From NCBI RefSeq assembly GCF_009766105.1, contig NZ_LMUH01000018.1:22403-86402 (forward strand): a DNA stretch of 64,000 bases. The letters are read 5' to 3'. The position numbers and the translations under genes are program-made. This stretch comes from Granulicella sp. S156. Its GTDB lineage: Bacteria > Acidobacteriota > Terriglobia > Terriglobales > Acidobacteriaceae. Of this stretch, positions 1-64,000 are shown piece by piece. How positions within the stretch are numbered: position 1 is the stretch's first letter; every line of letters begins with the position of its first letter. The notes beneath the pieces were generated by a model. The model was not told the origin of the DNA and did no database searches. It worked only from the letters and a program-made list of their open reading frames with translations.

Positions 1-63
1 TTGAAAGGCGTGCAGACGGAGGTTGATACAACGATCATGGTCTACTACAACGTAGGGCATTGA
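1..63 (+). CDS. Possible 3' end of an upstream gene (partial)
   Basis: From base 1 a reading frame runs 20 codons and ends in TGA at 61-63. The peptide is unremarkable and too short to assign. It may be the tail of a gene whose body lies left of the window, or chance. No terminator separates it from the alcohol dehydrogenase that starts at 124. Confidence 0.3.
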   Translation: MKGVQTEVDTTIMVYYNVGH

Positions 64-123
64 TCATGCTGTCAGAGCTATTTGGGGCTATGAGTTCAAT
101 TACAAACAGGAGACACCCACACC

Positions 124-1170
124 ATGATTAAGACCCACGGTTACGCCGCTCAGTCCGCTACCACTTCTCCCGTGCCGTTTGACTACGAATACCGCGATCC
201 CGGCCCCAAAGAAGTTCATATCGCCATCGACTTCTGTGGCATCTGCCACTCCGACATCCACCAGGCCCGCAATGAGTGGGGCAATGCGATCTATCCGATG
301 GTTCCCGGCCATGAGATCCTCGGCACGGTCAAGGCTGTTGGCTCTGAAGTGACGAAGTTCAAAGTCGGCGACCTTGCCGCCATCGGCTGTATGGTCGACT
401 CCTGTCGAGTGTGCGAGAGCTGTAAGGCTGGCGAGGAGCAGTACTGCGACAACCACGCCACCATCTTTACCTACAACAGCCGCGACAAGCAGGGCAATAT
501 CACCTTTGGCGGCTATGGCGACAACATCGTCGCGGACGAAGCCTTCGTGCTCAAGGTGCCTGCGAACCTCGACCCAGCAGCTACAGCGCCGCTGCTCTGC
601 GCGGGCATCACGACCTACTCCCCGCTGAAGCACTGGAACGCGGGGCCGGGTAAGAAGATCGGCGTCGTCGGGCTTGGTGGCCTGGGCCACATGGCGCTCA
701 AGTTCTCGCATGCCTTTGGGGCGCACACGGTGCAGTTCACGACCTCCGCCTCCAAAGTGGAGGACGCGAAGAAGCTCGGCGCCGATGAGGTCATCCTTAC
801 GAAAGAGGCAGGTTGGGCGGGCAAGCACGCCGGCAGCTTCGATCTCATCATCGACTGCGTCTCTGCAGATCATGATGTGAACTCTTATCTCGGTCTGCTC
901 AAGCGCAATGGTGTGCTCTGCACGGTCGGCGTGCCGGAAGATCCAGTCAAGATCGCGGCATTCTCCGTCCTGGGACGCAAGACCTTCACTGGCTCCATGA
1001 TCGGCGGCATCGCCGAGACGCAGGAGATGCTCGACTTCTGCGGTGAGCACAACATCGTCTCCGACATCGAGATGACCAGCTTCGACAAGCTCGATGAGGC
1101 CTGGGATCGCGTCGTCAAAGGCGATGTGAAGTATCGCTTCGTTCTCGATCTCAAGACGCTGCGCAGCTAG
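124..1170 (+). CDS. Zinc-dependent NAD(P) alcohol dehydrogenase (YahK/cinnamyl-alcohol type)
   Basis: A 348-residue medium-chain dehydrogenase/reductase that should reduce aldehydes or oxidise primary alcohols in the cytoplasm. The N-terminal GroES-like domain carries the catalytic-zinc motif GICHSD (Cys41) and PGHE (His63, Glu64). A structural-zinc lobe has Cys94, 97, 100 and 108. The Rossmann motif GLGGLGHMA lies near residue 175. Length and motif order fit the YahK/CAD branch, which usually uses NADPH with broad aldehyde substrates. The start is set by AGGAG about 11 bases upstream of the ATG. The gene stands alone and is followed by a strong hairpin. The exact substrate cannot be told from sequence. 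Confidence 0.93.
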   Translation: MIKTHGYAAQSATTSPVPFDYEYRDPGPKEVHIAIDFCGICHSDIHQARNEWGNAIYPMVPGHEILGTVKAVGSEVTKFKVGDLAAIGCMVDSCRVCESCKAGEEQYCDNHATIFTYNSRDKQGNITFGGYGDNIVADEAFVLKVPANLDPAATAPLLCAGITTYSPLKHWNAGPGKKIGVVGLGGLGHMALKFSHAFGAHTVQFTTSASKVEDAKKLGADEVILTKEAGWAGKHAGSFDLIIDCVSADHDVNSYLGLLKRNGVLCTVGVPEDPVKIAAFSVLGRKTFTGSMIGGIAETQEMLDFCGEHNIVSDIEMTSFDKLDEAWDRVVKGDVKYRFVLDLKTLRS

Positions 1171-1187
1171 ATGAGTTCTTAAATCCA

Positions 1188-1216
1188 GAAAGGCTCCGCA
1201 GTGCGCGGAGCCTTTC
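1188..1216 (+). terminator. Intrinsic terminator after the alcohol dehydrogenase
   Basis: A perfect 12-bp stem (GAAAGGCTCCGC at 1188-1199, its complement at 1205-1216) closes a 5-base loop 18 bases after the stop codon. It lies between convergent genes, so it can serve both the dehydrogenase (+) and the lactonase (-). Confidence 0.8.
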
Positions 1217-1256
1217 GTCTGTCTTCAGATATCGCTTGCGCTGGAATACCCTCGGC

Positions 1257-2420
1257 CTACACCCACTGCGCAAACATGGGGTTGGGCGCGGCAAACGTCT
1301 TTGGCGTCTCACTCAAGTGTCCGGTCTTTGGCTCATGCGCAAACACGGTCACGCTTCCATCACCGCCCTGATTGCAGCTCACCAGCCACTTGCGCGAGGG
1401 GTCGAACGCGATGATGCGCGGAATCTTGCCGCCGCAGCTAAAGCGCTGCTGCTCGGTCAATAGCCCCGTTGTCGCGTCCACGCGGTATACCGAGATTGTG
1501 TCCTCGCCGCGTGTGCAGGTGTAGATGAACCGTCCGTCCTCGCTGACGAGAACTTCGCAGCCCGTATTGCCGGCCATCTCCGATCCCGCAGTCAGTGTGG
1601 AGATGGTGCTGCCTTCGCGCAGCGTCAGCGTGGCCTTGCGGCCATGCGCATGCCAGTCGTAGAGATCGATGGTGCAGTCGAGCTCGTGGACGCAGTACAC
1701 CCAGCGTTTGTTGGGATGGAACACCACATGCCTCGGCCCGGAGCCGACGCGAGCCTGCACGCGCACCGGAGCGCCGACCAGATCTTTCTTGCCAGGAGCG
1801 ATCGGGAACACCTCAATCGCATCGTCTCCGAGATCGCATACCAGCAGGAAGTCGTTGCCGGGCGCGATGGTGGCGCAGTGCAGATGAGGTTCTTCCTGCC
1901 GGTCCTTCACGGGCCCGAGCACGCCACACGCTGGGTTGTGCTGGCAGTCGAGGCCGCCTGCATCCGTAATCTCACCGGCAGGACCCAGGGCGAATGCTGC
2001 CATGCTTCCACCCATGTAGTCCGCCACAAAGGCGCTCCTGCCCGTGCTGTCTACCGAGACATAACAGGGGGCACCGCCACGCGAGCTTACCTGCTGGATC
2101 AGTTTCAGCGTTCCTTGCGTGGCGTCGACATGAAAGCTCGAAAATGCGCCGTCCCCTTTAGCTGCTTCGTTGGCGGCATAGAGCAGGGGCAGTTTGGGGT
2201 GCATCGCGATGAAGGTCGGGCGATCGGTCGCGACGGCAAGTTCAATGGCGCCCAGTTCGCCTGTGGCCGCGTTCCATGGGGCGCGATAGATTCCCTGGAC
2301 ACCTGTTCCAAGGAAGACCCAGTGGGGCTCGGTGGGGGTTTGCGCAAAGCTTCGCAGGGCGAAGGGAAGAGCAGCGGAGGCGGCAAGGAATTGGCGGCGC
2401 GAAGAAAGTATCTGTGTCAT
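1257..2420 (-). CDS. Lactonase family protein (seven-bladed propeller, 6-phosphogluconolactonase-like), exported
   Basis: 387 residues of the Pgl/YbhE lactonase family (7-bladed beta-propeller). The N-terminus has a Tat-like signal (SRRQFLAASAALPFAL then SFAQ), so the product is probably periplasmic. That argues against the cytosolic 6-phosphogluconolactonase role and for another sugar lactone or an uncharacterised ligand. Propeller blades show the repeated pattern of Ala-Asp/Asn-Tyr-turns followed by Gly-x-hydrophobic strands, and the block GPRHVVFHPN typical of the family is present. It is downstream of the gene at 2482-2949 in the same direction, 61 bases apart, so co-transcription is possible. 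Confidence 0.88.
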   Translation of the reverse strand: MTQILSSRRQFLAASAALPFALRSFAQTPTEPHWVFLGTGVQGIYRAPWNAATGELGAIELAVATDRPTFIAMHPKLPLLYAANEAAKGDGAFSSFHVDATQGTLKLIQQVSSRGGAPCYVSVDSTGRSAFVADYMGGSMAAFALGPAGEITDAGGLDCQHNPACGVLGPVKDRQEEPHLHCATIAPGNDFLLVCDLGDDAIEVFPIAPGKKDLVGAPVRVQARVGSGPRHVVFHPNKRWVYCVHELDCTIDLYDWHAHGRKATLTLREGSTISTLTAGSEMAGNTGCEVLVSEDGRFIYTCTRGEDTISVYRVDATTGLLTEQQRFSCGGKIPRIIAFDPSRKWLVSCNQGGDGSVTVFAHEPKTGHLSETPKTFAAPNPMFAQWV

Positions 2421-2481
2421 ACGGGCAGCGCCAGTGTACGAAATTTTGTGAGTCGATGTCGCGGAAGTTGTCAGAGACCGC

Positions 2482-2949
2482 TTACATCGCCTCTGCGATC
2501 GTCTGGGGCTCGCCGGGGAGCTTGAAGTCCAGCTCGGTGGGGTGCGCGTCCGAATTGATGACCGGAAGGCTGGGCAGGTTGTCGGTATGGCCGACTTCCT
2601 TCACCACCGCTGCCGTGTGTTCGAGGACCTCGTCCACGGTCATGGTGTACATCTCGCGGCCGTTGTCGTAGCCGCTTTCGATGGCGTGCTTCAGGTAGCG
2701 TCCGGCGACCTGCGCTGCGAGGTAGTCCGTGATGACTTTGCCGTTGAGGCGCTTCTGCTCGATCCACGCCATGTTGGGCATGGCAACCCATAGCGGACGC
2801 CCGTTCACCGCGAAGCGGATGTCGGTGGCGTCGGCGTGGCGTGTCGCAATCGCGACGATGGTGCCCTTCCAAACGCAGTGCTGGGGTTCTCCGGTCCAAC
2901 GGTCGGTCGCTACGAAGTCTTCATACATGGCAATCTTAGGGTAGAGCAT
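2482..2949 (-). CDS. Conserved-looking hypothetical protein, 155 aa
   Basis: I do not recognise a family. The frame stays open upstream to 3129, but the start is placed at ATG 2947-2949 because AGGAG sits just 5' of it (CAGGAGAA before ATG) while the extended N-terminus is low in coding character. No signal peptide or membrane segment is visible, so a cytoplasmic soluble protein is likely. A mid-protein helix-rich part (residues about 75-115) and an acidic C-terminus are the only clear traits. It is divergent from the DUF481 gene at 3147 and upstream of the lactonase on the same strand. Confidence 0.75.
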   Translation of the reverse strand: MLYPKIAMYEDFVATDRWTGEPQHCVWKGTIVAIATRHADATDIRFAVNGRPLWVAMPNMAWIEQKRLNGKVITDYLAAQVAGRYLKHAIESGYDNGREMYTMTVDEVLEHTAAVVKEVGHTDNLPSLPVINSDAHPTELDFKLPGEPQTIAEAM

Positions 2950-3073
2950 TTCTCCTGTTCCTGGTACCCGGATAAGTTTTCGGGTGTCTTTTTCTTGAGG
3001 GAATAGGGGTGTGAATCCTTTCGTTTTTGCAGGATATCGGCAGGAAAAAGGCTCAAAGTGCTCCGGAAAGGCG

Positions 3074-3099
3074 CCAAGTGACACCGAATTGTCACTTGG
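3074..3099. promoter_or_regulatory. Perfect 10-bp inverted repeat in a divergent promoter region
   Basis: CCAAGTGACA (3074-3083) and its exact complement (3090-3099) with a 6-base spacer lie about 48 bases upstream of the DUF481 start and 125 bases from the divergent hypothetical gene. The form suits a dimeric repressor operator or a 5'-UTR hairpin. No regulator is encoded next to it. Confidence 0.45.
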
Positions 3100-3146
3100 A
3101 GATGAGCGAGGGTCCCGTTTATCCTGCACTTGTCTTAAATAAGGAG

Positions 3147-4307
3147 ATGAATACCTTGCGTCGACTTACGGCCCCTGTTGTTTCCGCGTTTCTCTGCCTG
3201 TCCGGCCTGCTACTAGCCCAGACCCCCGCTCCCAAGCCCAAACCCGATGTCCTGGTATTTTCCAACGGCGACCAGCTTACGGGTAAGCTCGAACGCGTAG
3301 CAGGCGGCAATGTCGTCTTCAAGAGCGATATGGCCGGCGAACTCACCATCTCCTTCGACAAGATCAAAGAGCTCCACTCCGGCGAGCAGTTTGCGCTGCT
3401 TCGCAAGGGGATTCCGCTTACCAAGAAGACCGAGCATACTGTGCCCTCCGGTACAGTGCAGGTGGCAGACGGCAACGTCGTGCTTACACCTGTCGCCCAG
3501 GCTCCTGAAACTGTTCCCACCAAAGACGTCGACTATATGGTCGACAAGCCCTCCTTCGACAAACAAGTCAACAACAAGGTTGGGTTCCTTCACGGTTGGA
3601 ATGGTGTCGTGACGGGTGGCGCTACGCTAGTTCGTGCCACGGAGACCGGAACCACGCTCACGGCGGGGATCAATCTTGTCCGGATAATCCCTCAGGTGTC
3701 CTGGCTTCCGCCCAGCAATCGGACCACGTTCAACCTCATGGAGAGCTATGGCAAGTTGAGTACACCAGCCATCGGGACTACGCCGGCCTCCGACGTCAAG
3801 ACCAGCATCTTCCACACCGATGCTGAGCGCGACGAGTACTTCAGCCCCCGGCTATATGCTCTGGGAGACCTCTCCTTCGATCACAACTTCTCGCAGGGCC
3901 TGCAGTTCCAGCAGGTCTACGGCGGCGGCATCGGCTGGACGCCCATCAAGGACGCCAAGCAGGAACTCGACTTAAAGGCAGATATCCACTACGAATCGCA
4001 GCAGTTCATTCAAACGGCTGGCACAGCTAACGTTCCTAACGTGAACCTCATCGGCTCGACCTTTGCCGAAACCTACCTACGTAATCTTCCGCACAAGATA
4101 CTGTTTACTGAGGTGGGCGACATCCTGCCGGGCTGGTCCGACACGAAGGCCTATTCGGCGAATGCGACTGCGACGATTGCGCTGCCTGTCTATAAGCGCC
4201 TGAGCGCGTCGTTCTCGACCACCGACAACTTCCTCAATAATCCCGCGCCGGGCTACAACAAGAACTCCTACCAGTTCGTCACCGGTGTCACCTATACGCT
4301 GCACTAA
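3147..4307 (+). CDS. DUF481 outer-membrane protein (YdiY-like)
   Basis: 386 residues: signal peptide (hydrophobic core then LLLAQ), a Pro-Lys linker, a small N-terminal beta domain that starts VLVFSNGDQLTGKLE (typical of DUF481 proteins with an attached SH3-like domain), then a beta-barrel rich in alternating aromatic/hydrophobic strands. The C-terminus (VTGVTYTLH) resembles an outer-membrane barrel end. DUF481 proteins such as E. coli YdiY are salt- or stress-linked outer-membrane proteins of unknown function. Start choice is awkward: AAGGAG at 3141-3146 touches the ATG at 3147, whereas the in-frame TTG at 3156 has ideal spacing and still leaves a good signal peptide. Confidence 0.85.
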   Translation: MNTLRRLTAPVVSAFLCLSGLLLAQTPAPKPKPDVLVFSNGDQLTGKLERVAGGNVVFKSDMAGELTISFDKIKELHSGEQFALLRKGIPLTKKTEHTVPSGTVQVADGNVVLTPVAQAPETVPTKDVDYMVDKPSFDKQVNNKVGFLHGWNGVVTGGATLVRATETGTTLTAGINLVRIIPQVSWLPPSNRTTFNLMESYGKLSTPAIGTTPASDVKTSIFHTDAERDEYFSPRLYALGDLSFDHNFSQGLQFQQVYGGGIGWTPIKDAKQELDLKADIHYESQQFIQTAGTANVPNVNLIGSTFAETYLRNLPHKILFTEVGDILPGWSDTKAYSANATATIALPVYKRLSASFSTTDNFLNNPAPGYNKNSYQFVTGVTYTLH

Positions 4308-4335
4308 AGTGTGCTACCTCATTGGGCAGATTGTT

Positions 4336-4369
4336 CAGGAAGGGCATGGCTGCGGCCATGCCCTTCCTG
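4336..4369 (+). terminator. Strong hairpin terminator after the DUF481 gene
   Basis: A perfect 15-bp stem with a TGCG tetraloop (arms 4336-4350 and 4355-4369) begins 29 bases after the DUF481 stop codon. It has no long T tract, but its stability suits a transcript end. Confidence 0.75.
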
Positions 4370-4481
4370 TCTGGGGCACCCCTCAAATCCCGAACAGACC
4401 CCCTTTCCGCCCGCCAGAGATGTTCTAATAAAGAGATGCGGGCCTTTGCAGCTTGCGAGTGTTCCCAGGAGTTTGAGATCG

Positions 4482-5222
4482 ATGTGTGATGTACGGAAGT
4501 CGGTAGTGCGTTTAGTGGTAATGGGATTGGCAGCCGGTGTGTTCTCCGGTGCTTTGGCGACAGCGAATGCCCAGAAGAATAAGAAGCAGCAGCATGCCCG
4601 CCGCGAGACGAATGCCAGCCGTGAGGCCCGCATCCAGCGCACCATCAATTACACCTATTCGCACCGCTGGGAGGTCTTCGGTGGCGGCGGCTACCTGCGC
4701 TTCCGCAGCGGAGACTACCTAAAGAAGAACAACGAGGTAACCTGGGCCACGGCAGCCAACTACTACCTGAACCCGAAGTTCGCTATCGTTGGCGATGTTC
4801 GCGGCTCTTTTGGCAACGCCCATCCTCTCCTGAACAACGACAATTTCCAAAGCCAGGCACCTAATCCTCAGATTAACGAGTACACCTTCATGGGCGGTGC
4901 CAATTACCGCTTCTATGCCAAGGAAAAGGTCGCCCTCAGCTTGGAAGGGCTCGGCGGTGTGGGCTGGGGTATCTTCAGCGGCGGCGCCAAAGGGTTGACC
5001 GGTCCGCAGATCGGTATCTGGCAGGACGGGTTCAAGCCTGCCTTCTCGGTCGGCCTCAATGTGGACTACAACGTCTATCCGAATATTGCCGTTCGCTTCA
5101 CCCCTACCTACGTGGCTACTACCTTTTCTTCCTTGAACGTAACCACCAACAAGAGCACAGGCGTTATCCAGAACAATCTTGGATTCAACGCGGGTATCGT
5201 GTATCGCTTCGGCCACAAGTAA
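4482..5222 (+). CDS. Outer-membrane beta-barrel protein (OmpW/porin-like), 246 aa
   Basis: The reading frame opens at 4311, but the ATG at 4482 (AGGAG 10 bases upstream) gives a clean signal peptide: VVRLVVMGLAAGVFSGALA then TANA. A short basic Lys/Gln-rich stretch follows, then strands of alternating hydrophobic residues (VFGGGGYLRF, AANYYLN, GANYRFY, VGLNVDYNVYP) and a C-terminus ending IVYRFGHK, all typical of an 8-strand barrel. It should sit in the outer membrane with unknown cargo. Flanked by terminators on both sides, so it is probably monocistronic. Confidence 0.8.
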   Translation: MCDVRKSVVRLVVMGLAAGVFSGALATANAQKNKKQQHARRETNASREARIQRTINYTYSHRWEVFGGGGYLRFRSGDYLKKNNEVTWATAANYYLNPKFAIVGDVRGSFGNAHPLLNNDNFQSQAPNPQINEYTFMGGANYRFYAKEKVALSLEGLGGVGWGIFSGGAKGLTGPQIGIWQDGFKPAFSVGLNVDYNVYPNIAVRFTPTYVATTFSSLNVTTNKSTGVIQNNLGFNAGIVYRFGHK

Positions 5223-5240
5223 GGGCGAAAGTCCTATAAC

Positions 5241-5267
5241 ACGCCCAGATTCGGCGGGTCTGGGCGT
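5241..5267 (+). terminator. Terminator after the beta-barrel gene
   Basis: A 9-bp perfect stem (ACGCCCAGA / TCTGGGCGT) with a 9-base loop ends 11 bases before the next ATG. The following TAAAAT could double as the -10 box of the next gene. Confidence 0.65.
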
Positions 5268-5278
5268 AAAATAAAATT

Positions 5279-5539
5279 ATGTCCAAAGGCTGGGAATCGA
5301 AAAGCGTCGAAGAACAGCAGGCGGAAGCTGCGGTGCCTAAAGCAGCCCTTCCGGAGAATGACCCTGCGGTAAAGGCCGCCGAAGCCGAGCGTAAGCGCCG
5401 TGTCCAGGCCCTCGAGATGACACGCGAGCGTGTTCTCTCGGAGCGCACCTCAAGCCCGCACCGCCGTAGCGCGCTGGAGCTTGCCCTTGCGACCATCGAG
5501 CGCGAGCTTGAACAGTTGGGCTGGTCGATTAAGCTCTAG
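5279..5539 (+). CDS. Small hypothetical protein, 86 aa, probable leaderless mRNA
   Basis: Highly charged and helical, rich in Glu, Ala, Arg and Lys (for example KAAEAERKRRVQALEMTRERV), with no membrane segment or signal; family not recognised. There is no Shine-Dalgarno sequence. Instead TAAAAT at 5267-5272 ends 6 bases before the ATG, the spacing expected if transcription begins at the start codon. Its stop codon shares the palindrome CTAG with the stop of the convergent SDR gene, so the two coding regions overlap by 4 bases. Confidence 0.65.
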   Translation: MSKGWESKSVEEQQAEAAVPKAALPENDPAVKAAEAERKRRVQALEMTRERVLSERTSSPHRRSALELALATIERELEQLGWSIKL

Positions 5540-6312
5540 GCCTTCCGTGTAATCACGAACGGGTTGGCTTGCGCGACGCAGGTCAGTACAACGCTCTGGA
5601 TGCCTACGTGAGCGGGCCGGGTTGCGGCCCACACGATGGCGTCCGCGATGTCCTCCGGGAGCAGCGGATCGATGTTCTGATAGGTCTTTGCCGCTCGCTC
5701 TTCATTGCCGCGGAAGCGCACCTTGCTAAAATCTGTCTCCACCATGCCTGGGTCGATCGAGGTGACGCGCACCGGCGTCCCATTCAGGTCAAGACGCAGG
5801 CCATCACTGATGAAGCGCTCCGCAGCCTTTGTCGCGCAGTAGACGCCGCCATTCGGGTAGGCCATATGCCCGGCGATCGAACCCAGATTGAGGACATGGC
5901 CGCTGCCGCGTTTGACCATGCCGGGAACGACCGCGCGTGTCACGTAGAGCAGTCCCTTGACGTTGGTGTCGATCATCTCTTCCCAGTCCTGGATGTCGTC
6001 CTCGTAGAGCTTGGTAAGGCCCCGGCTCAGGCCGGCGTTGTTCACCAGGATGTCGATCTCGCTCCACGCATCGGGCAGGGTCTGGAACGCCATCTCCACG
6101 GCATTGCGGCTCTGCACATCCAGCTCAAAGCTGAAGACCGCGGCCGCGCCTGCTGCGAGCAGGCTGGGCTCCATCGCATGCAGCTTGTCATGCCTGCGCG
6201 CGCAGAGCAGAAGCCGCGCTCCAAGCTTTGCGAACTCCATCGCCGTCGCCGCGCCAATGCCGGAACTCGCACCGGTTACCAGAACTACCTTGTTTTTCAG
6301 GGAAATGCCCAA
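5536..6312 (-). CDS. SDR family NADP-dependent oxidoreductase (YdfG-like)
   Basis: 258-residue classical short-chain dehydrogenase. The nucleotide-binding motif TGASSGIG (13-20), the NNAG motif (LVNNAGLSRG) and the active-site pattern Ser...Tyr-x3-Lys (GSIAGH..., YCATKAAERF) are all present in order. The ARR after the second strand suggests NADP preference. Sequence flavour is that of the YdfG/serine-3-dehydrogenase group, which oxidises 3-hydroxy acids and reduces malonic semialdehyde, but substrate prediction in SDRs is weak. Cytoplasmic. Overlaps the convergent small gene by 4 bases. Confidence 0.92.
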   Translation of the reverse strand: MGISLKNKVVLVTGASSGIGAATAMEFAKLGARLLLCARRHDKLHAMEPSLLAAGAAAVFSFELDVQSRNAVEMAFQTLPDAWSEIDILVNNAGLSRGLTKLYEDDIQDWEEMIDTNVKGLLYVTRAVVPGMVKRGSGHVLNLGSIAGHMAYPNGGVYCATKAAERFISDGLRLDLNGTPVRVTSIDPGMVETDFSKVRFRGNEERAAKTYQNIDPLLPEDIADAIVWAATRPAHVGIQSVVLTCVAQANPFVITRKA

Positions 6313-6407
6313 AACGAACCTCCAAAGCTCTGTTCAGCTCATGCACGCAGACCGCAAGTCGTTCGCGGTCTGCGTCATTCCACTAGTATGTACGATTTCG
6401 CGGAGGC

Positions 6408-6908
6408 TTACTTCGCGGTGGCGTGATCGTAACTAATGACACGCGTTATCTGCCATACGCCATCCTTGAGGCGCCAGAGGTGAATGAACTTGGCTTCCCC
6501 GACGACATCACGATCCTGGGCTCCGATGTGGTGAAAGCGATGAACTCCGATCTCGACCGCCCCATAGCCCTGAATCGGGTATACCTCCAGCGAACCGGGT
6601 ACCAGCTCCCGCTGAATTTTGCCACAGAGGTTGTTTTTGATACCGTCGATGACTGTCTTGCGCCCGTATTGCGGATCGTTCTTATCGTGATAGAACTCCA
6701 GGTTCTCCGCAAACTTGCTTTCCACCGTTGGTATGTCGCACGTATTTACGGCGTTGAACAGCACACTATCCTGCGCGGAGATCGTCTGGAACAGCGTCGG
6801 GCTGGCTTCTGTAGGCGTCGGCGCTGACTGGGCGAAGCTGCAGGTGAGCGCAAGTGGCGTGATGCAGATGCCGATAACCAATCTGCGCAGGACAAGGTGA
6901 GCGTTCAT
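6408..6908 (-). CDS. Exported NTF2/SnoaL-fold protein (DUF4440 type)
   Basis: 166 residues from the ATG at 6906-6908, chosen because GGAGGAATTC lies just upstream and a signal peptide follows (VLRRLVIGICITPLALTCSFAQ). The mature part starts with a helix, then a cone-shaped beta fold pattern (FAENLEFYHDKNDPQYGRKTVIDGIK ... VHRFH...FIHLWRLKDGVWQITRVISYDHA), the signature of SnoaL-like/DUF4440 proteins. Such domains bind small hydrophobic ligands or act as isomerase-like enzymes; function here is unknown. The signal implies a periplasmic location. Confidence 0.8.
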   Translation of the reverse strand: MNAHLVLRRLVIGICITPLALTCSFAQSAPTPTEASPTLFQTISAQDSVLFNAVNTCDIPTVESKFAENLEFYHDKNDPQYGRKTVIDGIKNNLCGKIQRELVPGSLEVYPIQGYGAVEIGVHRFHHIGAQDRDVVGEAKFIHLWRLKDGVWQITRVISYDHATAK

Positions 6909-7023
6909 GCTGAATTCCTCCAGGAGATGATTGCCAGTACGCGAGGGAGGGCGCGCCGGTTCCACCGTTAGTTGGGAGAATGCAATGTTTGGACGTGAGA
7001 GCCCAACCCTGCATACTGATTGC

Positions 7024-7815
7024 ATGTCATCAGATCGAGGACGCATCCTTTGGAAGCGGGTCTGTGCTGTTCTTGCCTTCAGTTTTCTCTTCTGGCTTGC
7101 CCATGCTTTGGGATACCTGGTGCATGAGTATGCTCATTCGTTTGTGGCGTGGGGTCTCCGCTATAAAGCGAATCCGCTGGCACTCAACTACGGACATCTG
7201 AGTCTGGACAACGTCCTGACTCTGGGCGATATCGATGAGAATGTCGATTACGACCCCATCTTCGCTGCGAGCCGGGGACCGCTTGCGTCTCTGATCGCCG
7301 TCGCTGGAGTTCTATTCGGCAACGGTATCTTTTACCTGTTGTCCAGACGCCTCTACACCACAGCCAAAGAGCATGGAAAGCGCATGCTGGCTCTCTTTAT
7401 GTTCCTTTTCTGCATGATGAACGCAGGTAACTTTATCTCGTATGTGCCCACCAGGACATTCACAACCCATGCAGACATGTTCACCGTAGAGAAAGGCTTG
7501 AATATCTCGCCATGGTGGGTTGCTATTGTGCTGGGCATCCCCTTTTGCATGGCTGTGTGGCACTTTTTCACAAGAATTCTTCCGGGAGCCATGTACTTCT
7601 TCTTCCCCCACACAAGGGCAGGCCAGATTTTCCTGCTTATCCTGACTTCTTTTATGTTTTTCGAGTTCTTTGGTCGCGCTGGCCTGCATCGCTATGGAGA
7701 AGTCTCCCACTGGATCTCGGCGATCTCGATCTATCTTCTCTTTCCCCTGAGCGTTCTCATAAGCTGGCCTCATCAAGGCTTCGCTTCACGTTCCACGAAT
7801 AAGTGTGATGTGTGA
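7024..7815 (+). CDS. Polytopic membrane protein with an HEYAH motif (possible M50-like metalloprotease)
   Basis: 263 residues with about six hydrophobic segments. The second helix region reads GYLVHEYAHSFVAW, an HExxH zinc motif inside a membrane segment as in site-2 (M50) proteases. A later NAGNFISYVPTR stretch is a candidate for the third ligand region, but the canonical LDG motif of M50 enzymes is not visible, so activity is uncertain. Start at 7024 was preferred because the upstream codons are Gly/Arg/Ser-rich and non-helical; ATG 6985 is an alternative. The gene stands alone, followed by a repeat element. Intramembrane proteolysis is an inference from one motif. Confidence 0.6.
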   Translation: MSSDRGRILWKRVCAVLAFSFLFWLAHALGYLVHEYAHSFVAWGLRYKANPLALNYGHLSLDNVLTLGDIDENVDYDPIFAASRGPLASLIAVAGVLFGNGIFYLLSRRLYTTAKEHGKRMLALFMFLFCMMNAGNFISYVPTRTFTTHADMFTVEKGLNISPWWVAIVLGIPFCMAVWHFFTRILPGAMYFFFPHTRAGQIFLLILTSFMFFEFFGRAGLHRYGEVSHWISAISIYLLFPLSVLISWPHQGFASRSTNKCDV

Positions 7816-8046
7816 ATGAACCACCACAGAACTGTCATCTCGACCGGAGCATGATGGTTTCATCGTCATGCGGAGTGGAGAGACCTGCAGCTTGCCTCCG
7901 CAGGCGATAGTGCCAATGCAAACAAGCTGCAGGTCTTGACGCAAAGCGCGCCACAAACATTTGCATCGCGCTCTGCAACATGCAGGTCTCTCCGCTGCGG
8001 CGGCAAAAGGCGCCGCCTCCGGTCGAGATGACACAGTATGGGTGGG
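7814..8046 (+). repeat. MITE/REP-like palindromic intergenic element, copy 1
   Basis: About 233 bp filling the gap after the HEYAH gene. Its ends are inverted copies of each other around GTCATCTCGACCGGAG. The core has nested palindromes built on GACCTGCAGCTTGC. The reverse complement of 54822-55060 matches nearly end to end, roughly 85% by eye. No open frame of note. The remaining bases up to 8118 hold nothing I can assign. Confidence 0.85.
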
Positions 8047-8118
8047 ATCGAAAAGAGCCTCATCATACTGTTTGTGAAAATGCCTCTTCACCGAGTATTT
8101 GCGGAACAACTCCAACGC

Positions 8119-8150
8119 ACGAAGGCCGCGATCTGAATCGCGGCCTTCGT
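8119..8150 (-). terminator. Terminator of the OmpA-family gene
   Basis: A perfect 14-bp stem with a CTGA loop (8119-8132 / 8137-8150) lies 22 bases beyond the stop of the minus-strand OmpA gene. Confidence 0.75.
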
Positions 8151-8172
8151 CTTGCTTCAACCAGTGGTCAAC

Positions 8173-9711
8173 TTATTCTGGGTTGGTTGTCTGTACGCCG
8201 ATCGCATCGCCTGAGACGACCAGGTTCACGCGGCGGTTCTGCGCGCGACCCGCGGCCGTGCCGTTGTCCGCTACGGGTTTGTTCTTGCCGTAGCCGGTAG
8301 CCGTTACATTGGCTGCGGGAACGCCGTTCTGCACCAGGAAGTCGTGCACGGCGTTGGCGCGGTTCTCGCTCAGCTTCTGGTTGTACTCATCGCCGCCGAC
8401 CGAGTCCGTATAGCCCTCGACCTGCACCTTCAGCCCCGGATAGATCTGCAGGATCGTCGCGACCTTCGCGAGGCTCACCTGGGTTCCGGGCTTCAGCGTG
8501 TACTTCGCGGTATCGAAGAGCACATCGCTCATGTTGACGATCAAGCCACGCGCGCTCTCACTGGTTGCGAGTACGGAGTTCAACTGTGCGCGCAGTTTCT
8601 CGCGCACAGCAGAAGCATCTTCCTGGCTCTTCTGGGCACTGTGTTGAGCCTCAGCCGCTTCAGCACGAGCGTTGGCTGCATCGGCCTCAGCACGAGCTTT
8701 CGCTGCCGCTGCTGCTTCAGCCTGTGCCTGTGCGTTGGCTGCTGCGACCTGCGACTGGGCCGCATCGGCCTGCGCCTGTTCCTTGTCCGCACGCTCCTGC
8801 TGCTGGCGCTCAGTCGCCTGTTTGCGCAGAGACGAGATGCGGGCATCCTCGGCCTTCTGCACCGCTTCGCGAGCGTAGGTGATCTCCATCTTCTCGTCGC
8901 GATGCTTGGAGCCATCCATGTTGTCCGCGTTCTGCAAATCGGTGGTTACGTCCTGCATGATGTCGGGAGCATACTTGTCCGCGCCATACATGCGGGCGAT
9001 GCGAGCCGCGTTGTGCGCCTCGTACAGCTCAAGCGGAGCGTGCTCGTTGCGCGTGATGGGATTGAAGACCGACTTCGAGCCTTCGGTGGCGGCATAGAGG
9101 CCGCGTGGCAGCAGCGAGTAGTGCACGTTTACGTGCTCCAGTACGCCCTGCGTCTTATCGCTGAAGACATTCTGTAGAACGATGACGTCGCTCGGCATGG
9201 AGACCGAGAAGTACGGCTCAGCCGTCACGATCAAGCCGAACGATTGCAGAGAAGTCGTAACCTCGATGTTGTTCTTGGTTCCTGCGGGCAGCACTTCACC
9301 GAGGTTCTGCGGGCGGCCATCGGCGGAGATCGCCCACAGCACGTAGGTCAGATACTCAGCCCCGAATCCATTGGCTGGAGTGAGGCCTTTGAACTCAGCC
9401 GAGATGTGCAGCCCGCCGCGTTCACTGGTTACCTTAGCTTCGCCCTTCGCTCCGGGCAGAAGATTCGTGCCGTCGAAGTTGATGTGCGTCGAGCCACTGC
9501 GATGGAAGTAGTTCACGGCGTCGAGATCGTGTTCTACGACCTTGACGTGGAATACATAGGTGCCATCCGGTCCATGTGCGGTGACCTCGCCTGTGCGAGC
9601 TCCCGGCGCTAACGTGGTTGGATTAGGCTCTTGCGCTGCCGCGCCAAGGCACATAGCTGCCAGAATCGCTGCGGATGAAACTACACTTGTAACCTGCTTC
9701 TTGCTGAGCAT
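8173..9711 (-). CDS. OmpA-family protein with alanine-rich coiled coil
   Basis: 512 residues from the ATG at 9709-9711 (AAGGAG, spacing 8). A signal peptide (VVSSAAILAAMCLGAAAQ) is followed by an unassigned beta-rich domain (about 30-255), a long Ala/Gln/Glu/Arg coiled coil (about 265-375, containing QAQAEAAAAAKARAEADA), then a C-terminal OmpA peptidoglycan-binding domain (about 385-500) with the diagnostic block VEGYTDSVGGDEYNQKLSENRA. It probably tethers the outer membrane or a periplasmic complex to peptidoglycan. The coiled coil may span the periplasm. Monocistronic, with its own terminator. Confidence 0.9.
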   Translation of the reverse strand: MLSKKQVTSVVSSAAILAAMCLGAAAQEPNPTTLAPGARTGEVTAHGPDGTYVFHVKVVEHDLDAVNYFHRSGSTHINFDGTNLLPGAKGEAKVTSERGGLHISAEFKGLTPANGFGAEYLTYVLWAISADGRPQNLGEVLPAGTKNNIEVTTSLQSFGLIVTAEPYFSVSMPSDVIVLQNVFSDKTQGVLEHVNVHYSLLPRGLYAATEGSKSVFNPITRNEHAPLELYEAHNAARIARMYGADKYAPDIMQDVTTDLQNADNMDGSKHRDEKMEITYAREAVQKAEDARISSLRKQATERQQQERADKEQAQADAAQSQVAAANAQAQAEAAAAAKARAEADAANARAEAAEAQHSAQKSQEDASAVREKLRAQLNSVLATSESARGLIVNMSDVLFDTAKYTLKPGTQVSLAKVATILQIYPGLKVQVEGYTDSVGGDEYNQKLSENRANAVHDFLVQNGVPAANVTATGYGKNKPVADNGTAAGRAQNRRVNLVVSGDAIGVQTTNPE

Positions 9712-9872
9712 TGTCCCGTTCTCCTTGCTGACTGGCCGCTGCAGAACGCAACGGCACTTAAGGCGATAAAGCGCCACAACAAGGTCGGATGCCCGACTTA
9801 GAACAAAAGGTATCCGGAAAATAAATGTCTAAATCAGGCAACCAAAGGGGTTTATGTAAGGGTTGTCTGGCC

Positions 9873-10253
9873 TTAGATGGCATCTGAAGATGCGTGCGGC
9901 TCAGTCAGCGTGCATTTCCAGGCCCACCATATCAGGGGTAGCTGTAGCGGAAGCCGGAGCCAGATAGCCCAGAGCGGGATGTTCGGATACAGCTCTGGGT
10001 GTTGTGCCATCCAAATGTTTGCGGGCATCACGGCGACGAGTAGTAGGACAATGCCCCAGGCTGCAATACGACGCGTCTGCGGTAGAAGAACGCCGATACC
10101 GCCGGCGATCTCGGCGCCCCCGCTGATCAGTACGAGTTCGTGGTGCGCGGGCAGATAGCTGGGCATGATGCTTTCGTACAGCCGCGTCACGACAAAGTGG
10201 CCCGTGCCCGCCACGATGTAGAACACGCCCATCACGATTCGACCGATACGCAT
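9873..10253 (-). CDS. DoxX-like small membrane protein
   Basis: 126 residues, four membrane segments. The start at ATG 10251-10253 is supported by AGGA about 10 bases upstream. The first helix reads VMGVFYIVAGTGHFV and the second contains ISGGAEIAGGIGVLLP, which matches the DoxX/DUF4345-like family (a conserved Glu within a Gly-rich helix 2). Family members are inner-membrane proteins linked loosely to redox or thiosulfate metabolism; no role can be fixed here. It follows the DUF2383 gene on the same strand but a large hairpin separates them. Confidence 0.82.
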   Translation of the reverse strand: MRIGRIVMGVFYIVAGTGHFVVTRLYESIMPSYLPAHHELVLISGGAEIAGGIGVLLPQTRRIAAWGIVLLLVAVMPANIWMAQHPELYPNIPLWAIWLRLPLQLPLIWWAWKCTLTEPHASSDAI

Positions 10254-10271
10254 TGAGTCCGATCCTAAAGC

Positions 10272-10322
10272 AAGGTCCCTGCCTGTTTGCGGCGCATCGC
10301 GTTGCAAGCAGGCAGGGACCTT
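10272..10322 (-). terminator. Large hairpin between the DUF2383 and DoxX genes
   Basis: 14-bp perfect outer stem (AAGGTCCCTGCCTG at 10272-10285, complement at 10309-10322) with a partly pairing interior. It lies downstream of the DUF2383 gene and just before the DoxX start, so it is either a terminator or part of the DoxX leader. Confidence 0.65.
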
Positions 10323-10368
10323 TATCAAGACGACTTCCACGGCAGGGTCGAGGCCCCACCCTTACGAA

Positions 10369-10848
10369 CTACTTCACCACCAGCGCGTCCCGGTGATTCC
10401 GCACATAGTCGTGCGAACCCAGTACGTGATCCTGCTGCTCTACCAGCAGGGACCGGACCGGCAGCGGCAACTCATGTTCCAGCGCGTCCTTATAGGCACG
10501 TACCGCTTCATCTTCGCCCTGCTCCGCTGTTTCGAGCAGGGCATGATCGCCACCACCCAGCTTGGCCTTCAGGCCGCCCCACGCGCGGTGTATCGCTGCG
10601 GATACGGTGCCTGATTCCTTCACATCCGCCATACCTGCCCGGTGCAACTCGTTTTCAATCTCAGCGCGGAAGTTTGCCCGTTTCAAGCTTTCGGCGAGGA
10701 AGTAACGCTTCAGGTTCGCGTCCTTCAGATGCTCGCCGATCTCGGCAAAACCCTTCTGCCCATCCTGCAGAGACTTGATCACGTCCAAAAGGACGCTCTC
10801 GGTCTCCTGGTTCTTAACCGATCCATCCACAGTGTTTGTGTTCGACAT
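10369..10848 (-). CDS. PA2169-type four-helix-bundle protein (DUF2383, ferritin-like)
   Basis: 159 residues. All-helical, with the family order SVLLDVIKSLQDGQKGF, AEHLKDANLKRYF-like helix, RANFRAEIENELH, then GGLKAKLGGGDHALLETAEQGEDEAVRAYKDAL and a closing helix containing QQDHVLGSHDYVRNHRD. Glu and His placed at helix positions fit the ferritin-like diiron bundle of DUF2383 proteins, which are stress induced in other bacteria. Start ATG 10846-10848 is preferred to the TTG/ATG at 10860 because of GAGGGC upstream. Soluble, probably cytoplasmic. Confidence 0.85.
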   Translation of the reverse strand: MSNTNTVDGSVKNQETESVLLDVIKSLQDGQKGFAEIGEHLKDANLKRYFLAESLKRANFRAEIENELHRAGMADVKESGTVSAAIHRAWGGLKAKLGGGDHALLETAEQGEDEAVRAYKDALEHELPLPVRSLLVEQQDHVLGSHDYVRNHRDALVVK

Positions 10849-10968
10849 AATGGCCCTCATTCTTTAGTAGGCAACGATCGGGGTCTGCCGGCTGTGCGCG
10901 ATTCTCCTGCACCGGCAGCAAGCGAGAGAAATCGCGAAAATCCCGCTCCCCCAACCGCCGCAACTGAA

Positions 10969-11002
10969 GGGAATGCGCTCCCTCGCGGAGTTGCGCATTC
11001 CC
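10969..11002 (-). terminator. Terminator downstream of the alginate-lyase-like gene
   Basis: GGGAATGCGC (10969-10978) pairs with GCGCATTCCC (10993-11002), plus an inner TCC/GGA. It sits between the stop of the lyase-like gene and the start of the DUF2383 gene on the minus strand. Confidence 0.6.
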
Positions 11003-11060
11003 ACTTCTCACAAACTAGATGCAGAGCGTGCCCCCCGCGTTAGCTCGTCGTCGACATTCC

Positions 11061-11137
11061 AAAAAATAACGCTCCGAAAATAACGCTCCAAGATGCGTGG
11101 GTTCAAAGATGCGTGGGCTCAAGGCTGCGTGGGATGA
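11061..11137. repeat. Two short tandem repeats at the end of the lyase-like gene
   Basis: AAAATAACGCTCC occurs twice (about 11063-11075 and 11077-11089), followed at once by three near copies of AAGATGCGTGGGTTC (from 11090, 11105 and 11121). The last copy overlaps the stop region of the minus-strand gene at 11119. Confidence 0.7.
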
Positions 11138-12216
11138 ATGGCGACCGCAGCAAACAACAACTGCCATGGCTGCGGGCCGTGGCCGCCGTGGGTAATGCTT
11201 TGTTGCGCAACCGCAGCGTAATGAGGATCGAGCAACGCTGCCAGCGTAAGCGTCTGCACCCCGGCAGCGGGGTCCCATTCCCCGGAGTAGCCTGTTTCAC
11301 CGGCCTTGTCGCGTGCGGCGTCGAAGGCAACCTGCGAGTGGACGAACTCCTCATGCTTCTTGTCCCCGATGGCGTAAGGCACCAGCCAGTCGACGGCGTG
11401 AGCAATATTCTTGCCGTCGGCGCCCTCGTGGAACCAATTCTCGCCGTGCACCTTTGCCGCCAACGCCGCCATCTGGAGTGGGTCGAGATCGTAGACCACA
11501 TAGTGCAGGGCATCGCGTTCATAGAAGTCTTGGACCGACCCGTCGGAGCGAATATTGCGCTTCACCTGTTCGCGAAAGACCTGCGCGGCACGCGCCTCAA
11601 GACTGGGATCCCCTGTCTCATAGGCGGCCATGACCGCCAGCTTCACCCGATGGCTCGACCAGTTCCTCAGATCCTTCTCGCCGTTGCGCTCCATCCACTC
11701 GATGTATCCGACAGCCATCGACTGCCAGAGAGTTGAAGCCTGCGCCTCTGTCTTCGGCGAGAGATCGCCTCGGGTAAGGTCGTAGGCCATCATGAGCTGG
11801 TCCATGTTGGTCTCGTCGATGGGATTGAAGCTCGCGTGATAGATCGCGGTCCAGGCCGAGAGATAGCGGTCTTCCGCTGCGAGAAACTTCTTGTCTCCGC
11901 TCAGGCGATAGGCGAGCCCGAGTGCCAGCATGGCGGACCAATCTCTCTCGGCGGCAAGGCTTTCGTCACGGATGCCCTGATGCGGAAGGGTCCCCTCGGT
12001 GTGGATACGGGCCATGGGGTGTGGCGTTTCGTTGACGAACTCCTCCGCCGTTTGCAAAACCTTGCGGCCTGCCTCTGTCCCCGCCTGAGTGTGAAGCTTC
12101 GCCGCGCTTTCGGACGAGAAGATCGCCCAGCCCGTGGGCGGGGTTGCCGCGAGTGCCTGGGCGGTCACGACGCCACCGAAGAAGATTGCCAAGCCAAGAT
12201 TCCTACCCTTACCCAT
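11119..12216 (-). CDS. Alginate-lyase-family protein (PL5-like, exported)
   Basis: 365 residues from ATG 12214-12216 (AGGAGG, 6-base spacing). Signal peptide: NLGLAIFFGGVVTAQALA. The mature part is an alpha/alpha barrel with WSSHRVKLAV and DGSVQDFYERDALHYVVYDLDPLQ, the two blocks that carry the Asn/His/Arg/Tyr active-site residues in the Pfam alginate lyase family (PL5 AlgL). It should act in the periplasm on an acidic polysaccharide; whether the substrate is alginate or another uronate polymer cannot be decided. No other polysaccharide genes surround it. Reading upstream to 12414 is possible but lacks coding character. Confidence 0.82.
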   Translation of the reverse strand: MGKGRNLGLAIFFGGVVTAQALAATPPTGWAIFSSESAAKLHTQAGTEAGRKVLQTAEEFVNETPHPMARIHTEGTLPHQGIRDESLAAERDWSAMLALGLAYRLSGDKKFLAAEDRYLSAWTAIYHASFNPIDETNMDQLMMAYDLTRGDLSPKTEAQASTLWQSMAVGYIEWMERNGEKDLRNWSSHRVKLAVMAAYETGDPSLEARAAQVFREQVKRNIRSDGSVQDFYERDALHYVVYDLDPLQMAALAAKVHGENWFHEGADGKNIAHAVDWLVPYAIGDKKHEEFVHSQVAFDAARDKAGETGYSGEWDPAAGVQTLTLAALLDPHYAAVAQQSITHGGHGPQPWQLLFAAVAIHPTQP

Positions 12217-12419
12217 CGCCAGCCTCCTGCCGAACGCTACCATCCTACCCATCCGCAGGTACCCGTCACCACTATGGTTCCACCCCCCACAGATCCGCAC
12301 CGCACAGCCTGCTATGGAACAATAAAAAGTGCTCTGATGGTTCCCGGTCTCGTTGTTCTCGTTCCTGCAGCCGAGGTCTGGCACCGACAGGCGAACGTGA
12401 TCGTGTGCGTCCATTCCCT

Positions 12420-15182
12420 ATGAAGCCTCAGAGACTCGTATACTCGCCTACTCGCAGCCGCCGCCTCAACGAGATGTTGGGTCTCGTCGTCCTGGTCGCT
12501 GCCGGCCTCTTTCTCCTCTCGCTCATTACCTATACGCCGACCGACCCCTCGTTCAACACCGTCAGCGGAGCCACGGGGCCACATGCGGCTCACAACTGGA
12601 CCGGCTTGATCGGAGCGTATATCTCCGACCTGCTGCTGCAGACGCTGGGCGTTGCCGTCTTCTTTGTTCCGCTGATGCTGATCCGCCTGGGCCTCTCCTG
12701 GATGAAGTCGCGGGCCGTCGGCTCGACCAAGACCAAGATGTTCGGATTGGCGTTGTGGCTTATCTTCGCTCCCGCAGCCATCGCACTGCTGCCCGGCCAT
12801 CCGCTCTGGAAACATACACTACCCCTCTCCGGAGTGTTGGGCGGCATGATTGGCGACACCCTCGTCCGCTTCGTGAATCTGCCCGGAGCCCTGCTTCTCT
12901 CTACGCTGATGGTCGCGCTCTCGGTTTACCTGACGACCACCTTCATGTTCACAAACGCGAGCGAGTGGTTTGCCTCGCACTTTGCGTTTATCCGCAATGC
13001 CCGGGAGCGTTACGCCGCATGGAAGGATCGCCGCAAGGAGAAAGAGGCCGACCAGGTTATCCACGCGTATGAGACCAAGCGTGAGCGGGCCGCGGCAAAG
13101 GCTCGCAGCCGCACGCAGAAGCCCGCCACGAGTGAAAACCCGAAGGCCATCCCTACTAGCCAACCGGCCAGCACCTCTCTGCTCTCAAGCTTCCTGGGGT
13201 GGTTCGGCAGGCGCAAAAACTATGATGACCTCGCCGAGGACCCGCGCGACCGCGCCGACTTTGCCGCAGAGTCGCCCTCGATGTGGCAGACCATGCCGCG
13301 CACTATGGTGGACGAAGTTTCCCTGAGCGGTCTGAGCGCGGCCGCCGCCGCCGCGGCGCCCTATGCCGCACAACTTGCCGCCGCCGCTGTGCCTCTGCGC
13401 ACAGCCGGCAGCGAATCCGAACTTCCCTTCGCCCGCAACAAGCCCAGCATCCCCCCCCCCGCACAGGACGATGGCTGGCTGGATGCCCCTGAACGCAGCG
13501 CGCCAAAAACCGTGCTTTCGCCTGCGCCTTCGCTCGCCACATTCGACATCCCTGAGCCGCCGCCGGCACGCGTTCCAACGCCGAGGCCGCAGCTGGTGCA
13601 GCCAACCCCGCCAGCGATGCCCTCTCCGATGCAGGACATCGCCGCGCAGAACATCGCTTTCGGCAAGCGTGCCGATGCGGACATCCGCGCCGTTGCGATG
13701 ACCACCAAGTCGATCCGCGGCTACAAGCTGCCGCCAAGCTCCCTGCTGTATCGCAGCGAAGAGCATGCCCAGGTGCGCGAGGACGAACTACGCCAGGAGG
13801 CTCGCACGCTGGTAGAAAAGTGCGCCGAGTTCGGCGTCGACGGCAAGGTCGAGCAGATCAATCCCGGCCCCGTGGTTACAACCTTCGAGTTCCGCCCCGA
13901 CGCTGGAGTAAAGTACTCGCGCGTTACCGGGCTGGCCGACGATCTCTGCCTCGCCATGGCGGCCGAGTCCATTCTCATCGAGCGCATGCCAGGCAAGTCC
14001 ACCGTCGGCATCCAGGTACCAAATCACAATCGCGAAACCATCTGGCTGCGCGATGTGGTCGAGTGCGAGAGCTTCGCGCAGTCGAAGTCGAGGCTGCCGG
14101 TTGCATTGGGCAAAGACATCAGCGGTCGCATCGTTACCGGCGACTTGGCTTCGATGCCGCACGTGCTCATCGCCGGCTCGACCGGCTCCGGTAAATCGGT
14201 TGCGATCAACGCCATGATCATGAGCGTGCTCTTCAAGAGCACGCCCGAGCAGGTGCGCATGATCCTCGTCGACCCCAAGCGCGTCGAGCTCGGCATGTAC
14301 GAGGGCATTCCGCATCTCTTCACGCCGATCATCACCGAGGCCAAACTCGCAGCCAACGCGCTTAGAAACGCCGTGCGTGAGATGGAGCGGCGCCTGAAGT
14401 TGCTCGCCGCCAATCATGTGCGCAACATCGATCAGTTCAACAAACTGTTCGAGCACGGCAGCGAGTACCTCTTCGAGGACGTGAACCAGGAGCCGTTGCC
14501 CTACATCATGATCATCATCGACGAACTCGCCGATCTGATGATGCTGGACCGTGCCAACGTCGAAGAGGCCATAACCAGGCTGGCGCAGATGGCGCGTGCC
14601 GTCGGCATCCATCTCGTGCTTGCCACGCAGCGGCCGAGCGTGGATGTCATCACCGGCCTGATCAAGGCCAACGTCCCAACGCGTATGAGCTTCCGCCTGG
14701 CAACCAAGGTCGACTCGCGCACCATCATCGACTCCAACGGCGCGGAGAGCCTGTTGGGACGCGGCGATATGCTCTTTCTGCCGCCGGGCACCTCGCGCCT
14801 GCAGCGCGTGCACGCGCCGTTCGTCACGGAGAAAGAGATCTCCGCCGTCACCGAATTCTGGAAGGCACAGGGCACTGCCGAGTACGTTGAAGGCTTCCTC
14901 GAAGGGCCGAAGGACGACAAGGGCAATCCTGAAGGTGGAAGCGCGAACGATGGCGAAGACAACGATGTCATGTTCGACGACGCAGTCCGCCTGGTCTTCG
15001 AGTTCGGCAAGGCTTCGACCTCGCTGCTACAGCGCAGGCTCCGCATCGGCTACGGCCGCGCGGCGCACCTGATTGACATGATGGAGCGCGACGGCCTGGT
15101 AGGTCCAGCCGATGGATCGAAGCCACGCGAGATTCTCAAGTCGCCCAGTTATTTTGCCGAGGTGGATGCGGCGACACGGTAA
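12420..15182 (+). CDS. ftsK: DNA translocase FtsK
   Basis: 920 residues if translation starts at ATG 12420. N-terminal domain with four membrane helices (about 20-200), then a charged, Pro/Ala-rich linker (about 200-440), and the ATPase motor. Walker A GSTGSGKS lies near residue 585, Walker B IIIDELADLMM near 697, the ATQRPSVDVITG block near 735, and the winged-helix gamma domain (about 848-910) ends the protein. It pumps DNA through the septum, resolving chromosome dimers with XerCD and anchoring divisome proteins. There is no clear ribosome site before ATG 12420; ATG 12471 is an alternative. The linker contains a run of ten C bases (13451-13460). Confidence 0.95.
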   Translation: MKPQRLVYSPTRSRRLNEMLGLVVLVAAGLFLLSLITYTPTDPSFNTVSGATGPHAAHNWTGLIGAYISDLLLQTLGVAVFFVPLMLIRLGLSWMKSRAVGSTKTKMFGLALWLIFAPAAIALLPGHPLWKHTLPLSGVLGGMIGDTLVRFVNLPGALLLSTLMVALSVYLTTTFMFTNASEWFASHFAFIRNARERYAAWKDRRKEKEADQVIHAYETKRERAAAKARSRTQKPATSENPKAIPTSQPASTSLLSSFLGWFGRRKNYDDLAEDPRDRADFAAESPSMWQTMPRTMVDEVSLSGLSAAAAAAAPYAAQLAAAAVPLRTAGSESELPFARNKPSIPPPAQDDGWLDAPERSAPKTVLSPAPSLATFDIPEPPPARVPTPRPQLVQPTPPAMPSPMQDIAAQNIAFGKRADADIRAVAMTTKSIRGYKLPPSSLLYRSEEHAQVREDELRQEARTLVEKCAEFGVDGKVEQINPGPVVTTFEFRPDAGVKYSRVTGLADDLCLAMAAESILIERMPGKSTVGIQVPNHNRETIWLRDVVECESFAQSKSRLPVALGKDISGRIVTGDLASMPHVLIAGSTGSGKSVAINAMIMSVLFKSTPEQVRMILVDPKRVELGMYEGIPHLFTPIITEAKLAANALRNAVREMERRLKLLAANHVRNIDQFNKLFEHGSEYLFEDVNQEPLPYIMIIIDELADLMMLDRANVEEAITRLAQMARAVGIHLVLATQRPSVDVITGLIKANVPTRMSFRLATKVDSRTIIDSNGAESLLGRGDMLFLPPGTSRLQRVHAPFVTEKEISAVTEFWKAQGTAEYVEGFLEGPKDDKGNPEGGSANDGEDNDVMFDDAVRLVFEFGKASTSLLQRRLRIGYGRAAHLIDMMERDGLVGPADGSKPREILKSPSYFAEVDAATR
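13451..13460 (+). other. Ten-base poly-C tract inside ftsK
   Basis: Ten consecutive C bases encode the end of an Ile codon and three Pro codons in the linker of FtsK, upstream of the motor domain. A one-base slip would remove the translocase. Confidence 0.9.
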
Positions 15183-15232
15183 GTATCGAAACCGCGGAAG
15201 AGCCGCGGAACCGGGTGGCCCATCTCATAGGT

Positions 15233-16060
15233 CTACTTTTGGTTTGTTGTCGACGAACTCATTGGCCCCGATTTGCCAGAGAGCGTTTGAATGACATCCG
15301 TACGCACTGTTTCGTAACTTGGTTCGCCGTCGCTGTAGAACTTGATGGTTCCATGCGTCTGCGTAAGATTGCCATTCGGCAGCGTCTTTATCGCACTGTA
15401 TGAGTCGAGCGAAAAACTGCGCTTGCCCTCTGCCGCTTCCTTCGGATGAGCTTTTGCAAAGGAGGTTTGGTCGACGTCATCCGATTCGCAGGCTATCCAG
15501 CTATCGGCCTTTCGTTCGCTATCGACATGGGCAAAGTTGTACTTCGTATGGAACTTGCCCAGGAGTGGATCGTATTCGTGAACAACATAACGCTGCCCAT
15601 TTACATAGAAGGTATCGATGGCATCCGTGCCCTGGGCAGCCAATCCGGGTTTATGCTCGGCACGTGCCTCCGCAATAAGCGCGCGCTCAACCTCAAAATC
15701 CTTCCAACGCTCCTGCTCTGCATAAAGGAGCACAAGATTGACATGAGCACTCCACGTGCCGGGATCCAGTGCCAGCACCGAGCGATACATCTTCTCGGCC
15801 TCGGCATAATGTTTTAGCCCCAGTTCCGCGTTGCCCTCGAGAAACATGGCCTCAGCATCTTTCGGGTTGTCCTTCAGAACGTTTTCGAAGAACTGCTGTG
15901 CGCTCGCATAATCCTCTTTTCCTAGCGCGGCTTTTCCGACAGCGAGTGGGTCGACCGTTGCTGTTCCTGTAGTTGATTGAGCAAATGCTACGGGCTCGAG
16001 CAGTCCAAAAGCCGCTATCACACACACGCTGCTAACCGCCTGGAATATCCAGCCTCGCAT
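15233..16060 (-). CDS. Exported TPR protein with an unassigned C-terminal domain (paralogue B)
   Basis: 275 residues from ATG 16058-16060 (AAGGAGG upstream). Signal peptide ending VAFAQ, then two to three TPR-like helices pairs (about 35-125: ASAQQFFENVLKDNPKDAEAMFLEGNAEL...). The C-terminal part contains the block NGQRYVVHEYDPLLGKFHTKYNFAHV. The same block, slightly changed, occurs in the upstream neighbour at 16117-16914, so these are tandem paralogues, with 56 bases between them. No known enzymatic motif. Probably periplasmic, perhaps a protein-binding scaffold. Confidence 0.78.
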   Translation of the reverse strand: MRGWIFQAVSSVCVIAAFGLLEPVAFAQSTTGTATVDPLAVGKAALGKEDYASAQQFFENVLKDNPKDAEAMFLEGNAELGLKHYAEAEKMYRSVLALDPGTWSAHVNLVLLYAEQERWKDFEVERALIAEARAEHKPGLAAQGTDAIDTFYVNGQRYVVHEYDPLLGKFHTKYNFAHVDSERKADSWIACESDDVDQTSFAKAHPKEAAEGKRSFSLDSYSAIKTLPNGNLTQTHGTIKFYSDGEPSYETVRTDVIQTLSGKSGPMSSSTTNQK

Positions 16061-16116
16061 AGACCTTCCCTCCTTGATCCAGACCATCGTAAAACCAAAA
16101 GTGTTCGCGACTCTAT

Positions 16117-16914
16117 CTATTTATCGGCTGGTTTTGTGGCAATCGATCTGCGCAGCCAGCGCAACACATCCGCACGCACCCGCTCGTAGCTCGGCTCGCC
16201 AGAGGCGTAGCGTGCCACTGTGCCGTGGGCTTTGCCGGTGTACCAGTTGAGCGCGAAGTCTTTTATGACCACAGCGCCGGGGTCGGTACCGATGCGGACA
16301 TCGCCGGTTGTGAGCGCCCTCTGCGCGGCTTCGGCGGATTCCAGCGAGATGTACTCTTCGGCTTTGCCGTCGGGTGAAAAGTGCTCGAAGTTGTAGCGGG
16401 TCAGCGAACGTCCGACAGGCTCGAAGTACTCCCGCACAATCCAGCGCTGGCCGCGGACCATAAAGCCGTCGATCACGTCACTCTCGCGGGCGGTAATGCC
16501 CGGTGCGCCGCGCTGGCGAGCCCCGCGCAGCAGCGCACGCTCACGATCGAACTCGTCCCACCGGTCCAACGCGGCTTCGACGACTACCAGGTTCTTGTGC
16601 GCGCTCCACATCTCCGGCTGCACGGCGACGACGCGCCGGTACTGCAGTTCGGCCGCCTCATACTCATGCAGTCCAAGCTCTGCATCGGCCAGCCCGATTT
16701 GACCTTCGATACTGTCGGGATGCTCCAGCAGGAACCCCGCAAACGTCGTCTTAGCCTGAAAGAACTGCTTCGCTGCCAGGGCACGTTTGCCTTCGACAAT
16801 CGCGTTCCGCGACGGCACTGGACTCGCCTGCGCTGTCATAGGCGTGGGAACCGCAAACGTTCCCGCCATCATCAACGCGACCACAACCCGGCAAACACCC
16901 TGCATGCTTCTCAT
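16117..16914 (-). CDS. Exported TPR protein with an unassigned C-terminal domain (paralogue A)
   Basis: 265 residues; signal peptide VVVALMMAGTFAVPTPMTAQ. TPR-like region (about 38-125: AKTTFAGFLLEHPDSIEGQIGLADAELGL...), then the shared block RGQRWIVREYFEPVGRSLTRYNFEHF and a final segment (HGTVARYASGEPSYERVRADVLRWL) that matches HGTIKFYSDGEPSYETVRTDVIQ in paralogue B. The conserved C-terminal domain is therefore about 120 residues long. It is upstream of paralogue B and downstream of the DUF3999 gene on the same strand. Confidence 0.78.
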   Translation of the reverse strand: MRSMQGVCRVVVALMMAGTFAVPTPMTAQASPVPSRNAIVEGKRALAAKQFFQAKTTFAGFLLEHPDSIEGQIGLADAELGLHEYEAAELQYRRVVAVQPEMWSAHKNLVVVEAALDRWDEFDRERALLRGARQRGAPGITARESDVIDGFMVRGQRWIVREYFEPVGRSLTRYNFEHFSPDGKAEEYISLESAEAAQRALTTGDVRIGTDPGAVVIKDFALNWYTGKAHGTVARYASGEPSYERVRADVLRWLRRSIATKPADK

Positions 16915-16978
16915 CCCTCATTCGAATGACTCTGTGCACGGCCACTGGTGAGCGGCGGTGTTGAGTCTATTGATCTTC

Positions 16979-18301
16979 TTAGTTCCGCTGCCGATGCCTT
17001 CGGTTGTTGCGCAGAGCAATACTGCCTAAAACGGCGAACACGGCGAGCAGCAAAGTCCACAGCAGCTCAGGATGCCTCTCACTATAGGACCGCCTGTCTA
17101 CCCGTGCGATGAAGCTGGGATTTACCTGCTCTGGACCCAGCGTTGCAACGACCGGCTGCGCAGCCGAGTGAAACAGCCGAGCATAGTTGTAGAGCGGAGC
17201 ACGCAACACCGCATCTCCATACATCAGGATATAAGGTGCGCTGTTGGCTGCAGCGTCGAAGCAAATCTTGCGCTGCCGCATCTCCAATCGCACAGACCGC
17301 AACGGCAAAGGTTGGTTCCCGTCATTCTCGATCGCAAGATCAACCGTTGCGCCGTTGCGGAGGTTCGCTCCGAGCACGGCATCGACGCTCATCCCGCGGC
17401 TATCGATAGGAACACCCGGCACGCCTGAGCTGCTGCCAGCGGCCAACTTCACGCGCGAGATCTCTCCATGGATCGTCTCGATGGCCTCTCTGTCCCGAGT
17501 TGCATCCGGCGTTGCTGTTATATCTACTGTGCGTGCAAAGTTCTTATCGAAGCCGGAGTCGAGAGCCAGCGAGACGCGCTCCACCGGAACATGCGCGGGG
17601 ACGCGGATCGCAGCGAGGCTTTCATGACCGCGTTGTGCGAACGTCGTTGTCTCCGCAACCGCTGTGTAGAGCGTCTGAGCCTCGCGGCTCGGCGGCACGC
17701 TCGCCGCTTTCACGATTGCCGGGCCAAGATTGTGGTTCTGCGAGCCTGGGGCTGGGGCCAGATGCAGCACGACGTGCAGCTCGGAGAACGACGACTCCTG
17801 GAGCGGCAGAGTCGTAGAACGAGAGAGGTGCTGCGCGCTGAGGTCGAACAACGCAAAGCTGCCCAGATCCGTTCTCTTCCCGATACCCTGCATCCCGTAG
17901 ACCTGCGCCGTAGCCAGAAAGTCCTTTGCCGCGAGATCCAGCACCACAGCGGTGTAAGGGCGCGACGGCATGACGATATCGAAGCTCACATCGCCGTTGC
18001 GGCCTTCCACATTCCGCACCTGCGTCGGTTCCTCTTCCGGGTGCTGGGTCTCGCTCTCGGTCAGCGTGAAGGGAACTTCAACGCCTGAATTCTTCGCATA
18101 GAGCCGCAGGTCGTTCAGGGATTCTGTAGCGGCATGAGCAAATACCGTGGCGTCCAGCATCACGCAGGCCTGCCCTGCGGACCCATCGGGCAAGGCAACC
18201 GCTCGCTCATAGCGAAGATGCCGCGGGTCCGAGATCGGGCCGGCGGACACGCTTGCCATCTGCCAAAGCAGCGCCGCGACCAGCGTGAGTGACGTCTTCA
18301 T
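16979..18301 (-). CDS. DUF3999 family protein, C-terminally membrane anchored
   Basis: 440 residues: signal peptide (SLTLVAALLWQMASVSAG), a large beta-rich extracytoplasmic region that begins RHLRYERAVALP as in DUF3999 proteins, then one C-terminal membrane helix (LLWTLLLAVFAVLGSIAL) and a basic tail RNNRRHRQRN. In other genomes DUF3999 is commonly beside a DUF2339 membrane protein; none is present here. It heads a same-strand group with the two TPR paralogues, so these three may form one envelope module. Function unknown. Confidence 0.8.
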   Translation of the reverse strand: MKTSLTLVAALLWQMASVSAGPISDPRHLRYERAVALPDGSAGQACVMLDATVFAHAATESLNDLRLYAKNSGVEVPFTLTESETQHPEEEPTQVRNVEGRNGDVSFDIVMPSRPYTAVVLDLAAKDFLATAQVYGMQGIGKRTDLGSFALFDLSAQHLSRSTTLPLQESSFSELHVVLHLAPAPGSQNHNLGPAIVKAASVPPSREAQTLYTAVAETTTFAQRGHESLAAIRVPAHVPVERVSLALDSGFDKNFARTVDITATPDATRDREAIETIHGEISRVKLAAGSSSGVPGVPIDSRGMSVDAVLGANLRNGATVDLAIENDGNQPLPLRSVRLEMRQRKICFDAAANSAPYILMYGDAVLRAPLYNYARLFHSAAQPVVATLGPEQVNPSFIARVDRRSYSERHPELLWTLLLAVFAVLGSIALRNNRRHRQRN

Positions 18302-18401
18302 CGGGGCGCCCAGCGCATCTCCGCCATGGCCACTACTTTATCCTTACCCGGCAGCAGCCGTGAAGCTTCTTGCCCGTTGGAGCATCCATACAATAGAACA
18401 T

Positions 18402-19391
18402 ATGAGCGAAACTCTCCACGATGTCCTCGTCATCGGCGCCGGTCCTACCGGTCTTGCCTGTGCCATCGCCGCGCAGAATGCCGGCTTGCGCGTTGTCCTC
18501 GTGGACAAGGGCTGCCTGACCAACTCGCTCTTCCACTATCCGGCACATATGACGTTCTTCACCACGCCGGAGCTGCTGGAGATCGGCAACATGCCGTTTT
18601 CGTCGCCGAACCAGAAGCCCACGCGCTCGGAGGCCCTGGAGTACTACCGCAAGGTTGCCGAGCACTACCGTCTCGACGTGCGGCAGTACCAGAACGTCGA
18701 CCGCATCAGCGGCGCGGATGGCGACTTCACCGTGCATACCACCGATCAGTTCGGCCGCAAGCTCGCCCACCGCGCGCGCAAGCTGATCGTGTCCACGGGC
18801 TACTACGACCTGCCGAACTATCTTGGCCTTCCCGGCGAAGACCTGCCCAAGGTGAAGCACTACTACCATGAGCCGCACCCGTTCTTCGCGCAGGATGTGC
18901 TGATCATCGGCGGCAAGAACTCCGCGGCCATCGCGGCGCTTGACCTGTGGCGGCATGGCGCGCGCGTCACGCTGGTGCATCGCGGCGCGGAGCTGCATCG
19001 CCATATCAAGTACTGGATCAAGCCTGATATTGAGAACCGGATCAAGAACGGCGAGATCACCGCGCACTTCTCAACGACGGTCAGCGAGATCACCGAAGAC
19101 TCGGTGACACTGCTTACGCCGGGCGGACCGAAGGTGCTGCCCAACCAGTTTGTCTTTGCACTGACGGGCTACCACCCGGACTTCGCCTTCATCGAGTCGC
19201 TGGGAGTGAAGCTCGACAGCTCCAACGCACGCTGCCCCATCTGCAATCCCAAGACGCACGAATCGAATGTGCGGGGAATCTATCTTGCGGGCGTCATCGT
19301 TGCGGGGGAGCGCACGAATGAGATCTTTATCGAGAACGGGCGGTTTCACGGGGACCTGATCGCGAAGGACCTTGCGGCGAAGCTGGCCTAA
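18402..19391 (+). CDS. ypdA: YpdA-family bacillithiol disulfide reductase
   Basis: 329-residue FAD/NAD(P) flavoprotein. The FAD motif GAGPTGLACAIAA starts near residue 12 and the NAD(P) motif IIGGKNSAAIAAL near 168; a late CPICNP/GIYLAGVI block is typical of YpdA (Bdr), which reduces oxidised bacillithiol. That predicts that this bacterium makes bacillithiol, though no bsh gene lies in the window. Start ATG 18402 is the first residue of the family consensus. No Shine-Dalgarno is visible, but TACAAT at 18389-18394 ends 7 bases before the ATG, suggesting a leaderless transcript. It is divergent from the DUF3999 gene. Confidence 0.88.
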   Translation: MSETLHDVLVIGAGPTGLACAIAAQNAGLRVVLVDKGCLTNSLFHYPAHMTFFTTPELLEIGNMPFSSPNQKPTRSEALEYYRKVAEHYRLDVRQYQNVDRISGADGDFTVHTTDQFGRKLAHRARKLIVSTGYYDLPNYLGLPGEDLPKVKHYYHEPHPFFAQDVLIIGGKNSAAIAALDLWRHGARVTLVHRGAELHRHIKYWIKPDIENRIKNGEITAHFSTTVSEITEDSVTLLTPGGPKVLPNQFVFALTGYHPDFAFIESLGVKLDSSNARCPICNPKTHESNVRGIYLAGVIVAGERTNEIFIENGRFHGDLIAKDLAAKLA

Positions 19392-19398
19392 TACATCT

Positions 19399-20391
19399 CT
19401 ACTTCGCGACCCAGGCATACCCTTGCGTGCGCTGCTGCTTCAGCACGCGGTGGTTGCCGGAATCAGCGATGTAAAGACTGCCGCTGCCGCTCACGGCTAT
19501 GCCACGGGGGTAGTACAGGCTCAGCATCGAGCCCAGATGGGTCTGTACATATTGTCCACCGGAGAAGGTCTCCTTGTAGATGAAGCCGCCCCCATAGCCC
19601 ACGATGTAGACATTCCCGCTATCGTCTACAGCGACACCACGAGGACTGTCCAGATCACTGGCAAGCGTACTCTCGACATAGCCGGTACCGGACACAGACT
19701 CTTTCAGCACACGGTAGTTGTCGGAATCGGCAATATAGACAGTTCCCTGGCGATCCACCGCCACACCCAGCGGATCCTTTAAGCCAGATGAGGCTACGAG
19801 ACTCTCGACGTAACTATCGCCAGAGGGAGACTCCTTTATGACACGGTTTCGGCTATAGTCCGCAATATAGACGGCGCCGTGGCTGTCCACGGCAAGACCA
19901 TAGGGACTTTCTACATCGGTAGTAATAACGCTCTGCGTGTAGGTGTTGCCGGAGGCCGTCTCCTTCAGCACACGGCTATTGCCATAATCGGAGATGTAAA
20001 CATTCCCGCTGCCATCCACGGCTACTCCATAGGGACGGTCCACCTTGCCGCGTTCCTTGCCCTCCGTCATATGGCCATCGTTGTCCACAGCAGTACCATA
20101 GGAAACGGCCAGGCCAACCACTACATCGCTTTGGATATAGCCATCGCCGGAAGGCGTCTCCTTCAACACGCGATTGTGACGGGAATCGGCAACGTAGACG
20201 TTTCCACGGCTATCAACGGCCACGCTGTAGGGGTAATACAAACCTTTATCGACCACAACGCGCCGTCCCACCCTGTACGCGATGTAATGCGAGCCTGCGA
20301 TTAGAAAATACCCACATAGCACCGCTATCGCCAGAAGCACGAGAAAACCAGTACCTCCAACACGGCCAACAAATGAACGATCAACCAGCAT
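19399..20391 (-). CDS. NHL-repeat beta-propeller with N-terminal membrane anchor
   Basis: 330 residues: one N-terminal hydrophobic helix (GTGFLVLLAIAVLCGYFLIA), then six NHL repeats with the pattern GVAVDxxGxVYIADxxNxRVLKE (for example YPYSVAVDSRGNVYVADSRHNRVLKE-like blades). It should form a six-bladed propeller outside the membrane, used for protein or ligand binding, or as in some secreted NHL enzymes. No catalytic residues can be named. It converges on ypdA with 7 bases between stop codons. Confidence 0.85.
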   Translation of the reverse strand: MLVDRSFVGRVGGTGFLVLLAIAVLCGYFLIAGSHYIAYRVGRRVVVDKGLYYPYSVAVDSRGNVYVADSRHNRVLKETPSGDGYIQSDVVVGLAVSYGTAVDNDGHMTEGKERGKVDRPYGVAVDGSGNVYISDYGNSRVLKETASGNTYTQSVITTDVESPYGLAVDSHGAVYIADYSRNRVIKESPSGDSYVESLVASSGLKDPLGVAVDRQGTVYIADSDNYRVLKESVSGTGYVESTLASDLDSPRGVAVDDSGNVYIVGYGGGFIYKETFSGGQYVQTHLGSMLSLYYPRGIAVSGSGSLYIADSGNHRVLKQQRTQGYAWVAK

Positions 20392-20441
20392 AGCCTTGGG
20401 ACCTCAATCGAGTTGGCGCTAACAACCGGAGCGAAGATTGC

Positions 20442-21308
20442 TTAGCTTAGAACCCGACGCCGAAATCCTTTGATCCCCAGCCACGTCAGCAGCGCGAGGA
20501 AGAAGCACAGCATCGCCAGAATCATCGCGTCTGGCATATGGCCGAGCGACGGAGTCAGCGACGCACGCAGGCCTTCGCTCATGTACACGATTGGATTGAT
20601 CAGCACGCCATACTGTAGCCAACGCAGGTGCGTGAGCGCAGCCCACGGATAGTAGACACAGCCTAGAAACGTGATCGGCATAATCACCACGCCGAAGATC
20701 AGACCAATCTGTTTCGGCTGCACTGCGGTGCCGATCGTCAGGCCCAGGGCCCCTGCAAGCAGGCTCGCCAGCACGAGTACCGTGCCCAGAAACCACCAGC
20801 TCGATACATGCGCCGCCACCGGCGTGCTCGGAATGTAGTAGGCCAGCGGAAAGACAACAGCCGCCGCGATCAGGCTCTGCAGGGCAGAGAAGATGATCTT
20901 CTCCGCGGCCACCGCTGCAATCGGCAGCGGACACATCACGCGGTCGTCGATCTCGCGCGTAATGCCGAACTCCTGCGCTAAGGGCAGCGCCACCGCCGCT
21001 ATGCCGGAGAACATGATCCCCACGGCCATCAACCCCGGCAGCAGCACCGTGCCGAAACCGCCGGCGGCTCCTGCCATCTGTGCCGTCGGATTCTGTCCTG
21101 CACCGCCGGTCATGTGAGGCATCACGTAGGTGAAGATGAAGAGAAACAGCAGTGGGTTCATAGCCACACGAATCAGAAAGGGAGCAAGCTCGCGGCCCAG
21201 CACGCGCAGGTCGCGCAGCATCAGACCGGCAAACGCGCGGGTGTAGGTTGTGCGCCGGTTCAGGCTTGTCTCACTCATTACTGCAACGCTCGTCGCCATA
21301 TCGCTCAT
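20442..21308 (-). CDS. ABC-2 type permease (DrrB-like)
   Basis: 288 residues with six membrane helices. Belongs to the ABC-2 export permeases: an N-terminal amphipathic segment (TYTRAFAGLMLRDLRVLGRE), then helices with the family pattern around LPGLMAVGIMFSGI and GCVYYPW. Start set at ATG 21306-21308, 9 bases after the ATPase stop codon, with AAGGA upstream; the TTG at 21314 is possible. With the ATPase it should form a homodimeric exporter of a drug, lipid or polysaccharide precursor. Confidence 0.88.
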   Translation of the reverse strand: MSDMATSVAVMSETSLNRRTTYTRAFAGLMLRDLRVLGRELAPFLIRVAMNPLLFLFIFTYVMPHMTGGAGQNPTAQMAGAAGGFGTVLLPGLMAVGIMFSGIAAVALPLAQEFGITREIDDRVMCPLPIAAVAAEKIIFSALQSLIAAAVVFPLAYYIPSTPVAAHVSSWWFLGTVLVLASLLAGALGLTIGTAVQPKQIGLIFGVVIMPITFLGCVYYPWAALTHLRWLQYGVLINPIVYMSEGLRASLTPSLGHMPDAMILAMLCFFLALLTWLGIKGFRRRVLS

Positions 21309-21317
21309 CCTCAATCC

Positions 21318-22274
21318 TTACTCGCGCAGATCGCGGCCGGTCAGCCGGATAAACACCGTCTCCAGGCCCGGCTCAGCCGTCGTCACATCGCGCAATCCAA
21401 ACTCGTTGGCCGTTGTAACGACGCTCGCCAGCAGCCCATCCTGCGCCTTGGCGAGCACGCGCAGACCGCCGCCGTTGTCGATGGACTCAACGCCGTTCAC
21501 GCCACTTAGGCCGCGCAGACGCGCTTCCAACTGTCCGCTGCGGTCGCCGTCGTGCAGACGCAGTTCATAGATCTTGTCTCCGCCAACGCTCGCCTTCAGC
21601 GCAGTCGGAGTATCTTCGACCAGGATCTTTCCGTGGTCGATGATGGCCAGCCGATCGCACAACTCGTCGGCCTCTTCCATGTAGTGCGTGGTCAGCACCA
21701 CGGTGATCCCCTCGTTGCGAAGGCCGCTCACAGCCTCCCACATGGCGATGCGGCTCTGCGGATCGAGGCCAGCGCTGGGTTCGTCAAGGAACAGCACCTT
21801 GGGACGGTGCGCGATGGCACGCCCGATCTGCAGACGCTGCGCGAGACCTCCGCTCAAGGCCTGCGGATACGCCTTCGCACGGTCGCTTAGGCGGAACTGC
21901 TCCAGCAACTGCGCTGTGCGGGCCCGAGCTTCGACGCGCGACATTCCAAAGTAGAGGCAGTGAAAGAAGATGTTCTCTTCGACAGTGCAGGAGCGATCCA
22001 GCGTGTTGTACTGCGGCACCACCCCGATCGATCGCCGCGCGACCGCTGCATGCGCAACGACATCCACGCCAGCGATCCGCACCGAACCGGCAGTCGGGAG
22101 CGCCCGCGTCGTCGCAATGGAGATGGTTGTCGTTTTGCCCGCGCCGTTCGGCCCGAGCAGCCCGTAGATCTGCCCCGCGGACACACTCAGATCGATTCCA
22201 TCGACCGCAGTAACCGGGTTTTTACCACTGTAGACCTTACGCAGGCCCCTAATTTCAACGATCGTCTCGCTCAC
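21318..22274 (-). CDS. ABC exporter ATP-binding protein (DrrA-like)
   Basis: 318-residue nucleotide-binding subunit. Walker A GPNGAGKTTT (about 40-49), signature LSGGLAQRLQIGRA (about 138), Walker B VLFLDEPSAGLDP and the switch His in LTTHYMEEAD. A C-terminal extension of about 80 residues is typical of the DrrA/CcmA multidrug group. GTG start. Overlapping transcription with the permease indicates an operon of two genes, divergent from the Uma2 gene. Confidence 0.9.
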   Translation of the reverse strand: MSETIVEIRGLRKVYSGKNPVTAVDGIDLSVSAGQIYGLLGPNGAGKTTTISIATTRALPTAGSVRIAGVDVVAHAAVARRSIGVVPQYNTLDRSCTVEENIFFHCLYFGMSRVEARARTAQLLEQFRLSDRAKAYPQALSGGLAQRLQIGRAIAHRPKVLFLDEPSAGLDPQSRIAMWEAVSGLRNEGITVVLTTHYMEEADELCDRLAIIDHGKILVEDTPTALKASVGGDKIYELRLHDGDRSGQLEARLRGLSGVNGVESIDNGGGLRVLAKAQDGLLASVVTTANEFGLRDVTTAEPGLETVFIRLTGRDLRE

Positions 22275-22369
22275 GCTTCAGGCACCCCAACATGTTGGAT
22301 TATATGGGGCAAAGCTGCTGGAATTGGTATGAAACCAGGTGTAGGCTGAAAGCTAGCAGGAGGTGAGAG

Positions 22370-22909
22370 ATGGCAGCAGCGACGGTAGTTCGCCTTCCCT
22401 ACCTGACCGTGGACGAGTATCTACATACAAGTTACGAACCAGATGTGGATTACGTTGACGGACGGATCGAGGAGCGGAACGTGGGGGAGTGGGATCACAG
22501 CGATCTGCAAGGTGAAATCATCAGCATCTTGAGACGCCAGGCCAAAGCCTGGGGAATCCGTGCTGTACCCGAGGTCCGCGTTCAAACTTCTGCAACGCGT
22601 TTCCGTGTGCCCGATGTCTGTGTGGTTTCCGCCTCCGGGCCACGAGAACAGATCGTCCGCACCCCACCTCTGCTGTGTATCGAAATCCTGTCTCCAGAAG
22701 ATCGCTTTAGCCTATCCGTTCGGAAATACCGGGATTACATTACGATGGGCGTGCCAGAAGTCTGGATATTCGACCCAGCAAACCGTATCGCCTATGTACT
22801 GCAGCCAGATGAGAAGACGATCACACATCGTGACGGTTCACTGCGACTTGAGGGGACACCCATCGAACTTTCGTTGGCGGACGTCTTTGGAGTACTGGAC
22901 TTATCATAG
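22370..22909 (+). CDS. Uma2 family endonuclease (DUF820)
   Basis: 179 residues with the PD-(D/E)XK-like Uma2 fold: YLHTSYEPDVDYVDGRIEERNVGEWDHSDLQ at the start, FRVPDVCVV (catalytic Asp) and LLCIEILSPEDRFS (Glu of the E-x-K region), then YRDYITMGVPEVWIFDP. Uma2 proteins are abundant, often multi-copy, and of uncertain role; a nuclease function is inferred from the fold. A strong ribosome site AGGAGGTGAGAG precedes ATG 22370. It is 14 bases upstream of the fumarase gene, so they may share a transcript. Confidence 0.88.
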   Translation: MAAATVVRLPYLTVDEYLHTSYEPDVDYVDGRIEERNVGEWDHSDLQGEIISILRRQAKAWGIRAVPEVRVQTSATRFRVPDVCVVSASGPREQIVRTPPLLCIEILSPEDRFSLSVRKYRDYITMGVPEVWIFDPANRIAYVLQPDEKTITHRDGSLRLEGTPIELSLADVFGVLDLS

Positions 22910-22923
22910 ATAGTGGTGCTTCT

Positions 22924-24474
22924 ATGACTTTGATCCAGCAAGACGACCTCATCGAAAGCGTGCGCGGCGCGCTGCAATACATCAGCTACTACCACCCCGT
23001 CGATTACATCGAAAACCTCGCTCGAGCCTATGAGCTGGAGCAATCACCCTCCGCCAAAGACGCGATGAAGCAGATCCTCGTCAACTCGCGCATGTGCGCT
23101 GAGGGCCATCGCCCTCTCTGCCAGGACACAGGGATCGTCACCGTCTTCATCAAGTTGGGCCAGGAGTGCCATCTCGTCGGCAAAGATGGAAGCCCGGCCA
23201 CTCTGAGCCTGCAAGAGATGTGCGACGAAGGCGTGCGCCGTGCTTGGCTCGACCCGGACAACAAGCTGCGTGGTAGCATCCTTGCCGACCCGGCCTTCAG
23301 CCGCAAGAACACAAGGGACAATACGCCCTCCGTCGTCGAGGTGTCGCTGGTCAAAGGCAATACGGTCGACGTGACCGTTGCCGCCAAGGGCGGCGGCAGT
23401 GAGGCGAAGTCGAAGTTCGTGATGCTGAACCCGTCGGACTCCATCGTCGACTGGGTCCTCAAGACCGTTCCCACCATGGGCGCAGGCTGGTGTCCGCCGG
23501 GAATGCTCGGTATCGGCATCGGCGGCACGGCCGAAAAGGCCATGCTGCTGGCCAAGCAGGCGCTGATGGAAGACATCGACATGCAGGAGCTCAAGCAGCG
23601 CGGGCCGCAGACGAACATTGAGAAGCTGCGCGTCGAGATCCATGACAAGGTCAACCAGCTTGGCATCGGAGCGCAGGGCCTCGGGGGGCTCACGACTGTG
23701 CTCGACGTCAAGATCAACGAGTGGCCAACCCATGCCGCCAATCTACCCGTCGCCATGATTCCCAACTGCGCCGCCACACGCCACGCGCACTTCGTGCTCA
23801 ACGGAGACGGCGCAGTCTCGCTCACTCCGCCTTCGCTGGAGAGCTGGCCAAAGCTGACCTATGATGTGCAGGGCGCGAGGCGCGTCAACCTCGACACCCT
23901 GACACACGACGAGGTGAAGACGTGGAAGCCGGGTGAGGTGGTTTTGCTCAACGGCAAGCTGCTCACCGGCCGCGACGCCGCCCACAAGCGCCTGACCGAC
24001 ATGCTCAACCGCGGTGAAAAGCTGCCGGTCGACTTCAAGAATCGCTTCATCTACTACGTTGGCCCGGTCGATGCGGTGCGTGACGAAGCTGTCGGCCCCG
24101 CCGGCCCGACCACGGCGACGCGCATGGACAAGTTCACACGCCAGATGCTCGAACAGACTGGGTTGCTGGGCATGGTTGGCAAAGCCGAACGCGGTATCGC
24201 GGCCATCGACGCCATCCGCGACAATGAAGCGGTGTATCTCATCGCCATCGGCGGAGCGGCTTACCTTGTCTCAAAGGCGATCAAGCACTCGCGGCTGGTT
24301 GCCTTCGAGGACCTTGGGATGGAGGCGATCTATGAGTTTGAGGTTGTCGATATGCCGGTAACCGTCGCGGTCGACACCAAGGGCTCCAGCGTTCACATCA
24401 CCGGACCTGAAGAGTGGAAGGAACGTATTGCGCGCAGCCTGGCGGTGGGTGGGGTACCGATCCTCGGGCAGTAG
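22924..24474 (+). CDS. Class I (iron-sulfur) fumarate hydratase
   Basis: 516 residues. Both halves of the class I enzyme are in one chain (alpha/TtdA-like 1-290, beta/TtdB-like 330-510), as in E. coli FumA/FumB. The three cluster cysteines are Cys66 (CQDTG), Cys190 (GWCPPGMLGIGIGG) and Cys282 (NCAATRHAHF). It interconverts fumarate and malate in the TCA cycle; the labile 4Fe-4S cluster makes it oxygen sensitive. No clear ribosome site. A large hairpin follows at 24547. Confidence 0.93.
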   Translation: MTLIQQDDLIESVRGALQYISYYHPVDYIENLARAYELEQSPSAKDAMKQILVNSRMCAEGHRPLCQDTGIVTVFIKLGQECHLVGKDGSPATLSLQEMCDEGVRRAWLDPDNKLRGSILADPAFSRKNTRDNTPSVVEVSLVKGNTVDVTVAAKGGGSEAKSKFVMLNPSDSIVDWVLKTVPTMGAGWCPPGMLGIGIGGTAEKAMLLAKQALMEDIDMQELKQRGPQTNIEKLRVEIHDKVNQLGIGAQGLGGLTTVLDVKINEWPTHAANLPVAMIPNCAATRHAHFVLNGDGAVSLTPPSLESWPKLTYDVQGARRVNLDTLTHDEVKTWKPGEVVLLNGKLLTGRDAAHKRLTDMLNRGEKLPVDFKNRFIYYVGPVDAVRDEAVGPAGPTTATRMDKFTRQMLEQTGLLGMVGKAERGIAAIDAIRDNEAVYLIAIGGAAYLVSKAIKHSRLVAFEDLGMEAIYEFEVVDMPVTVAVDTKGSSVHITGPEEWKERIARSLAVGGVPILGQ

Positions 24475-24546
24475 GTTGTGTAGTCAGTAGTGCCTTCTAT
24501 CTTCCTTTGTGCCGTCGATTCAGGGGCTTCCACCCAGGACTTGAGA

Positions 24547-24594
24547 GCCCCTGTTTGCTCCCCAACATTGAAATGTCGGAGAGCAAACAGGGGC
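24547..24594. terminator. Strong bidirectional terminator between fumarase and uppP
   Basis: Perfect 14-bp outer arms (24547-24560, 24581-24594) continue into an 8-bp inner stem with one mismatch around a GA turn, about 48 bases overall. Located between convergent genes. Confidence 0.8.
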
Positions 24595-24623
24595 GGCTCA
24601 AATCCACCATTTTTGTACGTGCG

Positions 24624-25529
24624 CTAATACCCGATATGGTGCAGATAGAACACCGCGCAACTGGCTACAAGGCAATAAACCCCGAACAGATACCAGCGCC
24701 CATTCTCCAGCCATGAGCTCAGCCACCGCAGCGCGGCGAGCCCGGCGAAGAACGAGAAGACCATGCCGAGCAGGGAAGCGACTAGGCTGGCGTGCAGGTT
24801 GATCGTCACCCCTGCTGCGGCCGCTTCATGCGAAGCCTTCAACAGACGCAGTGCCTCGCGGCCGACGACCGCCGGTGTGAGAATCACGGCCAGCGCAAAG
24901 GAGAAGCGCTCCGCGCGTTCCCGGTTCGCTCCGGTCAGCAAGCCGGTAGAGATGGTCGAGCCCGAACGCGAGAAACCGCGGAAGGGAAGACTCAAACCCT
25001 GGACGGCTCCCATCCAGCCGGCCTGAGCAAAGGTGACGTTGTCGCCCGAGCGCGCGACGGAACGGTCATACGCATTGGTCGCGACAGTCTTAGCCTCGCG
25101 CTCCTTCATGCCTGCCCACAGAATCAACAGGCCAACGGCAAACAGCGCGTATGCGACCAGGTCGAGGCGTCCGAAGAGATCTTCGATCTGCGCTTTGGGA
25201 GCGTTGGGGAAAGCGAGCTTCGCGATGATCTTCTGCAGAGGATAGCCGATGACTGCAGTCAGCACCGTCGCCCAGATCGCGCGAATGGCGAAGCGCCTGA
25301 AGGCGTCGCCGCTGGAGAAGTAGGCTCGTTTCCACTGCGACCAGAAATAGAAGATGACGGCGAACATCGTGCCGGTATGCAGCATCACCAGCACCAAGGT
25401 CATCTCTGGTGAGGAAGGATCGAGCCCCAGCAGCTTTTCTGCGACGACGACGTGGGCGGAACTGGAGACGGGCAGTAATTCGGCGAGGCCCTGAACGATG
25501 GCCAGGATCAAAACCTTCAGGAGAGACAT
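24624..25529 (-). CDS. uppP: Undecaprenyl-diphosphate phosphatase (UppP/BacA)
   Basis: 301 residues, eight hydrophobic segments. Family motif 1 reads VQGLAELLPVSSSAH near residue 14 and motif 2 reads GFSRSGSTISTG near residue 185, including the catalytic Glu and Ser/Arg. The enzyme recycles undecaprenyl pyrophosphate to the monophosphate carrier used for peptidoglycan and other envelope polymers and confers bacitracin tolerance. Length is at the upper end for the family because of a soluble loop between helices (KEREAKTVATNAYDRS). The start ATG fits a typical MSLLKVLILAIVQG N-terminus. Confidence 0.95.
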   Translation of the reverse strand: MSLLKVLILAIVQGLAELLPVSSSAHVVVAEKLLGLDPSSPEMTLVLVMLHTGTMFAVIFYFWSQWKRAYFSSGDAFRRFAIRAIWATVLTAVIGYPLQKIIAKLAFPNAPKAQIEDLFGRLDLVAYALFAVGLLILWAGMKEREAKTVATNAYDRSVARSGDNVTFAQAGWMGAVQGLSLPFRGFSRSGSTISTGLLTGANRERAERFSFALAVILTPAVVGREALRLLKASHEAAAAGVTINLHASLVASLLGMVFSFFAGLAALRWLSSWLENGRWYLFGVYCLVASCAVFYLHHIGY

Positions 25530-25814
25530 ACGTAAATTCTAAATTGCTTCTATGACGTATCCACAAATACGCCATAGGAACTAAGGCCTGTTTTGCTAAG
25601 GGTACGGACTTAAAACCTGCCCTGAGCGCTGTTGGACGGGTGCCGCAAATGCTTCTACTGCAGCGCGGCTTGAGCCACGTACTGGTATGGATTCAAGGTT
25701 GAAGTTCAACATCTCCGAAAAGGAATGGACGTTGGGATGAAGACCCGCGTCGATAGCGGACGGTCTTCACCGGTCACGGTCGACCAAATTGCGAGGATGA
25801 TTTCGTCATTTCTG

Positions 25815-25860
25815 TGGCTTATAAGAAACATATATGGCCGCATGCATTTCCTATAAGCCA
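25815..25860. repeat. Inverted repeat in a gene-poor stretch
   Basis: TGGCTTATA (25815-25823) and its exact complement (25852-25860) enclose 28 bases, with a further partial match of AGAAA against TTTCC just inside. It lies within 25530-26072, where I see no credible gene, RNA or other feature. Confidence 0.5.
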
Positions 25861-26072
25861 CGGTCTGTGGTCGAGGTCATGACCAGAACAGTACCACCTT
25901 CCTGGACGCGCACCCACATCTGCAAAAAGTCTATCTCCTTTATTACTAGGACTTAGAGCGCCTGATCGAGTGACCTCGCGTGGCTCGGCAACCTCTGGAT
26001 GATGGTTTGAAACCCTTGCCCCTCTCCTGAATGTAAAGACACCCTTTTTGCCAACATCTGAATTTGTTGACA

Positions 26073-26246
26073 TTAATTCACTTCAACCTCAATCATCTGG
26101 TTCCAGAGATCATCCATCGACATGCCGTTGACCAAGACCACAGCTACCGTTTTTTCCATGACTCCGGTCGTCGTGGGCGGAAAGACGTTGCTGATCTTCA
26201 TCTGATTCGCCGGGCCCTCATCGTTGAGCACCAGGGAGAGCCTGTG
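26073..26246 (-). pseudogene. Possible gene fragment or small CDS, about 57 codons
   Basis: A minus-strand frame closed by TAA at both ends has a coding-like third-base pattern and protein-like composition (MKISNVFPPTTTGVME followed by KTVAVVLVNGMSMDDLWNQ). It ends IEVEVN. It could start at an internal GTG (about 52 aa) or be the C-terminal stump of a gene interrupted by the divergent neighbour at 26249. Family not recognised. Confidence 0.35.
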
Positions 26247-26248
26247 TT

Positions 26249-27019
26249 ATGCCTAAGACCTCACCATCGAAGCAGTCCACCACCGCACCTAGGCCCGTGC
26301 CTCCGGACGCCGTTCGCGTCTGGCGAGGGTTCCGACTCGACACACTCACGTCCTCCGAATTCCTCACCGCACTCGGCACGATTTTCATTCCAGTGACCGT
26401 CCAGTTGCAGCGCCTCTACTTCCTCACCGCCTACCTGCCGACGGTGCTTCCTACCAGCAAGCCGGCCGGCGTTCCCGATGAGATCGCGCTCGTCTTTTAC
26501 GAGAAGCAGCAGTCGTATACGGACACCTCAAAAATCGTCGCCGGCCGCGCGTATTCTTCACTGCACAAAACCGTGTTCGCATTCCCAGCCAGCCTGAGCG
26601 GTTTCCCGGTGTTGCTTGGTCCGACAGTCTCGCTCGATCAACCGTACTTTCTCTTTCAGAACGCGGTCGACTGGCAGCAAGGCTTCACAAAGGTTTTCGT
26701 TGGCGTGCGCCCCGAATCCGTCAGCGTCTCCGACTTCGTTGCGAAACTCACGGCATTCCTGCAAAAGGAACAGAAGCAACCGGCGACTGGTCTCGATGGC
26801 GCCATTGCCTGCGTCTCCAGCCAGTACGTCGTCTACTGGGAGCACTGGCAGACCGAAGCGCAATCCTTGCAGGGATCGATCTCCGACCTGCAACAGCTCG
26901 CCACGAGCGTTCTGCTACAGCACCACACCAGGCAGGCCGTCAACCCGTCGCTGACGGACCACTACGAGGGTCTCAGCAACGTAGAGGGCAAGAGCTATAA
27001 CACCACGTGGAAGGAATAA
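26249..27019 (+). CDS. Orphan hypothetical protein, 256 aa
   Basis: No family recognised. A flexible Ser/Thr/Pro start (1-22) is followed by two parts with a similar strand-helix-strand rhythm: VRVWRGFRLDTLTSSEFLTALG...FLTAYLP...IALVFYEKQ, and FTKVFVGVRPESVSVSDFVAKLTAFLQ...GAIACVSSQYVVYWEHW. This might be a duplicated ferredoxin-like (dimeric alpha/beta barrel) fold, a guess from pattern alone. No signal peptide or membrane segment. The ATG follows GGGAGAG by about 8 bases. It sits alone in a gene-poor stretch, next to a possible gene fragment, which fits a recently gained gene. Confidence 0.65.
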   Translation: MPKTSPSKQSTTAPRPVPPDAVRVWRGFRLDTLTSSEFLTALGTIFIPVTVQLQRLYFLTAYLPTVLPTSKPAGVPDEIALVFYEKQQSYTDTSKIVAGRAYSSLHKTVFAFPASLSGFPVLLGPTVSLDQPYFLFQNAVDWQQGFTKVFVGVRPESVSVSDFVAKLTAFLQKEQKQPATGLDGAIACVSSQYVVYWEHWQTEAQSLQGSISDLQQLATSVLLQHHTRQAVNPSLTDHYEGLSNVEGKSYNTTWKE

Positions 27020-27117
27020 TCGCTGACAGCCCAGACGTCGCCGCGCAGGTCATCGCCAGCGGCGCTTCAGCGCAGGGGTGAACGATGCCTATCTAGCTAG
27101 AAAATATTTCCATTCGC

Positions 27118-27660
27118 TCATGACGGCTCTATGTCCCCAACCAGCTCCCATATTCGCGCGAGATGGTGATCGTCGTGTTCGGCGACAAAGTACAAATGAT
27201 CCACAAGCCGCATCGGTGTCTTCAAACGAGGGTGCGGAATGGCTCCAGACAATAGCGACGAGTCCAGTTCGTTCAAACGCTTCAGCAGCTTCTCCCTTGC
27301 AGCACGGAAGCCGAGCAGGATCTCTTCCAGGGGGCGCGCATTGTGGTTCGCCTCATCGGTCTTGCGATTCTGCAGATCCGTCACGGTGAGTTGATTGCTG
27401 GCTGCCACATAGTCTTCCACTCGCGCCAGCCACAGCGGCTCGAGATCCAGCAGGTGACCGACCTGTTCCTGGGCCGACCACTTCTTCTGCGGCTTCTCGA
27501 TCAGGATTTTGTGAGGACGGCCACGAAACGTCTCTTCCAGCCTGGCCGGAGTGCCGCGCAGACGCGCACACAGATTGGGATACAGCTCCACAGGAAACGT
27601 AAACTCAAACTTGCGCTCAAACCAAAGGGGTATCTGACTCACTAAGTTGCCTTTCTGCAT
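27118..27660 (-). CDS. DinB family protein
   Basis: 180-residue four-helix bundle of the DinB/YfiT superfamily. Metal-binding histidines are visible as VGHLLDLE in helix 2 and VAEHDDHHLARI in the last helix, the standard three-His pattern. Family members include metal-dependent thiol transferases (bacillithiol or mycothiol S-transferases). Given ypdA at 18.4 kb, a bacillithiol S-transferase is one possible role; this is inference. Single gene, with an inverted-repeat element upstream. Confidence 0.85.
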   Translation of the reverse strand: MQKGNLVSQIPLWFERKFEFTFPVELYPNLCARLRGTPARLEETFRGRPHKILIEKPQKKWSAQEQVGHLLDLEPLWLARVEDYVAASNQLTVTDLQNRKTDEANHNARPLEEILLGFRAAREKLLKRLNELDSSLLSGAIPHPRLKTPMRLVDHLYFVAEHDDHHLARIWELVGDIEPS

Positions 27661-27721
27661 TGCCTATTCAACAATCCTAGGGCACGTCATCAACTCTTGC
27701 CATCGTTCCACAGAAAAGCCC

Positions 27722-27841
27722 TGACGCAACGGTCGCGACGGTTCGCAAAGGAACGCGATGGCATTTGTATTTGGGAAAAATGCTCGCCCTAAGCACTACA
27801 ACCGTTGCGTATCGTCGCGAACCATTGCGACCGTTGCGTCA
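27722..27841. repeat. 120-bp element with near-perfect 25-bp terminal inverted repeats
   Basis: The left arm 27722-27746 (begins TGACGCAACGGTCGC) matches the complement of 27817-27841 at 23 of 25 positions. The interior carries a further ACCGTTGCGT copy at about 27801-27810. It lies between the DinB gene and the MarR-GNAT gene and contains no coding frame of note. It differs in sequence from the elements at 7.8, 54.8 and 57.7 kb. Confidence 0.8.
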
Positions 27842-27904
27842 AAGCTTTTGTCATATAACCTGGCTCGCCACCTCATCGTTGTGCTGGGATAGATGCCGAG
27901 CGCA

Positions 27905-28816
27905 TCACTCCCGAGGAGTGATGTTTTTACGAAGGAAGACGGTCGCCTGTGGGTTGTCGTTATAGCGTTCGCACGAAACGTACCCTCGTCTCCGATAGAG
28001 AGCGATGGCAACTTTCAAATCGTCATAACTATCCAGGTAGATCCACCGCAGACCCTGGTCGCGCGCAAAATCTTCCTGGGCATCCAGCAGCTTTTCTGCA
28101 ATGCGATGCCCCCGGCTTGCAGGCTGTACATAGAGCCTCTTGCACTCTCCGGCGAACGGAATGGATGCGAGCTTTCTCAGCACGACACACCCAACAGCCT
28201 CTTCTTCCAGATAGGCGAGCCACACGCCGGAACAAGGGTCGTCGATGATCCTCTGAATCGCTTCGGGAGTGTCCCGCTGGACGACGTGAACTGCGTCGTA
28301 ATATTCCTGCAGCAATCGAATCGCGTCGTCGTTGGACTTGGATAAGCGAACGATTCGAACCGAACCTCCCTTAGCTTCGCTCAGGATGGAGCGAACCTTA
28401 GCGAGCGAATCCAACAGCACAGCGCGGTCCGTTGAGCTTACATTCGCCAGCAGCCCTTGTATCTGGAGCGCCGACTGCTCGTTCAGCCACGCCACCGTGT
28501 TCTCTCCCGCAGGCGAGAGCGTAAGCAGCTTCTCCCGGCCATCCTGCCTGGAGGCCGTCTGCCGCACCAGCTTTCGCTTGGCGAGCAGAGCAAGACTTCG
28601 GCTGATGTATCCGGCATTCAGTCCAAGAGTCTCCCGCAAGGAGGACGCCGTCAGCCCGGGACGAGCTCCAATCTCGTACAGGATGCGAGCTTCTGTCAGA
28701 GAGAGGTCCCCGTCGAGATGTCGCTTCCGCAGCAGGCCTAAGCGCGCCGTGTAGAAACGATTGAACTCCCGAACCGCGGAGATCTGCTCCTCTTCCTGGA
28801 GATTGCTGACCGTCAT
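27905..28816 (-). CDS. MarR regulator fused to GNAT acetyltransferase
   Basis: 303 residues. An N-terminal MarR-type winged helix (about 15-145; SLTEARILYEIGARPGLTASSLRETLGLNAGYISRSL is the recognition region) is joined to a C-terminal GNAT acetyltransferase (about 160-300; GCVVLRKL, then ECKRLYVQPASRGHRIAEKLL with the R/Q-x-x-G-x-G/A-like acetyl-CoA loop). Such fusions are widespread and are thought to sense a small molecule and modify it. A perfect palindrome 18 bases upstream is the likely autoregulatory operator. The efflux operon ends just upstream on the same strand. Confidence 0.9.
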   Translation of the reverse strand: MTVSNLQEEEQISAVREFNRFYTARLGLLRKRHLDGDLSLTEARILYEIGARPGLTASSLRETLGLNAGYISRSLALLAKRKLVRQTASRQDGREKLLTLSPAGENTVAWLNEQSALQIQGLLANVSSTDRAVLLDSLAKVRSILSEAKGGSVRIVRLSKSNDDAIRLLQEYYDAVHVVQRDTPEAIQRIIDDPCSGVWLAYLEEEAVGCVVLRKLASIPFAGECKRLYVQPASRGHRIAEKLLDAQEDFARDQGLRWIYLDSYDDLKVAIALYRRRGYVSCERYNDNPQATVFLRKNITPRE

Positions 28817-28833
28817 GGATAGAGTTTAAACGC

Positions 28834-28858
28834 AAATAGTTGCCAAAAGCAACTATTT
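28834..28858. promoter_or_regulatory. Putative MarR operator upstream of the MarR-GNAT gene
   Basis: AAATAGTTGC (28834-28843) and its exact complement (28849-28858) are separated by 5 bases, 18 bases before the start codon. The TAGTTGC-N5-GCAACTA form and spacing are typical of MarR-family sites, so autoregulation is likely. Confidence 0.65.
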
Positions 28859-28956
28859 AAGCCGCCCCTATCGGCTGATTCCGGCAGGCCGTTTTACGGC
28901 ACAGTCCAACAGAATGCCCTTCTGTTCTTCATGCCGGGATTCGCTAAACATAGCGT

Positions 28957-31029
28957 CTACGCCAGCGTCCTGAGACGCGATACGACCATCTCCAGCTCGC
29001 AGTAGCGATCGACCGTGTTTCGAGCGAATTCGCCATAAATGGGATGGTTCAGAAGCGAGGCATCGACCAGAGAGTGGGGGGCGATCAAAGCGAACTCCGT
29101 TTTGTTGACAGTGGCTTTCGCCATCGTATCCATGCCTTCCGCCATCCTGCTCCGCATCGCAATCAGTTCGGGGCGCTTGAGGAAGTCGAGATCTTCTTCG
29201 CGGTGAAGAACTGCAAACTGATTCCAGAAGAAAGCGACCAAAGTCAGCGAAGCATTGAGAATCATCTCGCTGGAGAGGAGATGTTGTTTCACATCGACGC
29301 CGAACTCGTACTCCACCGTTTCGCTCATGGTTCGGACAGTACCCACTGTTTTGCCGATCCGATCGCGCAGGGCATCGGCCTGCTGTCGAAGTTCGCGGAG
29401 ATTGCTGGTCGAGTTGGTCATCCGCAGATACTCTGCCGCAATGTCCATCATGGAGGCCAGCGAGCCTCGCATCGCCGTCACAGTGCGCACCGGCCAGAGC
29501 AGGTCGAAGACGAAGGCCATGACCACGAGCGCCAGCAGGATGCCGATGAGACGGTCGCGCGCCGGAGCGAGCTGAATCGGTGCGCTGAAACCCTCGAAGG
29601 CTACGATGTAGAACGCAAACGCGATCTGCAGCCCCACATAGTTGAACTGGCGTCCAGCCGCCCACCACGCTGAAAGCATCGCGATGGCGGCGATGAGCAG
29701 GACCAGCGAGGTGATGGAATCCATGTGTGGGAAGAGGTAGATCGTGGCTCCCAGTCCCAGAATGAGGCCGCCGATGATAGCGCCAACGAGGCGGAAGATG
29801 AGTTTCTGCTTGATGGCTCCGCTGGTGCTGAGGCCGGAGATCACAACCGTGATGACGGAGGTGGATATGCCCGGCCAGTCCACGGCGCGGACAATGATGT
29901 AGCAGATCGTAGCGCACAAGCTGAGTTTCAGCGCAAAGGCGACGGTCTCCTTCCGCGTGAAAGCACCGGGAATAAAGAGAGGCACTTTGCTAGACGGCAA
30001 CGCAACCAGCTCTTTGTCTTTCTCCCCTGCGATATCTGCGGGCATGGAGAGAATGGCGTGCAGGTTTTCGTCGACGCGGTCGAGAAGATTGATGGACCCT
30101 ACAAACTTTTGTTCCTCCAGCTCCTCGGGCGTTGGTCGAATGTCATGGATCAGGTCAAGGCAGAGTGCGGCGATGTGGCCGCAGCGCCGTTGCAGCTCAG
30201 GATCCGAGACCGCGATGTTTTGCGTTCCGAAGGCGGCGGAGACATCCATCAACTGCGCGAGCATGGTGATGCGAACGCGCGTCCCAATGGGCAGCGCGCC
30301 TGGATCGAGTTTTCGGTCGACGATGATGTTGTAGAGCTGCAGCATCCCGTTTTGTCCGGAGGCGGCGAGACGCGAAACGCCGATAACAGCGGGTACGAGT
30401 TGCTCCCGCGAAGCTCCTTGGGCATAGAGCGAGAACATCTTGCTCAGTGCCTCGTAGCGAATCCTGCGCTGTTTCTGCAGCTCTGCGGCAGGATTCCTGA
30501 CTCCAAAGCAATATTCCACGGCGACCGAACACAGAACCGCAACCGACACCGTTCCGATGATGTAGAGCGACTGCTTGACGAGAAAGCCGGACGGGGCATG
30601 GGTCTCCCAGAATGCGATCAGCGTGCAGTAGATGAACCCCCAGGTGGAGGCCAGCACTGTGATGTTCGTGGAGAGCATCAACATTCCGGAGAGGAAGACG
30701 ACGATCGAGACGCTCAGCAGCCGCGCCATGGGATTGTTGTCCGAAAGGGCAACGACTGCGATGACGGTAGCCACCGTAAAGGCGAACGCCACTACGGAAA
30801 AGAGCCCGGAGCGCAGAGAGACAGAAGGTGAGTCACGCCCCACGAGAAAGACGAAGTAAAGACCTATCGAGGCAGAAGGCATCCTCAAGGTCATTAGAAG
30901 AAGGAGCGTGATGACGGTGGAGAGAACAATGCGCAGGGAACTGTTCAGCCGTCCTGGTGTCGGCTGCAGGTCTTGCCAGAAGCGATCGACCCATGTACTC
31001 AGGCTTGCAGTTCCGGGGCTTGCGGCCAT
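28957..31029 (-). CDS. FUSC-family inner-membrane efflux protein (MdtO/aromatic acid exporter type)
   Basis: 690 residues with two blocks of about six membrane helices (roughly 30-175 and 375-530) separated and followed by helical cytoplasmic domains, the architecture of FUSC/YccS/MdtO proteins. The second block includes SVITVVISGLSTSGAIKQKLIFRLVGAIIGGL-type helix sequence. In E. coli, MdtO acts with MdtN and MdtP in drug efflux. Here it starts 4 bases after the HlyD gene stop codon and is last of a four-gene operon. Length matches MdtO (about 680). Confidence 0.88.
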   Translation of the reverse strand: MAASPGTASLSTWVDRFWQDLQPTPGRLNSSLRIVLSTVITLLLLMTLRMPSASIGLYFVFLVGRDSPSVSLRSGLFSVVAFAFTVATVIAVVALSDNNPMARLLSVSIVVFLSGMLMLSTNITVLASTWGFIYCTLIAFWETHAPSGFLVKQSLYIIGTVSVAVLCSVAVEYCFGVRNPAAELQKQRRIRYEALSKMFSLYAQGASREQLVPAVIGVSRLAASGQNGMLQLYNIIVDRKLDPGALPIGTRVRITMLAQLMDVSAAFGTQNIAVSDPELQRRCGHIAALCLDLIHDIRPTPEELEEQKFVGSINLLDRVDENLHAILSMPADIAGEKDKELVALPSSKVPLFIPGAFTRKETVAFALKLSLCATICYIIVRAVDWPGISTSVITVVISGLSTSGAIKQKLIFRLVGAIIGGLILGLGATIYLFPHMDSITSLVLLIAAIAMLSAWWAAGRQFNYVGLQIAFAFYIVAFEGFSAPIQLAPARDRLIGILLALVVMAFVFDLLWPVRTVTAMRGSLASMMDIAAEYLRMTNSTSNLRELRQQADALRDRIGKTVGTVRTMSETVEYEFGVDVKQHLLSSEMILNASLTLVAFFWNQFAVLHREEDLDFLKRPELIAMRSRMAEGMDTMAKATVNKTEFALIAPHSLVDASLLNHPIYGEFARNTVDRYCELEMVVSRLRTLA

Positions 31030-31033
31030 GCTT

Positions 31034-32233
31034 CTACCTCACGACCGTAACGGCTGTGGCTCCAATGCGGAACAGGTTCGGATCGGGATCGTCGATGTGG
31101 ATACGGACAGGAAATCTTGCAGAGAGATGCACCCAGTTGAGCGTGCGCTCGATGTTGGGCAGGCCGCCGGCTACGCTGCCGTCTTCGGGAAAGACACCGT
31201 AGCCGATGCTCTCCACGTGGCCTCCGAACTTGCGGTCGGGGTGCCCCATCACGTAGACGTCGACATGCGAGCCCAGGTGGATGTTCTTCAGCTTGGACTC
31301 ACGATAGTTGGCGACGACGTACCAGTTGCGGCTATCGATCAGAGTGAATATCGGAGCGCCAGGACGGGCGTAAGCGCCTTCGGAGATATTCATGTTGGTG
31401 ACATAGGCATCGAAGGGAGCGAGCACACGCGTGCGCTCAAGATCGAGCCGCGCGCTGTCTACCTTGGCCGCCTTGGCCGGCCTCTGTGCCAGCAAGGTCT
31501 CTACGCGGTCCACCGTGTGGACGGCCTGTCCCAGTCGAGCCTGCGACTCGACGGCCGTGTTCCCGGCTTGTTCGTGCTGCAGTATGGCCTGGTTGAGCGA
31601 AGCCTGTGACTGAAGGAGTGCAGCCTGGGATTCGTCGTAGTTTCCCTGGGCGATTCGCACAGCGGTGTTGGCCTGGTCGACCTGGTCTACCGTGACGTAC
31701 TGTTTTTGCAGCAAGGGCTGGATACGATTGAGGTCGTTGGTTGCGTACTTCAACCTGGCCTCGGCAGCCGCACTGGCTGCCTGAGCGCGGGTGACAGCGG
31801 CTTTGGCCAGATCGATGCTGCTGCTGGCGGTTTGAATGCCTGTGCGTGAGACATGGAGCGCAGCGCCAGCCGCGTCAACAGCGCTGTTCTGCGCAGCGAT
31901 CTTGCGGTTCTCGTCGATGATCTGCTGCTCGAGCAGCTCCTGATCCGCCAGCGCCTGCTGCAGCGCATACTCATAGGGGCGTGGGTCGATGACGAAGAGA
32001 AGGCCACCCTTCTTCACGAAGTCGTTGTCCTTGATGGGCAGCTCGACGAGTCGTCCGCTGACCTCCGGCGCGATCTCAATGTAATTGGCCCATACATTGG
32101 CGTCGTCGGTTCGCGGATGGAGATCGACCTGATAGATGGACAGCAGAAGAGTGAATGCCGCAGCGACGACAACGCCGATGAGAATCCAGCGGCCGAGTCG
32201 TTTGCGAGGAGTGCTTTGCGTCTCTTGATCCAT
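31034..32233 (-). CDS. HlyD/EmrA-type membrane fusion protein (MdtN-like)
   Basis: 399 residues: one N-terminal membrane helix (WILIGVVVAAAFTLLLSIYQV), a biotinyl-lipoyl half (TDDANVWANYIEIAPEVSGRLVELPIKDNDFVKKGGLLFVIDP), a long alpha-hairpin coiled coil (about 95-240), then the second lipoyl half and a beta barrel (APFDAYVTNMNISEGAYARPGAPIFTLID). It bridges the FUSC protein and the TolC-like channel across the periplasm. It follows ytcA by 9 bases. Confidence 0.9.
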   Translation of the reverse strand: MDQETQSTPRKRLGRWILIGVVVAAAFTLLLSIYQVDLHPRTDDANVWANYIEIAPEVSGRLVELPIKDNDFVKKGGLLFVIDPRPYEYALQQALADQELLEQQIIDENRKIAAQNSAVDAAGAALHVSRTGIQTASSSIDLAKAAVTRAQAASAAAEARLKYATNDLNRIQPLLQKQYVTVDQVDQANTAVRIAQGNYDESQAALLQSQASLNQAILQHEQAGNTAVESQARLGQAVHTVDRVETLLAQRPAKAAKVDSARLDLERTRVLAPFDAYVTNMNISEGAYARPGAPIFTLIDSRNWYVVANYRESKLKNIHLGSHVDVYVMGHPDRKFGGHVESIGYGVFPEDGSVAGGLPNIERTLNWVHLSARFPVRIHIDDPDPNLFRIGATAVTVVR

Positions 32234-32242
32234 AGGATGTCC

Positions 32243-32503
32243 TTAGCGAAAGAAGATCAACCACAGCAGGCAGCTGAACAGGATGACCAGGGCGGGGTAG
32301 AAGAGAGCGACCGGCCCGATCTCCGACTCGAATTTGTAACGCAGCAATACCAGCCGCACGATGCACGCGAGAACGATGGCGATGGTGAGGCACACCATCC
32401 AGACGGGGAAGAAAGAGCCGATGATATCGACCGACGGCGCACGGCCGCAGCCGGTGCAAAGCAGACAGATCGTTGAAGCGAAGATCAGAGTTCTTCGGGT
32501 CAT
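32243..32503 (-). CDS. YtcA-family small lipoprotein
   Basis: 86 residues. A signal sequence ends in LLCTGC (lipobox with Cys19), followed by two membrane helices (FFPVWMVCLTIAIVLACIVRLVLL and a second ending LLWLIFF). Composition, size and position between the outer-membrane channel and the HlyD gene match E. coli YtcA, encoded beside mdtNOP. Its ATG overlaps the TolC-like gene stop codon (ATGA), which points to translational coupling. Role unknown; probably a small accessory subunit of the pump. Confidence 0.82.
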   Translation of the reverse strand: MTRRTLIFASTICLLCTGCGRAPSVDIIGSFFPVWMVCLTIAIVLACIVRLVLLRYKFESEIGPVALFYPALVILFSCLLWLIFFR

Positions 32504-34068
32504 CGTGGTTGGCCATCCTGAGGTTGCGTAGTTGATGCCGGGGTTGATGTTGTTGCTGTCTTCGTTGCGGGTGGCAGCGGCCGCAGCAGGTTGCCGGTGC
32601 TGAACTCCAGGTCGACGGCTTCGAGAAAGAGCTGTGAACGAGCCGAGACGCCGGAGGAACGAGCTTGCGCCAACTGTCTCTCAGCGGTCACGACGTCGAT
32701 AAGGTTCTTCACTCCATATTTGTAGGCTTCGAGCGAGGCCGAGTAGGAGGAGTTGGCGGAATCGAGGAGAGCCACGGCCGCCTGCTGTTTTCGAAGCGCA
32801 GACCGGAAGGCGATGTAGGCTGTCCAGACTTCGCGTGTGGTCTGGTCGCGCTTCTCGCGCAACTCGTCCTGAGCCTCTCGCTTCCTCGATCGGGCAGCGG
32901 CGAGTTCGTTCTTGCGTGCGCCTCCGTCAAACAGCCGCCACTCCACGGCCAGCTCTGCCGACCAGGTTGGCTCGCTTGCATTGCCCAGCTGGCCATAGTC
33001 AGCAGTAGGCCAGACGGAGGTCTGCGCTGCGTTGGCCGAGAGGGAGATCTTCGGAAGGTACTCGGACTTCGCGGCGCGAATAGCATCGTCGGCCGCTCGT
33101 ATCTCCGCAACCTGCGCCATCAAGTCGGGACGGTCCGCCATGGCGCGTTTGATCAACTCGTCGATCGGTAGGGTCAGCGCATCGGGAAGAGGAGCATTCT
33201 TCTGTCCGTCGATGGTGATATCCGGTGAAGGCTCGACGCCGAGCTCTTCCGTCAGGGTTACGCGCGCAATCTTCTCGTCGCCGTCGGCTGATTCCAGGTC
33301 GAAGACCGCTTGCGAGGTCTCTGCGCGTGCATTCAAGACGTCAGGCAGTGTGGAGCGCCCATTGAGGAGCTGTGCTTCGGCGGCATCCTGGGTGGTTTGA
33401 GCGGTCTTCAGCGTCTGTCGTGCAGCCTCAAGCCGTTCCTGTTGCGTGAGAAGTTTGTAGTACGCGCTGGCGACGGCGAAGGCAACCTGCTGGTTCGCCT
33501 GGATGAAGTTGGCGCCGGCGGCCAGCTTCTCAGCCGTCGCGGCATCTACCTTCGCCTCGCGTTTGCCGAAGTCGAAGATGAGGTAGTCCAGCGTAACCTC
33601 GGGCACGACTGCCGGGACTTCCACCATGTTGTAGCCACGGGGAGAGAGAGGCTTTGGAAAAGGATTGACGATGCGCTCGTCTGCAAAAGCTGCGACTCCT
33701 GCAAGGACAGGGAAGTAGGCGCTCTTCGCGACCCCGAGCTCTTCGGCCTTCTGCTTGGCATGTTCCCAGACGATGCGGGTATGGGGATTGTTGTGCTCGG
33801 CGATGTCGATCAACTCGGCCAGGGTGTAGGAGTGGGCCGGATCAAGCTGGGCGACTCCATCCAGAGGAATCGCATGCGCGGCGCAGTCAGCTGCGGCGCT
33901 CGGCGTTGAGGCGGTGCCAGCGCATTGAGCCTGTGTGCTCGTAGGGCTGAGGCAGGTGAAGGCGAGAAGAACCCCCCATAACGGCAGGCACGGTCTGCGC
34001 TGTTCTAGACGCGCAGTCAAGTGCGAGTAACGCGTGATTAAGCTTCGCGCGATGGCTCGTATCAACAC
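32500..34068 (-). CDS. TolC-family outer-membrane efflux channel (MdtP-like)
   Basis: About 522 residues. Signal peptide CLPLWGVLLAFTCLSPTSTQAQ, then two repeats of the TolC alpha-helical barrel domain: the first starting YTLAELIDIAEHNNPHTRIVWE and the second DELIKRAMADRPDLMAQVAEIRAADDAIRAAKSEYLPKISL. A Thr/Pro-rich tail ends the protein. I place the start at GTG 34066-34068 because GGGGGAA lies 7 bases upstream; ATG 34087-34089 and a longer frame to 34128 are possible but lack a ribosome site. First gene of the operon tolC-ytcA-hlyD-FUSC. Confidence 0.87.
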   Translation of the reverse strand: MLIRAIARSLITRYSHLTARLEQRRPCLPLWGVLLAFTCLSPTSTQAQCAGTASTPSAAADCAAHAIPLDGVAQLDPAHSYTLAELIDIAEHNNPHTRIVWEHAKQKAEELGVAKSAYFPVLAGVAAFADERIVNPFPKPLSPRGYNMVEVPAVVPEVTLDYLIFDFGKREAKVDAATAEKLAAGANFIQANQQVAFAVASAYYKLLTQQERLEAARQTLKTAQTTQDAAEAQLLNGRSTLPDVLNARAETSQAVFDLESADGDEKIARVTLTEELGVEPSPDITIDGQKNAPLPDALTLPIDELIKRAMADRPDLMAQVAEIRAADDAIRAAKSEYLPKISLSANAAQTSVWPTADYGQLGNASEPTWSAELAVEWRLFDGGARKNELAAARSRKREAQDELREKRDQTTREVWTAYIAFRSALRKQQAAVALLDSANSSYSASLEAYKYGVKNLIDVVTAERQLAQARSSGVSARSQLFLEAVDLEFSTGNLLRPLPPATKTATTSTPASTTQPQDGQPR

Positions 34069-34240
34069 AAAGCATTCCCCCAGATCCATGTAGAGTGCAT
34101 CATAGCCAACACTCACCTCAAAACCCAATTGCGACTACATAACGAAGAAGAATTTTTCTTAATGCGGGCCGCGAAGAGCCCTCTCGGGGGGCGTATCTGG
34201 GGCTGGTTGACAGGCAGTGGCAACCATGAAATCTTGTGTG

Positions 34241-34252
34241 TGAAACGATTCA
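34241..34252. promoter_or_regulatory. LacI-type operator candidate, site 1
   Basis: TGAAACGATTCA is a 12-base near-palindrome with a central CG, the hallmark of LacI-family sites, found in the 500-base gap between the efflux operon and the nucleoside gene cluster. It resembles site 2 at 43346. The rest of the gap (34069-34569) shows AT-rich promoter-like sequence and no gene. Confidence 0.5.
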
Positions 34253-34569
34253 TAAAAACTTAATATCGGATACCCTTTGGAGCCATTTCTTCTACCGTAA
34301 ATAATGAGCGACAGATTCAATCCGTCTTTAAGTATTTGTTTTTAGGAACGTTTCTCTATGTATTGGGCGTGGATCGATCTTGCGGATTCCGGTTTTTTGA
34401 ACGATGGGTCAAGATGTATAACTAGTCCACACCTATAGGGAATAGTTCTAAATGTAGGCACTGCTCGCTGATTTCACGTTTGAGCAGCACAATTGCATAA
34501 CTGGAACCAGTCTCGGATTTCGATGATGCTGGTATAAGCTGACGCGTTTCTAGAGGAAGTTGTCTCTTT

Positions 34570-35697
34570 ATGATCAATCCCTTTCGCGGTACTTTGCTTC
34601 GAGTTTGTACCTTCTCTTTGTGCGGCCTAATCCCGGCCTTTATGGCTTGTTCCCCTTTGAGCGCGCAGGAGCAGAGGTATGTCGTCGTGGATCAGGATGC
34701 CTCAGGCCCGGCGGGTTCCGACATGATGGCGCTGCTGGTCTTCCTGCAATCTCCCCAGGTCAAGCTGCTGGGTATCACCGTCGTTACAGGAGATGCGTGG
34801 CGCGAGGAAGAGATGGCTCATACCCTTCGTCTTCTGGAGTTGGTCGGGCGCACCGACGTCAAGGTTTACCCGGGTGCCGAGTATCCCCTGGTCCGCACCC
34901 AGCAGGAGACCCACATTAGCGAGCAACTCTATGGGCGGTCTGCGTGGCTGGGCGCGTGGAGTCCTCATGGTCATGCTGCCAACGTCATTCCTCCCATGCC
35001 CGAAGGTGCGCCGTCCACCAAGCCCGCGGAAGAAGATGCTGCGCATTTCATGATCCGTATGGTGCATCAGTATCCGCATCAAGTGACGATCTATGCTGCT
35101 GGCCCGCTCACCAATATCGCCCTGGCTATCCGGATAGATCCACAGTTTGCCGGGCTGGCTAAAGAGTTAGTCGTGATGGGTGGCAGCCTTAATCCGCAGA
35201 CGTCAGACCAGGAGTTCACTGACGATCCACGCCACGAGTTCAACTTCTGGTTCGATCCTGAAGCTGCAAGCATCACGCTGCGTGCTCTCTGGGCAAAGAT
35301 CATCGACACTACGGTCGACGTCTCCCTCCAGAGCAAACCCACGGAGCAGATGATTGCCTCCTGGGAGCATCTGGACTCTCCTGCTGCGCGGTACATGGTC
35401 AAGTACACGACGCACCCTGTCGGATCCTACATGTGGGATGAGCTGGCTGCCGCCGCGTGGCTCGATCCCTCGGTCATTACCAGCGAACGTTATGTCTATA
35501 TGGATGTTGACACCAGTCGCGGTCCAACCTATGGGAACACGTTGATCTGGAACGATAAGGATAAGCCGGTCATCACGCTTCAGAAGGTCCACGCACAAAT
35601 GAACGTCGACTTTCCAAAGCTGGAAAAGAAGTTCTACGAGTTGCTGTCAAAGCCCGCGCCGGGTGAAACTAACCCTCTTATGCCTGCAAAGCCATAA
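34570..35697 (+). CDS. Divergent exported nucleoside hydrolase-like protein
   Basis: 375 residues: signal sequence (TFSLCGLIPAFMACSPLSAQ, possibly a lipoprotein), then the IU-nucleoside hydrolase fold. Fold markers are VTVVTGDAW, AAGPLTNIALAIRIDP, ELVVMGGSLNPQ and EFNFWFDPEAA. The calcium-binding loop is altered: DQDASGPAGSD (41-51) replaces DTDPGxDD, with an insertion and Ser at the usual first Asp of the DD pair. The C-terminal HDP motif is WDE. It may hydrolyse a modified nucleoside or have lost activity. It starts a co-directional group with the next gene 5 to 62 bases away. Confidence 0.82.
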   Translation: MINPFRGTLLRVCTFSLCGLIPAFMACSPLSAQEQRYVVVDQDASGPAGSDMMALLVFLQSPQVKLLGITVVTGDAWREEEMAHTLRLLELVGRTDVKVYPGAEYPLVRTQQETHISEQLYGRSAWLGAWSPHGHAANVIPPMPEGAPSTKPAEEDAAHFMIRMVHQYPHQVTIYAAGPLTNIALAIRIDPQFAGLAKELVVMGGSLNPQTSDQEFTDDPRHEFNFWFDPEAASITLRALWAKIIDTTVDVSLQSKPTEQMIASWEHLDSPAARYMVKYTTHPVGSYMWDELAAAAWLDPSVITSERYVYMDVDTSRGPTYGNTLIWNDKDKPVITLQKVHAQMNVDFPKLEKKFYELLSKPAPGETNPLMPAKP

Positions 35698-35759
35698 CAG
35701 GCATGCGCTGTCTGATGGAAAGAGTAAAGCCTGCAGAAATTCAAGAGGCTCGTTCCGCC

Positions 35760-36866
35760 ATGCATTCTATGAACCGTCGCCGCTTCGTATCTCAGGGGTG
35801 CCTCACACTCGCCGCAACCAGCATTGCTTCATCAACAACATTCGGACAGATCGAGAGAGCTTCAATGATTGCCAGCCGCAGCGCAGGGCCAAGACGGATC
35901 ATCATTGATACCGATCCTGGGGTCGATGATGCCTTCGCTATCTTCCTCGCGATAACTTCCCCAGAACTGAAGATTGAGGCCATTACTGCAGTTGCGGGGA
36001 ACGTGCCTCTTTCGTTCACTCTTCCCAACGCGCTTCGGCTGGTAGAGATTGCCGGCCGCACGGATATTCCGGTGGCCGCCGGTGCTACTGCTCCATTGGT
36101 GCGTCGCCTCATCTCTGCAACGGATGTTCATGGGCAGAATGGGTTTGCAGGGGCAGAGTTCCCCGCGCCCTCTGTCAAGCCGGTTTCCGAACCTGCTGTC
36201 GACGTCCTCCGGGCGATCATTGGCAGGAATCCCGGAGAGATAACACTTGTCTGCCTGGGCCCACTCACAAATATTGCGCAGGCGCTGCAGGCGGATCCTG
36301 CGTTAGCTGGAAAGATAGCGCAGATCACGATGATGGGCGGCTCTCTCTCTGGTGGGAACATTAGTCCAGCTGCGGAGTTCAACTTTTACGTCGATCCGGA
36401 AGCCGCGGATATCGTCTTCCGGTCTGGTGTTCCCATCACCATGGTGGGATTGGATGTGACTGAGAAGGTGACATTCACTGAAAAGCATCTGGCGATGCTG
36501 GAGGCAGCTAACGGGCCTGTGAGCATGGCCGCCGCAAAGATCGCCCGCCAGGAGTTCGGGTTGGCTAGAAAGCGCGGCGCGAGTGGCTTTCATATGCATG
36601 ATCCCTTAGCGATGTCTTCGCTCCTCGACAGCGAGATTCTCCGCCTCGAAGATTACCTCGTCAAGATAGAAACCGCAGGTCTCTACTCCGCCGGAGCGAG
36701 CTATGGCTATAAACATAATCCGGTTCGAGGCTCCGCTCCGATGAAGGATGCCGCAGACGTCAGCAGGGTATCCGATGCAGCGCTTCGGCCGAATGCGAAA
36801 GTAGCGGTCGGCGTGAACTCCGACCGTTTTTTCGAATTGCTGATCCCTCGACTTACCAAAGCATGA
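35760..36866 (+). CDS. Tat-exported inosine-uridine-type nucleoside hydrolase
   Basis: 368 residues from ATG 35760 (AGAGG upstream; the frame is open from 35703). Tat signal MNRRRFVSQGCLTLAATS. The catalytic calcium loop DTDPGVDDA (Asp50, 52, 56, 57) is canonical, as are TAVAGNVPL, LGPLTNIAQAL, TMMGGSLSGGNISPAAEFNFYVDPEAA and the late MHDPLA motif with the catalytic His. It should split purine or pyrimidine ribosides into base and ribose in the periplasm. Paralogous to the preceding gene. The last 11 bases start the direct repeat that recurs at 40754. Confidence 0.9.
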   Translation: MHSMNRRRFVSQGCLTLAATSIASSTTFGQIERASMIASRSAGPRRIIIDTDPGVDDAFAIFLAITSPELKIEAITAVAGNVPLSFTLPNALRLVEIAGRTDIPVAAGATAPLVRRLISATDVHGQNGFAGAEFPAPSVKPVSEPAVDVLRAIIGRNPGEITLVCLGPLTNIAQALQADPALAGKIAQITMMGGSLSGGNISPAAEFNFYVDPEAADIVFRSGVPITMVGLDVTEKVTFTEKHLAMLEAANGPVSMAAAKIARQEFGLARKRGASGFHMHDPLAMSSLLDSEILRLEDYLVKIETAGLYSAGASYGYKHNPVRGSAPMKDAADVSRVSDAALRPNAKVAVGVNSDRFFELLIPRLTKA

Positions 36867-37002
36867 AGCGGGGATGCTTATCTCGAACCCCCGTGTGCCT
36901 GGCAAAGAGGTAATGTGTTCAGACAAGATCAAGAACCGTCTCGGTGTATGTTTGGCTGCTTCTGTTGATGTGTCCTATTGCTTTCGGCCAGACAAAACAG
37001 CG
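36856..37002 (+). repeat. 147-bp direct repeat, left copy
   Basis: Starts in the last codons of the nucleoside hydrolase and runs to 37002. It aligns with 40754-40900 at about 86% by eye (18 mismatches and two compensating 1-base gaps). The pair flanks the TonB-dependent receptor gene. Confidence 0.88.
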
Positions 37003-37012
37003 TATCGCCTCT
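36915..37012 (+). pseudogene. Fossil 5' end of the amidohydrolase gene
   Basis: GTG at 36915 with the same AAAGAGGTAAT leader as the intact amidohydrolase start at 40812. A missing base after CAGAC shifts the frame, giving a stop within 20 codons. The signal-peptide region (CTTCTGTTGATGTGTCCT) is still recognisable, then similarity ends. A short further match (ATCGCCTCT) suggests an internal deletion. The 37013-37174 stretch holds only the promoter and leader of the receptor. Confidence 0.75.
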
Positions 37013-37174
37013 ATCCGGCCTATAGGGTCAATCAGGCTGTGCAGCGTTTCCTTGGCTTTTTACATGGCCCTGGATTAAATCTAACTATCGACACCAACCT
37101 CTTCGATAGAGGTTATAATCCTGTTTCATAATCGGAAAAACTGTAGACTAACGCCAAATTATTTTGGAGGGTCG

Positions 37175-40100
37175 GTGAAATCAGAAAGACTTGTCTTCTT
37201 TTTTATTCTCCTATTCCTTTCTTTGAGCTTCTTCTTTGATTGCGCGATGCAGGCTCAGAGCGCTGCCGCAAAAATTCTGGGGCAGGTAACAGATCCGCAG
37301 AATGCTTTGCTCCCTGGTGCGACCGTCACGGTGACCAACGTCGATACGGGAGTTCAGCAGACCGTCAAAACCGGTGAAAAGGGTAGTTATTTAGTGCCCG
37401 CGCTGCCGATCGGCAGCTATAGACTGACCGCCACGCATGATGGCTTCGACTCCATAACTACTCCGGTATACAAGCTGGAAATCAACCAGGCAGAGCGAGT
37501 CGATTTTAAGCTGCCGGTCGCCGGCGTCAGCACCACAGTGAGCGTAGGCGTTCAAGCTTCACAGGTTGAAACGGAAAGTTCGACCATCGGCTATTCCATT
37601 ACCGACCGCTCCATCGTCGATCTGCCGTTGAACGGACGCAACCCTCTTGATCTAGCGGCTTTGATGCCTGGAGTTCTTGATACCAACCCTGACAACGGTG
37701 GTGCGGGAAGCTATTCTATCGCCGGTGGGCGGTCCGATTCAGTTACCTATCTGCTTGACGGCGGCGGCAATAATGATCTGCTTAACAATGGTGTGGTGTT
37801 TACTCCGAACCCTGATTCGGTCGAGGAGTTCCGCGTCATTGAGAGCGACTATGCCGCTGAATATGGCCGCAACGGCGGTGGCATCATCAGCATGGTGACC
37901 AAATCCGGCACCGCACAATATCACGGCAGCCTGTACGACTATGCCCGCAACGGCGCCTTCGATGCCAACAGCTACTTCAACAAACGATCAGATGTTCCGC
38001 GCGATACGCTACGGCGCCATCAGTTTGGCGGCACGCTGGGTGGAGAATTGTTTATCCCTCATATTCTCGACCGGAAGGGCAAATTCTTCTTCTTCTTCTC
38101 CTATGAGGGGCAACGCCAGCAGGAAACGGAAGATAACGGTGCCAATGGTATCGGCGGCGTGGCCGTTCCCACGACGGCAGAGATGAATGGAGACTTCAGT
38201 GCACTACCGCAGCCAAATCCGGTTGCGGCATTCCTGCAGGCGAATCCGTACTATCAGTCCAATCCCACCCTCGCTGCTCAAGGGATCATCGATCCCACGA
38301 CCATTGATCCGGTCATTCAGAACTATACAAAGGCCGGGCTGATGCCCTCGAGCCCCTCCGGGTTCCTGTTGGCCACAGGCGTGGCTAAAACCAATTTCGA
38401 TCAGTACAGCGGCAAGTTCGACTTTCATCTGACTTCATCTGATCTGTTGAGCGTATCGCTCGCGCTGCAGCCGAACACGGCAACGGACCCGTTCGGCGGA
38501 GCCACCATTCCTTTTCCCATCAGCAATGACAACACTATTTCCTTTGTCGGGGTGACCTGGACAAAGACCATCACGCCGAACCTGCTCAGCGAGCTGCGCT
38601 TTACCGCGCAGCGTACTAACGCTACGTCTTACAAGCCAATCACCCCGCTGGGCAGCCCCTCTTCGTTCGGCGTTAATGTCACGCCGGACCAGTCAACTGG
38701 CCCTAGCATCCTCGCCTACGGTCCGGACTATGTCGGCTTCAACTACGCCGGACCGCAGACCATCGTAGACAACACGTTTGTCTATGACGAGGCGCTGAGC
38801 TGGACCAAGGGGCCCCACACCCTGAAGTTCGGCGGGGGATATCAACCCTATCAGGACAATACGATCTACTCTTTCCTGGTAGATGGCTACTTTACCTGGT
38901 TCGGCAATGGCCAGGCGGGCAGCAGCGTCGGCTCAGGAAATCCCTATGCCGATCTCGTGATGGGGCTTCCGGATGAATACAACCAGTCACCACGCGCTCC
39001 CTCCAACATCCGCACAGCGTCGTCCTATATCTTCGGCCAGGACGAGTATCGTATAACCAGCCGTCTGACCCTTAACTTTGGGCTGCGCTACGAGTACTTC
39101 AGCCCCAAGAAGGACACCGAGGGCCGTAGCTACAGCCTGGTGGCCGGTAATCAGTCGACGCGATTCGTGAATTCACCCGAAGGTCTGATTTACCCTGACG
39201 ATAAGGGCGCACCCGAAGGCGTGAACTTCCCCGACAGGACGAACTTCGCACCCCGTTTCGGTTTTGCCTTCGATCCCTGGGGCAACGGAAAAACCAGCAT
39301 TCGCGGTGGATTCGGCATCTTCTTCGACATCCTCAAGGGAGAAGACAATCTCCAGTTCAACGGCCAGGCGCCCTTCTTTTCATCGACATCGCTGTTTTCT
39401 TCCAGCATTGCGGGTTCCACTGGTATCTTCAGTGGCCTGACCGCTTCGCCAGCCATACTAAGCGATCCATACCTGTCTATTACCGGGAGTGATCTGAACA
39501 ATCCCTTTCCCTCGAAGCCTCCGACAAAAAATGTCTCTTTTGACAACTATCTCCCTTTCGGAGCCAACAGTCAGTATTTTGTCGATCCGCATCTGCGCAC
39601 ACCCTATACCGAGCAGTTCAACCTCAGCTTGCAGCACGAATGGGCTCAAGGACTCACCAGCGAGGTTTCGTATGTGGGAAATGTCTCCCATAAGCTGACT
39701 GGGTTGAAGGACATCAATCCCTATGTGTTGGGCGATCCTAATCTCAACCAGATATTTTCTGTAGCCAATGGGTATAGCTCGACCAACGGGTACGGGTACG
39801 GTTCTTCCGACAATCCGCCACCCTACGCATGGCTGGACACATTCACGAACGCCACCACCGGCAACTACAACAGCCTGCAGGCTAAGTTGCAGAAGAACAT
39901 TACGTCGTCGCCATATGTTGGGAACACGTTTTTCACCATCTCATACACCTTTTCCAAAAACATGGATAATGTGTCCGGCTTCCGGCAGCGCAACTCCTAC
40001 GTGCCGTATTACAACCCCGGACGCTTTTACTCAGTTTCGGACGCCAACGTTCCACAGCGGCTGGTACTCTCCGGCGGATGGGACCTGCCTTTCGATCAAC

Positions 40101-40666
40101 TGTGGAAGTCCGGTCCGCGCGTGGTCACCAAAGGCTGGAGCTTCTATCCTATTGCCAGTTTCCGGTCTGGTTTCCCGCTGGACGTCCTTGCAGGACTTGC
40201 GACATCTCTCGGAACTCCGGGACCGAGTGGAGCCGGCGATCAGGAGTTGGTGCGCGCCAATCTGGTGGGCAGCCGCGTCGTTACACAGTCTCCAGGAAAA
40301 CAGGTCGGTCCCGATGGAGTGGGAGGAATCTATTTCCAGCAGGGTAACTTCGATGCTTCCCAGCTATCTCAGATGGACGAGTATGGTGTTGCGCCTGCTA
40401 TCGGAACGCTCACCTACGGTACCCTGCCACGCAACTCCTTCAGCGGGCCTGGACGTCGGAACCTTGACCTGACCATCGCTAAAAAGTTCTTCCTCTCGCG
40501 CGAGCGGAGCAGCTTTGAGCTCCGTGCCGATTTCTTCAATGCTCCGAATAATGTGCAGTATCAGAACCCAGATACAAATATCGACGATCAAGGCTCGACT
40601 TTTGGCGAGGTGTTGGCAACGTATCCTGCGCGCATTATCCAGTTCGCCGGGAGAATTAATTTTTAG
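37175..40666 (+). CDS. TonB-dependent receptor, Oar-like with carboxypeptidase-regulatory domain
   Basis: 1163 residues. GTG start with GGAGG 6 bases upstream. Signal peptide (FFILLFLSLSFFFDCAMQAQ), a CarboxypepD-reg domain (about 30-115: ILGQVTDPQNALLPGATVTVTNVDTG), a plug domain (about 130-240: LPLNGRNPLDLAALMPGV, SVTYLLDGGGNNDLLNNG, EYGRNGGGIISMVTKSG), then a large 22-strand barrel ending RIIQFAGRINF with the terminal Phe of outer-membrane proteins. No SusD partner. In this context it probably imports nucleosides or oligonucleotide fragments. It is flanked by the 147-bp direct repeats. Confidence 0.92.
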   Translation: MKSERLVFFFILLFLSLSFFFDCAMQAQSAAAKILGQVTDPQNALLPGATVTVTNVDTGVQQTVKTGEKGSYLVPALPIGSYRLTATHDGFDSITTPVYKLEINQAERVDFKLPVAGVSTTVSVGVQASQVETESSTIGYSITDRSIVDLPLNGRNPLDLAALMPGVLDTNPDNGGAGSYSIAGGRSDSVTYLLDGGGNNDLLNNGVVFTPNPDSVEEFRVIESDYAAEYGRNGGGIISMVTKSGTAQYHGSLYDYARNGAFDANSYFNKRSDVPRDTLRRHQFGGTLGGELFIPHILDRKGKFFFFFSYEGQRQQETEDNGANGIGGVAVPTTAEMNGDFSALPQPNPVAAFLQANPYYQSNPTLAAQGIIDPTTIDPVIQNYTKAGLMPSSPSGFLLATGVAKTNFDQYSGKFDFHLTSSDLLSVSLALQPNTATDPFGGATIPFPISNDNTISFVGVTWTKTITPNLLSELRFTAQRTNATSYKPITPLGSPSSFGVNVTPDQSTGPSILAYGPDYVGFNYAGPQTIVDNTFVYDEALSWTKGPHTLKFGGGYQPYQDNTIYSFLVDGYFTWFGNGQAGSSVGSGNPYADLVMGLPDEYNQSPRAPSNIRTASSYIFGQDEYRITSRLTLNFGLRYEYFSPKKDTEGRSYSLVAGNQSTRFVNSPEGLIYPDDKGAPEGVNFPDRTNFAPRFGFAFDPWGNGKTSIRGGFGIFFDILKGEDNLQFNGQAPFFSSTSLFSSSIAGSTGIFSGLTASPAILSDPYLSITGSDLNNPFPSKPPTKNVSFDNYLPFGANSQYFVDPHLRTPYTEQFNLSLQHEWAQGLTSEVSYVGNVSHKLTGLKDINPYVLGDPNLNQIFSVANGYSSTNGYGYGSSDNPPPYAWLDTFTNATTGNYNSLQAKLQKNITSSPYVGNTFFTISYTFSKNMDNVSGFRQRNSYVPYYNPGRFYSVSDANVPQRLVLSGGWDLPFDQLWKSGPRVVTKGWSFYPIASFRSGFPLDVLAGLATSLGTPGPSGAGDQELVRANLVGSRVVTQSPGKQVGPDGVGGIYFQQGNFDASQLSQMDEYGVAPAIGTLTYGTLPRNSFSGPGRRNLDLTIAKKFFLSRERSSFELRADFFNAPNNVQYQNPDTNIDDQGSTFGEVLATYPARIIQFAGRINF

Positions 40667-40753
40667 CAGTTTCCTGCTGCTATCAGAACATTGCAGCCCG
40701 ATTGGCGACCCCGTCACATGGACGGATCGCATTAGTGTGGAATCTCTAACCAG

Positions 40754-40900
40754 CCAAAGCATGAAGCAGAGATCCTTATCTCGAACTCTGTGCGCCTAAT
40801 AAAGAGGTAATGTGTTCAGACGAAGATCAAGAACTACCCGGGTGCATGTTTGGCTACTTCTGTTGATGTGTCCTGTTGCTTTCGGCCAGACAAAGCAGCG
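40754..40900 (+). repeat. 147-bp direct repeat, right copy
   Basis: Covers a remnant of a nucleoside-hydrolase gene end (CCAAAGCATGA, although no such gene precedes it here), the leader, and the first 30 codons of the amidohydrolase gene. Partner of 36856-37002. Confidence 0.88.
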
Positions 40901-42224
40901 CGTTGATCTTATTGTGTCGGATGCAACCGTCGTAACGATGGACAAAGAGCATCGCCTCTTAAATGACGGAGCCGTTGCCGTCCAGGGGGATGCGATTGTT
41001 GCGGTGGATACAACCGCGTTCATCCGGGAGCATTTTGTAGCTGGAAAGATTGTCGATGCGAGGGGTGGTCTGCTCCTCCCCGGTTTGATCAATGCTCATA
41101 CCCACATGGGCATGAGCCTGCTGCGTGGGCTGGCAGAGGACCAGTCGCTGTCTGATTGGCTGAACAAGTACATCTTTCCTGCCGAGAGTCGCAATGTCAC
41201 TCCGGAGTTTGTGAAGTGGTCCACGCAGTTGAGCCTGCTCGAGATGTTTCGCGGAGGCACAACTACGGTCGCGGATATGTATTACTTCGAAGACACTGTC
41301 GCTCAGACTGCTAAAGAGGCTGGGATGCGCGGGGTGCTGGGAGAAACAATTATTGCCTTTCCTGCGCCAGACAATAAGACGCTGGCAGCAGCCCTTCAAT
41401 ATACGGAGCAGTTTCTTAATCACTGGAAGAACGATCCGCTCATCACTCCTGCTGTTGCACCCCACTCGATCTATACGTGTCCCGAGCAGATATTGATGGA
41501 TTCAGCAGCGCTTGCCCGTCGCTATCATGCCCCCATTCTGATCCACATGGCAGAGGCGCCATTTGAGATCGAATTGTCTCGTCATCAGCATGGGCAGTCT
41601 ACCGTTCAGTATCTGGATCGAATTGGATTGCTGGGGCCTGACGTGGTGGGAGCGCATTGCATCTGGGTGGATCAGGCGGATATTCGTACGCTTGCAAGCC
41701 ACGGGGTTGGCTGCTCCTACAACCCCTCCAGCAATATGAAGACAGCGGCGGGACTCATGCCGGCCGTAGATATGCTGGCTGCGAATGTGGCCGTGGGTAT
41801 CGGCACGGATGGTGCGGCGAGCAACAACAATCAAGACATGTTCGAAGAGATGGATCTTGCTGCAAAGCTACAGAAGTTTGGGCATATGGATCCTACGGTG
41901 TTGCCCGCCGAACAAGTGGTGGCTATGGCGACGATCACAGGAGCACGAGCGCTTCACCTCGACTCTGAGATTGGCTCACTTGAGGTGGGGAAGAAGGCGG
42001 ACATGATCGTGATCGATACGTCTGCCCCGCACGCCACTCCTATGTACGATGTCTACGCGGAGATCGTGTATGCGCTAAAGGCCGAAGACGTGCGTACGAC
42101 CATTATTGGAGGCAGGCTCGTCATGGAAGATCGCACAATGCTCACACTGGATGAGAAGACGATTCTCCGAAAGGCTGCTGAATATAAAGAGCAAATCCAG
42201 GCTTCGATCAAGCGGAAGAACTAG
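40812..42224 (+). CDS. Exported amidohydrolase, adenosine/MTA/SAH-deaminase-like
   Basis: 470 residues, GTG start with AGAGGT upstream. A signal peptide (VWLLLLMCPVAFGQ) is unusual for this family. Metal ligands are His96 and His98 (HTHMG), His245 (LIHMAE, with Glu248), and Asp333 (GTDGAASNN); His282 (GAHC) completes the Atz/Trz/MtaD pattern. The family deaminates adenosine, methylthioadenosine, S-adenosylhomocysteine or guanine. With two exported nucleoside hydrolases nearby, periplasmic deamination of a nucleoside or base is the likely role. The stop overlaps that of lacI in the palindrome AAGAACTAGTTCTT. Confidence 0.87.
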   Translation: MFRRRSRTTRVHVWLLLLMCPVAFGQTKQRVDLIVSDATVVTMDKEHRLLNDGAVAVQGDAIVAVDTTAFIREHFVAGKIVDARGGLLLPGLINAHTHMGMSLLRGLAEDQSLSDWLNKYIFPAESRNVTPEFVKWSTQLSLLEMFRGGTTTVADMYYFEDTVAQTAKEAGMRGVLGETIIAFPAPDNKTLAAALQYTEQFLNHWKNDPLITPAVAPHSIYTCPEQILMDSAALARRYHAPILIHMAEAPFEIELSRHQHGQSTVQYLDRIGLLGPDVVGAHCIWVDQADIRTLASHGVGCSYNPSSNMKTAAGLMPAVDMLAANVAVGIGTDGAASNNNQDMFEEMDLAAKLQKFGHMDPTVLPAEQVVAMATITGARALHLDSEIGSLEVGKKADMIVIDTSAPHATPMYDVYAEIVYALKAEDVRTTIIGGRLVMEDRTMLTLDEKTILRKAAEYKEQIQASIKRKN

Positions 42225-43267
42225 TTCTTTCCAGAAGGCTTATGCCTGGCTCGCTTAGCGGCATCCTGCATGGGCGGCGGAGCGACGGAAGCCCGCAGGC
42301 GAAGCGCCGTGGTAAGGACGCGTTCTTTGCGCGGTCCGGTATCGCCCTGAATGCGATCGACGATCATCTGTGCAGCGACTGCGCCTAGTTGATATACCGA
42401 TTGCTCCACCGAAGACAGAGACGGTGTGACGAACTCTGCGACATCGAGATTGTCGAAGCCGATAACGGAGATGTCCTCCGGGCAGCGTAGACCGAAGTGC
42501 CGGATAGCATTCAATGCGCCTAACGCCAGGAGGTCGTTTGCGGCAAAGACAGCTGTCGGCCGTGGGCTCATGTTGAGCAACAGTGTGGCTTTCTGGTATC
42601 CACTTTCCTTATCGAACTTTCCTTCCTGGATGTATTCGGGCTTAAGCGTGATCCTGGCCTCACGCAGAGCTTTGCGAAAGCCTGCAACGCGTTCGCCGGA
42701 GTTGGTCAGTTGCGAGGAGCCGCCGATCATACTCAGGAGCTTATGGCCGAGCCCGATCAGATGCTTCGTGGCCTGGTAGGCGCCATCTTCATGCATGCTG
42801 GTCACTGTATCGCCTGTCCAGTGATGGGGAAGCCGATCCACATACACTACAGCGGATCCAGCTTTGCGATACTCCTCCGCAAGAGCCAGGGAACCTTTTA
42901 TGTTGGAGGTCATGATGATCAGACCCGAAGGAAGATAGGTCTGCATCTCGCGGAGATAAGTCTGCTCTTTGGTGAAGTCATTATCGGAGTTGCAGATAAA
43001 CAACCTGTAGCCATTTTTGAAGGCCGTATCTTCCGCGCCTCTGACCACGGCAGCGAAGAAAGGATTCGAAACATCAGAGATGACCATCCCAATGATGTTC
43101 GTCTTATCGCGGCGCAGGCCTCGTGCCAGTTGATTCGGCTGATAGCCAAGCGCCTGCACTGCCTCCAGCACGCGCTTGCGAAGAGGCTCACGAACTGTGG
43201 GCAGGCCGCTTAAGACGTTAGAGACGGTTCCAAGGGAGACATCGGCAAGCCGCGCGATCTCCTTCAT
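42221..43267 (-). CDS. LacI-family transcriptional repressor of the nucleoside cluster
   Basis: 348 residues from ATG 43265-43267 (TTG 43276 would add three residues). The DNA-binding head MKEIARLADVSLGTVSNVLSG is canonical, with the hinge YQPNQLARGLRRDKTN, and a periplasmic-binding-protein-like sensor domain (62-330: TNIIGMVISDVSNPFFAAVVRG ... ISVIGFDNLDVAEFVTPSL). The ligand is probably ribose, a nucleoside or a base. It converges on the amidohydrolase and is divergent from the permease; a perfect palindrome TGAAAGCTTTCA sits between it and the permease. Confidence 0.9.
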   Translation of the reverse strand: MKEIARLADVSLGTVSNVLSGLPTVREPLRKRVLEAVQALGYQPNQLARGLRRDKTNIIGMVISDVSNPFFAAVVRGAEDTAFKNGYRLFICNSDNDFTKEQTYLREMQTYLPSGLIIMTSNIKGSLALAEEYRKAGSAVVYVDRLPHHWTGDTVTSMHEDGAYQATKHLIGLGHKLLSMIGGSSQLTNSGERVAGFRKALREARITLKPEYIQEGKFDKESGYQKATLLLNMSPRPTAVFAANDLLALGALNAIRHFGLRCPEDISVIGFDNLDVAEFVTPSLSSVEQSVYQLGAVAAQMIVDRIQGDTGPRKERVLTTALRLRASVAPPPMQDAAKRARHKPSGKN

Positions 43268-43345
43268 GTTCGCCAATGGGCTCTTACCACCTTATTTATA
43301 AGACTTGTTGACTGCGGCCAGTATAGAGCACTATGGTTTGGGACC

Positions 43346-43357
43346 TGAAAGCTTTCA
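43346..43357. promoter_or_regulatory. LacI-type operator candidate, site 2
   Basis: TGAAAGCTTTCA, a perfect 12-base palindrome, lies between the divergent lacI and permease genes. On the + strand TTGACT (43308-43313) and TATGGT (43332-43337) could be -35 and -10 elements, which would put the operator over the transcription start, a repressing position. Confidence 0.6.
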
Positions 43358-43399
43358 TCTTCTAGATCAAGTGAAGTATCGGTAAAGGCGGTGTGAACG

Positions 43400-44392
43400 A
43401 TGTATCAGCCTGAACAGTATTGGATCGTCCTGGCCTTCATGATTACCAGCATGCTTTGCTGGGGTTCGTGGGCCAACACCTTGAAGCTGTGTCCGCGCTT
43501 CCGGTTTCAGCTCTTCTATTGGGACTATTCGATTGGGCTCATCCTTGGGGCACTGCTCTGGGGCTTTACGCTGGGGAGTCATGGTGCAGTCGGTGCCTCG
43601 TTTCTCGACGATCTGCGGCATATCGAGCCAGCTCGGGCCTTGTGGGCCGCGGCAGGCGGGGCCGTCTTCAGTCTGGCGAATCTGCTGTTGGTCGCTGCTA
43701 TCGATATCGCAGGCATGGCCGTGGCATTTCCTATCGGTATAGGCCTGGCGCTCGTGATCGGCTCTATTGGCGGATATGTGATTGCTCCTGTCGGCAATCC
43801 TTATCTGGTTTTCGGCGGGGTCTTTCTTGTGATCGCGGCCATTGTGTGCGACGCCTTGGCCTACCGCGTACGCTCGAGCCCGGTGGCTTCCGTTCAGACA
43901 CGAGGGATCGTCGTCAGCCTGATCGCTGGTGCGCTGATGGGGACGTTCTATCCGCTGGTGACGCGATCGATGTCGGGTGCAGGGAGAGTCCCAGGTCCTT
44001 ATGCGATTACGTTTCTGTTTATCTGCGGGGCCGCGCTCTCCAACATTCCGGTGAACTTCGCCTTTATGAAGAAACCTGTCGATGGAACTGCGTCCCTCAA
44101 TATGTCCGAGTACTTTAGCGCCAAACCTCTGTGGCATCTTTGCGGAATTCTTGGCGGTATCATCTGGGCAACCGGTGGAGTTGCCAGCTTTGTCTCCTCG
44201 CGAGCCCACTCGGTTGGCTCGGCAGTTTCGTACTCTCTTGGACAGGGTGCCACCATGATCTCCGCTATCTGGGGTGTGTTTGTATGGAAGGAGTTCGCTG
44301 GAGCTCCCTCTAAGGCAAACCGATATCTTGTTGCCATGTTTCTCCTGTTTCTCTTAGGACTAGGGGCACTCGCCGCGAGTCCGATCTTCTAA
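43400..44392 (+). CDS. Sugar/ureide-type permease (GRP/RhaT-like, DMT superfamily)
   Basis: 330 residues with ten membrane helices. The start MYQPEQYWIVLAFMITSMLCWGSWANTLKL and the repeat of Gly-rich helices (AVFSLANLLLVAAIDIAGMAVAFPIGIGLALVIGS) match the glucose/ribose uptake (GRP) and plant ureide permease families. Both families move sugars or purine-derived ureides by proton symport. Next to a ribokinase, ribose is the best guess; a nucleobase is the alternative. Ribokinase follows 19 bases downstream. Confidence 0.83.
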   Translation: MYQPEQYWIVLAFMITSMLCWGSWANTLKLCPRFRFQLFYWDYSIGLILGALLWGFTLGSHGAVGASFLDDLRHIEPARALWAAAGGAVFSLANLLLVAAIDIAGMAVAFPIGIGLALVIGSIGGYVIAPVGNPYLVFGGVFLVIAAIVCDALAYRVRSSPVASVQTRGIVVSLIAGALMGTFYPLVTRSMSGAGRVPGPYAITFLFICGAALSNIPVNFAFMKKPVDGTASLNMSEYFSAKPLWHLCGILGGIIWATGGVASFVSSRAHSVGSAVSYSLGQGATMISAIWGVFVWKEFAGAPSKANRYLVAMFLLFLLGLGALAASPIF

Positions 44393-44411
44393 TACAACAC
44401 CTGGAGTATCT

Positions 44412-45362
44412 ATGTTCGCTGGTTCCAAGCCGGTAGTTGTTGTGGGCAGCATCAATACCGACCTCGTTGCACACGCTGACCGTCTGCCTCTCAAAGGAGA
44501 GACGATCACAGGCAATTCCTTTCACACGTTTCAAGGTGGAAAGGGAGCCAACCAGGCCGTAGCCGCCGCGAAACTCGGAGCCAAAGCGATCATGGTAGGC
44601 AAGGTTGGCTCCGACTCCTTTGGCGCAGAGTCGATTCGTCAGTTGACGGCCAGTGGAGTTGATTGCACACACATAGCGGTGGAACCATGTGATTCAGGTA
44701 TAGCTGTCATTACTGTTGGGACCGGCGGCCAGAATACGATCGTCGTCATTCCCGGGGCCAATGCGGCTGTAACACCCGCGTTTATCGAAGCCAATCGCGA
44801 TGTCATTAAGACTGCGGGAATGGTGCTTGCCCAACTTGAGATTCCGATGGAATCGGTACTTCGCCTGGGCCAGATATGCCATGAGGAAGATGTGCCACTC
44901 ATGCTCGATCCTGCACCCGCCAGAGAACTTCCTGGTGAGCTTCTTTCTCTGTGTTCCTGGATAACTCCCAACGAGACTGAGGCTCAGTTCTATGCCAGGG
45001 GTACTGCGGATGATGCGCATAGCAAGAGTTCCTCCGCAGTTGCTGCAGCCTTGCTGAAAACCGGTACCCACGGTGTTGTTCTGAAGCTGGGAGAACTCGG
45101 AGCTTATATCGAACAAACCGGAGGAAGCGCCTTCCAGATACCGTCTTTCAAGGTAGCTGCGGTTGATTCAACGGCTGCCGGAGACACCTTCAACGGGGCC
45201 TTCGCAGCGGCGCTCTCCGCAGGCCGCGATGTGGAGTGGAGTGGTCGCTTTGGCTCAGCGGCAGCGGCGATCTCAGTAACGCGCATGGGCGCGCAGGCCT
45301 CTATGCCGAAGGCAGATGAAGTGATGGCGCTGCTGTCAGGACAGTCTGACGTCAAGCTCTAG
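44412..45362 (+). CDS. rbsK: Ribokinase
   Basis: 316-residue PfkB-family sugar kinase. N-terminal VVGSINTDLVAHADRLPLKGET and the GGKGANQA motif (42-49) are classic RbsK. The C-terminal signature DSTAAGDTFNGAFAAAL (252-268) holds the catalytic base Asp258 and anion hole. It phosphorylates ribose with ATP to ribose 5-phosphate, linking nucleoside breakdown to the pentose phosphate pathway. CTGGAG precedes the ATG. The 3' end overlaps the convergent ctaG-like gene by 11 bases. Confidence 0.93.
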   Translation: MFAGSKPVVVVGSINTDLVAHADRLPLKGETITGNSFHTFQGGKGANQAVAAAKLGAKAIMVGKVGSDSFGAESIRQLTASGVDCTHIAVEPCDSGIAVITVGTGGQNTIVVIPGANAAVTPAFIEANRDVIKTAGMVLAQLEIPMESVLRLGQICHEEDVPLMLDPAPARELPGELLSLCSWITPNETEAQFYARGTADDAHSKSSSAVAAALLKTGTHGVVLKLGELGAYIEQTGGSAFQIPSFKVAAVDSTAAGDTFNGAFAAALSAGRDVEWSGRFGSAAAAISVTRMGAQASMPKADEVMALLSGQSDVKL

Positions 45363-46182
45363 ATCTTGTCTCCTGCTGCAAGAGTTTGACCGTAACGAAG
45401 ACTGCAGGGATTAAGAAGACCATTGAGCCGACGACCCACATGATGACCGCGCCGGTGACCTGGTCCGCCTGAGGCGATATATGAAATGGGTTTGGCTGTT
45501 CCACATAGTAGCTATAGATCGGCCGGTCGCAGAAGGCCAGGAACGCTGAGAGCGCCGTGTTCACGATGTCTGCAGCAACCAGGTAGGGCAGCATGTACCA
45601 CCCTGGGTAGCGTGCGTTCGTCGGCCAGGGGCGGATGAGCGGCCACCAGAAGAGGATCGACGAGCCCAGGAAGCAGATGTGTTCGAACTCGTGCCAATGC
45701 TCGTGTTCGAGCGCGAAGTCATAGGCGGAGGGTACGTGCCAGCCCAGGAAGATCAGGTTCATCGCGAGCCATGCCACCCATGGACGGATGAGAAAGTGCC
45801 CCAGCGCGCGCAGCAGCCTCGAGCGAAGCAGCGGCCTTAGCGGCGTTCGGACGAGTACGCGAGGCAGGCCGCGCAGCAAGGGGACGGCCGGATATCCAAG
45901 CAGGAGCAGTGGAGGAACGAAGGACATCAGGAGCAGATGCTCCACCATGTGGGCACTGAGCAGTGCATCGGCAAAGCCATCGAGCGGCGAACCGATCGCG
46001 AGCCAGATGATAGCGAGGCCCAGCAGGAACGCACCCAGCCGCCATGCCGGAAAGAGCGTTGGCCGTGTCTTCCGTATGGCAAACCAGCCGCGCGTGTAGA
46101 GGATGGCCGTAAGCAGGATTGCTGTTGTAAGGAAGATGGGCGGTGACCAATCGTCAAAGATAGCCCGGTATTCAGGAGGCAT
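45352..46182 (-). CDS. ctaG: Cytochrome c oxidase assembly factor, caa3-CtaG type
   Basis: 276 residues, seven membrane helices. Family markers: SPLDGFADALLSAHMVEHLLLMSFVPPLLLLGYP, NLIFLGWHVPSAYDFALEHEHWHEFEHICFLGSSILFWWPLI and QADQVTGAVIMWVVGS. The caa3_CtaG proteins assist maturation of caa3-type oxidase and may handle copper through these His residues. Last gene of the respiratory operon; its ATG overlaps the cytochrome b stop codon by one base. Confidence 0.88.
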   Translation of the reverse strand: MPPEYRAIFDDWSPPIFLTTAILLTAILYTRGWFAIRKTRPTLFPAWRLGAFLLGLAIIWLAIGSPLDGFADALLSAHMVEHLLLMSFVPPLLLLGYPAVPLLRGLPRVLVRTPLRPLLRSRLLRALGHFLIRPWVAWLAMNLIFLGWHVPSAYDFALEHEHWHEFEHICFLGSSILFWWPLIRPWPTNARYPGWYMLPYLVAADIVNTALSAFLAFCDRPIYSYYVEQPNPFHISPQADQVTGAVIMWVVGSMVFLIPAVFVTVKLLQQETRSRA

Positions 46183-47681
46183 TAATGCCCCTTGGCGGGC
46201 GCTGCCGGCGGCTCACTGGACGACGTCAGGCGCTGAGAGGCATCGACAGCAGGAGCCAGATCATTGCCGCGCAGTGTGGTCAGGAACCGGACGAGCGCAG
46301 TGGTCTCAGAAGGGCTGAGCGCGTTGCCATAGGCGGGCATATTCCCGCCGCCCTGCAGCACCTGGCGGATGATCTGGTCTTCGGTCATGTGCGAAGCAAC
46401 CGAGTCGAGTGCAGGACCGCGCATCCCTCCCGCTCCGCCGATGGAGTGGCAGTTACGGCACTGCTTGTTTTGCAGAACGAGCGCGCCCTCCCGCTCGAGC
46501 GGAGTGCGGTCTTTCAGATAAGCCGTAGGAACTGGATCACTGGTCCAGGCGTTCATCACGGGACTCCACGGCGTATACATACCGAGGCGGGTGAAGGCTC
46601 CGAGAATGACAGCGATCACGGCCACCATCAGCACCGCTACAGGGCGCCGCGACCAGTGCTTTTCGCCCTCGGCTGAGACGAGTGGCAGTAGAAGCATGGC
46701 ACCGATGCCCAGGACGGGAGCGATGAAGAGTACGGGCGTCTCAAGGCTCGGCGGCAGATAGGCCAGGACGGCATAGATCCAGAGGAAGGCAAAGTCAGGC
46801 TTCGGTGCTGTCTGAATGATCGTGGGATCCGGTTGACCGGTGGGGCCGAAGGGACCGAACCACAGCGCGCAAGCCATGACGGCGAGCATGATAGCCGCCG
46901 CGAAGAGTGAGTCCTTCCATGCGGCATCGGGAACGAAGGGTATGCCGCTTTTTTCGGTGAGCTGGTGATACTCGCGGACGTACGTCTTTTTGTTGACGAG
47001 GCGCCCCGGCATTGGCCAATCGTTGATGCCGAGACGCAACACCATCCAGATATGCAGGCCAACCATTGCCAGCAGGATGCCGGGAATGACGAAGACATGC
47101 AGCGTAAAGAATCGGGAGAGTGTAGGCCCGGCGATGATCGGGCCACCGAGCATCAGGTTGACGAGCGGGCCGCCGATCCAGGGAATACGGCTGACAATGG
47201 ACGCGCCGATGCCGAGCCCCCAGTACGCGTCCTGATCGAAGCGCAGCACCTGTCCGGTAAAGGCCATGCCGAGCGTGAGAAGGAGAAGGAAGACGCCGAT
47301 GATCCAGGTAAGTTCGCGGGGAAACTTGTACGCGCCGAAGAGAAAGACCTGTGCCATATGGATCAGCACAATGGCAACCATGAAGTCGGAACCCCAGCCG
47401 TGCATGGCACGCAGGAACCAGCCGAGTTTGACGTTATGGTCCAGGAACTCAAGGCTGTTCCACGCATGGCCTGCAGTAGGGGCGTAGACGAGTGCGAGCA
47501 GAATCCCCGTCATGACCTGGAGGACCAGAATGACCGTCGCGGCGCTGCCGAAGACGTACCACCAACTAGCTGTGTTGGAGGGAACCTCGTGCTCTGCCAT
47601 TTCGATGACTGGGCCGCCCAGCCCGAGCCGCTGCTCGAACCAGTTGTAGACCTCGATGCTGCGTCGCTTTAGCTCTGGCAT
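46182..47681 (-). CDS. Cytochrome b fused to a C-terminal cytochrome c (bc complex)
   Basis: 499 residues from ATG 47679-47681 (GAGGTG 6 bases upstream). Eight membrane helices. Haem ligands are His94 and His108 (13 residues between) and His195 and His210 (14 between), the b6-type spacing. The Qo-site PEWY motif is replaced by PDFA (295-298). A C-terminal haem c motif CRNCH (408-412) extends the protein, so one subunit carries both haem b and haem c. It oxidises quinol and passes electrons through the fused haem to the oxidase. It overlaps the Rieske gene end. Confidence 0.9.
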   Translation of the reverse strand: MPELKRRSIEVYNWFEQRLGLGGPVIEMAEHEVPSNTASWWYVFGSAATVILVLQVMTGILLALVYAPTAGHAWNSLEFLDHNVKLGWFLRAMHGWGSDFMVAIVLIHMAQVFLFGAYKFPRELTWIIGVFLLLLTLGMAFTGQVLRFDQDAYWGLGIGASIVSRIPWIGGPLVNLMLGGPIIAGPTLSRFFTLHVFVIPGILLAMVGLHIWMVLRLGINDWPMPGRLVNKKTYVREYHQLTEKSGIPFVPDAAWKDSLFAAAIMLAVMACALWFGPFGPTGQPDPTIIQTAPKPDFAFLWIYAVLAYLPPSLETPVLFIAPVLGIGAMLLLPLVSAEGEKHWSRRPVAVLMVAVIAVILGAFTRLGMYTPWSPVMNAWTSDPVPTAYLKDRTPLEREGALVLQNKQCRNCHSIGGAGGMRGPALDSVASHMTEDQIIRQVLQGGGNMPAYGNALSPSETTALVRFLTTLRGNDLAPAVDASQRLTSSSEPPAAPAKGH

Positions 47682-48337
47682 GAGCTGCACCTCGGTTTCG
47701 GGAGTGTCTCTGTTGCAGCGCTGGTTCCCTCAAGCTGTATCAATGGCGATTCGCTCTTTGCCTGGTTGGCGAGCGTCGGCATCTTGCCGGCGCTGATGAC
47801 AAGGCTCCCCGAGACGATCTTGTACTCATACTCGAAGAGGCCTCGCTCCGGCGGACCTGAGGCACGTGAGCCATCTTCGTAGTACGCGCCACCATGGCAG
47901 GGACACATGAACAGCTTGGACTGCGCAAACCAGCGAACCGGGCAGCCAAGGTGTGCACAGTTGATGGCGAATACCTGGAACGTATTTCCGGAGACACGGC
48001 GAACCCAGCAGGGAATATCACCCGTCTGGCCGTCCCATGAGGTCGTTACTGGATTGCGGAAGTTGACCAGACGCGTTTCGCCTTCGGGGAAATCGTTGAG
48101 CGGACCAAGATTGATCCACGAGTTATCGCTGGAGCTCTTCTTCAACGCAGGCCCCAGAAGATAGCCGAGGATGGGCACTGCGAGAACAGCGCCGACCGCT
48201 CCGTTGACCAGCAGCGACAGCTTGAAGAGAAAGACGCGGCGAGAGTGGCCGGCGCTCTTGTCAGGCGCAGACGCCGGAGTCGTCGCAGATTCGGTCGTCG
48301 TGACCTGATCGTTGGGAGTCTGCTCATTCGGTGTCAT
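47669..48337 (-). CDS. Rieske iron-sulfur subunit of the bc complex
   Basis: 222 residues. A Tat-like N-terminus (HSRRVFLFKLSLLVNGAVGAVLAVPILGYL) forms one membrane anchor. The Rieske site is complete: C127-x-H129-L-G-C132 and C145-P-C147-H148, with Cys132 and Cys147 forming the usual disulfide. The hinge is about residues 62-72. Electron acceptor from quinol in the Qo site. AGGAG stands 9 bases upstream of the ATG. Confidence 0.93.
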   Translation of the reverse strand: MTPNEQTPNDQVTTTESATTPASAPDKSAGHSRRVFLFKLSLLVNGAVGAVLAVPILGYLLGPALKKSSSDNSWINLGPLNDFPEGETRLVNFRNPVTTSWDGQTGDIPCWVRRVSGNTFQVFAINCAHLGCPVRWFAQSKLFMCPCHGGAYYEDGSRASGPPERGLFEYEYKIVSGSLVISAGKMPTLANQAKSESPLIQLEGTSAATETLPKPRCSSCQS

Positions 48338-48386
48338 TTTATTTCCACTCCTGTTTCATCTTCACGTTGGCGATAGTAGTCCCAGT

Positions 48387-49127
48387 TCACGGGTGTGTCC
48401 GATAGGGCTGGCCGGGATCGGATACACGCTTGGAGGCAAGCCAGGTAGTGATGTCGGTGATCTGCTGGTCTGTTAGCGGTTGACTGGAATCGGAGCGCCA
48501 GTCCGGCATTCCTTCGTCGGGCCGTCCGGCGATGAGGATGCTGCGAAGGTCCTGATCGCTGATGAGCGAGAGATACGACGGGTCGACGATGGAGCCGAGC
48601 TTGTGGGAGCCGCTCTTAGTTCCTTCTCCTGTATCTCCGTGGCAGTGCGCGCAGGATGTGGTGAAGGCCTGTTGTCCATGCTCTGCATCGCCCGTCAGAG
48701 TGGCTACGTAGGGTGGTGGATTCTGCCCGGCAAGAAGATTCGGCGTCCCCCAGGTCTGCAGAATGCCTTTAGCCAGCACCTCAATCTGCCTATCGGTCAA
48801 CATGCCGCCGGCACTCTGTGCGAAGGGAGGCATCAGCTTGCCGGAGACTCCTTTTGCGATCGTGTTCTGCAACGGCCCCTCTCCACTGACTGCAAGGTAG
48901 ACCGGATTCGCGAGTGAGATGGCTGCTCCACCTTTGCCATTTGTTCCATGGCACGCAGCGCAGTTCTGTTGATAGAGGGTAGGGAAGTCGAGGACTTCTT
49001 CAGGACGCACGACCTCAGGCCCCGGTCCGGGCCGGCCATGAATGTGGTCACAGCCAGTGAGGACCATACCGCCCACAGACAGCATGAGAGTGCCGAGCAT
49101 CGTAAGTCTTCGAGAGGCAGGTCTCAT
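48387..49127 (-). CDS. Dihaem cytochrome c lipoprotein
   Basis: 246 residues. Lipobox VLTGC (Cys26) marks a membrane-anchored lipoprotein. Two haem motifs, CAACH (56-60) and CAHCH (159-163), start two class I cytochrome c domains, each with a Met-containing C-terminal segment (SGKLMPPF, DEGMPDW). It probably shuttles electrons from the bc complex to the caa3 oxidase. ATG overlaps the stop codon of the upstream gene (ATGA). Confidence 0.88.
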   Translation of the reverse strand: MRPASRRLTMLGTLMLSVGGMVLTGCDHIHGRPGPGPEVVRPEEVLDFPTLYQQNCAACHGTNGKGGAAISLANPVYLAVSGEGPLQNTIAKGVSGKLMPPFAQSAGGMLTDRQIEVLAKGILQTWGTPNLLAGQNPPPYVATLTGDAEHGQQAFTTSCAHCHGDTGEGTKSGSHKLGSIVDPSYLSLISDQDLRSILIAGRPDEGMPDWRSDSSQPLTDQQITDITTWLASKRVSDPGQPYRTHP

Positions 49128-49981
49128 TGAGAGTCGTCTTCCTTGTGAGATTGATCGCTGTGAATACCGGCACGAACGGAGAACGGAAGGGCACGGAACT
49201 GCGGCGTCCGAACCTTGACCTGCAGATTCACGACGAAGCCGCAGACCAGGCCAAAGGCTATCTGCGAGATGACGAACCACAGCCAGTCGATGCGTGCATT
49301 AAGAATAGGGCTGATAACGCCAAGCGCTGAGTAGAGAATGCCCGTCCATAGCAAAGGAGCAACGAATCCCGCCGTGAGGATGGGTTTTCGCGGAAACATC
49401 GGGAGCATGGCGCCATAGAGAAGGCCGATGAGGATCGAAGTGAGTCCGTGGATGGCGGTCGCGGCGAGGAGTCCATGCAGATGGAACTGCGCGAGAAAGG
49501 CGTCGCTCTCGCCAGCCCAGTGCACAAAGCCGCCCGCGGCCAGCAGATTCACCGCATACCAGACGCTGTGATAGCGGATCAGGCCAAAGAGCGCTGCAGG
49601 TACGATCATCGCAATGCCGCCGATGATGCCGCCCTTGAGTCCCGCTGTAATGCTGAAGGTCTCGATCGGCAGCAGCTTGCGATGATCGACTCCAACCGGC
49701 AGTTGGGAGCGGGTGGTGCGAGTGCTGGTGATCTCAATAACTCCAGCCTGAATAGGAACCGCGACATGTTGTTCATGCGGAAACATATCGAAGAACCAGC
49801 CAAAGATTGAGCGCAATACCAGCACAAGGCCGAGCACGCTGACGACCCAGTGCGTCACCATCCCGGTGATCAGCAACGCGAGGCCAAGAGCAAAGACCAT
49901 CGGCCAGGGCGTGGACGCTGGAAGGAGGATCGTGTCGCTACGATGCTCGTGGCTTTGATCCTGCGGATTCTCTTGTTCCAT
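49124..49981 (-). CDS. Membrane protein of the respiratory operon (oxidase subunit IV-like N-terminus)
   Basis: 285 residues, about eight membrane helices. The first 60 residues (PASTPWPMVFALGLALLITGMVTHWVVSVLG) resemble small caa3-oxidase accessory subunits; the rest (ETFSITAGLKGGIIGGIAMIVPAALFGLI...) is an unassigned polytopic domain. A strong ribosome site GGAGGAG precedes the ATG. Position between oxidase subunit III and the dihaem cytochrome suggests a structural or assembly role. Confidence 0.7.
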   Translation of the reverse strand: MEQENPQDQSHEHRSDTILLPASTPWPMVFALGLALLITGMVTHWVVSVLGLVLVLRSIFGWFFDMFPHEQHVAVPIQAGVIEITSTRTTRSQLPVGVDHRKLLPIETFSITAGLKGGIIGGIAMIVPAALFGLIRYHSVWYAVNLLAAGGFVHWAGESDAFLAQFHLHGLLAATAIHGLTSILIGLLYGAMLPMFPRKPILTAGFVAPLLWTGILYSALGVISPILNARIDWLWFVISQIAFGLVCGFVVNLQVKVRTPQFRALPFSVRAGIHSDQSHKEDDSQ

Positions 49982-50014
49982 GGCGCTCCTCCTTGTCCTT
50001 AGAAAATCAGCGAA

Positions 50015-50620
50015 CTATCTACCCAAAACATAGACAACCAGAAATACAACCACCCATACCGCGTCGACGAAGTGCCAGTACAGCGAGAGCACCTCAAGCT
50101 TCTTTTCGTGTTCTTCTTTCAGATGTCCGGTCAGTGAGAATGCGAGAGTTGTCGAAAGCAGGATGAGGCCCACAATGACGTGGGTCGCATGAAGACCGAC
50201 GAGCGAGTAGTAGGTCGTTCCGAAGAGGTTGGTTTGAATCGTCAACCCTTCGTCGTAGATGAGGTGATGCCACTCGCGAGCGGTTGTGGCCAGAAAGATA
50301 GCTCCCAGCAGAACGGTCCCCGCAAGAAAGGCCGTGCAGCCGCGCAGATTGTTCTTGCGCAGCGCACTGCTGGCGAAGTGAACGGTGATGCTGCTCGAGA
50401 GCAGGCAGATGGTGCCGAAGATCGGCAACTCCAGCACCTGCGCCGGCGTAGGCCCGCTAAGGCTCTTGCCGATGTAGAAGATGTAGGCGACGACGAAGAT
50501 GATGAAGATCGCGGCTTCGGCCACGATCAGGCAGGCCATCCCGACCGTGCCGCGATACGGCAGCGTCCAGGGGGCTTCAATCGCGCCTTCAACGGGAATT
50601 GTGCTGGAAGTATTCATCAT
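50015..50620 (-). CDS. ctaE: Cytochrome c oxidase subunit III
   Basis: 201 residues with five membrane helices, the short bacterial form. Conserved Glu in ACLIVAEAAIFIIFVVAYIF, then SLVGLHATHVIVGL and the end YWHFVDAVWVVVFLVVYV, all typical of subunit III. It stabilises subunit I. ATG overlaps the stop codon of subunit I by 4 bases. Confidence 0.92.
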   Translation of the reverse strand: MMNTSSTIPVEGAIEAPWTLPYRGTVGMACLIVAEAAIFIIFVVAYIFYIGKSLSGPTPAQVLELPIFGTICLLSSSITVHFASSALRKNNLRGCTAFLAGTVLLGAIFLATTAREWHHLIYDEGLTIQTNLFGTTYYSLVGLHATHVIVGLILLSTTLAFSLTGHLKEEHEKKLEVLSLYWHFVDAVWVVVFLVVYVLGR

Positions 50621-52299
50621 TCGTAGTCCGAGTCTGGATCTTCAGGATGTTTCAGGTCCCATAGAGGCCGGCGGCTGTTGACCGTTGGCTCAATCGCAAA
50701 GTTATAGACGGGTGGCGGAGACGGCACAGCCCACTCCAGTGTCCAGGCATCCCACGGATCGTGGCCAGCTTCCTTACCGCGATAGTAAGACCGCACCAGG
50801 TTATAGACAAAAAATAAAAGACCGGCAACCTGGAAGATGGCTCCAATGCCGACGATAAGATTCCACCCTCCCCACCCGCGCCCGGCCTCGTAGGTATAGA
50901 TGCGTCGCGGCATGCCCAGCAGGCCGGGCACATGCATGAAGTCGAAGGTGAGATGGAAGCCGATCAGGAAGAGCCAGAAGTGCCACTTGCCCAGCGTCTC
51001 GCTCATCATCTTGCCTGTCACTTTGGGATACCAGTAGTAGAAGGCCCCAAAGATCGCAAACAGGATCGACCCCACGAGCACATAGTGGAAGTGCGCGACC
51101 ACGAAGTAAGAGTTGCCGAGCTGCCAGTCGAACGGAGCCGCCGAGAGCATGATCCCGGTAAGCCCGGCGATCAGAAACTGGAAGAGGAAGCCGACGCAGA
51201 ACATCATGGGTGTCGCGAAGATCACCTTGCCGCCCCATATGGTCGCCAGCCAGTTGAAGATCTTGATCCCCGTCGGTACGGAGATCACCATTGTGGCGAA
51301 GACAAAGAATGTATTGCCCGCTGCGCCCAGGCCGACGGTGAACATATGGTGTGCCCACACGCTCAGGCTGATAAAGCCAATGGAGACCGATGCCGCCACC
51401 ATGGCCGGATAGCCGAACATGGCCTTGCGAGAGAAGACGGGGACGATCTCGTTGACGAAGGCGAACGCCGGCAGCACCAGGACGTAGACCTCAGGGTGAC
51501 CGAAGATCCAGAAGAAGTGCATCCACAGTACAGCCGAACCACCCGCCTGGGTATCGAAGAAGTGCGAGCCAATGTAGCGGTCCAGCGTCAGCATGATCTG
51601 TGCTGCCGTCAGGGGACTGACCGCGACGAAGACCAGGCTGGCCATCACCAGGTAGAGCCATGGCAGCAGCGGCATGCGGCTCATCTTCATCCCCTTGCAC
51701 CGCATGCAGAGAATGGTGGTCACAATGTTGAGCGCAGTCCCAATCGATCCCACACCGCTGAGAAAGACTGCCAGTGTCCAGTAATCCGTGCTGTGGCCGG
51801 GTGAAAATACCTTCGCTGTCAGCGGTGCGTAGGCGAACCAGCCTACGTCCGGAGCCGACCCTGCGGCGTAAAGTCCACTCGCACCGAAGTAACTGAAGTA
51901 GAGCAGCAGCCCGGCAAACGCCGAGACCCAGAAGCTGAACGCATTAAGCCGCGGGAAGGCCATATCGCGTGCGCCAATCATCAGCGGAACCAGGTAGTTC
52001 CCAAAGCCGAACAGGATCGGCATGCCGACGAAGAACACCATCGTCGTGCCGTGCATAGTGAAGAGCTGGTTAAAGACCTGGGGCGAGATGAAATGATTGT
52101 TGGGCACCGCAAGTTGAATGCGCATCAGGATCGCTTCAACGCCCCCGACCAGAAGGAACACGAGAGCGTAGGCAATATACATCAGGCCGATCTTTTTGTG
52201 ATCGACTGTCGTAAGCCACGTGTAGATCACGTTCGGCCGCGGAGGGCCCTGTGGGGGCGCTTGCGTCTGATCGATTGCTTCCAGCACAGGAGTTGCCAT
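50617..52299 (-). CDS. ctaD: Cytochrome c oxidase subunit I
   Basis: 560 residues, twelve membrane helices. Haem a His in LFTMHGTTMVFF; CuB and cross-linked Tyr in FWIFGHPEVYVLVLP; CuB His pair in SVWAHHMFTVG; haem His pair in YFVVAHFHYVLVG. The HPEVY motif puts it among type A haem-copper oxidases. It reduces oxygen to water and pumps protons. Second gene of the operon, 15 bases after subunit II. Confidence 0.95.
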   Translation of the reverse strand: MATPVLEAIDQTQAPPQGPPRPNVIYTWLTTVDHKKIGLMYIAYALVFLLVGGVEAILMRIQLAVPNNHFISPQVFNQLFTMHGTTMVFFVGMPILFGFGNYLVPLMIGARDMAFPRLNAFSFWVSAFAGLLLYFSYFGASGLYAAGSAPDVGWFAYAPLTAKVFSPGHSTDYWTLAVFLSGVGSIGTALNIVTTILCMRCKGMKMSRMPLLPWLYLVMASLVFVAVSPLTAAQIMLTLDRYIGSHFFDTQAGGSAVLWMHFFWIFGHPEVYVLVLPAFAFVNEIVPVFSRKAMFGYPAMVAASVSIGFISLSVWAHHMFTVGLGAAGNTFFVFATMVISVPTGIKIFNWLATIWGGKVIFATPMMFCVGFLFQFLIAGLTGIMLSAAPFDWQLGNSYFVVAHFHYVLVGSILFAIFGAFYYWYPKVTGKMMSETLGKWHFWLFLIGFHLTFDFMHVPGLLGMPRRIYTYEAGRGWGGWNLIVGIGAIFQVAGLLFFVYNLVRSYYRGKEAGHDPWDAWTLEWAVPSPPPVYNFAIEPTVNSRRPLWDLKHPEDPDSDYE

Positions 52300-52313
52300 A
52301 ATGCTGCTTCTTT

Positions 52314-53408
52314 CTAGTGAAGCTGTGTGAGATAGGCCGTAATCAAATCCAGATCATGATCGTTCAGGTGCATCGCTGGCATCAACGAACCGGGCTTCAT
52401 CGTGTTTGGATCGTCGATCCATCTTCTTAAATTCTCAGGATTGTTCTGAACTGCTCCCGCCGCAATGGTGTCGCGGATGGCAAGATGTGTCAGATCGGGT
52501 CCGAACCGCCCCGTCGCTACCGTTCCTTTGACCGTATGGCAGTTGATGCAGGCATTGTGCATGAAGACGGTCTGGCCTGCTGCAGCGGTCGGATTCCCTG
52601 TGAAATCCTGTTGCGCCGGCTTCTGTTGCTGGCTGGCCCACGCCGCAAAGTCCTCCGGTGATTGCGCATAGACACGCAGCAACATCTTCGCATGCTGCGT
52701 TCCGCAATACTGCGCGCACTGTCCGAGATAAAGACCCGCGTCTGGTGGGTCGATCCACATGGTATTGACGCGGTTCGGAATCACATCCATCTTCCCCGCA
52801 AGGCGTGGTACCCAGAAGCTGTGGGACACGTCGGCCGATGACATCGTAAGGTACGTCGGCTTGGGGTTCGCCTTGTCGCTGGTAGGGATGTGAAGTTCGT
52901 TGGCCGTCACGATTCCCAGCTTCGGGTAGCGATACTCCCACCAGAACTGATGGCCGATGACGGTTACATCCATCGTATTGTCAGGCTTAGGGATAGCCTC
53001 GGTCCTTAGAATGACCCGCGTGGTCGTGAGGAACAGCATCACCACGATCAGGATCGGGATGACCGTCCAGGAAAGCTCAATCTGGTTGCTTCCGTAGATC
53101 TGCGCCGGCTCATGATCGGAGTCCGTGGGACGATGCCGATAGCGGATCAGGGCATAGAGCAGCAAACCGCCCACCACAAGAAAGATGCCGAAGGTGACTG
53201 AAAGCACCAGCATCGAAAGGCCGAAGATCGAATGCGCCGGTGTAGCAGCGGGAGCGAAGATGTTCGTGGGAGATTGCGCAAGAGCCGTAACAGCAAACAG
53301 AGGGGCGAGGAACGCCATCCTCCGGAAAGCACGAGTGCAGTAGGAAGCGGAGCGCCGAAGCCCGCCTTGGCAGGAACGTATCGCCGAACATCTGGAGAAG
53401 AGAGACAC
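52314..53408 (-). CDS. ctaC: Cytochrome c oxidase subunit II with fused cytochrome c (caa3 type)
   Basis: 364 residues (GTG start). Long basic signal region, two membrane helices (about 60-90 and 112-130), then the cupredoxin CuA domain: His196, C231-x3-C235-x3-H239-x2-M242. A C-terminal cytochrome c domain has CINCH (287-291), which defines the caa3 type. The GGAGG just before ATG 53316-53318 is too close to serve it, and starting there would drop the basic n-region, so I keep the GTG at 53408. First gene of the eight-gene respiratory operon. Confidence 0.92.
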   Translation of the reverse strand: MSLFSRCSAIRSCQGGLRRSASYCTRAFRRMAFLAPLFAVTALAQSPTNIFAPAATPAHSIFGLSMLVLSVTFGIFLVVGGLLLYALIRYRHRPTDSDHEPAQIYGSNQIELSWTVIPILIVVMLFLTTTRVILRTEAIPKPDNTMDVTVIGHQFWWEYRYPKLGIVTANELHIPTSDKANPKPTYLTMSSADVSHSFWVPRLAGKMDVIPNRVNTMWIDPPDAGLYLGQCAQYCGTQHAKMLLRVYAQSPEDFAAWASQQQKPAQQDFTGNPTAAAGQTVFMHNACINCHTVKGTVATGRFGPDLTHLAIRDTIAAGAVQNNPENLRRWIDDPNTMKPGSLMPAMHLNDHDLDLITAYLTQLH

Positions 53409-53655
53409 AGCAGTCTGACCCCGAAGGCGTTGAGTGGTTGAAAGAACCTAACAAATACCTGCGTCTGAGACGATGCTAAACCAAACGAGAGTCTTGCGGT
53501 TAAACCCTGGTCGAATCAAGTTCGAGTATCGGAGCATCCTACCGCTTATGTAAGGTGAGACGTTCCAGCCAACCGAAAAGGACCGGCGGGAGTCATATGA
53601 TTCTCACAGGCGATTTGCAGAAATAGATGTGGTATCACGGTGACATATGCCGAGT

Positions 53656-53697
53656 TTCAACGGTCCACCAGACGTGACGTTCAACGATTCACCAGAC
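53656..53697 (+). repeat. 18-bp direct repeat in the leader of the 6-phosphogluconate dehydrogenase gene
   Basis: TTCAACGGTCCACCAGAC (53656-53673) and TTCAACGATTCACCAGAC (53680-53697) match at 16 of 18 bases with a 24-base period, ending 24 bases before the ATG. The rest of 53409-53720 shows no gene. Confidence 0.7.
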
Positions 53698-53720
53698 AAC
53701 TGGAAGAGGGAGAGGAACTG

Positions 53721-54743
53721 ATGCAACTTGGAATGGTAGGGCTTGGAAGAATGGGCGCGAATATGGTGAAGCGGTTGGTCGCACACGGCCACGAATGCAC
53801 GGTATTCGACGTGTCGCCGAAGGTAGTAGAAGAACTGGCGAAAGAGAAGGGTGTCACCGGGGCCTCCTCGTTGGAGGATCTGGTGAGCAAGTTGGCGAAG
53901 CCGCGTGCAATCTGGTTGATGATCCCAGCCGGCTTCGTGGACAAGACCATCGCCGGGATCGTTCCTTATCTGGAAGCCGGCGACATTCTGATTGACGGAG
54001 GGAACTCCTACTATATCGACGATATTCGCCGTGCCAAGGAGCTTGCTCCCAAGGGGATTCAGTACGTCGACGTGGGAACCAGCGGAGGCGTGTGGGGACT
54101 GGAGCGCGGTTACTGCATGATGATCGGCGGTCCGAAGGCTGCGGTGCAGCATCTCGATCCCATCTTCAAGACGATCGCTCCTGGCATAGGAGACATCTCG
54201 CCCACTCCCGGACGTGAGAAGTTGGTCGACACGGCGGAACAGGGCTATCTCCACTGTGGAGAAAGCGGTGGCGGCCATTTCGTTAAGATGGTGCACAACG
54301 GTATCGAATACGGAATGATGGCGGCCTATGCGGAGGGCCTGGGCGTGTTGAAGGCGGCGAACATCGGCAAACAAACCGGTGAGATCGATGCAGAGACGAC
54401 TCCGCTACGCGATCCTGAGCATTATCAGTACGACTTCAATCTGCCGGATATCGCTGAAGTGTGGCGTCGCGGCAGCGTAATCGCCTCCTGGCTGCTGGAT
54501 CTGACGTCGTCCGCTTTGGCGGAAGATCCGCAACTCGTAAAGTTTGGAGGCCACGTCTCCGACTCGGGCGAGGGCCGTTGGACGGTCAAGGCCGGAATCG
54601 ATGAGGGCGTGCCCACACCGGTTCTAACCGCCTCGCTCTATGAGCGATTTACTTCGCGAGGAGATGCGGACTTTTCCAACAAGCTTCTCTCCGCGCTTCG
54701 CTATGAGTTCGGCGGCCATCTCGAAAAGACGGCTCCTAAGTAG
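53721..54743 (+). CDS. gnd: 6-phosphogluconate dehydrogenase, decarboxylating (short type)
   Basis: 340 residues from ATG 53721 (GAGG 7 bases upstream). NAD(P) motif GLGRMGANM at 7-15, DGGNSYYIDD, GTSGGVWGLERGYCMMIGG and the catalytic GGGHFVKMVHNGIEYGMM. The chain is about 130 residues shorter than E. coli Gnd, which marks the short YqeC/GndA-like form, often NAD-preferring. It converts 6-phosphogluconate to ribulose 5-phosphate and CO2. Monocistronic with a terminator. Confidence 0.92.
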   Translation: MQLGMVGLGRMGANMVKRLVAHGHECTVFDVSPKVVEELAKEKGVTGASSLEDLVSKLAKPRAIWLMIPAGFVDKTIAGIVPYLEAGDILIDGGNSYYIDDIRRAKELAPKGIQYVDVGTSGGVWGLERGYCMMIGGPKAAVQHLDPIFKTIAPGIGDISPTPGREKLVDTAEQGYLHCGESGGGHFVKMVHNGIEYGMMAAYAEGLGVLKAANIGKQTGEIDAETTPLRDPEHYQYDFNLPDIAEVWRRGSVIASWLLDLTSSALAEDPQLVKFGGHVSDSGEGRWTVKAGIDEGVPTPVLTASLYERFTSRGDADFSNKLLSALRYEFGGHLEKTAPK

Positions 54744-54750
54744 GACAGGA

Positions 54751-54785
54751 AAAAGGAGAGCTCCTGCGGGGGCTTTCCTTTTGTC
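54751..54785 (+). terminator. Intrinsic terminator after gnd
   Basis: A 14-bp stem with two G-T wobbles (54751-54764 / 54769-54782) and a TGCG loop merges into a T run, 7 bases after the stop codon. Confidence 0.85.
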
Positions 54786-54821
54786 TTCGCCGTTAGCGCG
54801 CGTATTTACCTCTAGCATCGA

Positions 54822-55060
54822 AATGAACCACCCCAGAACTTTCATCTCGACCGAAGGCGGCGTTTTTTTGCCGCCGTAGCGTCAAGACCTGCAGGTTGCA
54901 GAGCGCGATGCAAATGCTTGTGGCGCGCTTTGCGTCAAGACCTGCAGCTTGCTGGTAGTGGCACCATCGCCTGTGCAAGCAAACTGCAGGTCTCTCCACT
55001 CCGCATGACGATAAAGCCATCATGCTCCGGTCGAGATGACAATTCTGTGGCGGTTCATTC
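54822..55060 (-). repeat. MITE/REP-like palindromic intergenic element, copy 2
   Basis: About 239 bp, inverted relative to the copy at 7814-8046. Terminal inverted repeats begin AATGAACC and include TCATCTCGACCG. One internal arm differs: a GGCGGC...GCCGCC hairpin with a T7 run replaces part of the core. It separates gnd from the GH2 gene; nothing else is seen in 54786-55098. Confidence 0.85.
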
Positions 55061-55098
55061 AGGCATCGCACCATTTATGAAAATGTCTTAGCTCTTTA

Positions 55099-57510
55099 TC
55101 AAACCTCTTCCGGCGCCACAGCCTTTAGCGTGAACTCAACCACCTGCGTCCCAAGTCGCAGATGCCGTGCCGTCAGCCGCACAACCCCAGGCCTCTCCTG
55201 TGCTCGTACCCAGACCGCACCTGTTCCACCGACGAGGGCGAAGGGATTGTCACCAATCAATTCGCCCGGGCCCTCCAGCGTAAAGACGATGGGGTCATTG
55301 GCCGAAGGGTGGACGTTCCCAAATTCGTCCGTGACACGCAGAACAACTCGAGTTGTATCCGCCCCATCCGCCAGGAGGCTTTGATCGTCGGGTACAAGTA
55401 CAAACTTGCTGTCGACGCCATTGCCGGACATGGAACGCGAGATCACCTGCTTGCCGTCGATATAACCATCGACGCGCAGGTCTCCCCATCGGAAGGAAAG
55501 GTTGTTCTTGTCCAAAACATCCATATCCATGACAAAGGGCGGATACTTGAGATGTTTGAACTCAGTACGGTCCGCGTCGATCTCTGCGATGAGCTTCCAT
55601 GGGTTGGAAGGCAGGCTGCGCTCCCGGATGTAGCACTTGAGGTGGTCGCAATTGGTGCAGAACACTGCTTTCCTGAAGCCAACCGACTCATCGCTCTTGG
55701 CCCAATGAAAAGCGGGCTCTAAGACGACTTCTTCTGCGGGAGAGCATTGCGACTTATAGAAACCGGCAGCGGCTTTAGGCTCGCGGAAGATATCCGTTAC
55801 ACCGTGGTAGCAGATACGGTCGCCGGCGCCAAAGTTGGCATGCGTGTTGTAATCGAAGGCGCACCAGCCGATGCCGCCTGCATACTGCGGGTTCGATGCC
55901 AGTTGATCGTGGATACGTGCATGGCGAAGGGTGTGCTCGCGCTGACGTTCGTCGTCATCGGTGGTCTTGGTGGGATACGTGTGACCGACAAACTCGGTAT
56001 TCAAATAGAGCGGATGATTCGGCTCTTGGAGTGGAAAGCCAAAGTCATTGATCGTGAACACATCTTCCAGCAACTCTGAATGCCTGAGGTAGCGAATTCC
56101 TCCAGTCTGCCGTGTGCCATCCAGTGCGTGCGCCAGAGCGTTGGTGCGTGTGTAGAAGTCATGATCATCTTGCGATTCGTTAATGCGAACACCCCAGAGA
56201 ATAATGGAGGGATGATTCCAGTCGCGGCGGATCATGCGGCCTACATTGTCGATCGCAACCTGTTTCCACGGCTCAGGGCCAATGTGTTGCCATCCGGGAA
56301 TCTCTTCCAGCACCAGCAATCCGATCTCGTCGCAGCCGTCGAGGAAATGCCGCGACTGCGGGTAGTGCGAGGTTCGCACGATATTGCAATGCAGATTGTG
56401 ACGCAGGATCTTGGCGTCCTGGCGCTGGACGCGAGCAGGCATGGCCTGCCCTACGAATGGAAATGTCTGATGCCGATCCAGTCCGCGCAGCTTTACGATC
56501 TTGCCGTTTAGAGAAAAGCCATGATCTGTAAAGACAGCCTCTCGGAAGCCGATCCTGCGCACATCTTCGTCGATCGTTTGACCACCGCGAATCAGCTTTA
56601 CGTGCACGGTGTAGAGCTTAGGCTTGTCCAATTGCCACAGCTCAATGCCAGTTAGCTGAGTGAGAGAAACGGTATGCCTGGCTGAGTCGTGCACAGTCTC
56701 CGAGCTCAGGTAGACCGGTGCATTGGCCGTTGGATCCATCGCCGCATCTGGATCCGCAGCTTCTGCGGAAGTTACAGCATGCGAGGCCTTAGCTACCACA
56801 CGATCTTGATCTCTCAGTTCGACCTCAAGAGACAGTGTGTCGCTCGTCTTCCCAGATCCAGCAACAAAGCAGTCAACATCAAGCGATGGGGCAGCGCTAA
56901 GGACGTCTTTGGGGCGCGCGAAGATGTTGTCGAGGAATGTATCGGGGACGACGCGCAGTGAAACTTCCCGGTAGATACCTCCAAAGGTCATGTAGTCGAT
57001 CTCATTACCGAAGGGAGGAATGTCGTCGCGCTCTGTCGAATCCACCTGCACGACGAGCACGTTCTCTCCTGTCTTACGCAGATGAGGAGTCAGTTCGAAC
57101 GTAAACGGTGTAAACCCTCCTTTGTATTCGCCAAGAGCATGTCCGTTGATCCATACGGTCGAAGCCGTCATCACGCCTTCGAAGTCCACGAAGATGCGCT
57201 TGCCCTCGGCGTTCGCAGGGTATTTGAACCTGCGCCGATACGTTGAAATAAACTCGTAAGCCTTGTCGTCGAAGTTGTGCCAGGGAAGCCGCACATTCGT
57301 GTGGGGAATGACCACGCGTTCGAATCCGGCATCGTTGAACTCCGGTGATTCTGCGCCGTCTATCTTTGCCGCTTTGTATCGCCAGCCACGATTGATGGAG
57401 AGAATTCGTCGAGAGGACTGGGCGGGTGCAAGTGCAAAAGCTGAGGCGCCAGGGAGAGTAGCGGTGGCGCACAAGGCAGCTGTGGTCTTGATGAAATCAC
57501 GTCTACGCAT
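55099..57510 (-). CDS. Glycoside hydrolase family 2 enzyme (beta-galactosidase-like), Tat-exported
   Basis: 803 residues. Tat signal MRRRDFIKTTAALCATATLPGASAF-type N-terminus with RRRDF. Domain order: sugar-binding jelly roll (about 40-215), immunoglobulin-like (about 215-335), TIM barrel (about 335-620), C-terminal Ig-like/DUF4982-type part (about 640-800). The GH2 acid/base region is WGVRINESQ, and the nucleophile Glu is probably in YLNTEFVGHTYPT. It should remove beta-linked galactosyl or glucuronosyl residues in the periplasm. Last gene of the glycan cluster. Confidence 0.88.
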   Translation of the reverse strand: MRRRDFIKTTAALCATATLPGASAFALAPAQSSRRILSINRGWRYKAAKIDGAESPEFNDAGFERVVIPHTNVRLPWHNFDDKAYEFISTYRRRFKYPANAEGKRIFVDFEGVMTASTVWINGHALGEYKGGFTPFTFELTPHLRKTGENVLVVQVDSTERDDIPPFGNEIDYMTFGGIYREVSLRVVPDTFLDNIFARPKDVLSAAPSLDVDCFVAGSGKTSDTLSLEVELRDQDRVVAKASHAVTSAEAADPDAAMDPTANAPVYLSSETVHDSARHTVSLTQLTGIELWQLDKPKLYTVHVKLIRGGQTIDEDVRRIGFREAVFTDHGFSLNGKIVKLRGLDRHQTFPFVGQAMPARVQRQDAKILRHNLHCNIVRTSHYPQSRHFLDGCDEIGLLVLEEIPGWQHIGPEPWKQVAIDNVGRMIRRDWNHPSIILWGVRINESQDDHDFYTRTNALAHALDGTRQTGGIRYLRHSELLEDVFTINDFGFPLQEPNHPLYLNTEFVGHTYPTKTTDDDERQREHTLRHARIHDQLASNPQYAGGIGWCAFDYNTHANFGAGDRICYHGVTDIFREPKAAAGFYKSQCSPAEEVVLEPAFHWAKSDESVGFRKAVFCTNCDHLKCYIRERSLPSNPWKLIAEIDADRTEFKHLKYPPFVMDMDVLDKNNLSFRWGDLRVDGYIDGKQVISRSMSGNGVDSKFVLVPDDQSLLADGADTTRVVLRVTDEFGNVHPSANDPIVFTLEGPGELIGDNPFALVGGTGAVWVRAQERPGVVRLTARHLRLGTQVVEFTLKAVAPEEV

Positions 57511-57685
57511 AGATGGGGTCTTTCCTTCTCGGCAAGGTACAGCGTTTCGTCAGGTTCGATTAGAGGGTATAGAGAACAGTGTGCGCATTCAACTCAAGAA
57601 TAATTTCACAGGAGTTCTAAGTGGATCACAAAAGTAGGAGCGTCGAAGGTTCAGGGCCGAAGGCCCGGTGTATCTGTCGTTCTGC

Positions 57686-57844
57686 ATTTCTAAACCACCA
57701 CAAAAATCGTCATCCTGAGCGGAGCGCTGCATGTATGTATCGCGTGATACATCCTTCGACTGCGCGCTGCTGAACGCTTCGCTATGTGATACATATGTGC
57801 AGCGCTCCGCTCAGGATGACGATTTTTGTGGCGGGTTTAGAAAT
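57686..57844. repeat. 159-bp palindromic element, copy 3 of the MITE/REP-like family
   Basis: Two arms (57686-57735 and 57790-57844) that are almost exact reverse complements. Both run from TTTCTAAACC through GTCATCCTGAGCGGAGCGCTGC. The termini resemble the AACCACCACA...GTCATC ends of the elements at 7.8 and 54.8 kb. The rest of 57511-57897 is the GH2 promoter region with no gene. Confidence 0.88.
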
Positions 57845-57897
57845 AGAGGAGGGCAGATTTGTACCGGCAAACCCTCGAAGTGATCCACATACAACTG

Positions 57898-59367
57898 CTA
57901 TTGGCTAACAACGGCACTTGCTCCAGAGGCAACATCGGTGATGATCCAACTGATCGGCGCTCCTGCTGCGTCCGAAGATACTTTGGCGCGAACGGAATGA
58001 CCATTCACCATCAAGAACGGAATTTTACCTGAGAATGCCGCCTGCCAATGAACGGTCGGCCCGGAACGATTGGTCAAGGTGCTTCTTCGGTTTCCGTTAT
58101 GTTCCAGATCCACCACATTCTCTCGTATCCGAACGCCCGTTAATGTTGCGTTATCGGAGCTCTTCGGGAGTCGTGAGATGGAGTGCAGAAGCGGACGTTC
58201 TGGATTGCCGCCTTCGACCACTTCGAGGCCCATTGTTCCTGTCACAAGGGCTGCAATCACGGAGAAGGAGACCTCCGGGTATTCACGCCTGTCTTTATCG
58301 GGCCGAGTGAGATCCATGATGCGTTCATACGCAGCGTTGTTTTCTCCATAGCGATAGAAGGTCTGCGCCAGATAGCTCTCCTCTTCGATTCCGATGCTAT
58401 TCAGATACCCAGCCGATTCGATGTAGGAGAGCGCTGCTCGAATATGAACTGGATCCTTGCTGGCTCCGAAATAAAGAACCATTGCATCGCCGGAGCCATG
58501 AGTATTGCCATCCTGCGAAAAGAAACCCATGAAATGGTGATCCTTTTCAGACCAGGCTCTGTGCTCAACAAGACTCAGGAGTTTATCCGCCGTATCTGCA
58601 TACTGCTGAGAGAGGCTTGCCTCATGATGACTGTCGGCTACAAGCTGGAGAGACTCAAAGCCGCGATACTCGGCCGCGAGCAGGTCTGTCCCAAGGTTGA
58701 AGTTGTTCTCGCCCTCCGTGTAGCTTGGGATCCCGCGCGCATGTATGAACTTACCTTGGGACAGATGTTGATTCATGATCCTGGGCCGCTTCAGAATCAC
58801 ATCTGGTTGCAGATCCCAGGCATTCACATAATCGGTAGAGGTCGTCTTGAAGAATCTCTGGAAAGAGGGATCGCTCAAATAACGATCGTCACCTGTCCAT
58901 CGCCACATGCGAACGATGCCGTCGAGAACGTCGAAGTTCGCCGGGAGGTTGTACCAGAAGTCATTGTCGTTCAGGTAGTCGGCTGCAGAGGGATGCCCGT
59001 ACTTATCGATCTCCCAATAGCCTGCCCAATCCCGGTCCGGAGAAACAGCGGCGGCGAATCGCGTTAGCATATTGCGATTCGCCGCGTATAAGCCTAAAGC
59101 CGCCGCTCCTGTGGTCTGGTGCGATACATCTCGCATGCAAAAGGAATCGCGCCCGGGAAGAGCAGCCTCATACCACGGTCCTGCTGGTTCAGAGCCATCG
59201 TGAGCATAAGCCAACGCCTGCGACTTTGCCCATTGGAAGGACTGCTCCAGCCTCTTATCCGAAGACTCGAACTGCAGGCTCGATAGAGGAGTTACAGCCT
59301 GGGCATGGACAGCCATGCTGGATGCCAGACTGAATAGCAGAAGGCTTCGATACAAGACTGTTCCCAT
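57898..59367 (-). CDS. Exported six-hairpin (alpha/alpha-barrel) glycosidase-like protein
   Basis: 489 residues, signal peptide LLLFSLASSMAVHAQA. The motif PGRDSFCMRDVSHQTTGAAALGL and later GIPSYTEGENNFNLGTDLLAAEYRGF suggest a six-hairpin glycosidase as in GH78/GH63-like enzymes. The two usual acidic residues could be Asp in RDSFCMRD and Glu in SYTEGEN, but I cannot name the family. A C-terminal beta domain follows (about 400-489). It starts 10 bases after the GH27 stop codon, so co-transcription is certain in form. Confidence 0.72.
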   Translation of the reverse strand: MGTVLYRSLLLFSLASSMAVHAQAVTPLSSLQFESSDKRLEQSFQWAKSQALAYAHDGSEPAGPWYEAALPGRDSFCMRDVSHQTTGAAALGLYAANRNMLTRFAAAVSPDRDWAGYWEIDKYGHPSAADYLNDNDFWYNLPANFDVLDGIVRMWRWTGDDRYLSDPSFQRFFKTTSTDYVNAWDLQPDVILKRPRIMNQHLSQGKFIHARGIPSYTEGENNFNLGTDLLAAEYRGFESLQLVADSHHEASLSQQYADTADKLLSLVEHRAWSEKDHHFMGFFSQDGNTHGSGDAMVLYFGASKDPVHIRAALSYIESAGYLNSIGIEEESYLAQTFYRYGENNAAYERIMDLTRPDKDRREYPEVSFSVIAALVTGTMGLEVVEGGNPERPLLHSISRLPKSSDNATLTGVRIRENVVDLEHNGNRRSTLTNRSGPTVHWQAAFSGKIPFLMVNGHSVRAKVSSDAAGAPISWIITDVASGASAVVSQ

Positions 59368-59376
59368 GGGCACGAT

Positions 59377-60549
59377 CTAGCGCTGCTCCAACAACAGAAC
59401 ACCATGCTTCGGAACGCGAAGTTTGGTGCTGCCGTCGATGGCGACTTCCTTCTTCGTCCAGAGATCCAGCAGATGTTTGCCTCTGAAATCGGCAAGCACC
59501 TTCAGGTTGGGATCAAAGTCCAGCGTGGATTCGCCGCGATTGAAGAACGCGATCGCTTTATGGCCTCTCGACAGGTCCTTCTCCCATATCTCCTTTGGAC
59601 CCTCTTCCCAAACTCTTCTGCCCTGATGCCCGAGTGCGTCCTGATCCAGAGCGATGACGTCTCGATTCATGAGGATCGCCTTCGTCTCCGGAGTCATCTT
59701 GCTCAGATCATTGCCGGCCAGAAGCGGAGCGGACAGCATCGCCCACAAGCTCATATGCAGCTCATACTCTGTGTTGTTCATCCCACCATTGCCAACTTCG
59801 AGCATGTCCGGATCGTTCCAGTGACCTGGTCCAGCGAACTTCTCAAGCCCGGCCTGTTGGAATCCGATCAAACTCATGCGGTCCCAGTGGTCATTGATAT
59901 CGTCTGTTGTCCGCCAAAGATTTCCGCCCTTCTCCGGCCCCCACGCCCACACTGAATACAACCCGTACTGGCAGAAGCTGTACACCATAGGGCGACCTGT
60001 CTTAGCGATGGCAACGTGCATCTTCTCGTAAGCTGCCTTCTGCATGGCCGCAGCCTTATCCAGATCGTCTCCCGTTTCCTGTCGGATAATGTCTCCGAAG
60101 CTGCACTGGTCGTATTTCAGGTAATCGATGCCCCATTCCGCGTATGTCTGCGCATCCTGCGCCTCATGACCATAGCTGCCTTCATAGCCGGCGCATGTCT
60201 TCGGCCCTGGCGAGGAGTAGATCCCCAGCTTGAGCCCCTTCGAGTGGACGTAGTCTGCAAGCGCTTTCATATCAGGGAATTTTTCATTGGTGTGGATGAC
60301 ACCTTGCGCGTCGCGCTTGCCCTCCCACGTGTCGTCGATATTCACATACACGTACCCGGCATCCCGCATTCCACTTGCCACCAGAGCATCCGCTGCCGAA
60401 CGCACATCGGCGTCAGTCACCTTCTCGGCAAAGTGATTCCAGCTATTCCACCCCATCGGTGGCGTTGCAGCCGTCGGAACATTCTGGGCAGTCAGTCCCA
60501 TGGGGGACAGAAGCGCTATCATCCAACACAACTTCCAACTTCTAATCAC
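59377..60549 (-). CDS. Alpha-galactosidase, glycoside hydrolase family 27
   Basis: 390 residues from GTG 60547-60549, chosen because AAGGAG stands 6 bases upstream (ATG 60591 lacks a site). Signal peptide (CWMIALLSPMGLTAQN). TIM barrel begins TPPMGWNSWNHF; nucleophile Asp in YLKYDQCSFGD; acid/base region WRTTDDINDHW; GHWNDPDMLEVGNGGM. All are GH27 hallmarks. A small C-terminal beta domain ends the chain. It removes alpha-linked galactose from oligosaccharides or polysaccharides in the periplasm or outside the cell. Confidence 0.93.
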   Translation of the reverse strand: MIRSWKLCWMIALLSPMGLTAQNVPTAATPPMGWNSWNHFAEKVTDADVRSAADALVASGMRDAGYVYVNIDDTWEGKRDAQGVIHTNEKFPDMKALADYVHSKGLKLGIYSSPGPKTCAGYEGSYGHEAQDAQTYAEWGIDYLKYDQCSFGDIIRQETGDDLDKAAAMQKAAYEKMHVAIAKTGRPMVYSFCQYGLYSVWAWGPEKGGNLWRTTDDINDHWDRMSLIGFQQAGLEKFAGPGHWNDPDMLEVGNGGMNNTEYELHMSLWAMLSAPLLAGNDLSKMTPETKAILMNRDVIALDQDALGHQGRRVWEEGPKEIWEKDLSRGHKAIAFFNRGESTLDFDPNLKVLADFRGKHLLDLWTKKEVAIDGSTKLRVPKHGVLLLEQR

Positions 60550-60695
60550 GTTTTTCTCCTTGAGCGTAAAAACAGCAGATTGGTTGAGCATAGGGCCCTC
60601 AATTTGAGACTTCTCTATGCATGACAGCCATGTTACCGAAGCTGCAAAGGCTACGCGTCTGTCATCTTATGTAAAACGCACCCCATGGCATGCTA

Positions 60696-62264
60696 TCAAC
60701 CAATAGCCACCACCAGCCCAGGCGCGGAAAGATCTCCTGGCGTAGCGTTCTGAAGCCCGACCCGGCGAATCACTTTACCGGGGATATATAGATTTTTGCT
60801 CCGAATCTGCACCAGGCTCGTGACATCGATAGCCTCATCACCTGCCAGGTCCTGGGCAAAAACCCGTTTCCCCTGAAAAGGTTTATCCGAGACCAGTGTC
60901 AGGCCCTCAAAATAGCCGAAAACACCATAAGGTCCAGGGGCGTTTCCGATATCCAGAGTCACATCACAGGCAGGCATATACCAGCCTTTGTCGGCCTGAG
61001 TCCGCTCCTGCGCTGCAATCGCGACCGCGCCATTTGGAAACCTCGTCGCGAAGACAAACGGCTTGTCCCCATTGGCTCTCACAGAAGGCAGGCTTAAGTT
61101 GCGAGCAAGACAAGCTGGGGCTCCTTGCCTCACCGTCGCCCCTATGATCTCGTTTTGCCAGGTCTGACCTCTCTCAAAGTTCCAGCTGTCGGTCAGTACC
61201 TCATCACTGAGCGTTACGGACCCCACTCCTGGAGAGAATGGTGGTGCAATCCGTTGCCAGCGAAGTGCCCGCACAACTTCATCCATACGTTTCTTGGTTT
61301 GTCTGGGACCATTGAAAAATAGATCCACGTCTTTACCGGGTCTCATTCCCACAAGAGGGTGCCGCATAACCCCCATGGTGCATCCCATGGCCGCAGCCAC
61401 ATAGACCTCATCTTCCACGTTCAGCAGGCCGCGAACTTCAGAATGCCCTTCAGCGCCCTTCAGCATCTCGGCGACTCGGTCAAGGGTCGTCGGCAAAGAC
61501 AGGATCGATGTGACATCGTATGTTCTATAGACATCCGTATGTCGCAGGATCTCCATGCGGATGGAACCCCAGGGCTGCGAACCGAATCGTCCGTCCTTTC
61601 TCCAGTCCCCGTTTACGGGCAATTCGCCGTGCACATGCTCCAACGTAAGTGGGATATGTGTCTCGTTGCGGAGCCGCACCAGATTGAAGGTCGGATCGCC
61701 TATATCGATCTTCCAATACTTAATCTCAGCAGATTGACTATGAGCCTCGAGGCTGCGATCCGCATCTCCCCCTGGTGTATTACGGCACCACAGGCCTAAA
61801 CTACGCCATCCTGCATCTCGGATGGACCGGTTCAACTTCCCAAGTCGGTCAGCAGAGGATCCTGTAAAGGAGGGGAACTTCTTCGTATCAAGCTCGAAGG
61901 TTGCTGTGCCTCCAACCTCCCAACCGTCATCAAGGAGGAAAAATAAATCCTTACGAACCCTTGGAAAGAGGTTCGCCGCCCATCCTGTCTTTCCAAAGAG
62001 GGTCTCCTCTGTCATTGCATTGTGAGCCAGGCGACTTCCTGAATCACCTTCCAATACTTCGGGATTGAGGTCGGGAAGGTTCTGACCGTACATATAGTTT
62101 TGTGCAGCCCATGTGCACCAATAGTTTGGCTTGCTGCAGGGCTCCTCGGGCACCAGGCTTTTTCCTATCCTTCTTGTCCCAATGAAATCTTCCGCAAACC
62201 CACCTGTCTTCGATAGGACGGCGGTAGCCATAACTGCAGCCAGGAACCCCCTCCGGTCAACCAT
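60696..62264 (-). CDS. Exported clan GH-D-like protein of unknown specificity
   Basis: 522 residues. Tat-like signal (DRRGFLAAVMATAVLSKTGGFA). Barrel features recall GH27/GH36: NYWCTWAAQNYM, LFFLLDDGWEVGG, SLGLWCRNTPGG, then EIKYWKIDIGD with a candidate nucleophile Asp at the end of a strand. The late part (VVRALRWQRIAPPFSPG ... NGAVAIAAQERTQ) is beta-rich. Assignment to clan GH-D is inferred from these motifs only. AGGGGA precedes ATG 62264. It lies between the receptor and the GH27 gene. Confidence 0.65.
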   Translation of the reverse strand: MVDRRGFLAAVMATAVLSKTGGFAEDFIGTRRIGKSLVPEEPCSKPNYWCTWAAQNYMYGQNLPDLNPEVLEGDSGSRLAHNAMTEETLFGKTGWAANLFPRVRKDLFFLLDDGWEVGGTATFELDTKKFPSFTGSSADRLGKLNRSIRDAGWRSLGLWCRNTPGGDADRSLEAHSQSAEIKYWKIDIGDPTFNLVRLRNETHIPLTLEHVHGELPVNGDWRKDGRFGSQPWGSIRMEILRHTDVYRTYDVTSILSLPTTLDRVAEMLKGAEGHSEVRGLLNVEDEVYVAAAMGCTMGVMRHPLVGMRPGKDVDLFFNGPRQTKKRMDEVVRALRWQRIAPPFSPGVGSVTLSDEVLTDSWNFERGQTWQNEIIGATVRQGAPACLARNLSLPSVRANGDKPFVFATRFPNGAVAIAAQERTQADKGWYMPACDVTLDIGNAPGPYGVFGYFEGLTLVSDKPFQGKRVFAQDLAGDEAIDVTSLVQIRSKNLYIPGKVIRRVGLQNATPGDLSAPGLVVAIG

Positions 62265-62384
62265 TCATTCCCCTTCATCCCTTGTATATAGCTATGCCGC
62301 CGGCGACGCTTTCGATGTTCGTCGAAGAAGAACTGCCGGCACCTTGAAACGGAGGCGACCGGCAGTGCCTGATCCAACGTGGTA

Positions 62385-64000
62385 TTAGAAGGTAAGATGA
62401 GCTCCCAATTGAAGATTGCGTGGCGGACCGTTCGTGCCAGTGATCACACCAAACAACGGATTGCTGGCACTGCAGCAAGTGGTATTCGGGTGCGCCAGAT
62501 AGGGATGATTGAGCGCATTGAACGCGTCGATCTGCACGCCGAGGTTCATCTGGTTATGGATCTTCTCAGTCTTGGACAACGAGATGTCGGAGTCCGCATA
62601 GCCAGGGCTGACAGCCTTATCCAGGCCGGAGTTGCCGATCTGATAGAGCGCAGGAGTCGTGAAGCAATTGGTATCAAACCATTCCGACGTCTTCCCGAGT
62701 GTTCGCACGGAAGAACAAACGGAGTTGGCACGGTTGCTCATGCCGTTGTTCAGGTTGTCCGAGGTAAGGTGGATCGTCATCGGCTGGCCTGATTGCAGCG
62801 TGGTAATCGTGCTAACCTGCCATCCTCCGATGAGCGTCTCTACTGCCCGGGGGCTGTTTGTCAGCCACTCTCGGCCGTGTCCGAAGGGAAGCTGGTACGT
62901 AAGACTGGCCACAAAGTTTTGCGGCACGTTCGGCGCCTGTTCGTTGCCCACACCATAGTTCAGGCGGTCCTGCCCTGGAAGCGGGTCGAACACGTTCGTG
63001 TTGTCCAGCTCTTTCGACCAGGTGTATGCAATACGGCCGGAGAGGCCATGCGACATCCGCTTGGTGAATTCAGCCTGCAGCGCGTCGTAGTTCGACTTGC
63101 CGTCGGAGCCGTAATAGTTGAGTGTCGAAACGTTCGGCGACAGATCGTAGAACGGACGCCGCGGCGCCTGCGCGCCCGGTCCCGGCTGCGGAGTGTTGAT
63201 ATTCCGCTCCCTGAAGATGTGCGAGCCTTTGGTTCCGACGTATGTCAGGCTGAAGGCAGTGGTTGCAGTGAGTTGCTGTTGGATACCGAAGTTCCACGCA
63301 TTGGCGTTGTCGGGACGGAAGTGTAGCGACATCAACGATGCGGTCGAATTAGGTTGCGGAGTGACGGGTGCGGCCGTGGACAGTGGCACGAAAGCCGGCA
63401 GACCGTGATAGTAGTCCGCGTAGGCTGGATTGACGCCAGCGGCACCCCCCATAGTTGCCCATGGAGTATAGGCAGACGATTGGGTCACGGAGTATTGCTC
63501 GAAGAACGGGAAGTTGCGTTCCAGGCTTCCACCGATGCCACCACCGTTGGCGGTAAATGTCGTGATGCCAAAGGCCCCGCGGATCGCGGTCTTGCCATTA
63601 TTGGGTGAATACGAGAACCCAATCCGGGGATCGACATTGCCGTAGTAGTTGTCCACGTTGGGAGCGCGATTGTTCGCTGTTGCGATATCGAGCAGACCTG
63701 TGGTCGTGTCGAAGTTTGACTGGCGGTTGAACTTGTCAACGGGCTGGGTCACAACATCCCAGCGCACGGCGACATTCAGCGTCAGTTGCCTGCTAACTGC
63801 GTACGTGTCTTGCCCATAGATGCCCCAGAGATTGGCACGGGTCGCCGGGTCAGTGTTCACGAAGCCACGGGTGATGGATGAGGGAAGTCCCAACAGAAAG
63901 CTGGCAAATTCGTTGCCACCGGTTGACTTGGAACAATTGGCATTTCCGGCGCAACTGCTGGTGTAATCCGTGCTGAAATTGAATTGGCCGTTTCCACTCT
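62385..64000 (-). CDS. TonB-dependent receptor, Oar-like (partial, 5' end beyond window)
   Basis: The frame is open from 62385 to the right edge, giving at least 538 residues of the C-terminal barrel; the plug and N-terminal domain lie outside. The visible start reads GQFNFSTDYTS, with ASFLLGLPSS, SRQLTLNVAVRWD, DPRIGFSYSPNNGKTAIRGAFG and a C-terminus NLQLGAHLTF with the terminal Phe, all as in acidobacterial Oar-like receptors. As first gene in line with four hydrolases it is probably the glycan importer of the cluster. Confidence 0.9.
   Translation of the reverse strand, partial: SGNGQFNFSTDYTSSCAGNANCSKSTGGNEFASFLLGLPSSITRGFVNTDPATRANLWGIYGQDTYAVSRQLTLNVAVRWDVVTQPVDKFNRQSNFDTTTGLLDIATANNRAPNVDNYYGNVDPRIGFSYSPNNGKTAIRGAFGITTFTANGGGIGGSLERNFPFFEQYSVTQSSAYTPWATMGGAAGVNPAYADYYHGLPAFVPLSTAAPVTPQPNSTASLMSLHFRPDNANAWNFGIQQQLTATTAFSLTYVGTKGSHIFRERNINTPQPGPGAQAPRRPFYDLSPNVSTLNYYGSDGKSNYDALQAEFTKRMSHGLSGRIAYTWSKELDNTNVFDPLPGQDRLNYGVGNEQAPNVPQNFVASLTYQLPFGHGREWLTNSPRAVETLIGGWQVSTITTLQSGQPMTIHLTSDNLNNGMSNRANSVCSSVRTLGKTSEWFDTNCFTTPALYQIGNSGLDKAVSPGYADSDISLSKTEKIHNQMNLGVQIDAFNALNHPYLAHPNTTCCSASNPLFGVITGTNGPPRNLQLGAHLTF

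Follow-up and report, generated by a model that had tools for sequence, protein, structure and literature searches.

The locus analyzed here lies in a window of 64 kb (the whole stretch of Granulicella sp. S156 DNA that was studied) and raises two questions: whether its seven neighbouring genes specify a system for scavenging nucleosides outside the cytoplasm, and whether such a system was built around a TonB-dependent receptor, as the original prediction had proposed. Our answer to the first, given with moderate confidence, is that the genes probably encode an inducible periplasmic nucleoside-scavenging system; the second proposal was not supported.

Gene content and organization of the cluster

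The ORF list and profile matches (Pfam and NCBIfam) confirmed that seven ORFs lie together at 34570..45362, in agreement with the prediction. The features of the region are as follows.

34241..34252, no strand: operator-like site TGAAACGATTCA, one mismatch from TGAAASSTTTCA
34570..35697, + strand: NH1, predicted exported nucleoside hydrolase (PF01156), group II-like with a Trp preceding the last Ca-binding Asp
35703..36866, + strand: NH2, predicted exported nucleoside hydrolase, twin-arginine leader, His-Asp, group I-like; translation probably begins from an internal ATG close to 35760-35769
36856..37002, + strand: direct repeat, upstream copy (NH2 end plus a broken copy of the AHYD start)
37175..40666, + strand: Oar/SusC-like TonB-dependent receptor without SusD
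40754..40900, + strand: direct repeat, downstream copy, running into AHYD
40812..42224, + strand: AHYD, predicted exported COG0402-type amidohydrolase, predicted adenosine deaminase
42221..43276, − strand: LacI-family regulator, best scores with PurR and RbsR models
43308..43337, + strand: sigma-70-like promoter match 5′ of the permease gene, 8 bp from the operator-like palindrome
43346..43357, no strand: operator-like perfect palindrome TGAAAGCTTTCA
43400..44392, + strand: permease (Ureide_permease/Sugar_transport), predicted ribose permease
44412..45362, + strand: ribokinase (TIGR02152)

Promoter and terminator matches (5 and 10 sites) were no commoner than in shuffled sequences (7.2 and 9.6), and are therefore given no weight beyond their position; nothing in 32000-47000 exceeded an Rfam gathering score.

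The comparison with other genomes resolves the cluster, as far as sequence can tell, into two modules, (i) NH1-NH2-AHYD and (ii) the divergently arranged LacI gene and permease-ribokinase pair. Synteny is thus conserved in part: the modules recur, but the full set of seven genes was not found among 60 relatives, and a single conserved seven-gene operon was rejected on this ground. Matches to AHYD at E <= 1e-60 were present in 5 of the 60, and the loci of four of these were read (L072, L075, L076 and L079), the fifth match being that in G056 (35% identity). The cluster is probably composed of two older modules and a receptor gene inserted later.

The receptor gene and its flanking repeat

The receptor contains OMP_b-brl_4, CarboxypepD_reg and Plug domains above the Pfam cut-offs. 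No SusD family turned up when the seven cluster proteins and their tolC-like neighbour were scanned against Pfam, as expected of the SusD-less receptor that had been predicted. A central place of the receptor in the system was not supported by the analysis. The receptor gene is bordered by a direct repeat of the junction between the end of NH2 and the start of AHYD (147 bp, 86% identical; 86.5% over 148 alignment columns), which indicates that the receptor probably arrived later than NH2-AHYD, by insertion between them; on the strength of the repeat we rejected the view that the locus began with the receptor. The closest homologue found (G032, 43-45% identical) has only itself among 18 probe genes within 20 kb, and comparable loci carry unrelated, polyphyletic receptors. 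No solved homologue was found by phmmer, and the relatives of the receptor indicate no substrate.

The same three observations (repeat, homologue away from nucleoside genes, polyphyletic receptors) would suit an explanation that we consider a real though not a probable one, namely that the enzymes and the permease-ribokinase pair act as proposed but that the receptor, a passenger acquired later, imports something else, such as an oligosaccharide or a peptide. Receptor-like first-look candidates number from 0 to 198 per genome, mostly tens, so a receptor gene can easily be a chance neighbour. The gene is nevertheless co-oriented within the unit, 6 loci other than the window have a receptor gene directly adjoining the same type of regulator, and other hydrolase loci also contain receptors (L068, L069 and L071). 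We keep the scavenging system as the preferred reading, in which the role of the receptor in nucleoside capture is putative.

The regulator, its operator-like site and the permease-ribokinase unit

The regulator has LacI and Peripla_BP_3 domains above the Pfam cut-offs, and remained under all 20 NCBIfam cut-offs listed (UriR, 145.3 versus 550). The permease exceeded the Pfam cut-offs of Ureide_permease (40.8 versus 27) and Sugar_transport (31.7 versus 26.3), but not that of the NCBIfam RhaT/GlcU model (20.9 versus 319.6), and had no solved homologue at E <= 1. In the kinase, PfkB was above the Pfam cut-off and the ribokinase model TIGR02152 was passed (323 versus 299.65 bits), as it was by all seven ribokinases scanned from related loci, whereas the second ribokinase model, PRK11142, was missed (284.2 versus 341).

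A shared operator-like palindrome speaks for control of the permease-ribokinase unit by the LacI protein. The 6.4-Mb genome contains two copies of TGAAAGCTTTCA, both beside this type of lacI gene. Apart from the window, TGAAASSTTTCA occurs in 7 LacI loci and, among the 162 loci fetched, in no others; its absence from one LacI locus (L040) counts against the scavenging reading. Within the 64 kb there are two sites with at most one mismatch, against 0.29 expected, and 3 of 100 shuffles contained at least two. A screen for palindromes with 8-bp arms and 7 or more pairs did not recover the window operator, which was found by comparison with paralogous loci. The second, imperfect site, TGAAACGATTCA, lies 317 bp 5′ of NH1 but only 112 bp 5′ of a divergent tolC-like ORF; its mismatch and this position count against the scavenging reading.

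The combination of LacI regulator, receptor, permease and ribokinase was found again at a second locus of the same genome, where the other copy of TGAAAGCTTTCA lies, and in 5 other genomes. It recurs with a different, uncharacterized exported-looking protein in place of the hydrolases; the one that was scanned has an FGE-sulfatase domain.

Export leaders

It had been assumed that the hydrolase and deaminase families normally lack export signals. The opposite was observed: as a rule the relatives seen bear leaders and are presumably exported, at least within Acidobacteriota. By eye, NH1 and AHYD start with Sec-type leaders and NH2 with a twin-arginine leader (MNRRRFVSQG...). A simple leader rule was passed by 74 of 79 AHYD relatives (L087, whose locus begins inside the gene, was left out), and of the five failures three look leader-like by eye (L113, L127 and L134) and two do not (L091 and L112). 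The same rule applied to the same loci gave 0/44 for PNP, 0/50 for CDA and 0/32 for PyNP (0/126 in total). Leaders were seen by eye in 21/21 NH1-type and 10/12 NH2-type rows, duplicate loci included, the exceptions being L073 and L107. Two classical adenosine-deaminase genes of the same genome have no leader by eye; a third, partial PF00962 match is outside this count.

The hydrolases and the amidohydrolase

Both hydrolases match PF01156 (NH1, 206.9 bits; NH2, 303.3 bits; Pfam gathering cut-off, 34.2), and alignment placed in both the equivalents of D10, D15, T126 and D242, which we take to be the Ca-binding residues of the family. The NCBIfam UriH cut-off of 450 was not reached (101.7 and 208.7). 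NH2 is of group I (His type), with the MHDPLA motif, a second His in an HG motif and the standard group I residues. In NH1 the position of group I Asp14, presumably a ribose contact, is occupied by Ser, which counts against the scavenging reading; this position is Ser or Thr in all 18 Trp-type NH1 rows. The neighbouring Asp15 position, Asp in the window NH1, is Asn in 6 of these rows, which points the same way. In group II enzymes a Trp precedes the last Ca-binding Asp, and the beta3-alpha3 loop contains another (PMC8910321). The window NH1 has the first of these, as do 18 of 21 NH1-labelled rows, the other three having Pro; the second Trp could not be placed. An AlphaFold2 model of NH1 from 3 sequences was too poor (mean pLDDT 47.9).

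Of the 23 genomes that have both a permease of this type and a hydrolase, 6 (the window genome counted) have the two no more than 15 kb apart, where a uniform model predicts 0.25; the 15-kb limit was picked after the loci had been seen.

AHYD contains Amidohydro_1 above the Pfam cut-off, and its best solved chain is 4f0r, an MTA/SAH deaminase. It is under the cut-off of all 25 NCBIfam models listed, of 57 matched, and reaches neither MTA/SAH deaminase (300.9 versus 779) nor 5′-deoxyadenosine deaminase (381 versus 522), so that the substrate may be adenosine, as predicted, or else 5′-deoxyadenosine, MTA or SAH. Residues H96, H98, H245, E248, H282 and D333 are invariant in 5/5 aligned sequences; their metal-binding and catalytic roles are assumed by transfer from TM0936.

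The neighbours of 80 AHYD loci were counted by tblastn, gene calling having lost genes overlapped by longer false ORFs. PyNP, NupC, PNP or CDA lie within 8 kb in 54 loci, and 60 contain at least one gene of the nucleoside/base list. The 20 with none, several of them on short contigs, count against the scavenging reading; L083 and L084, both close relatives, are among them, and the genes around these two appear unrelated by eye. Only 5 of the 80 have a hydrolase match at a distance of 8 kb or less; in L097 an exported-looking PF01156 hydrolase is immediately 5′ of AHYD. Examples of gene order are PyNP-NupC-PNP-CDA-AHYD-deoB in L075 (NupC slightly under cut-off, 433.2 versus 442) and, in L108, a permease-ribokinase pair divergent from PyNP-NupC-PNP-CDA-AHYD. 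Loci with hydrolases and permease contain an adenine-deaminase-like gene (L068; 369 versus a cut-off of 472.5), a dihydropyrimidinase above cut-off with an NCS1-type permease (L069), or DERA above cut-off with molybdenum-hydroxylase genes (L046).

The substrates of the cluster might instead be ribosides of another kind (modified nucleosides, fragments of cofactors or ribofuranosides other than nucleosides), NH1 being an altered ribosidase. The occurrence of Ser or Thr in place of Asp14, the sister modules without hydrolases, the queuosine-salvage-family genes in L072 and L104 and the existence, according to the accessible part of the source, of nucleoside-hydrolase folds inactive on nucleosides (PMC8910321) are in line with this; the standard residues of NH2 and the linkage of AHYD to ordinary nucleoside genes argue against it, and we consider it unlikely. 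Still less probable is a role of AHYD in clearing by-products (5′-deoxyadenosine, MTA or SAH) that does not feed ribose catabolism, to which its NCBIfam and PDB neighbours point but which fits poorly with its leader and its location with NupC, PNP, CDA and PyNP.

Comparison with known systems

The nearest parallels in logic are the ribose utilization (rus) system of Bacteroides and an operon of Corynebacterium glutamicum. In the rus system a single inducible locus encodes a receptor of the outer membrane, a nucleoside hydrolase, a ribose transporter and a kinase. The Granulicella cluster resembles it in this combination, and differs in having no SusC/SusD pair (no SusD among the cluster genes), a LacI protein instead of a Bacteroides-type regulator, and, in addition, a predicted exported deaminase and two hydrolases of different type. 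The Acidobacteriota PyNP-NupC-PNP-CDA-AHYD operons share the leader-bearing AHYD family with the cluster; unlike it, they would, by the functions of their families, take up nucleosides intact through NupC and cleave them by phosphorolysis.

Uridine hydrolysis in Corynebacterium glutamicum is intracellular. The operon concerned encodes a ribokinase, a uridine transporter and a uridine-preferring nucleoside hydrolase, controlled by a local repressor and RbsR (PMC3146418, available part), and is thus similar to the cluster in placing ribokinase, permease and hydrolase under a repressor; that part mentions neither receptor nor deaminase, and the cluster proteins are under the UriH and UriR cut-offs. 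Lactobacillus sakei, in the same partial source, has rbsUDK/rbsR and iunH genes, with iunH1 up-regulated on ribose (PMC3146418). The ribose transporter RbsU, ribokinase and LacI-family repressor are shared features; the iunH genes are at other loci, export, receptor and deaminase go unmentioned there, and the cluster has no rbsD. The extracellular nucleoside hydrolases of plants, as far as the partial source describes them, act outside the cell like the predicted cluster enzymes, but are eukaryotic and are linked to neither a receptor nor a ribose unit. The open-access literature searched showed no system of Acidobacteria that combines an exported nucleoside hydrolase with TonB.

A proposed model of nucleoside scavenging

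In the preferred reading, nucleosides or small nucleic-acid fragments would enter the periplasm, possibly via the receptor, which is the weakest step. AHYD would deaminate adenosine-type to inosine-type nucleosides, and base and ribose would be released by NH1, of the Trp type and probably with a preference for purines, and by NH2, of the His type and probably with one for inosine and uridine. The permease would import ribose, and ribokinase would convert it to ribose 5-phosphate. The LacI protein, bound at TGAAAGCTTTCA, would repress the permease-ribokinase unit and perhaps the hydrolase unit too, until released by ribose or a derivative. The predicted path from nucleoside, through optional deamination, to base and phosphorylated ribose is supported by the protein families, the permease-hydrolase linkage and the TIGR02152 results (7/7). 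The presence in the same genome of a NupC/PNP locus for intact nucleosides counts against this reading.

More broadly, and tentatively, partly extracytoplasmic nucleoside salvage may be widespread in the phylum Acidobacteriota. Adenosine deaminase exported as a member of the AHYD family would feed either NupC and phosphorylases or, as in this cluster, exported Trp- and His-type hydrolases with a ribose permease and ribokinase, and TonB-dependent receptors would have been captured repeatedly and independently, giving SusD-less, TonB-dependent nucleoside capture.

Nucleosides and RNA fragments are plausible sources of carbon and nitrogen, and the cluster predicts their deamination and hydrolysis outside the cytoplasm. 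Many receptors of this bacterial group have no assigned cargo, and the cluster offers one of them a testable candidate; the operator-like sequence, with its two copies in the genome, is directly testable as well. The cluster also illustrates how a nutrient locus may be assembled from modules.

Organization of the gene cluster

All seven ORFs were located where the original prediction had placed them, and the gene families it had named were confirmed by Pfam and NCBIfam.

Genes of the cluster (window positions; ORFs with families assigned by Pfam/NCBIfam)
34570-35697, + strand, nucleoside hydrolase NH1
35703-36866, + strand, nucleoside hydrolase NH2
37175-40666, + strand, TonB-dependent receptor
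40812-42224, + strand, amidohydrolase AHYD
42221-43276, - strand, lacI
43400-44392, + strand, permease
44412-45362, + strand, ribokinase

The order of the genes suggests two transcription units, (i) NH1-NH2-receptor-AHYD and (ii) permease-ribokinase, with lacI divergent from the latter. The cluster is flanked on one side by an outer-membrane efflux protein and on the other by CtaG-, cytochrome b- and Rieske-like proteins (these three recognized by eye); both flanks look unrelated to its genes.

The receptor gene lies between direct repeats (36856-37002 and 40754-40900; 86.5% identity over 148 alignment columns), each beginning in the final NH2 codons and extending into the opening codons of AHYD; the AHYD part of the upstream repeat carries a one-base gap. 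The simplest reading is that the receptor gene was inserted into an older NH2-AHYD junction, which it split, and, because the repeat copies have diverged, that this occurred long ago. In a midpoint-rooted tree of 25 rows (two pairs of which represent the same gene), receptors found beside such genes appeared to be spread over several distinct groups. The receptor of the window paired with one from the related genome G032, in whose surroundings 18 probes gave no match except the receptor itself. Nucleosides or their precursors are a candidate cargo of the window receptor.

Predicted export of the enzymes

Public genomes were scanned with an AHYD alignment and the best 80 of at least 549 confirmed loci were kept as the closest relatives; by record title, 78 belong to Acidobacteriota and the remaining two to Nevskia soli and Verrucomicrobia. 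These relatives suggest that the window genome is itself acidobacterial. The leader rule was passed by 75 of the 80 (74/79 without L087, a locus that begins inside the gene), and three of the five failures (L113, L127 and L134) appeared leader-like by eye. The same rule was passed by none of the cytoplasmic-type neighbours at these loci (PNP 0/44, CDA 0/50, PyNP 0/32). Leaders were recognized by eye in 21/21 NH1-type and 10/12 NH2-type rows (duplicates counted), and were lacking, also by eye, in the two classical PF00962 deaminases of the window genome that were inspected (a third match is partial). The original prediction held that these families normally lack export signals; these counts contradict it, and export, as read from the sequences, is normal among the relatives compared.

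Nucleoside genes near AHYD and the hydrolases

Within 8 kb of AHYD in these best 80 of at least 549 loci, which are mutually related and often on short contigs, so that the counts are not independent trials, we found genes for CDA (50), PNP (43), NupC (40) and PyNP (35). At least one of the four was present at 54/80 loci, any gene of the nucleoside/base list at 60/80, and none at 20/80. The gene order is PyNP-NupC-PNP-CDA-AHYD-deoB in L075, and PyNP-NupC-PNP-CDA-AHYD, with a divergent permease-ribokinase pair, in L108. In L097, AHYD is directly preceded by an exported-looking hydrolase, and L104 and L111 combine NH1, CDA, PyNP, NupC, AHYD and a xanthine-dehydrogenase-type gene. Queuosine-salvage-family (PF10343) genes were also seen within nucleoside loci (L072 8728-9825; L104 17927-18940).

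Among 61 genomes, matches were obtained in 35 for the permease type (E <= 0.001), 31 for NH1 (E <= 1e-20) and 6 for AHYD (E <= 1e-60). Permease and hydrolase lie within 15 kb in 6 of the 23 genomes containing both (window genome counted) versus 0.25 expected, under a uniform model and with a limit set after the loci had been seen. Of such loci, L068 carries an adenine-deaminase-like gene (under its cut-off) and L069 a dihydropyrimidinase and an NCS1-type permease. DERA and aldehyde-dehydrogenase genes occur in L050/L071, and in L046/L070 and L072 together with xanthine-dehydrogenase-type genes. In two genomes the permease type is split into adjacent matching pieces, as if frameshifted or interrupted (G041:C68:7068-8141, G043:C28:166525-167598).

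Regulator-permease-ribokinase module

LacI, receptor, permease and ribokinase recur at L031, a second locus within the window genome, and at L032-L036, which come from five further genomes. At all six loci the module is followed by a gene for a protein of 729-779 aa in which a leader was recognized by eye. This gene set is also present at L039, where the protein (724-779 aa across all seven loci) is encoded between the receptor and lacI.

Leader-bearing protein beside the module (equivalents in L032, L034, L035 and L039)
L031, 11113-13449
L033, 5997-8267
L036, 9572-11770

Pfam placed an FGE-sulfatase domain at the C-terminus of the L036 protein, the only copy scanned, and matched nothing in its large N-terminal part. 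L040 comprises lacI-permease-ribokinase with no adjoining receptor, and lacI was looked for in L041 and not found. TIGR02152 was passed by all seven ribokinases scanned. Roughly 7.5 kb downstream of the L031 ribokinase gene, positions 18614-19123 encode a protein that by eye resembles ribose-5-phosphate isomerase B.

The operator-like palindrome TGAAASSTTTCA is present at L031-L036 and L039, besides the window's own copies, and at no other of the 162 loci searched; it is absent from L040. The exact form TGAAAGCTTTCA has two copies in the 6.4-Mb genome (window 43346-43357 and L031), and the looser form has four, the two additional ones being in L171 and L172, the latter preceding a receptor gene. 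The window site lies 8 bp downstream of a weak promoter match. A one-mismatch site (34241-34252) is 112 bp from a divergent tolC-like ORF versus 317 bp from NH1. At L172 4213, operator-like TGAAACGTTTCA precedes a further receptor gene that the window genome carries, adjoined by a LysR-like gene (by eye).

Candidate substrates of the hydrolases and AHYD

NH2 has the group I residues. In NH1 the last Ca-binding Asp is directly preceded by Trp, described in PMC8910321 as a mark of purine-preferring group II nucleoside hydrolases; the second group II Trp could not be placed. This Trp is kept in 18/21 NH1-labelled rows and replaced by Pro in three, a type termed unstudied in PMC10526354. The Asp14 position is Ser or Thr in all 18 Trp-type rows and the Asp15 position is Asn in six (window NH1 not among them), and therefore an altered substrate of the NH1 type is possible. 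For AHYD, the top-scoring solved structure was the MTA/SAH deaminase 4f0r (312.3 bits), and AHYD scored below cut-off in every one of the 25 NCBIfam models shown (57 matched).

L063-L067 contain one to three hydrolase genes (by gene calling) with a receptor gene close by, and some also LysR-like, ABC-transporter-like and amidohydrolase genes (by eye); in three of these hydrolases Pro precedes the last Asp. In the exported-looking hydrolases of L046/L070, L050/L071 and L048/L072 the Asp is preceded by Tyr, and DERA, aldehyde-dehydrogenase and ribokinase-family genes are nearby; deoxynucleoside catabolism is possible at these loci.

Proposed pathway

AHYD would convert adenosine to inosine, and NH1 and NH2 would split inosine, guanosine or uridine into base and ribose; the permease would take up ribose, the ribokinase would phosphorylate it to ribose 5-phosphate, and ribose, or a compound derived from it, would relieve LacI. 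The individual parts are already known; among the papers listed in an open-access library, none showed this gene combination or a widespread exported deaminase, and we file the cluster as a variant of bacterial nucleoside/ribose scavenging loci. Elsewhere, the window genome has adjacent NupC-type and PNP genes, with a PyNP-like frame close by (by eye), and therefore the proposed cluster would add a second, extracytoplasmic nucleoside route.
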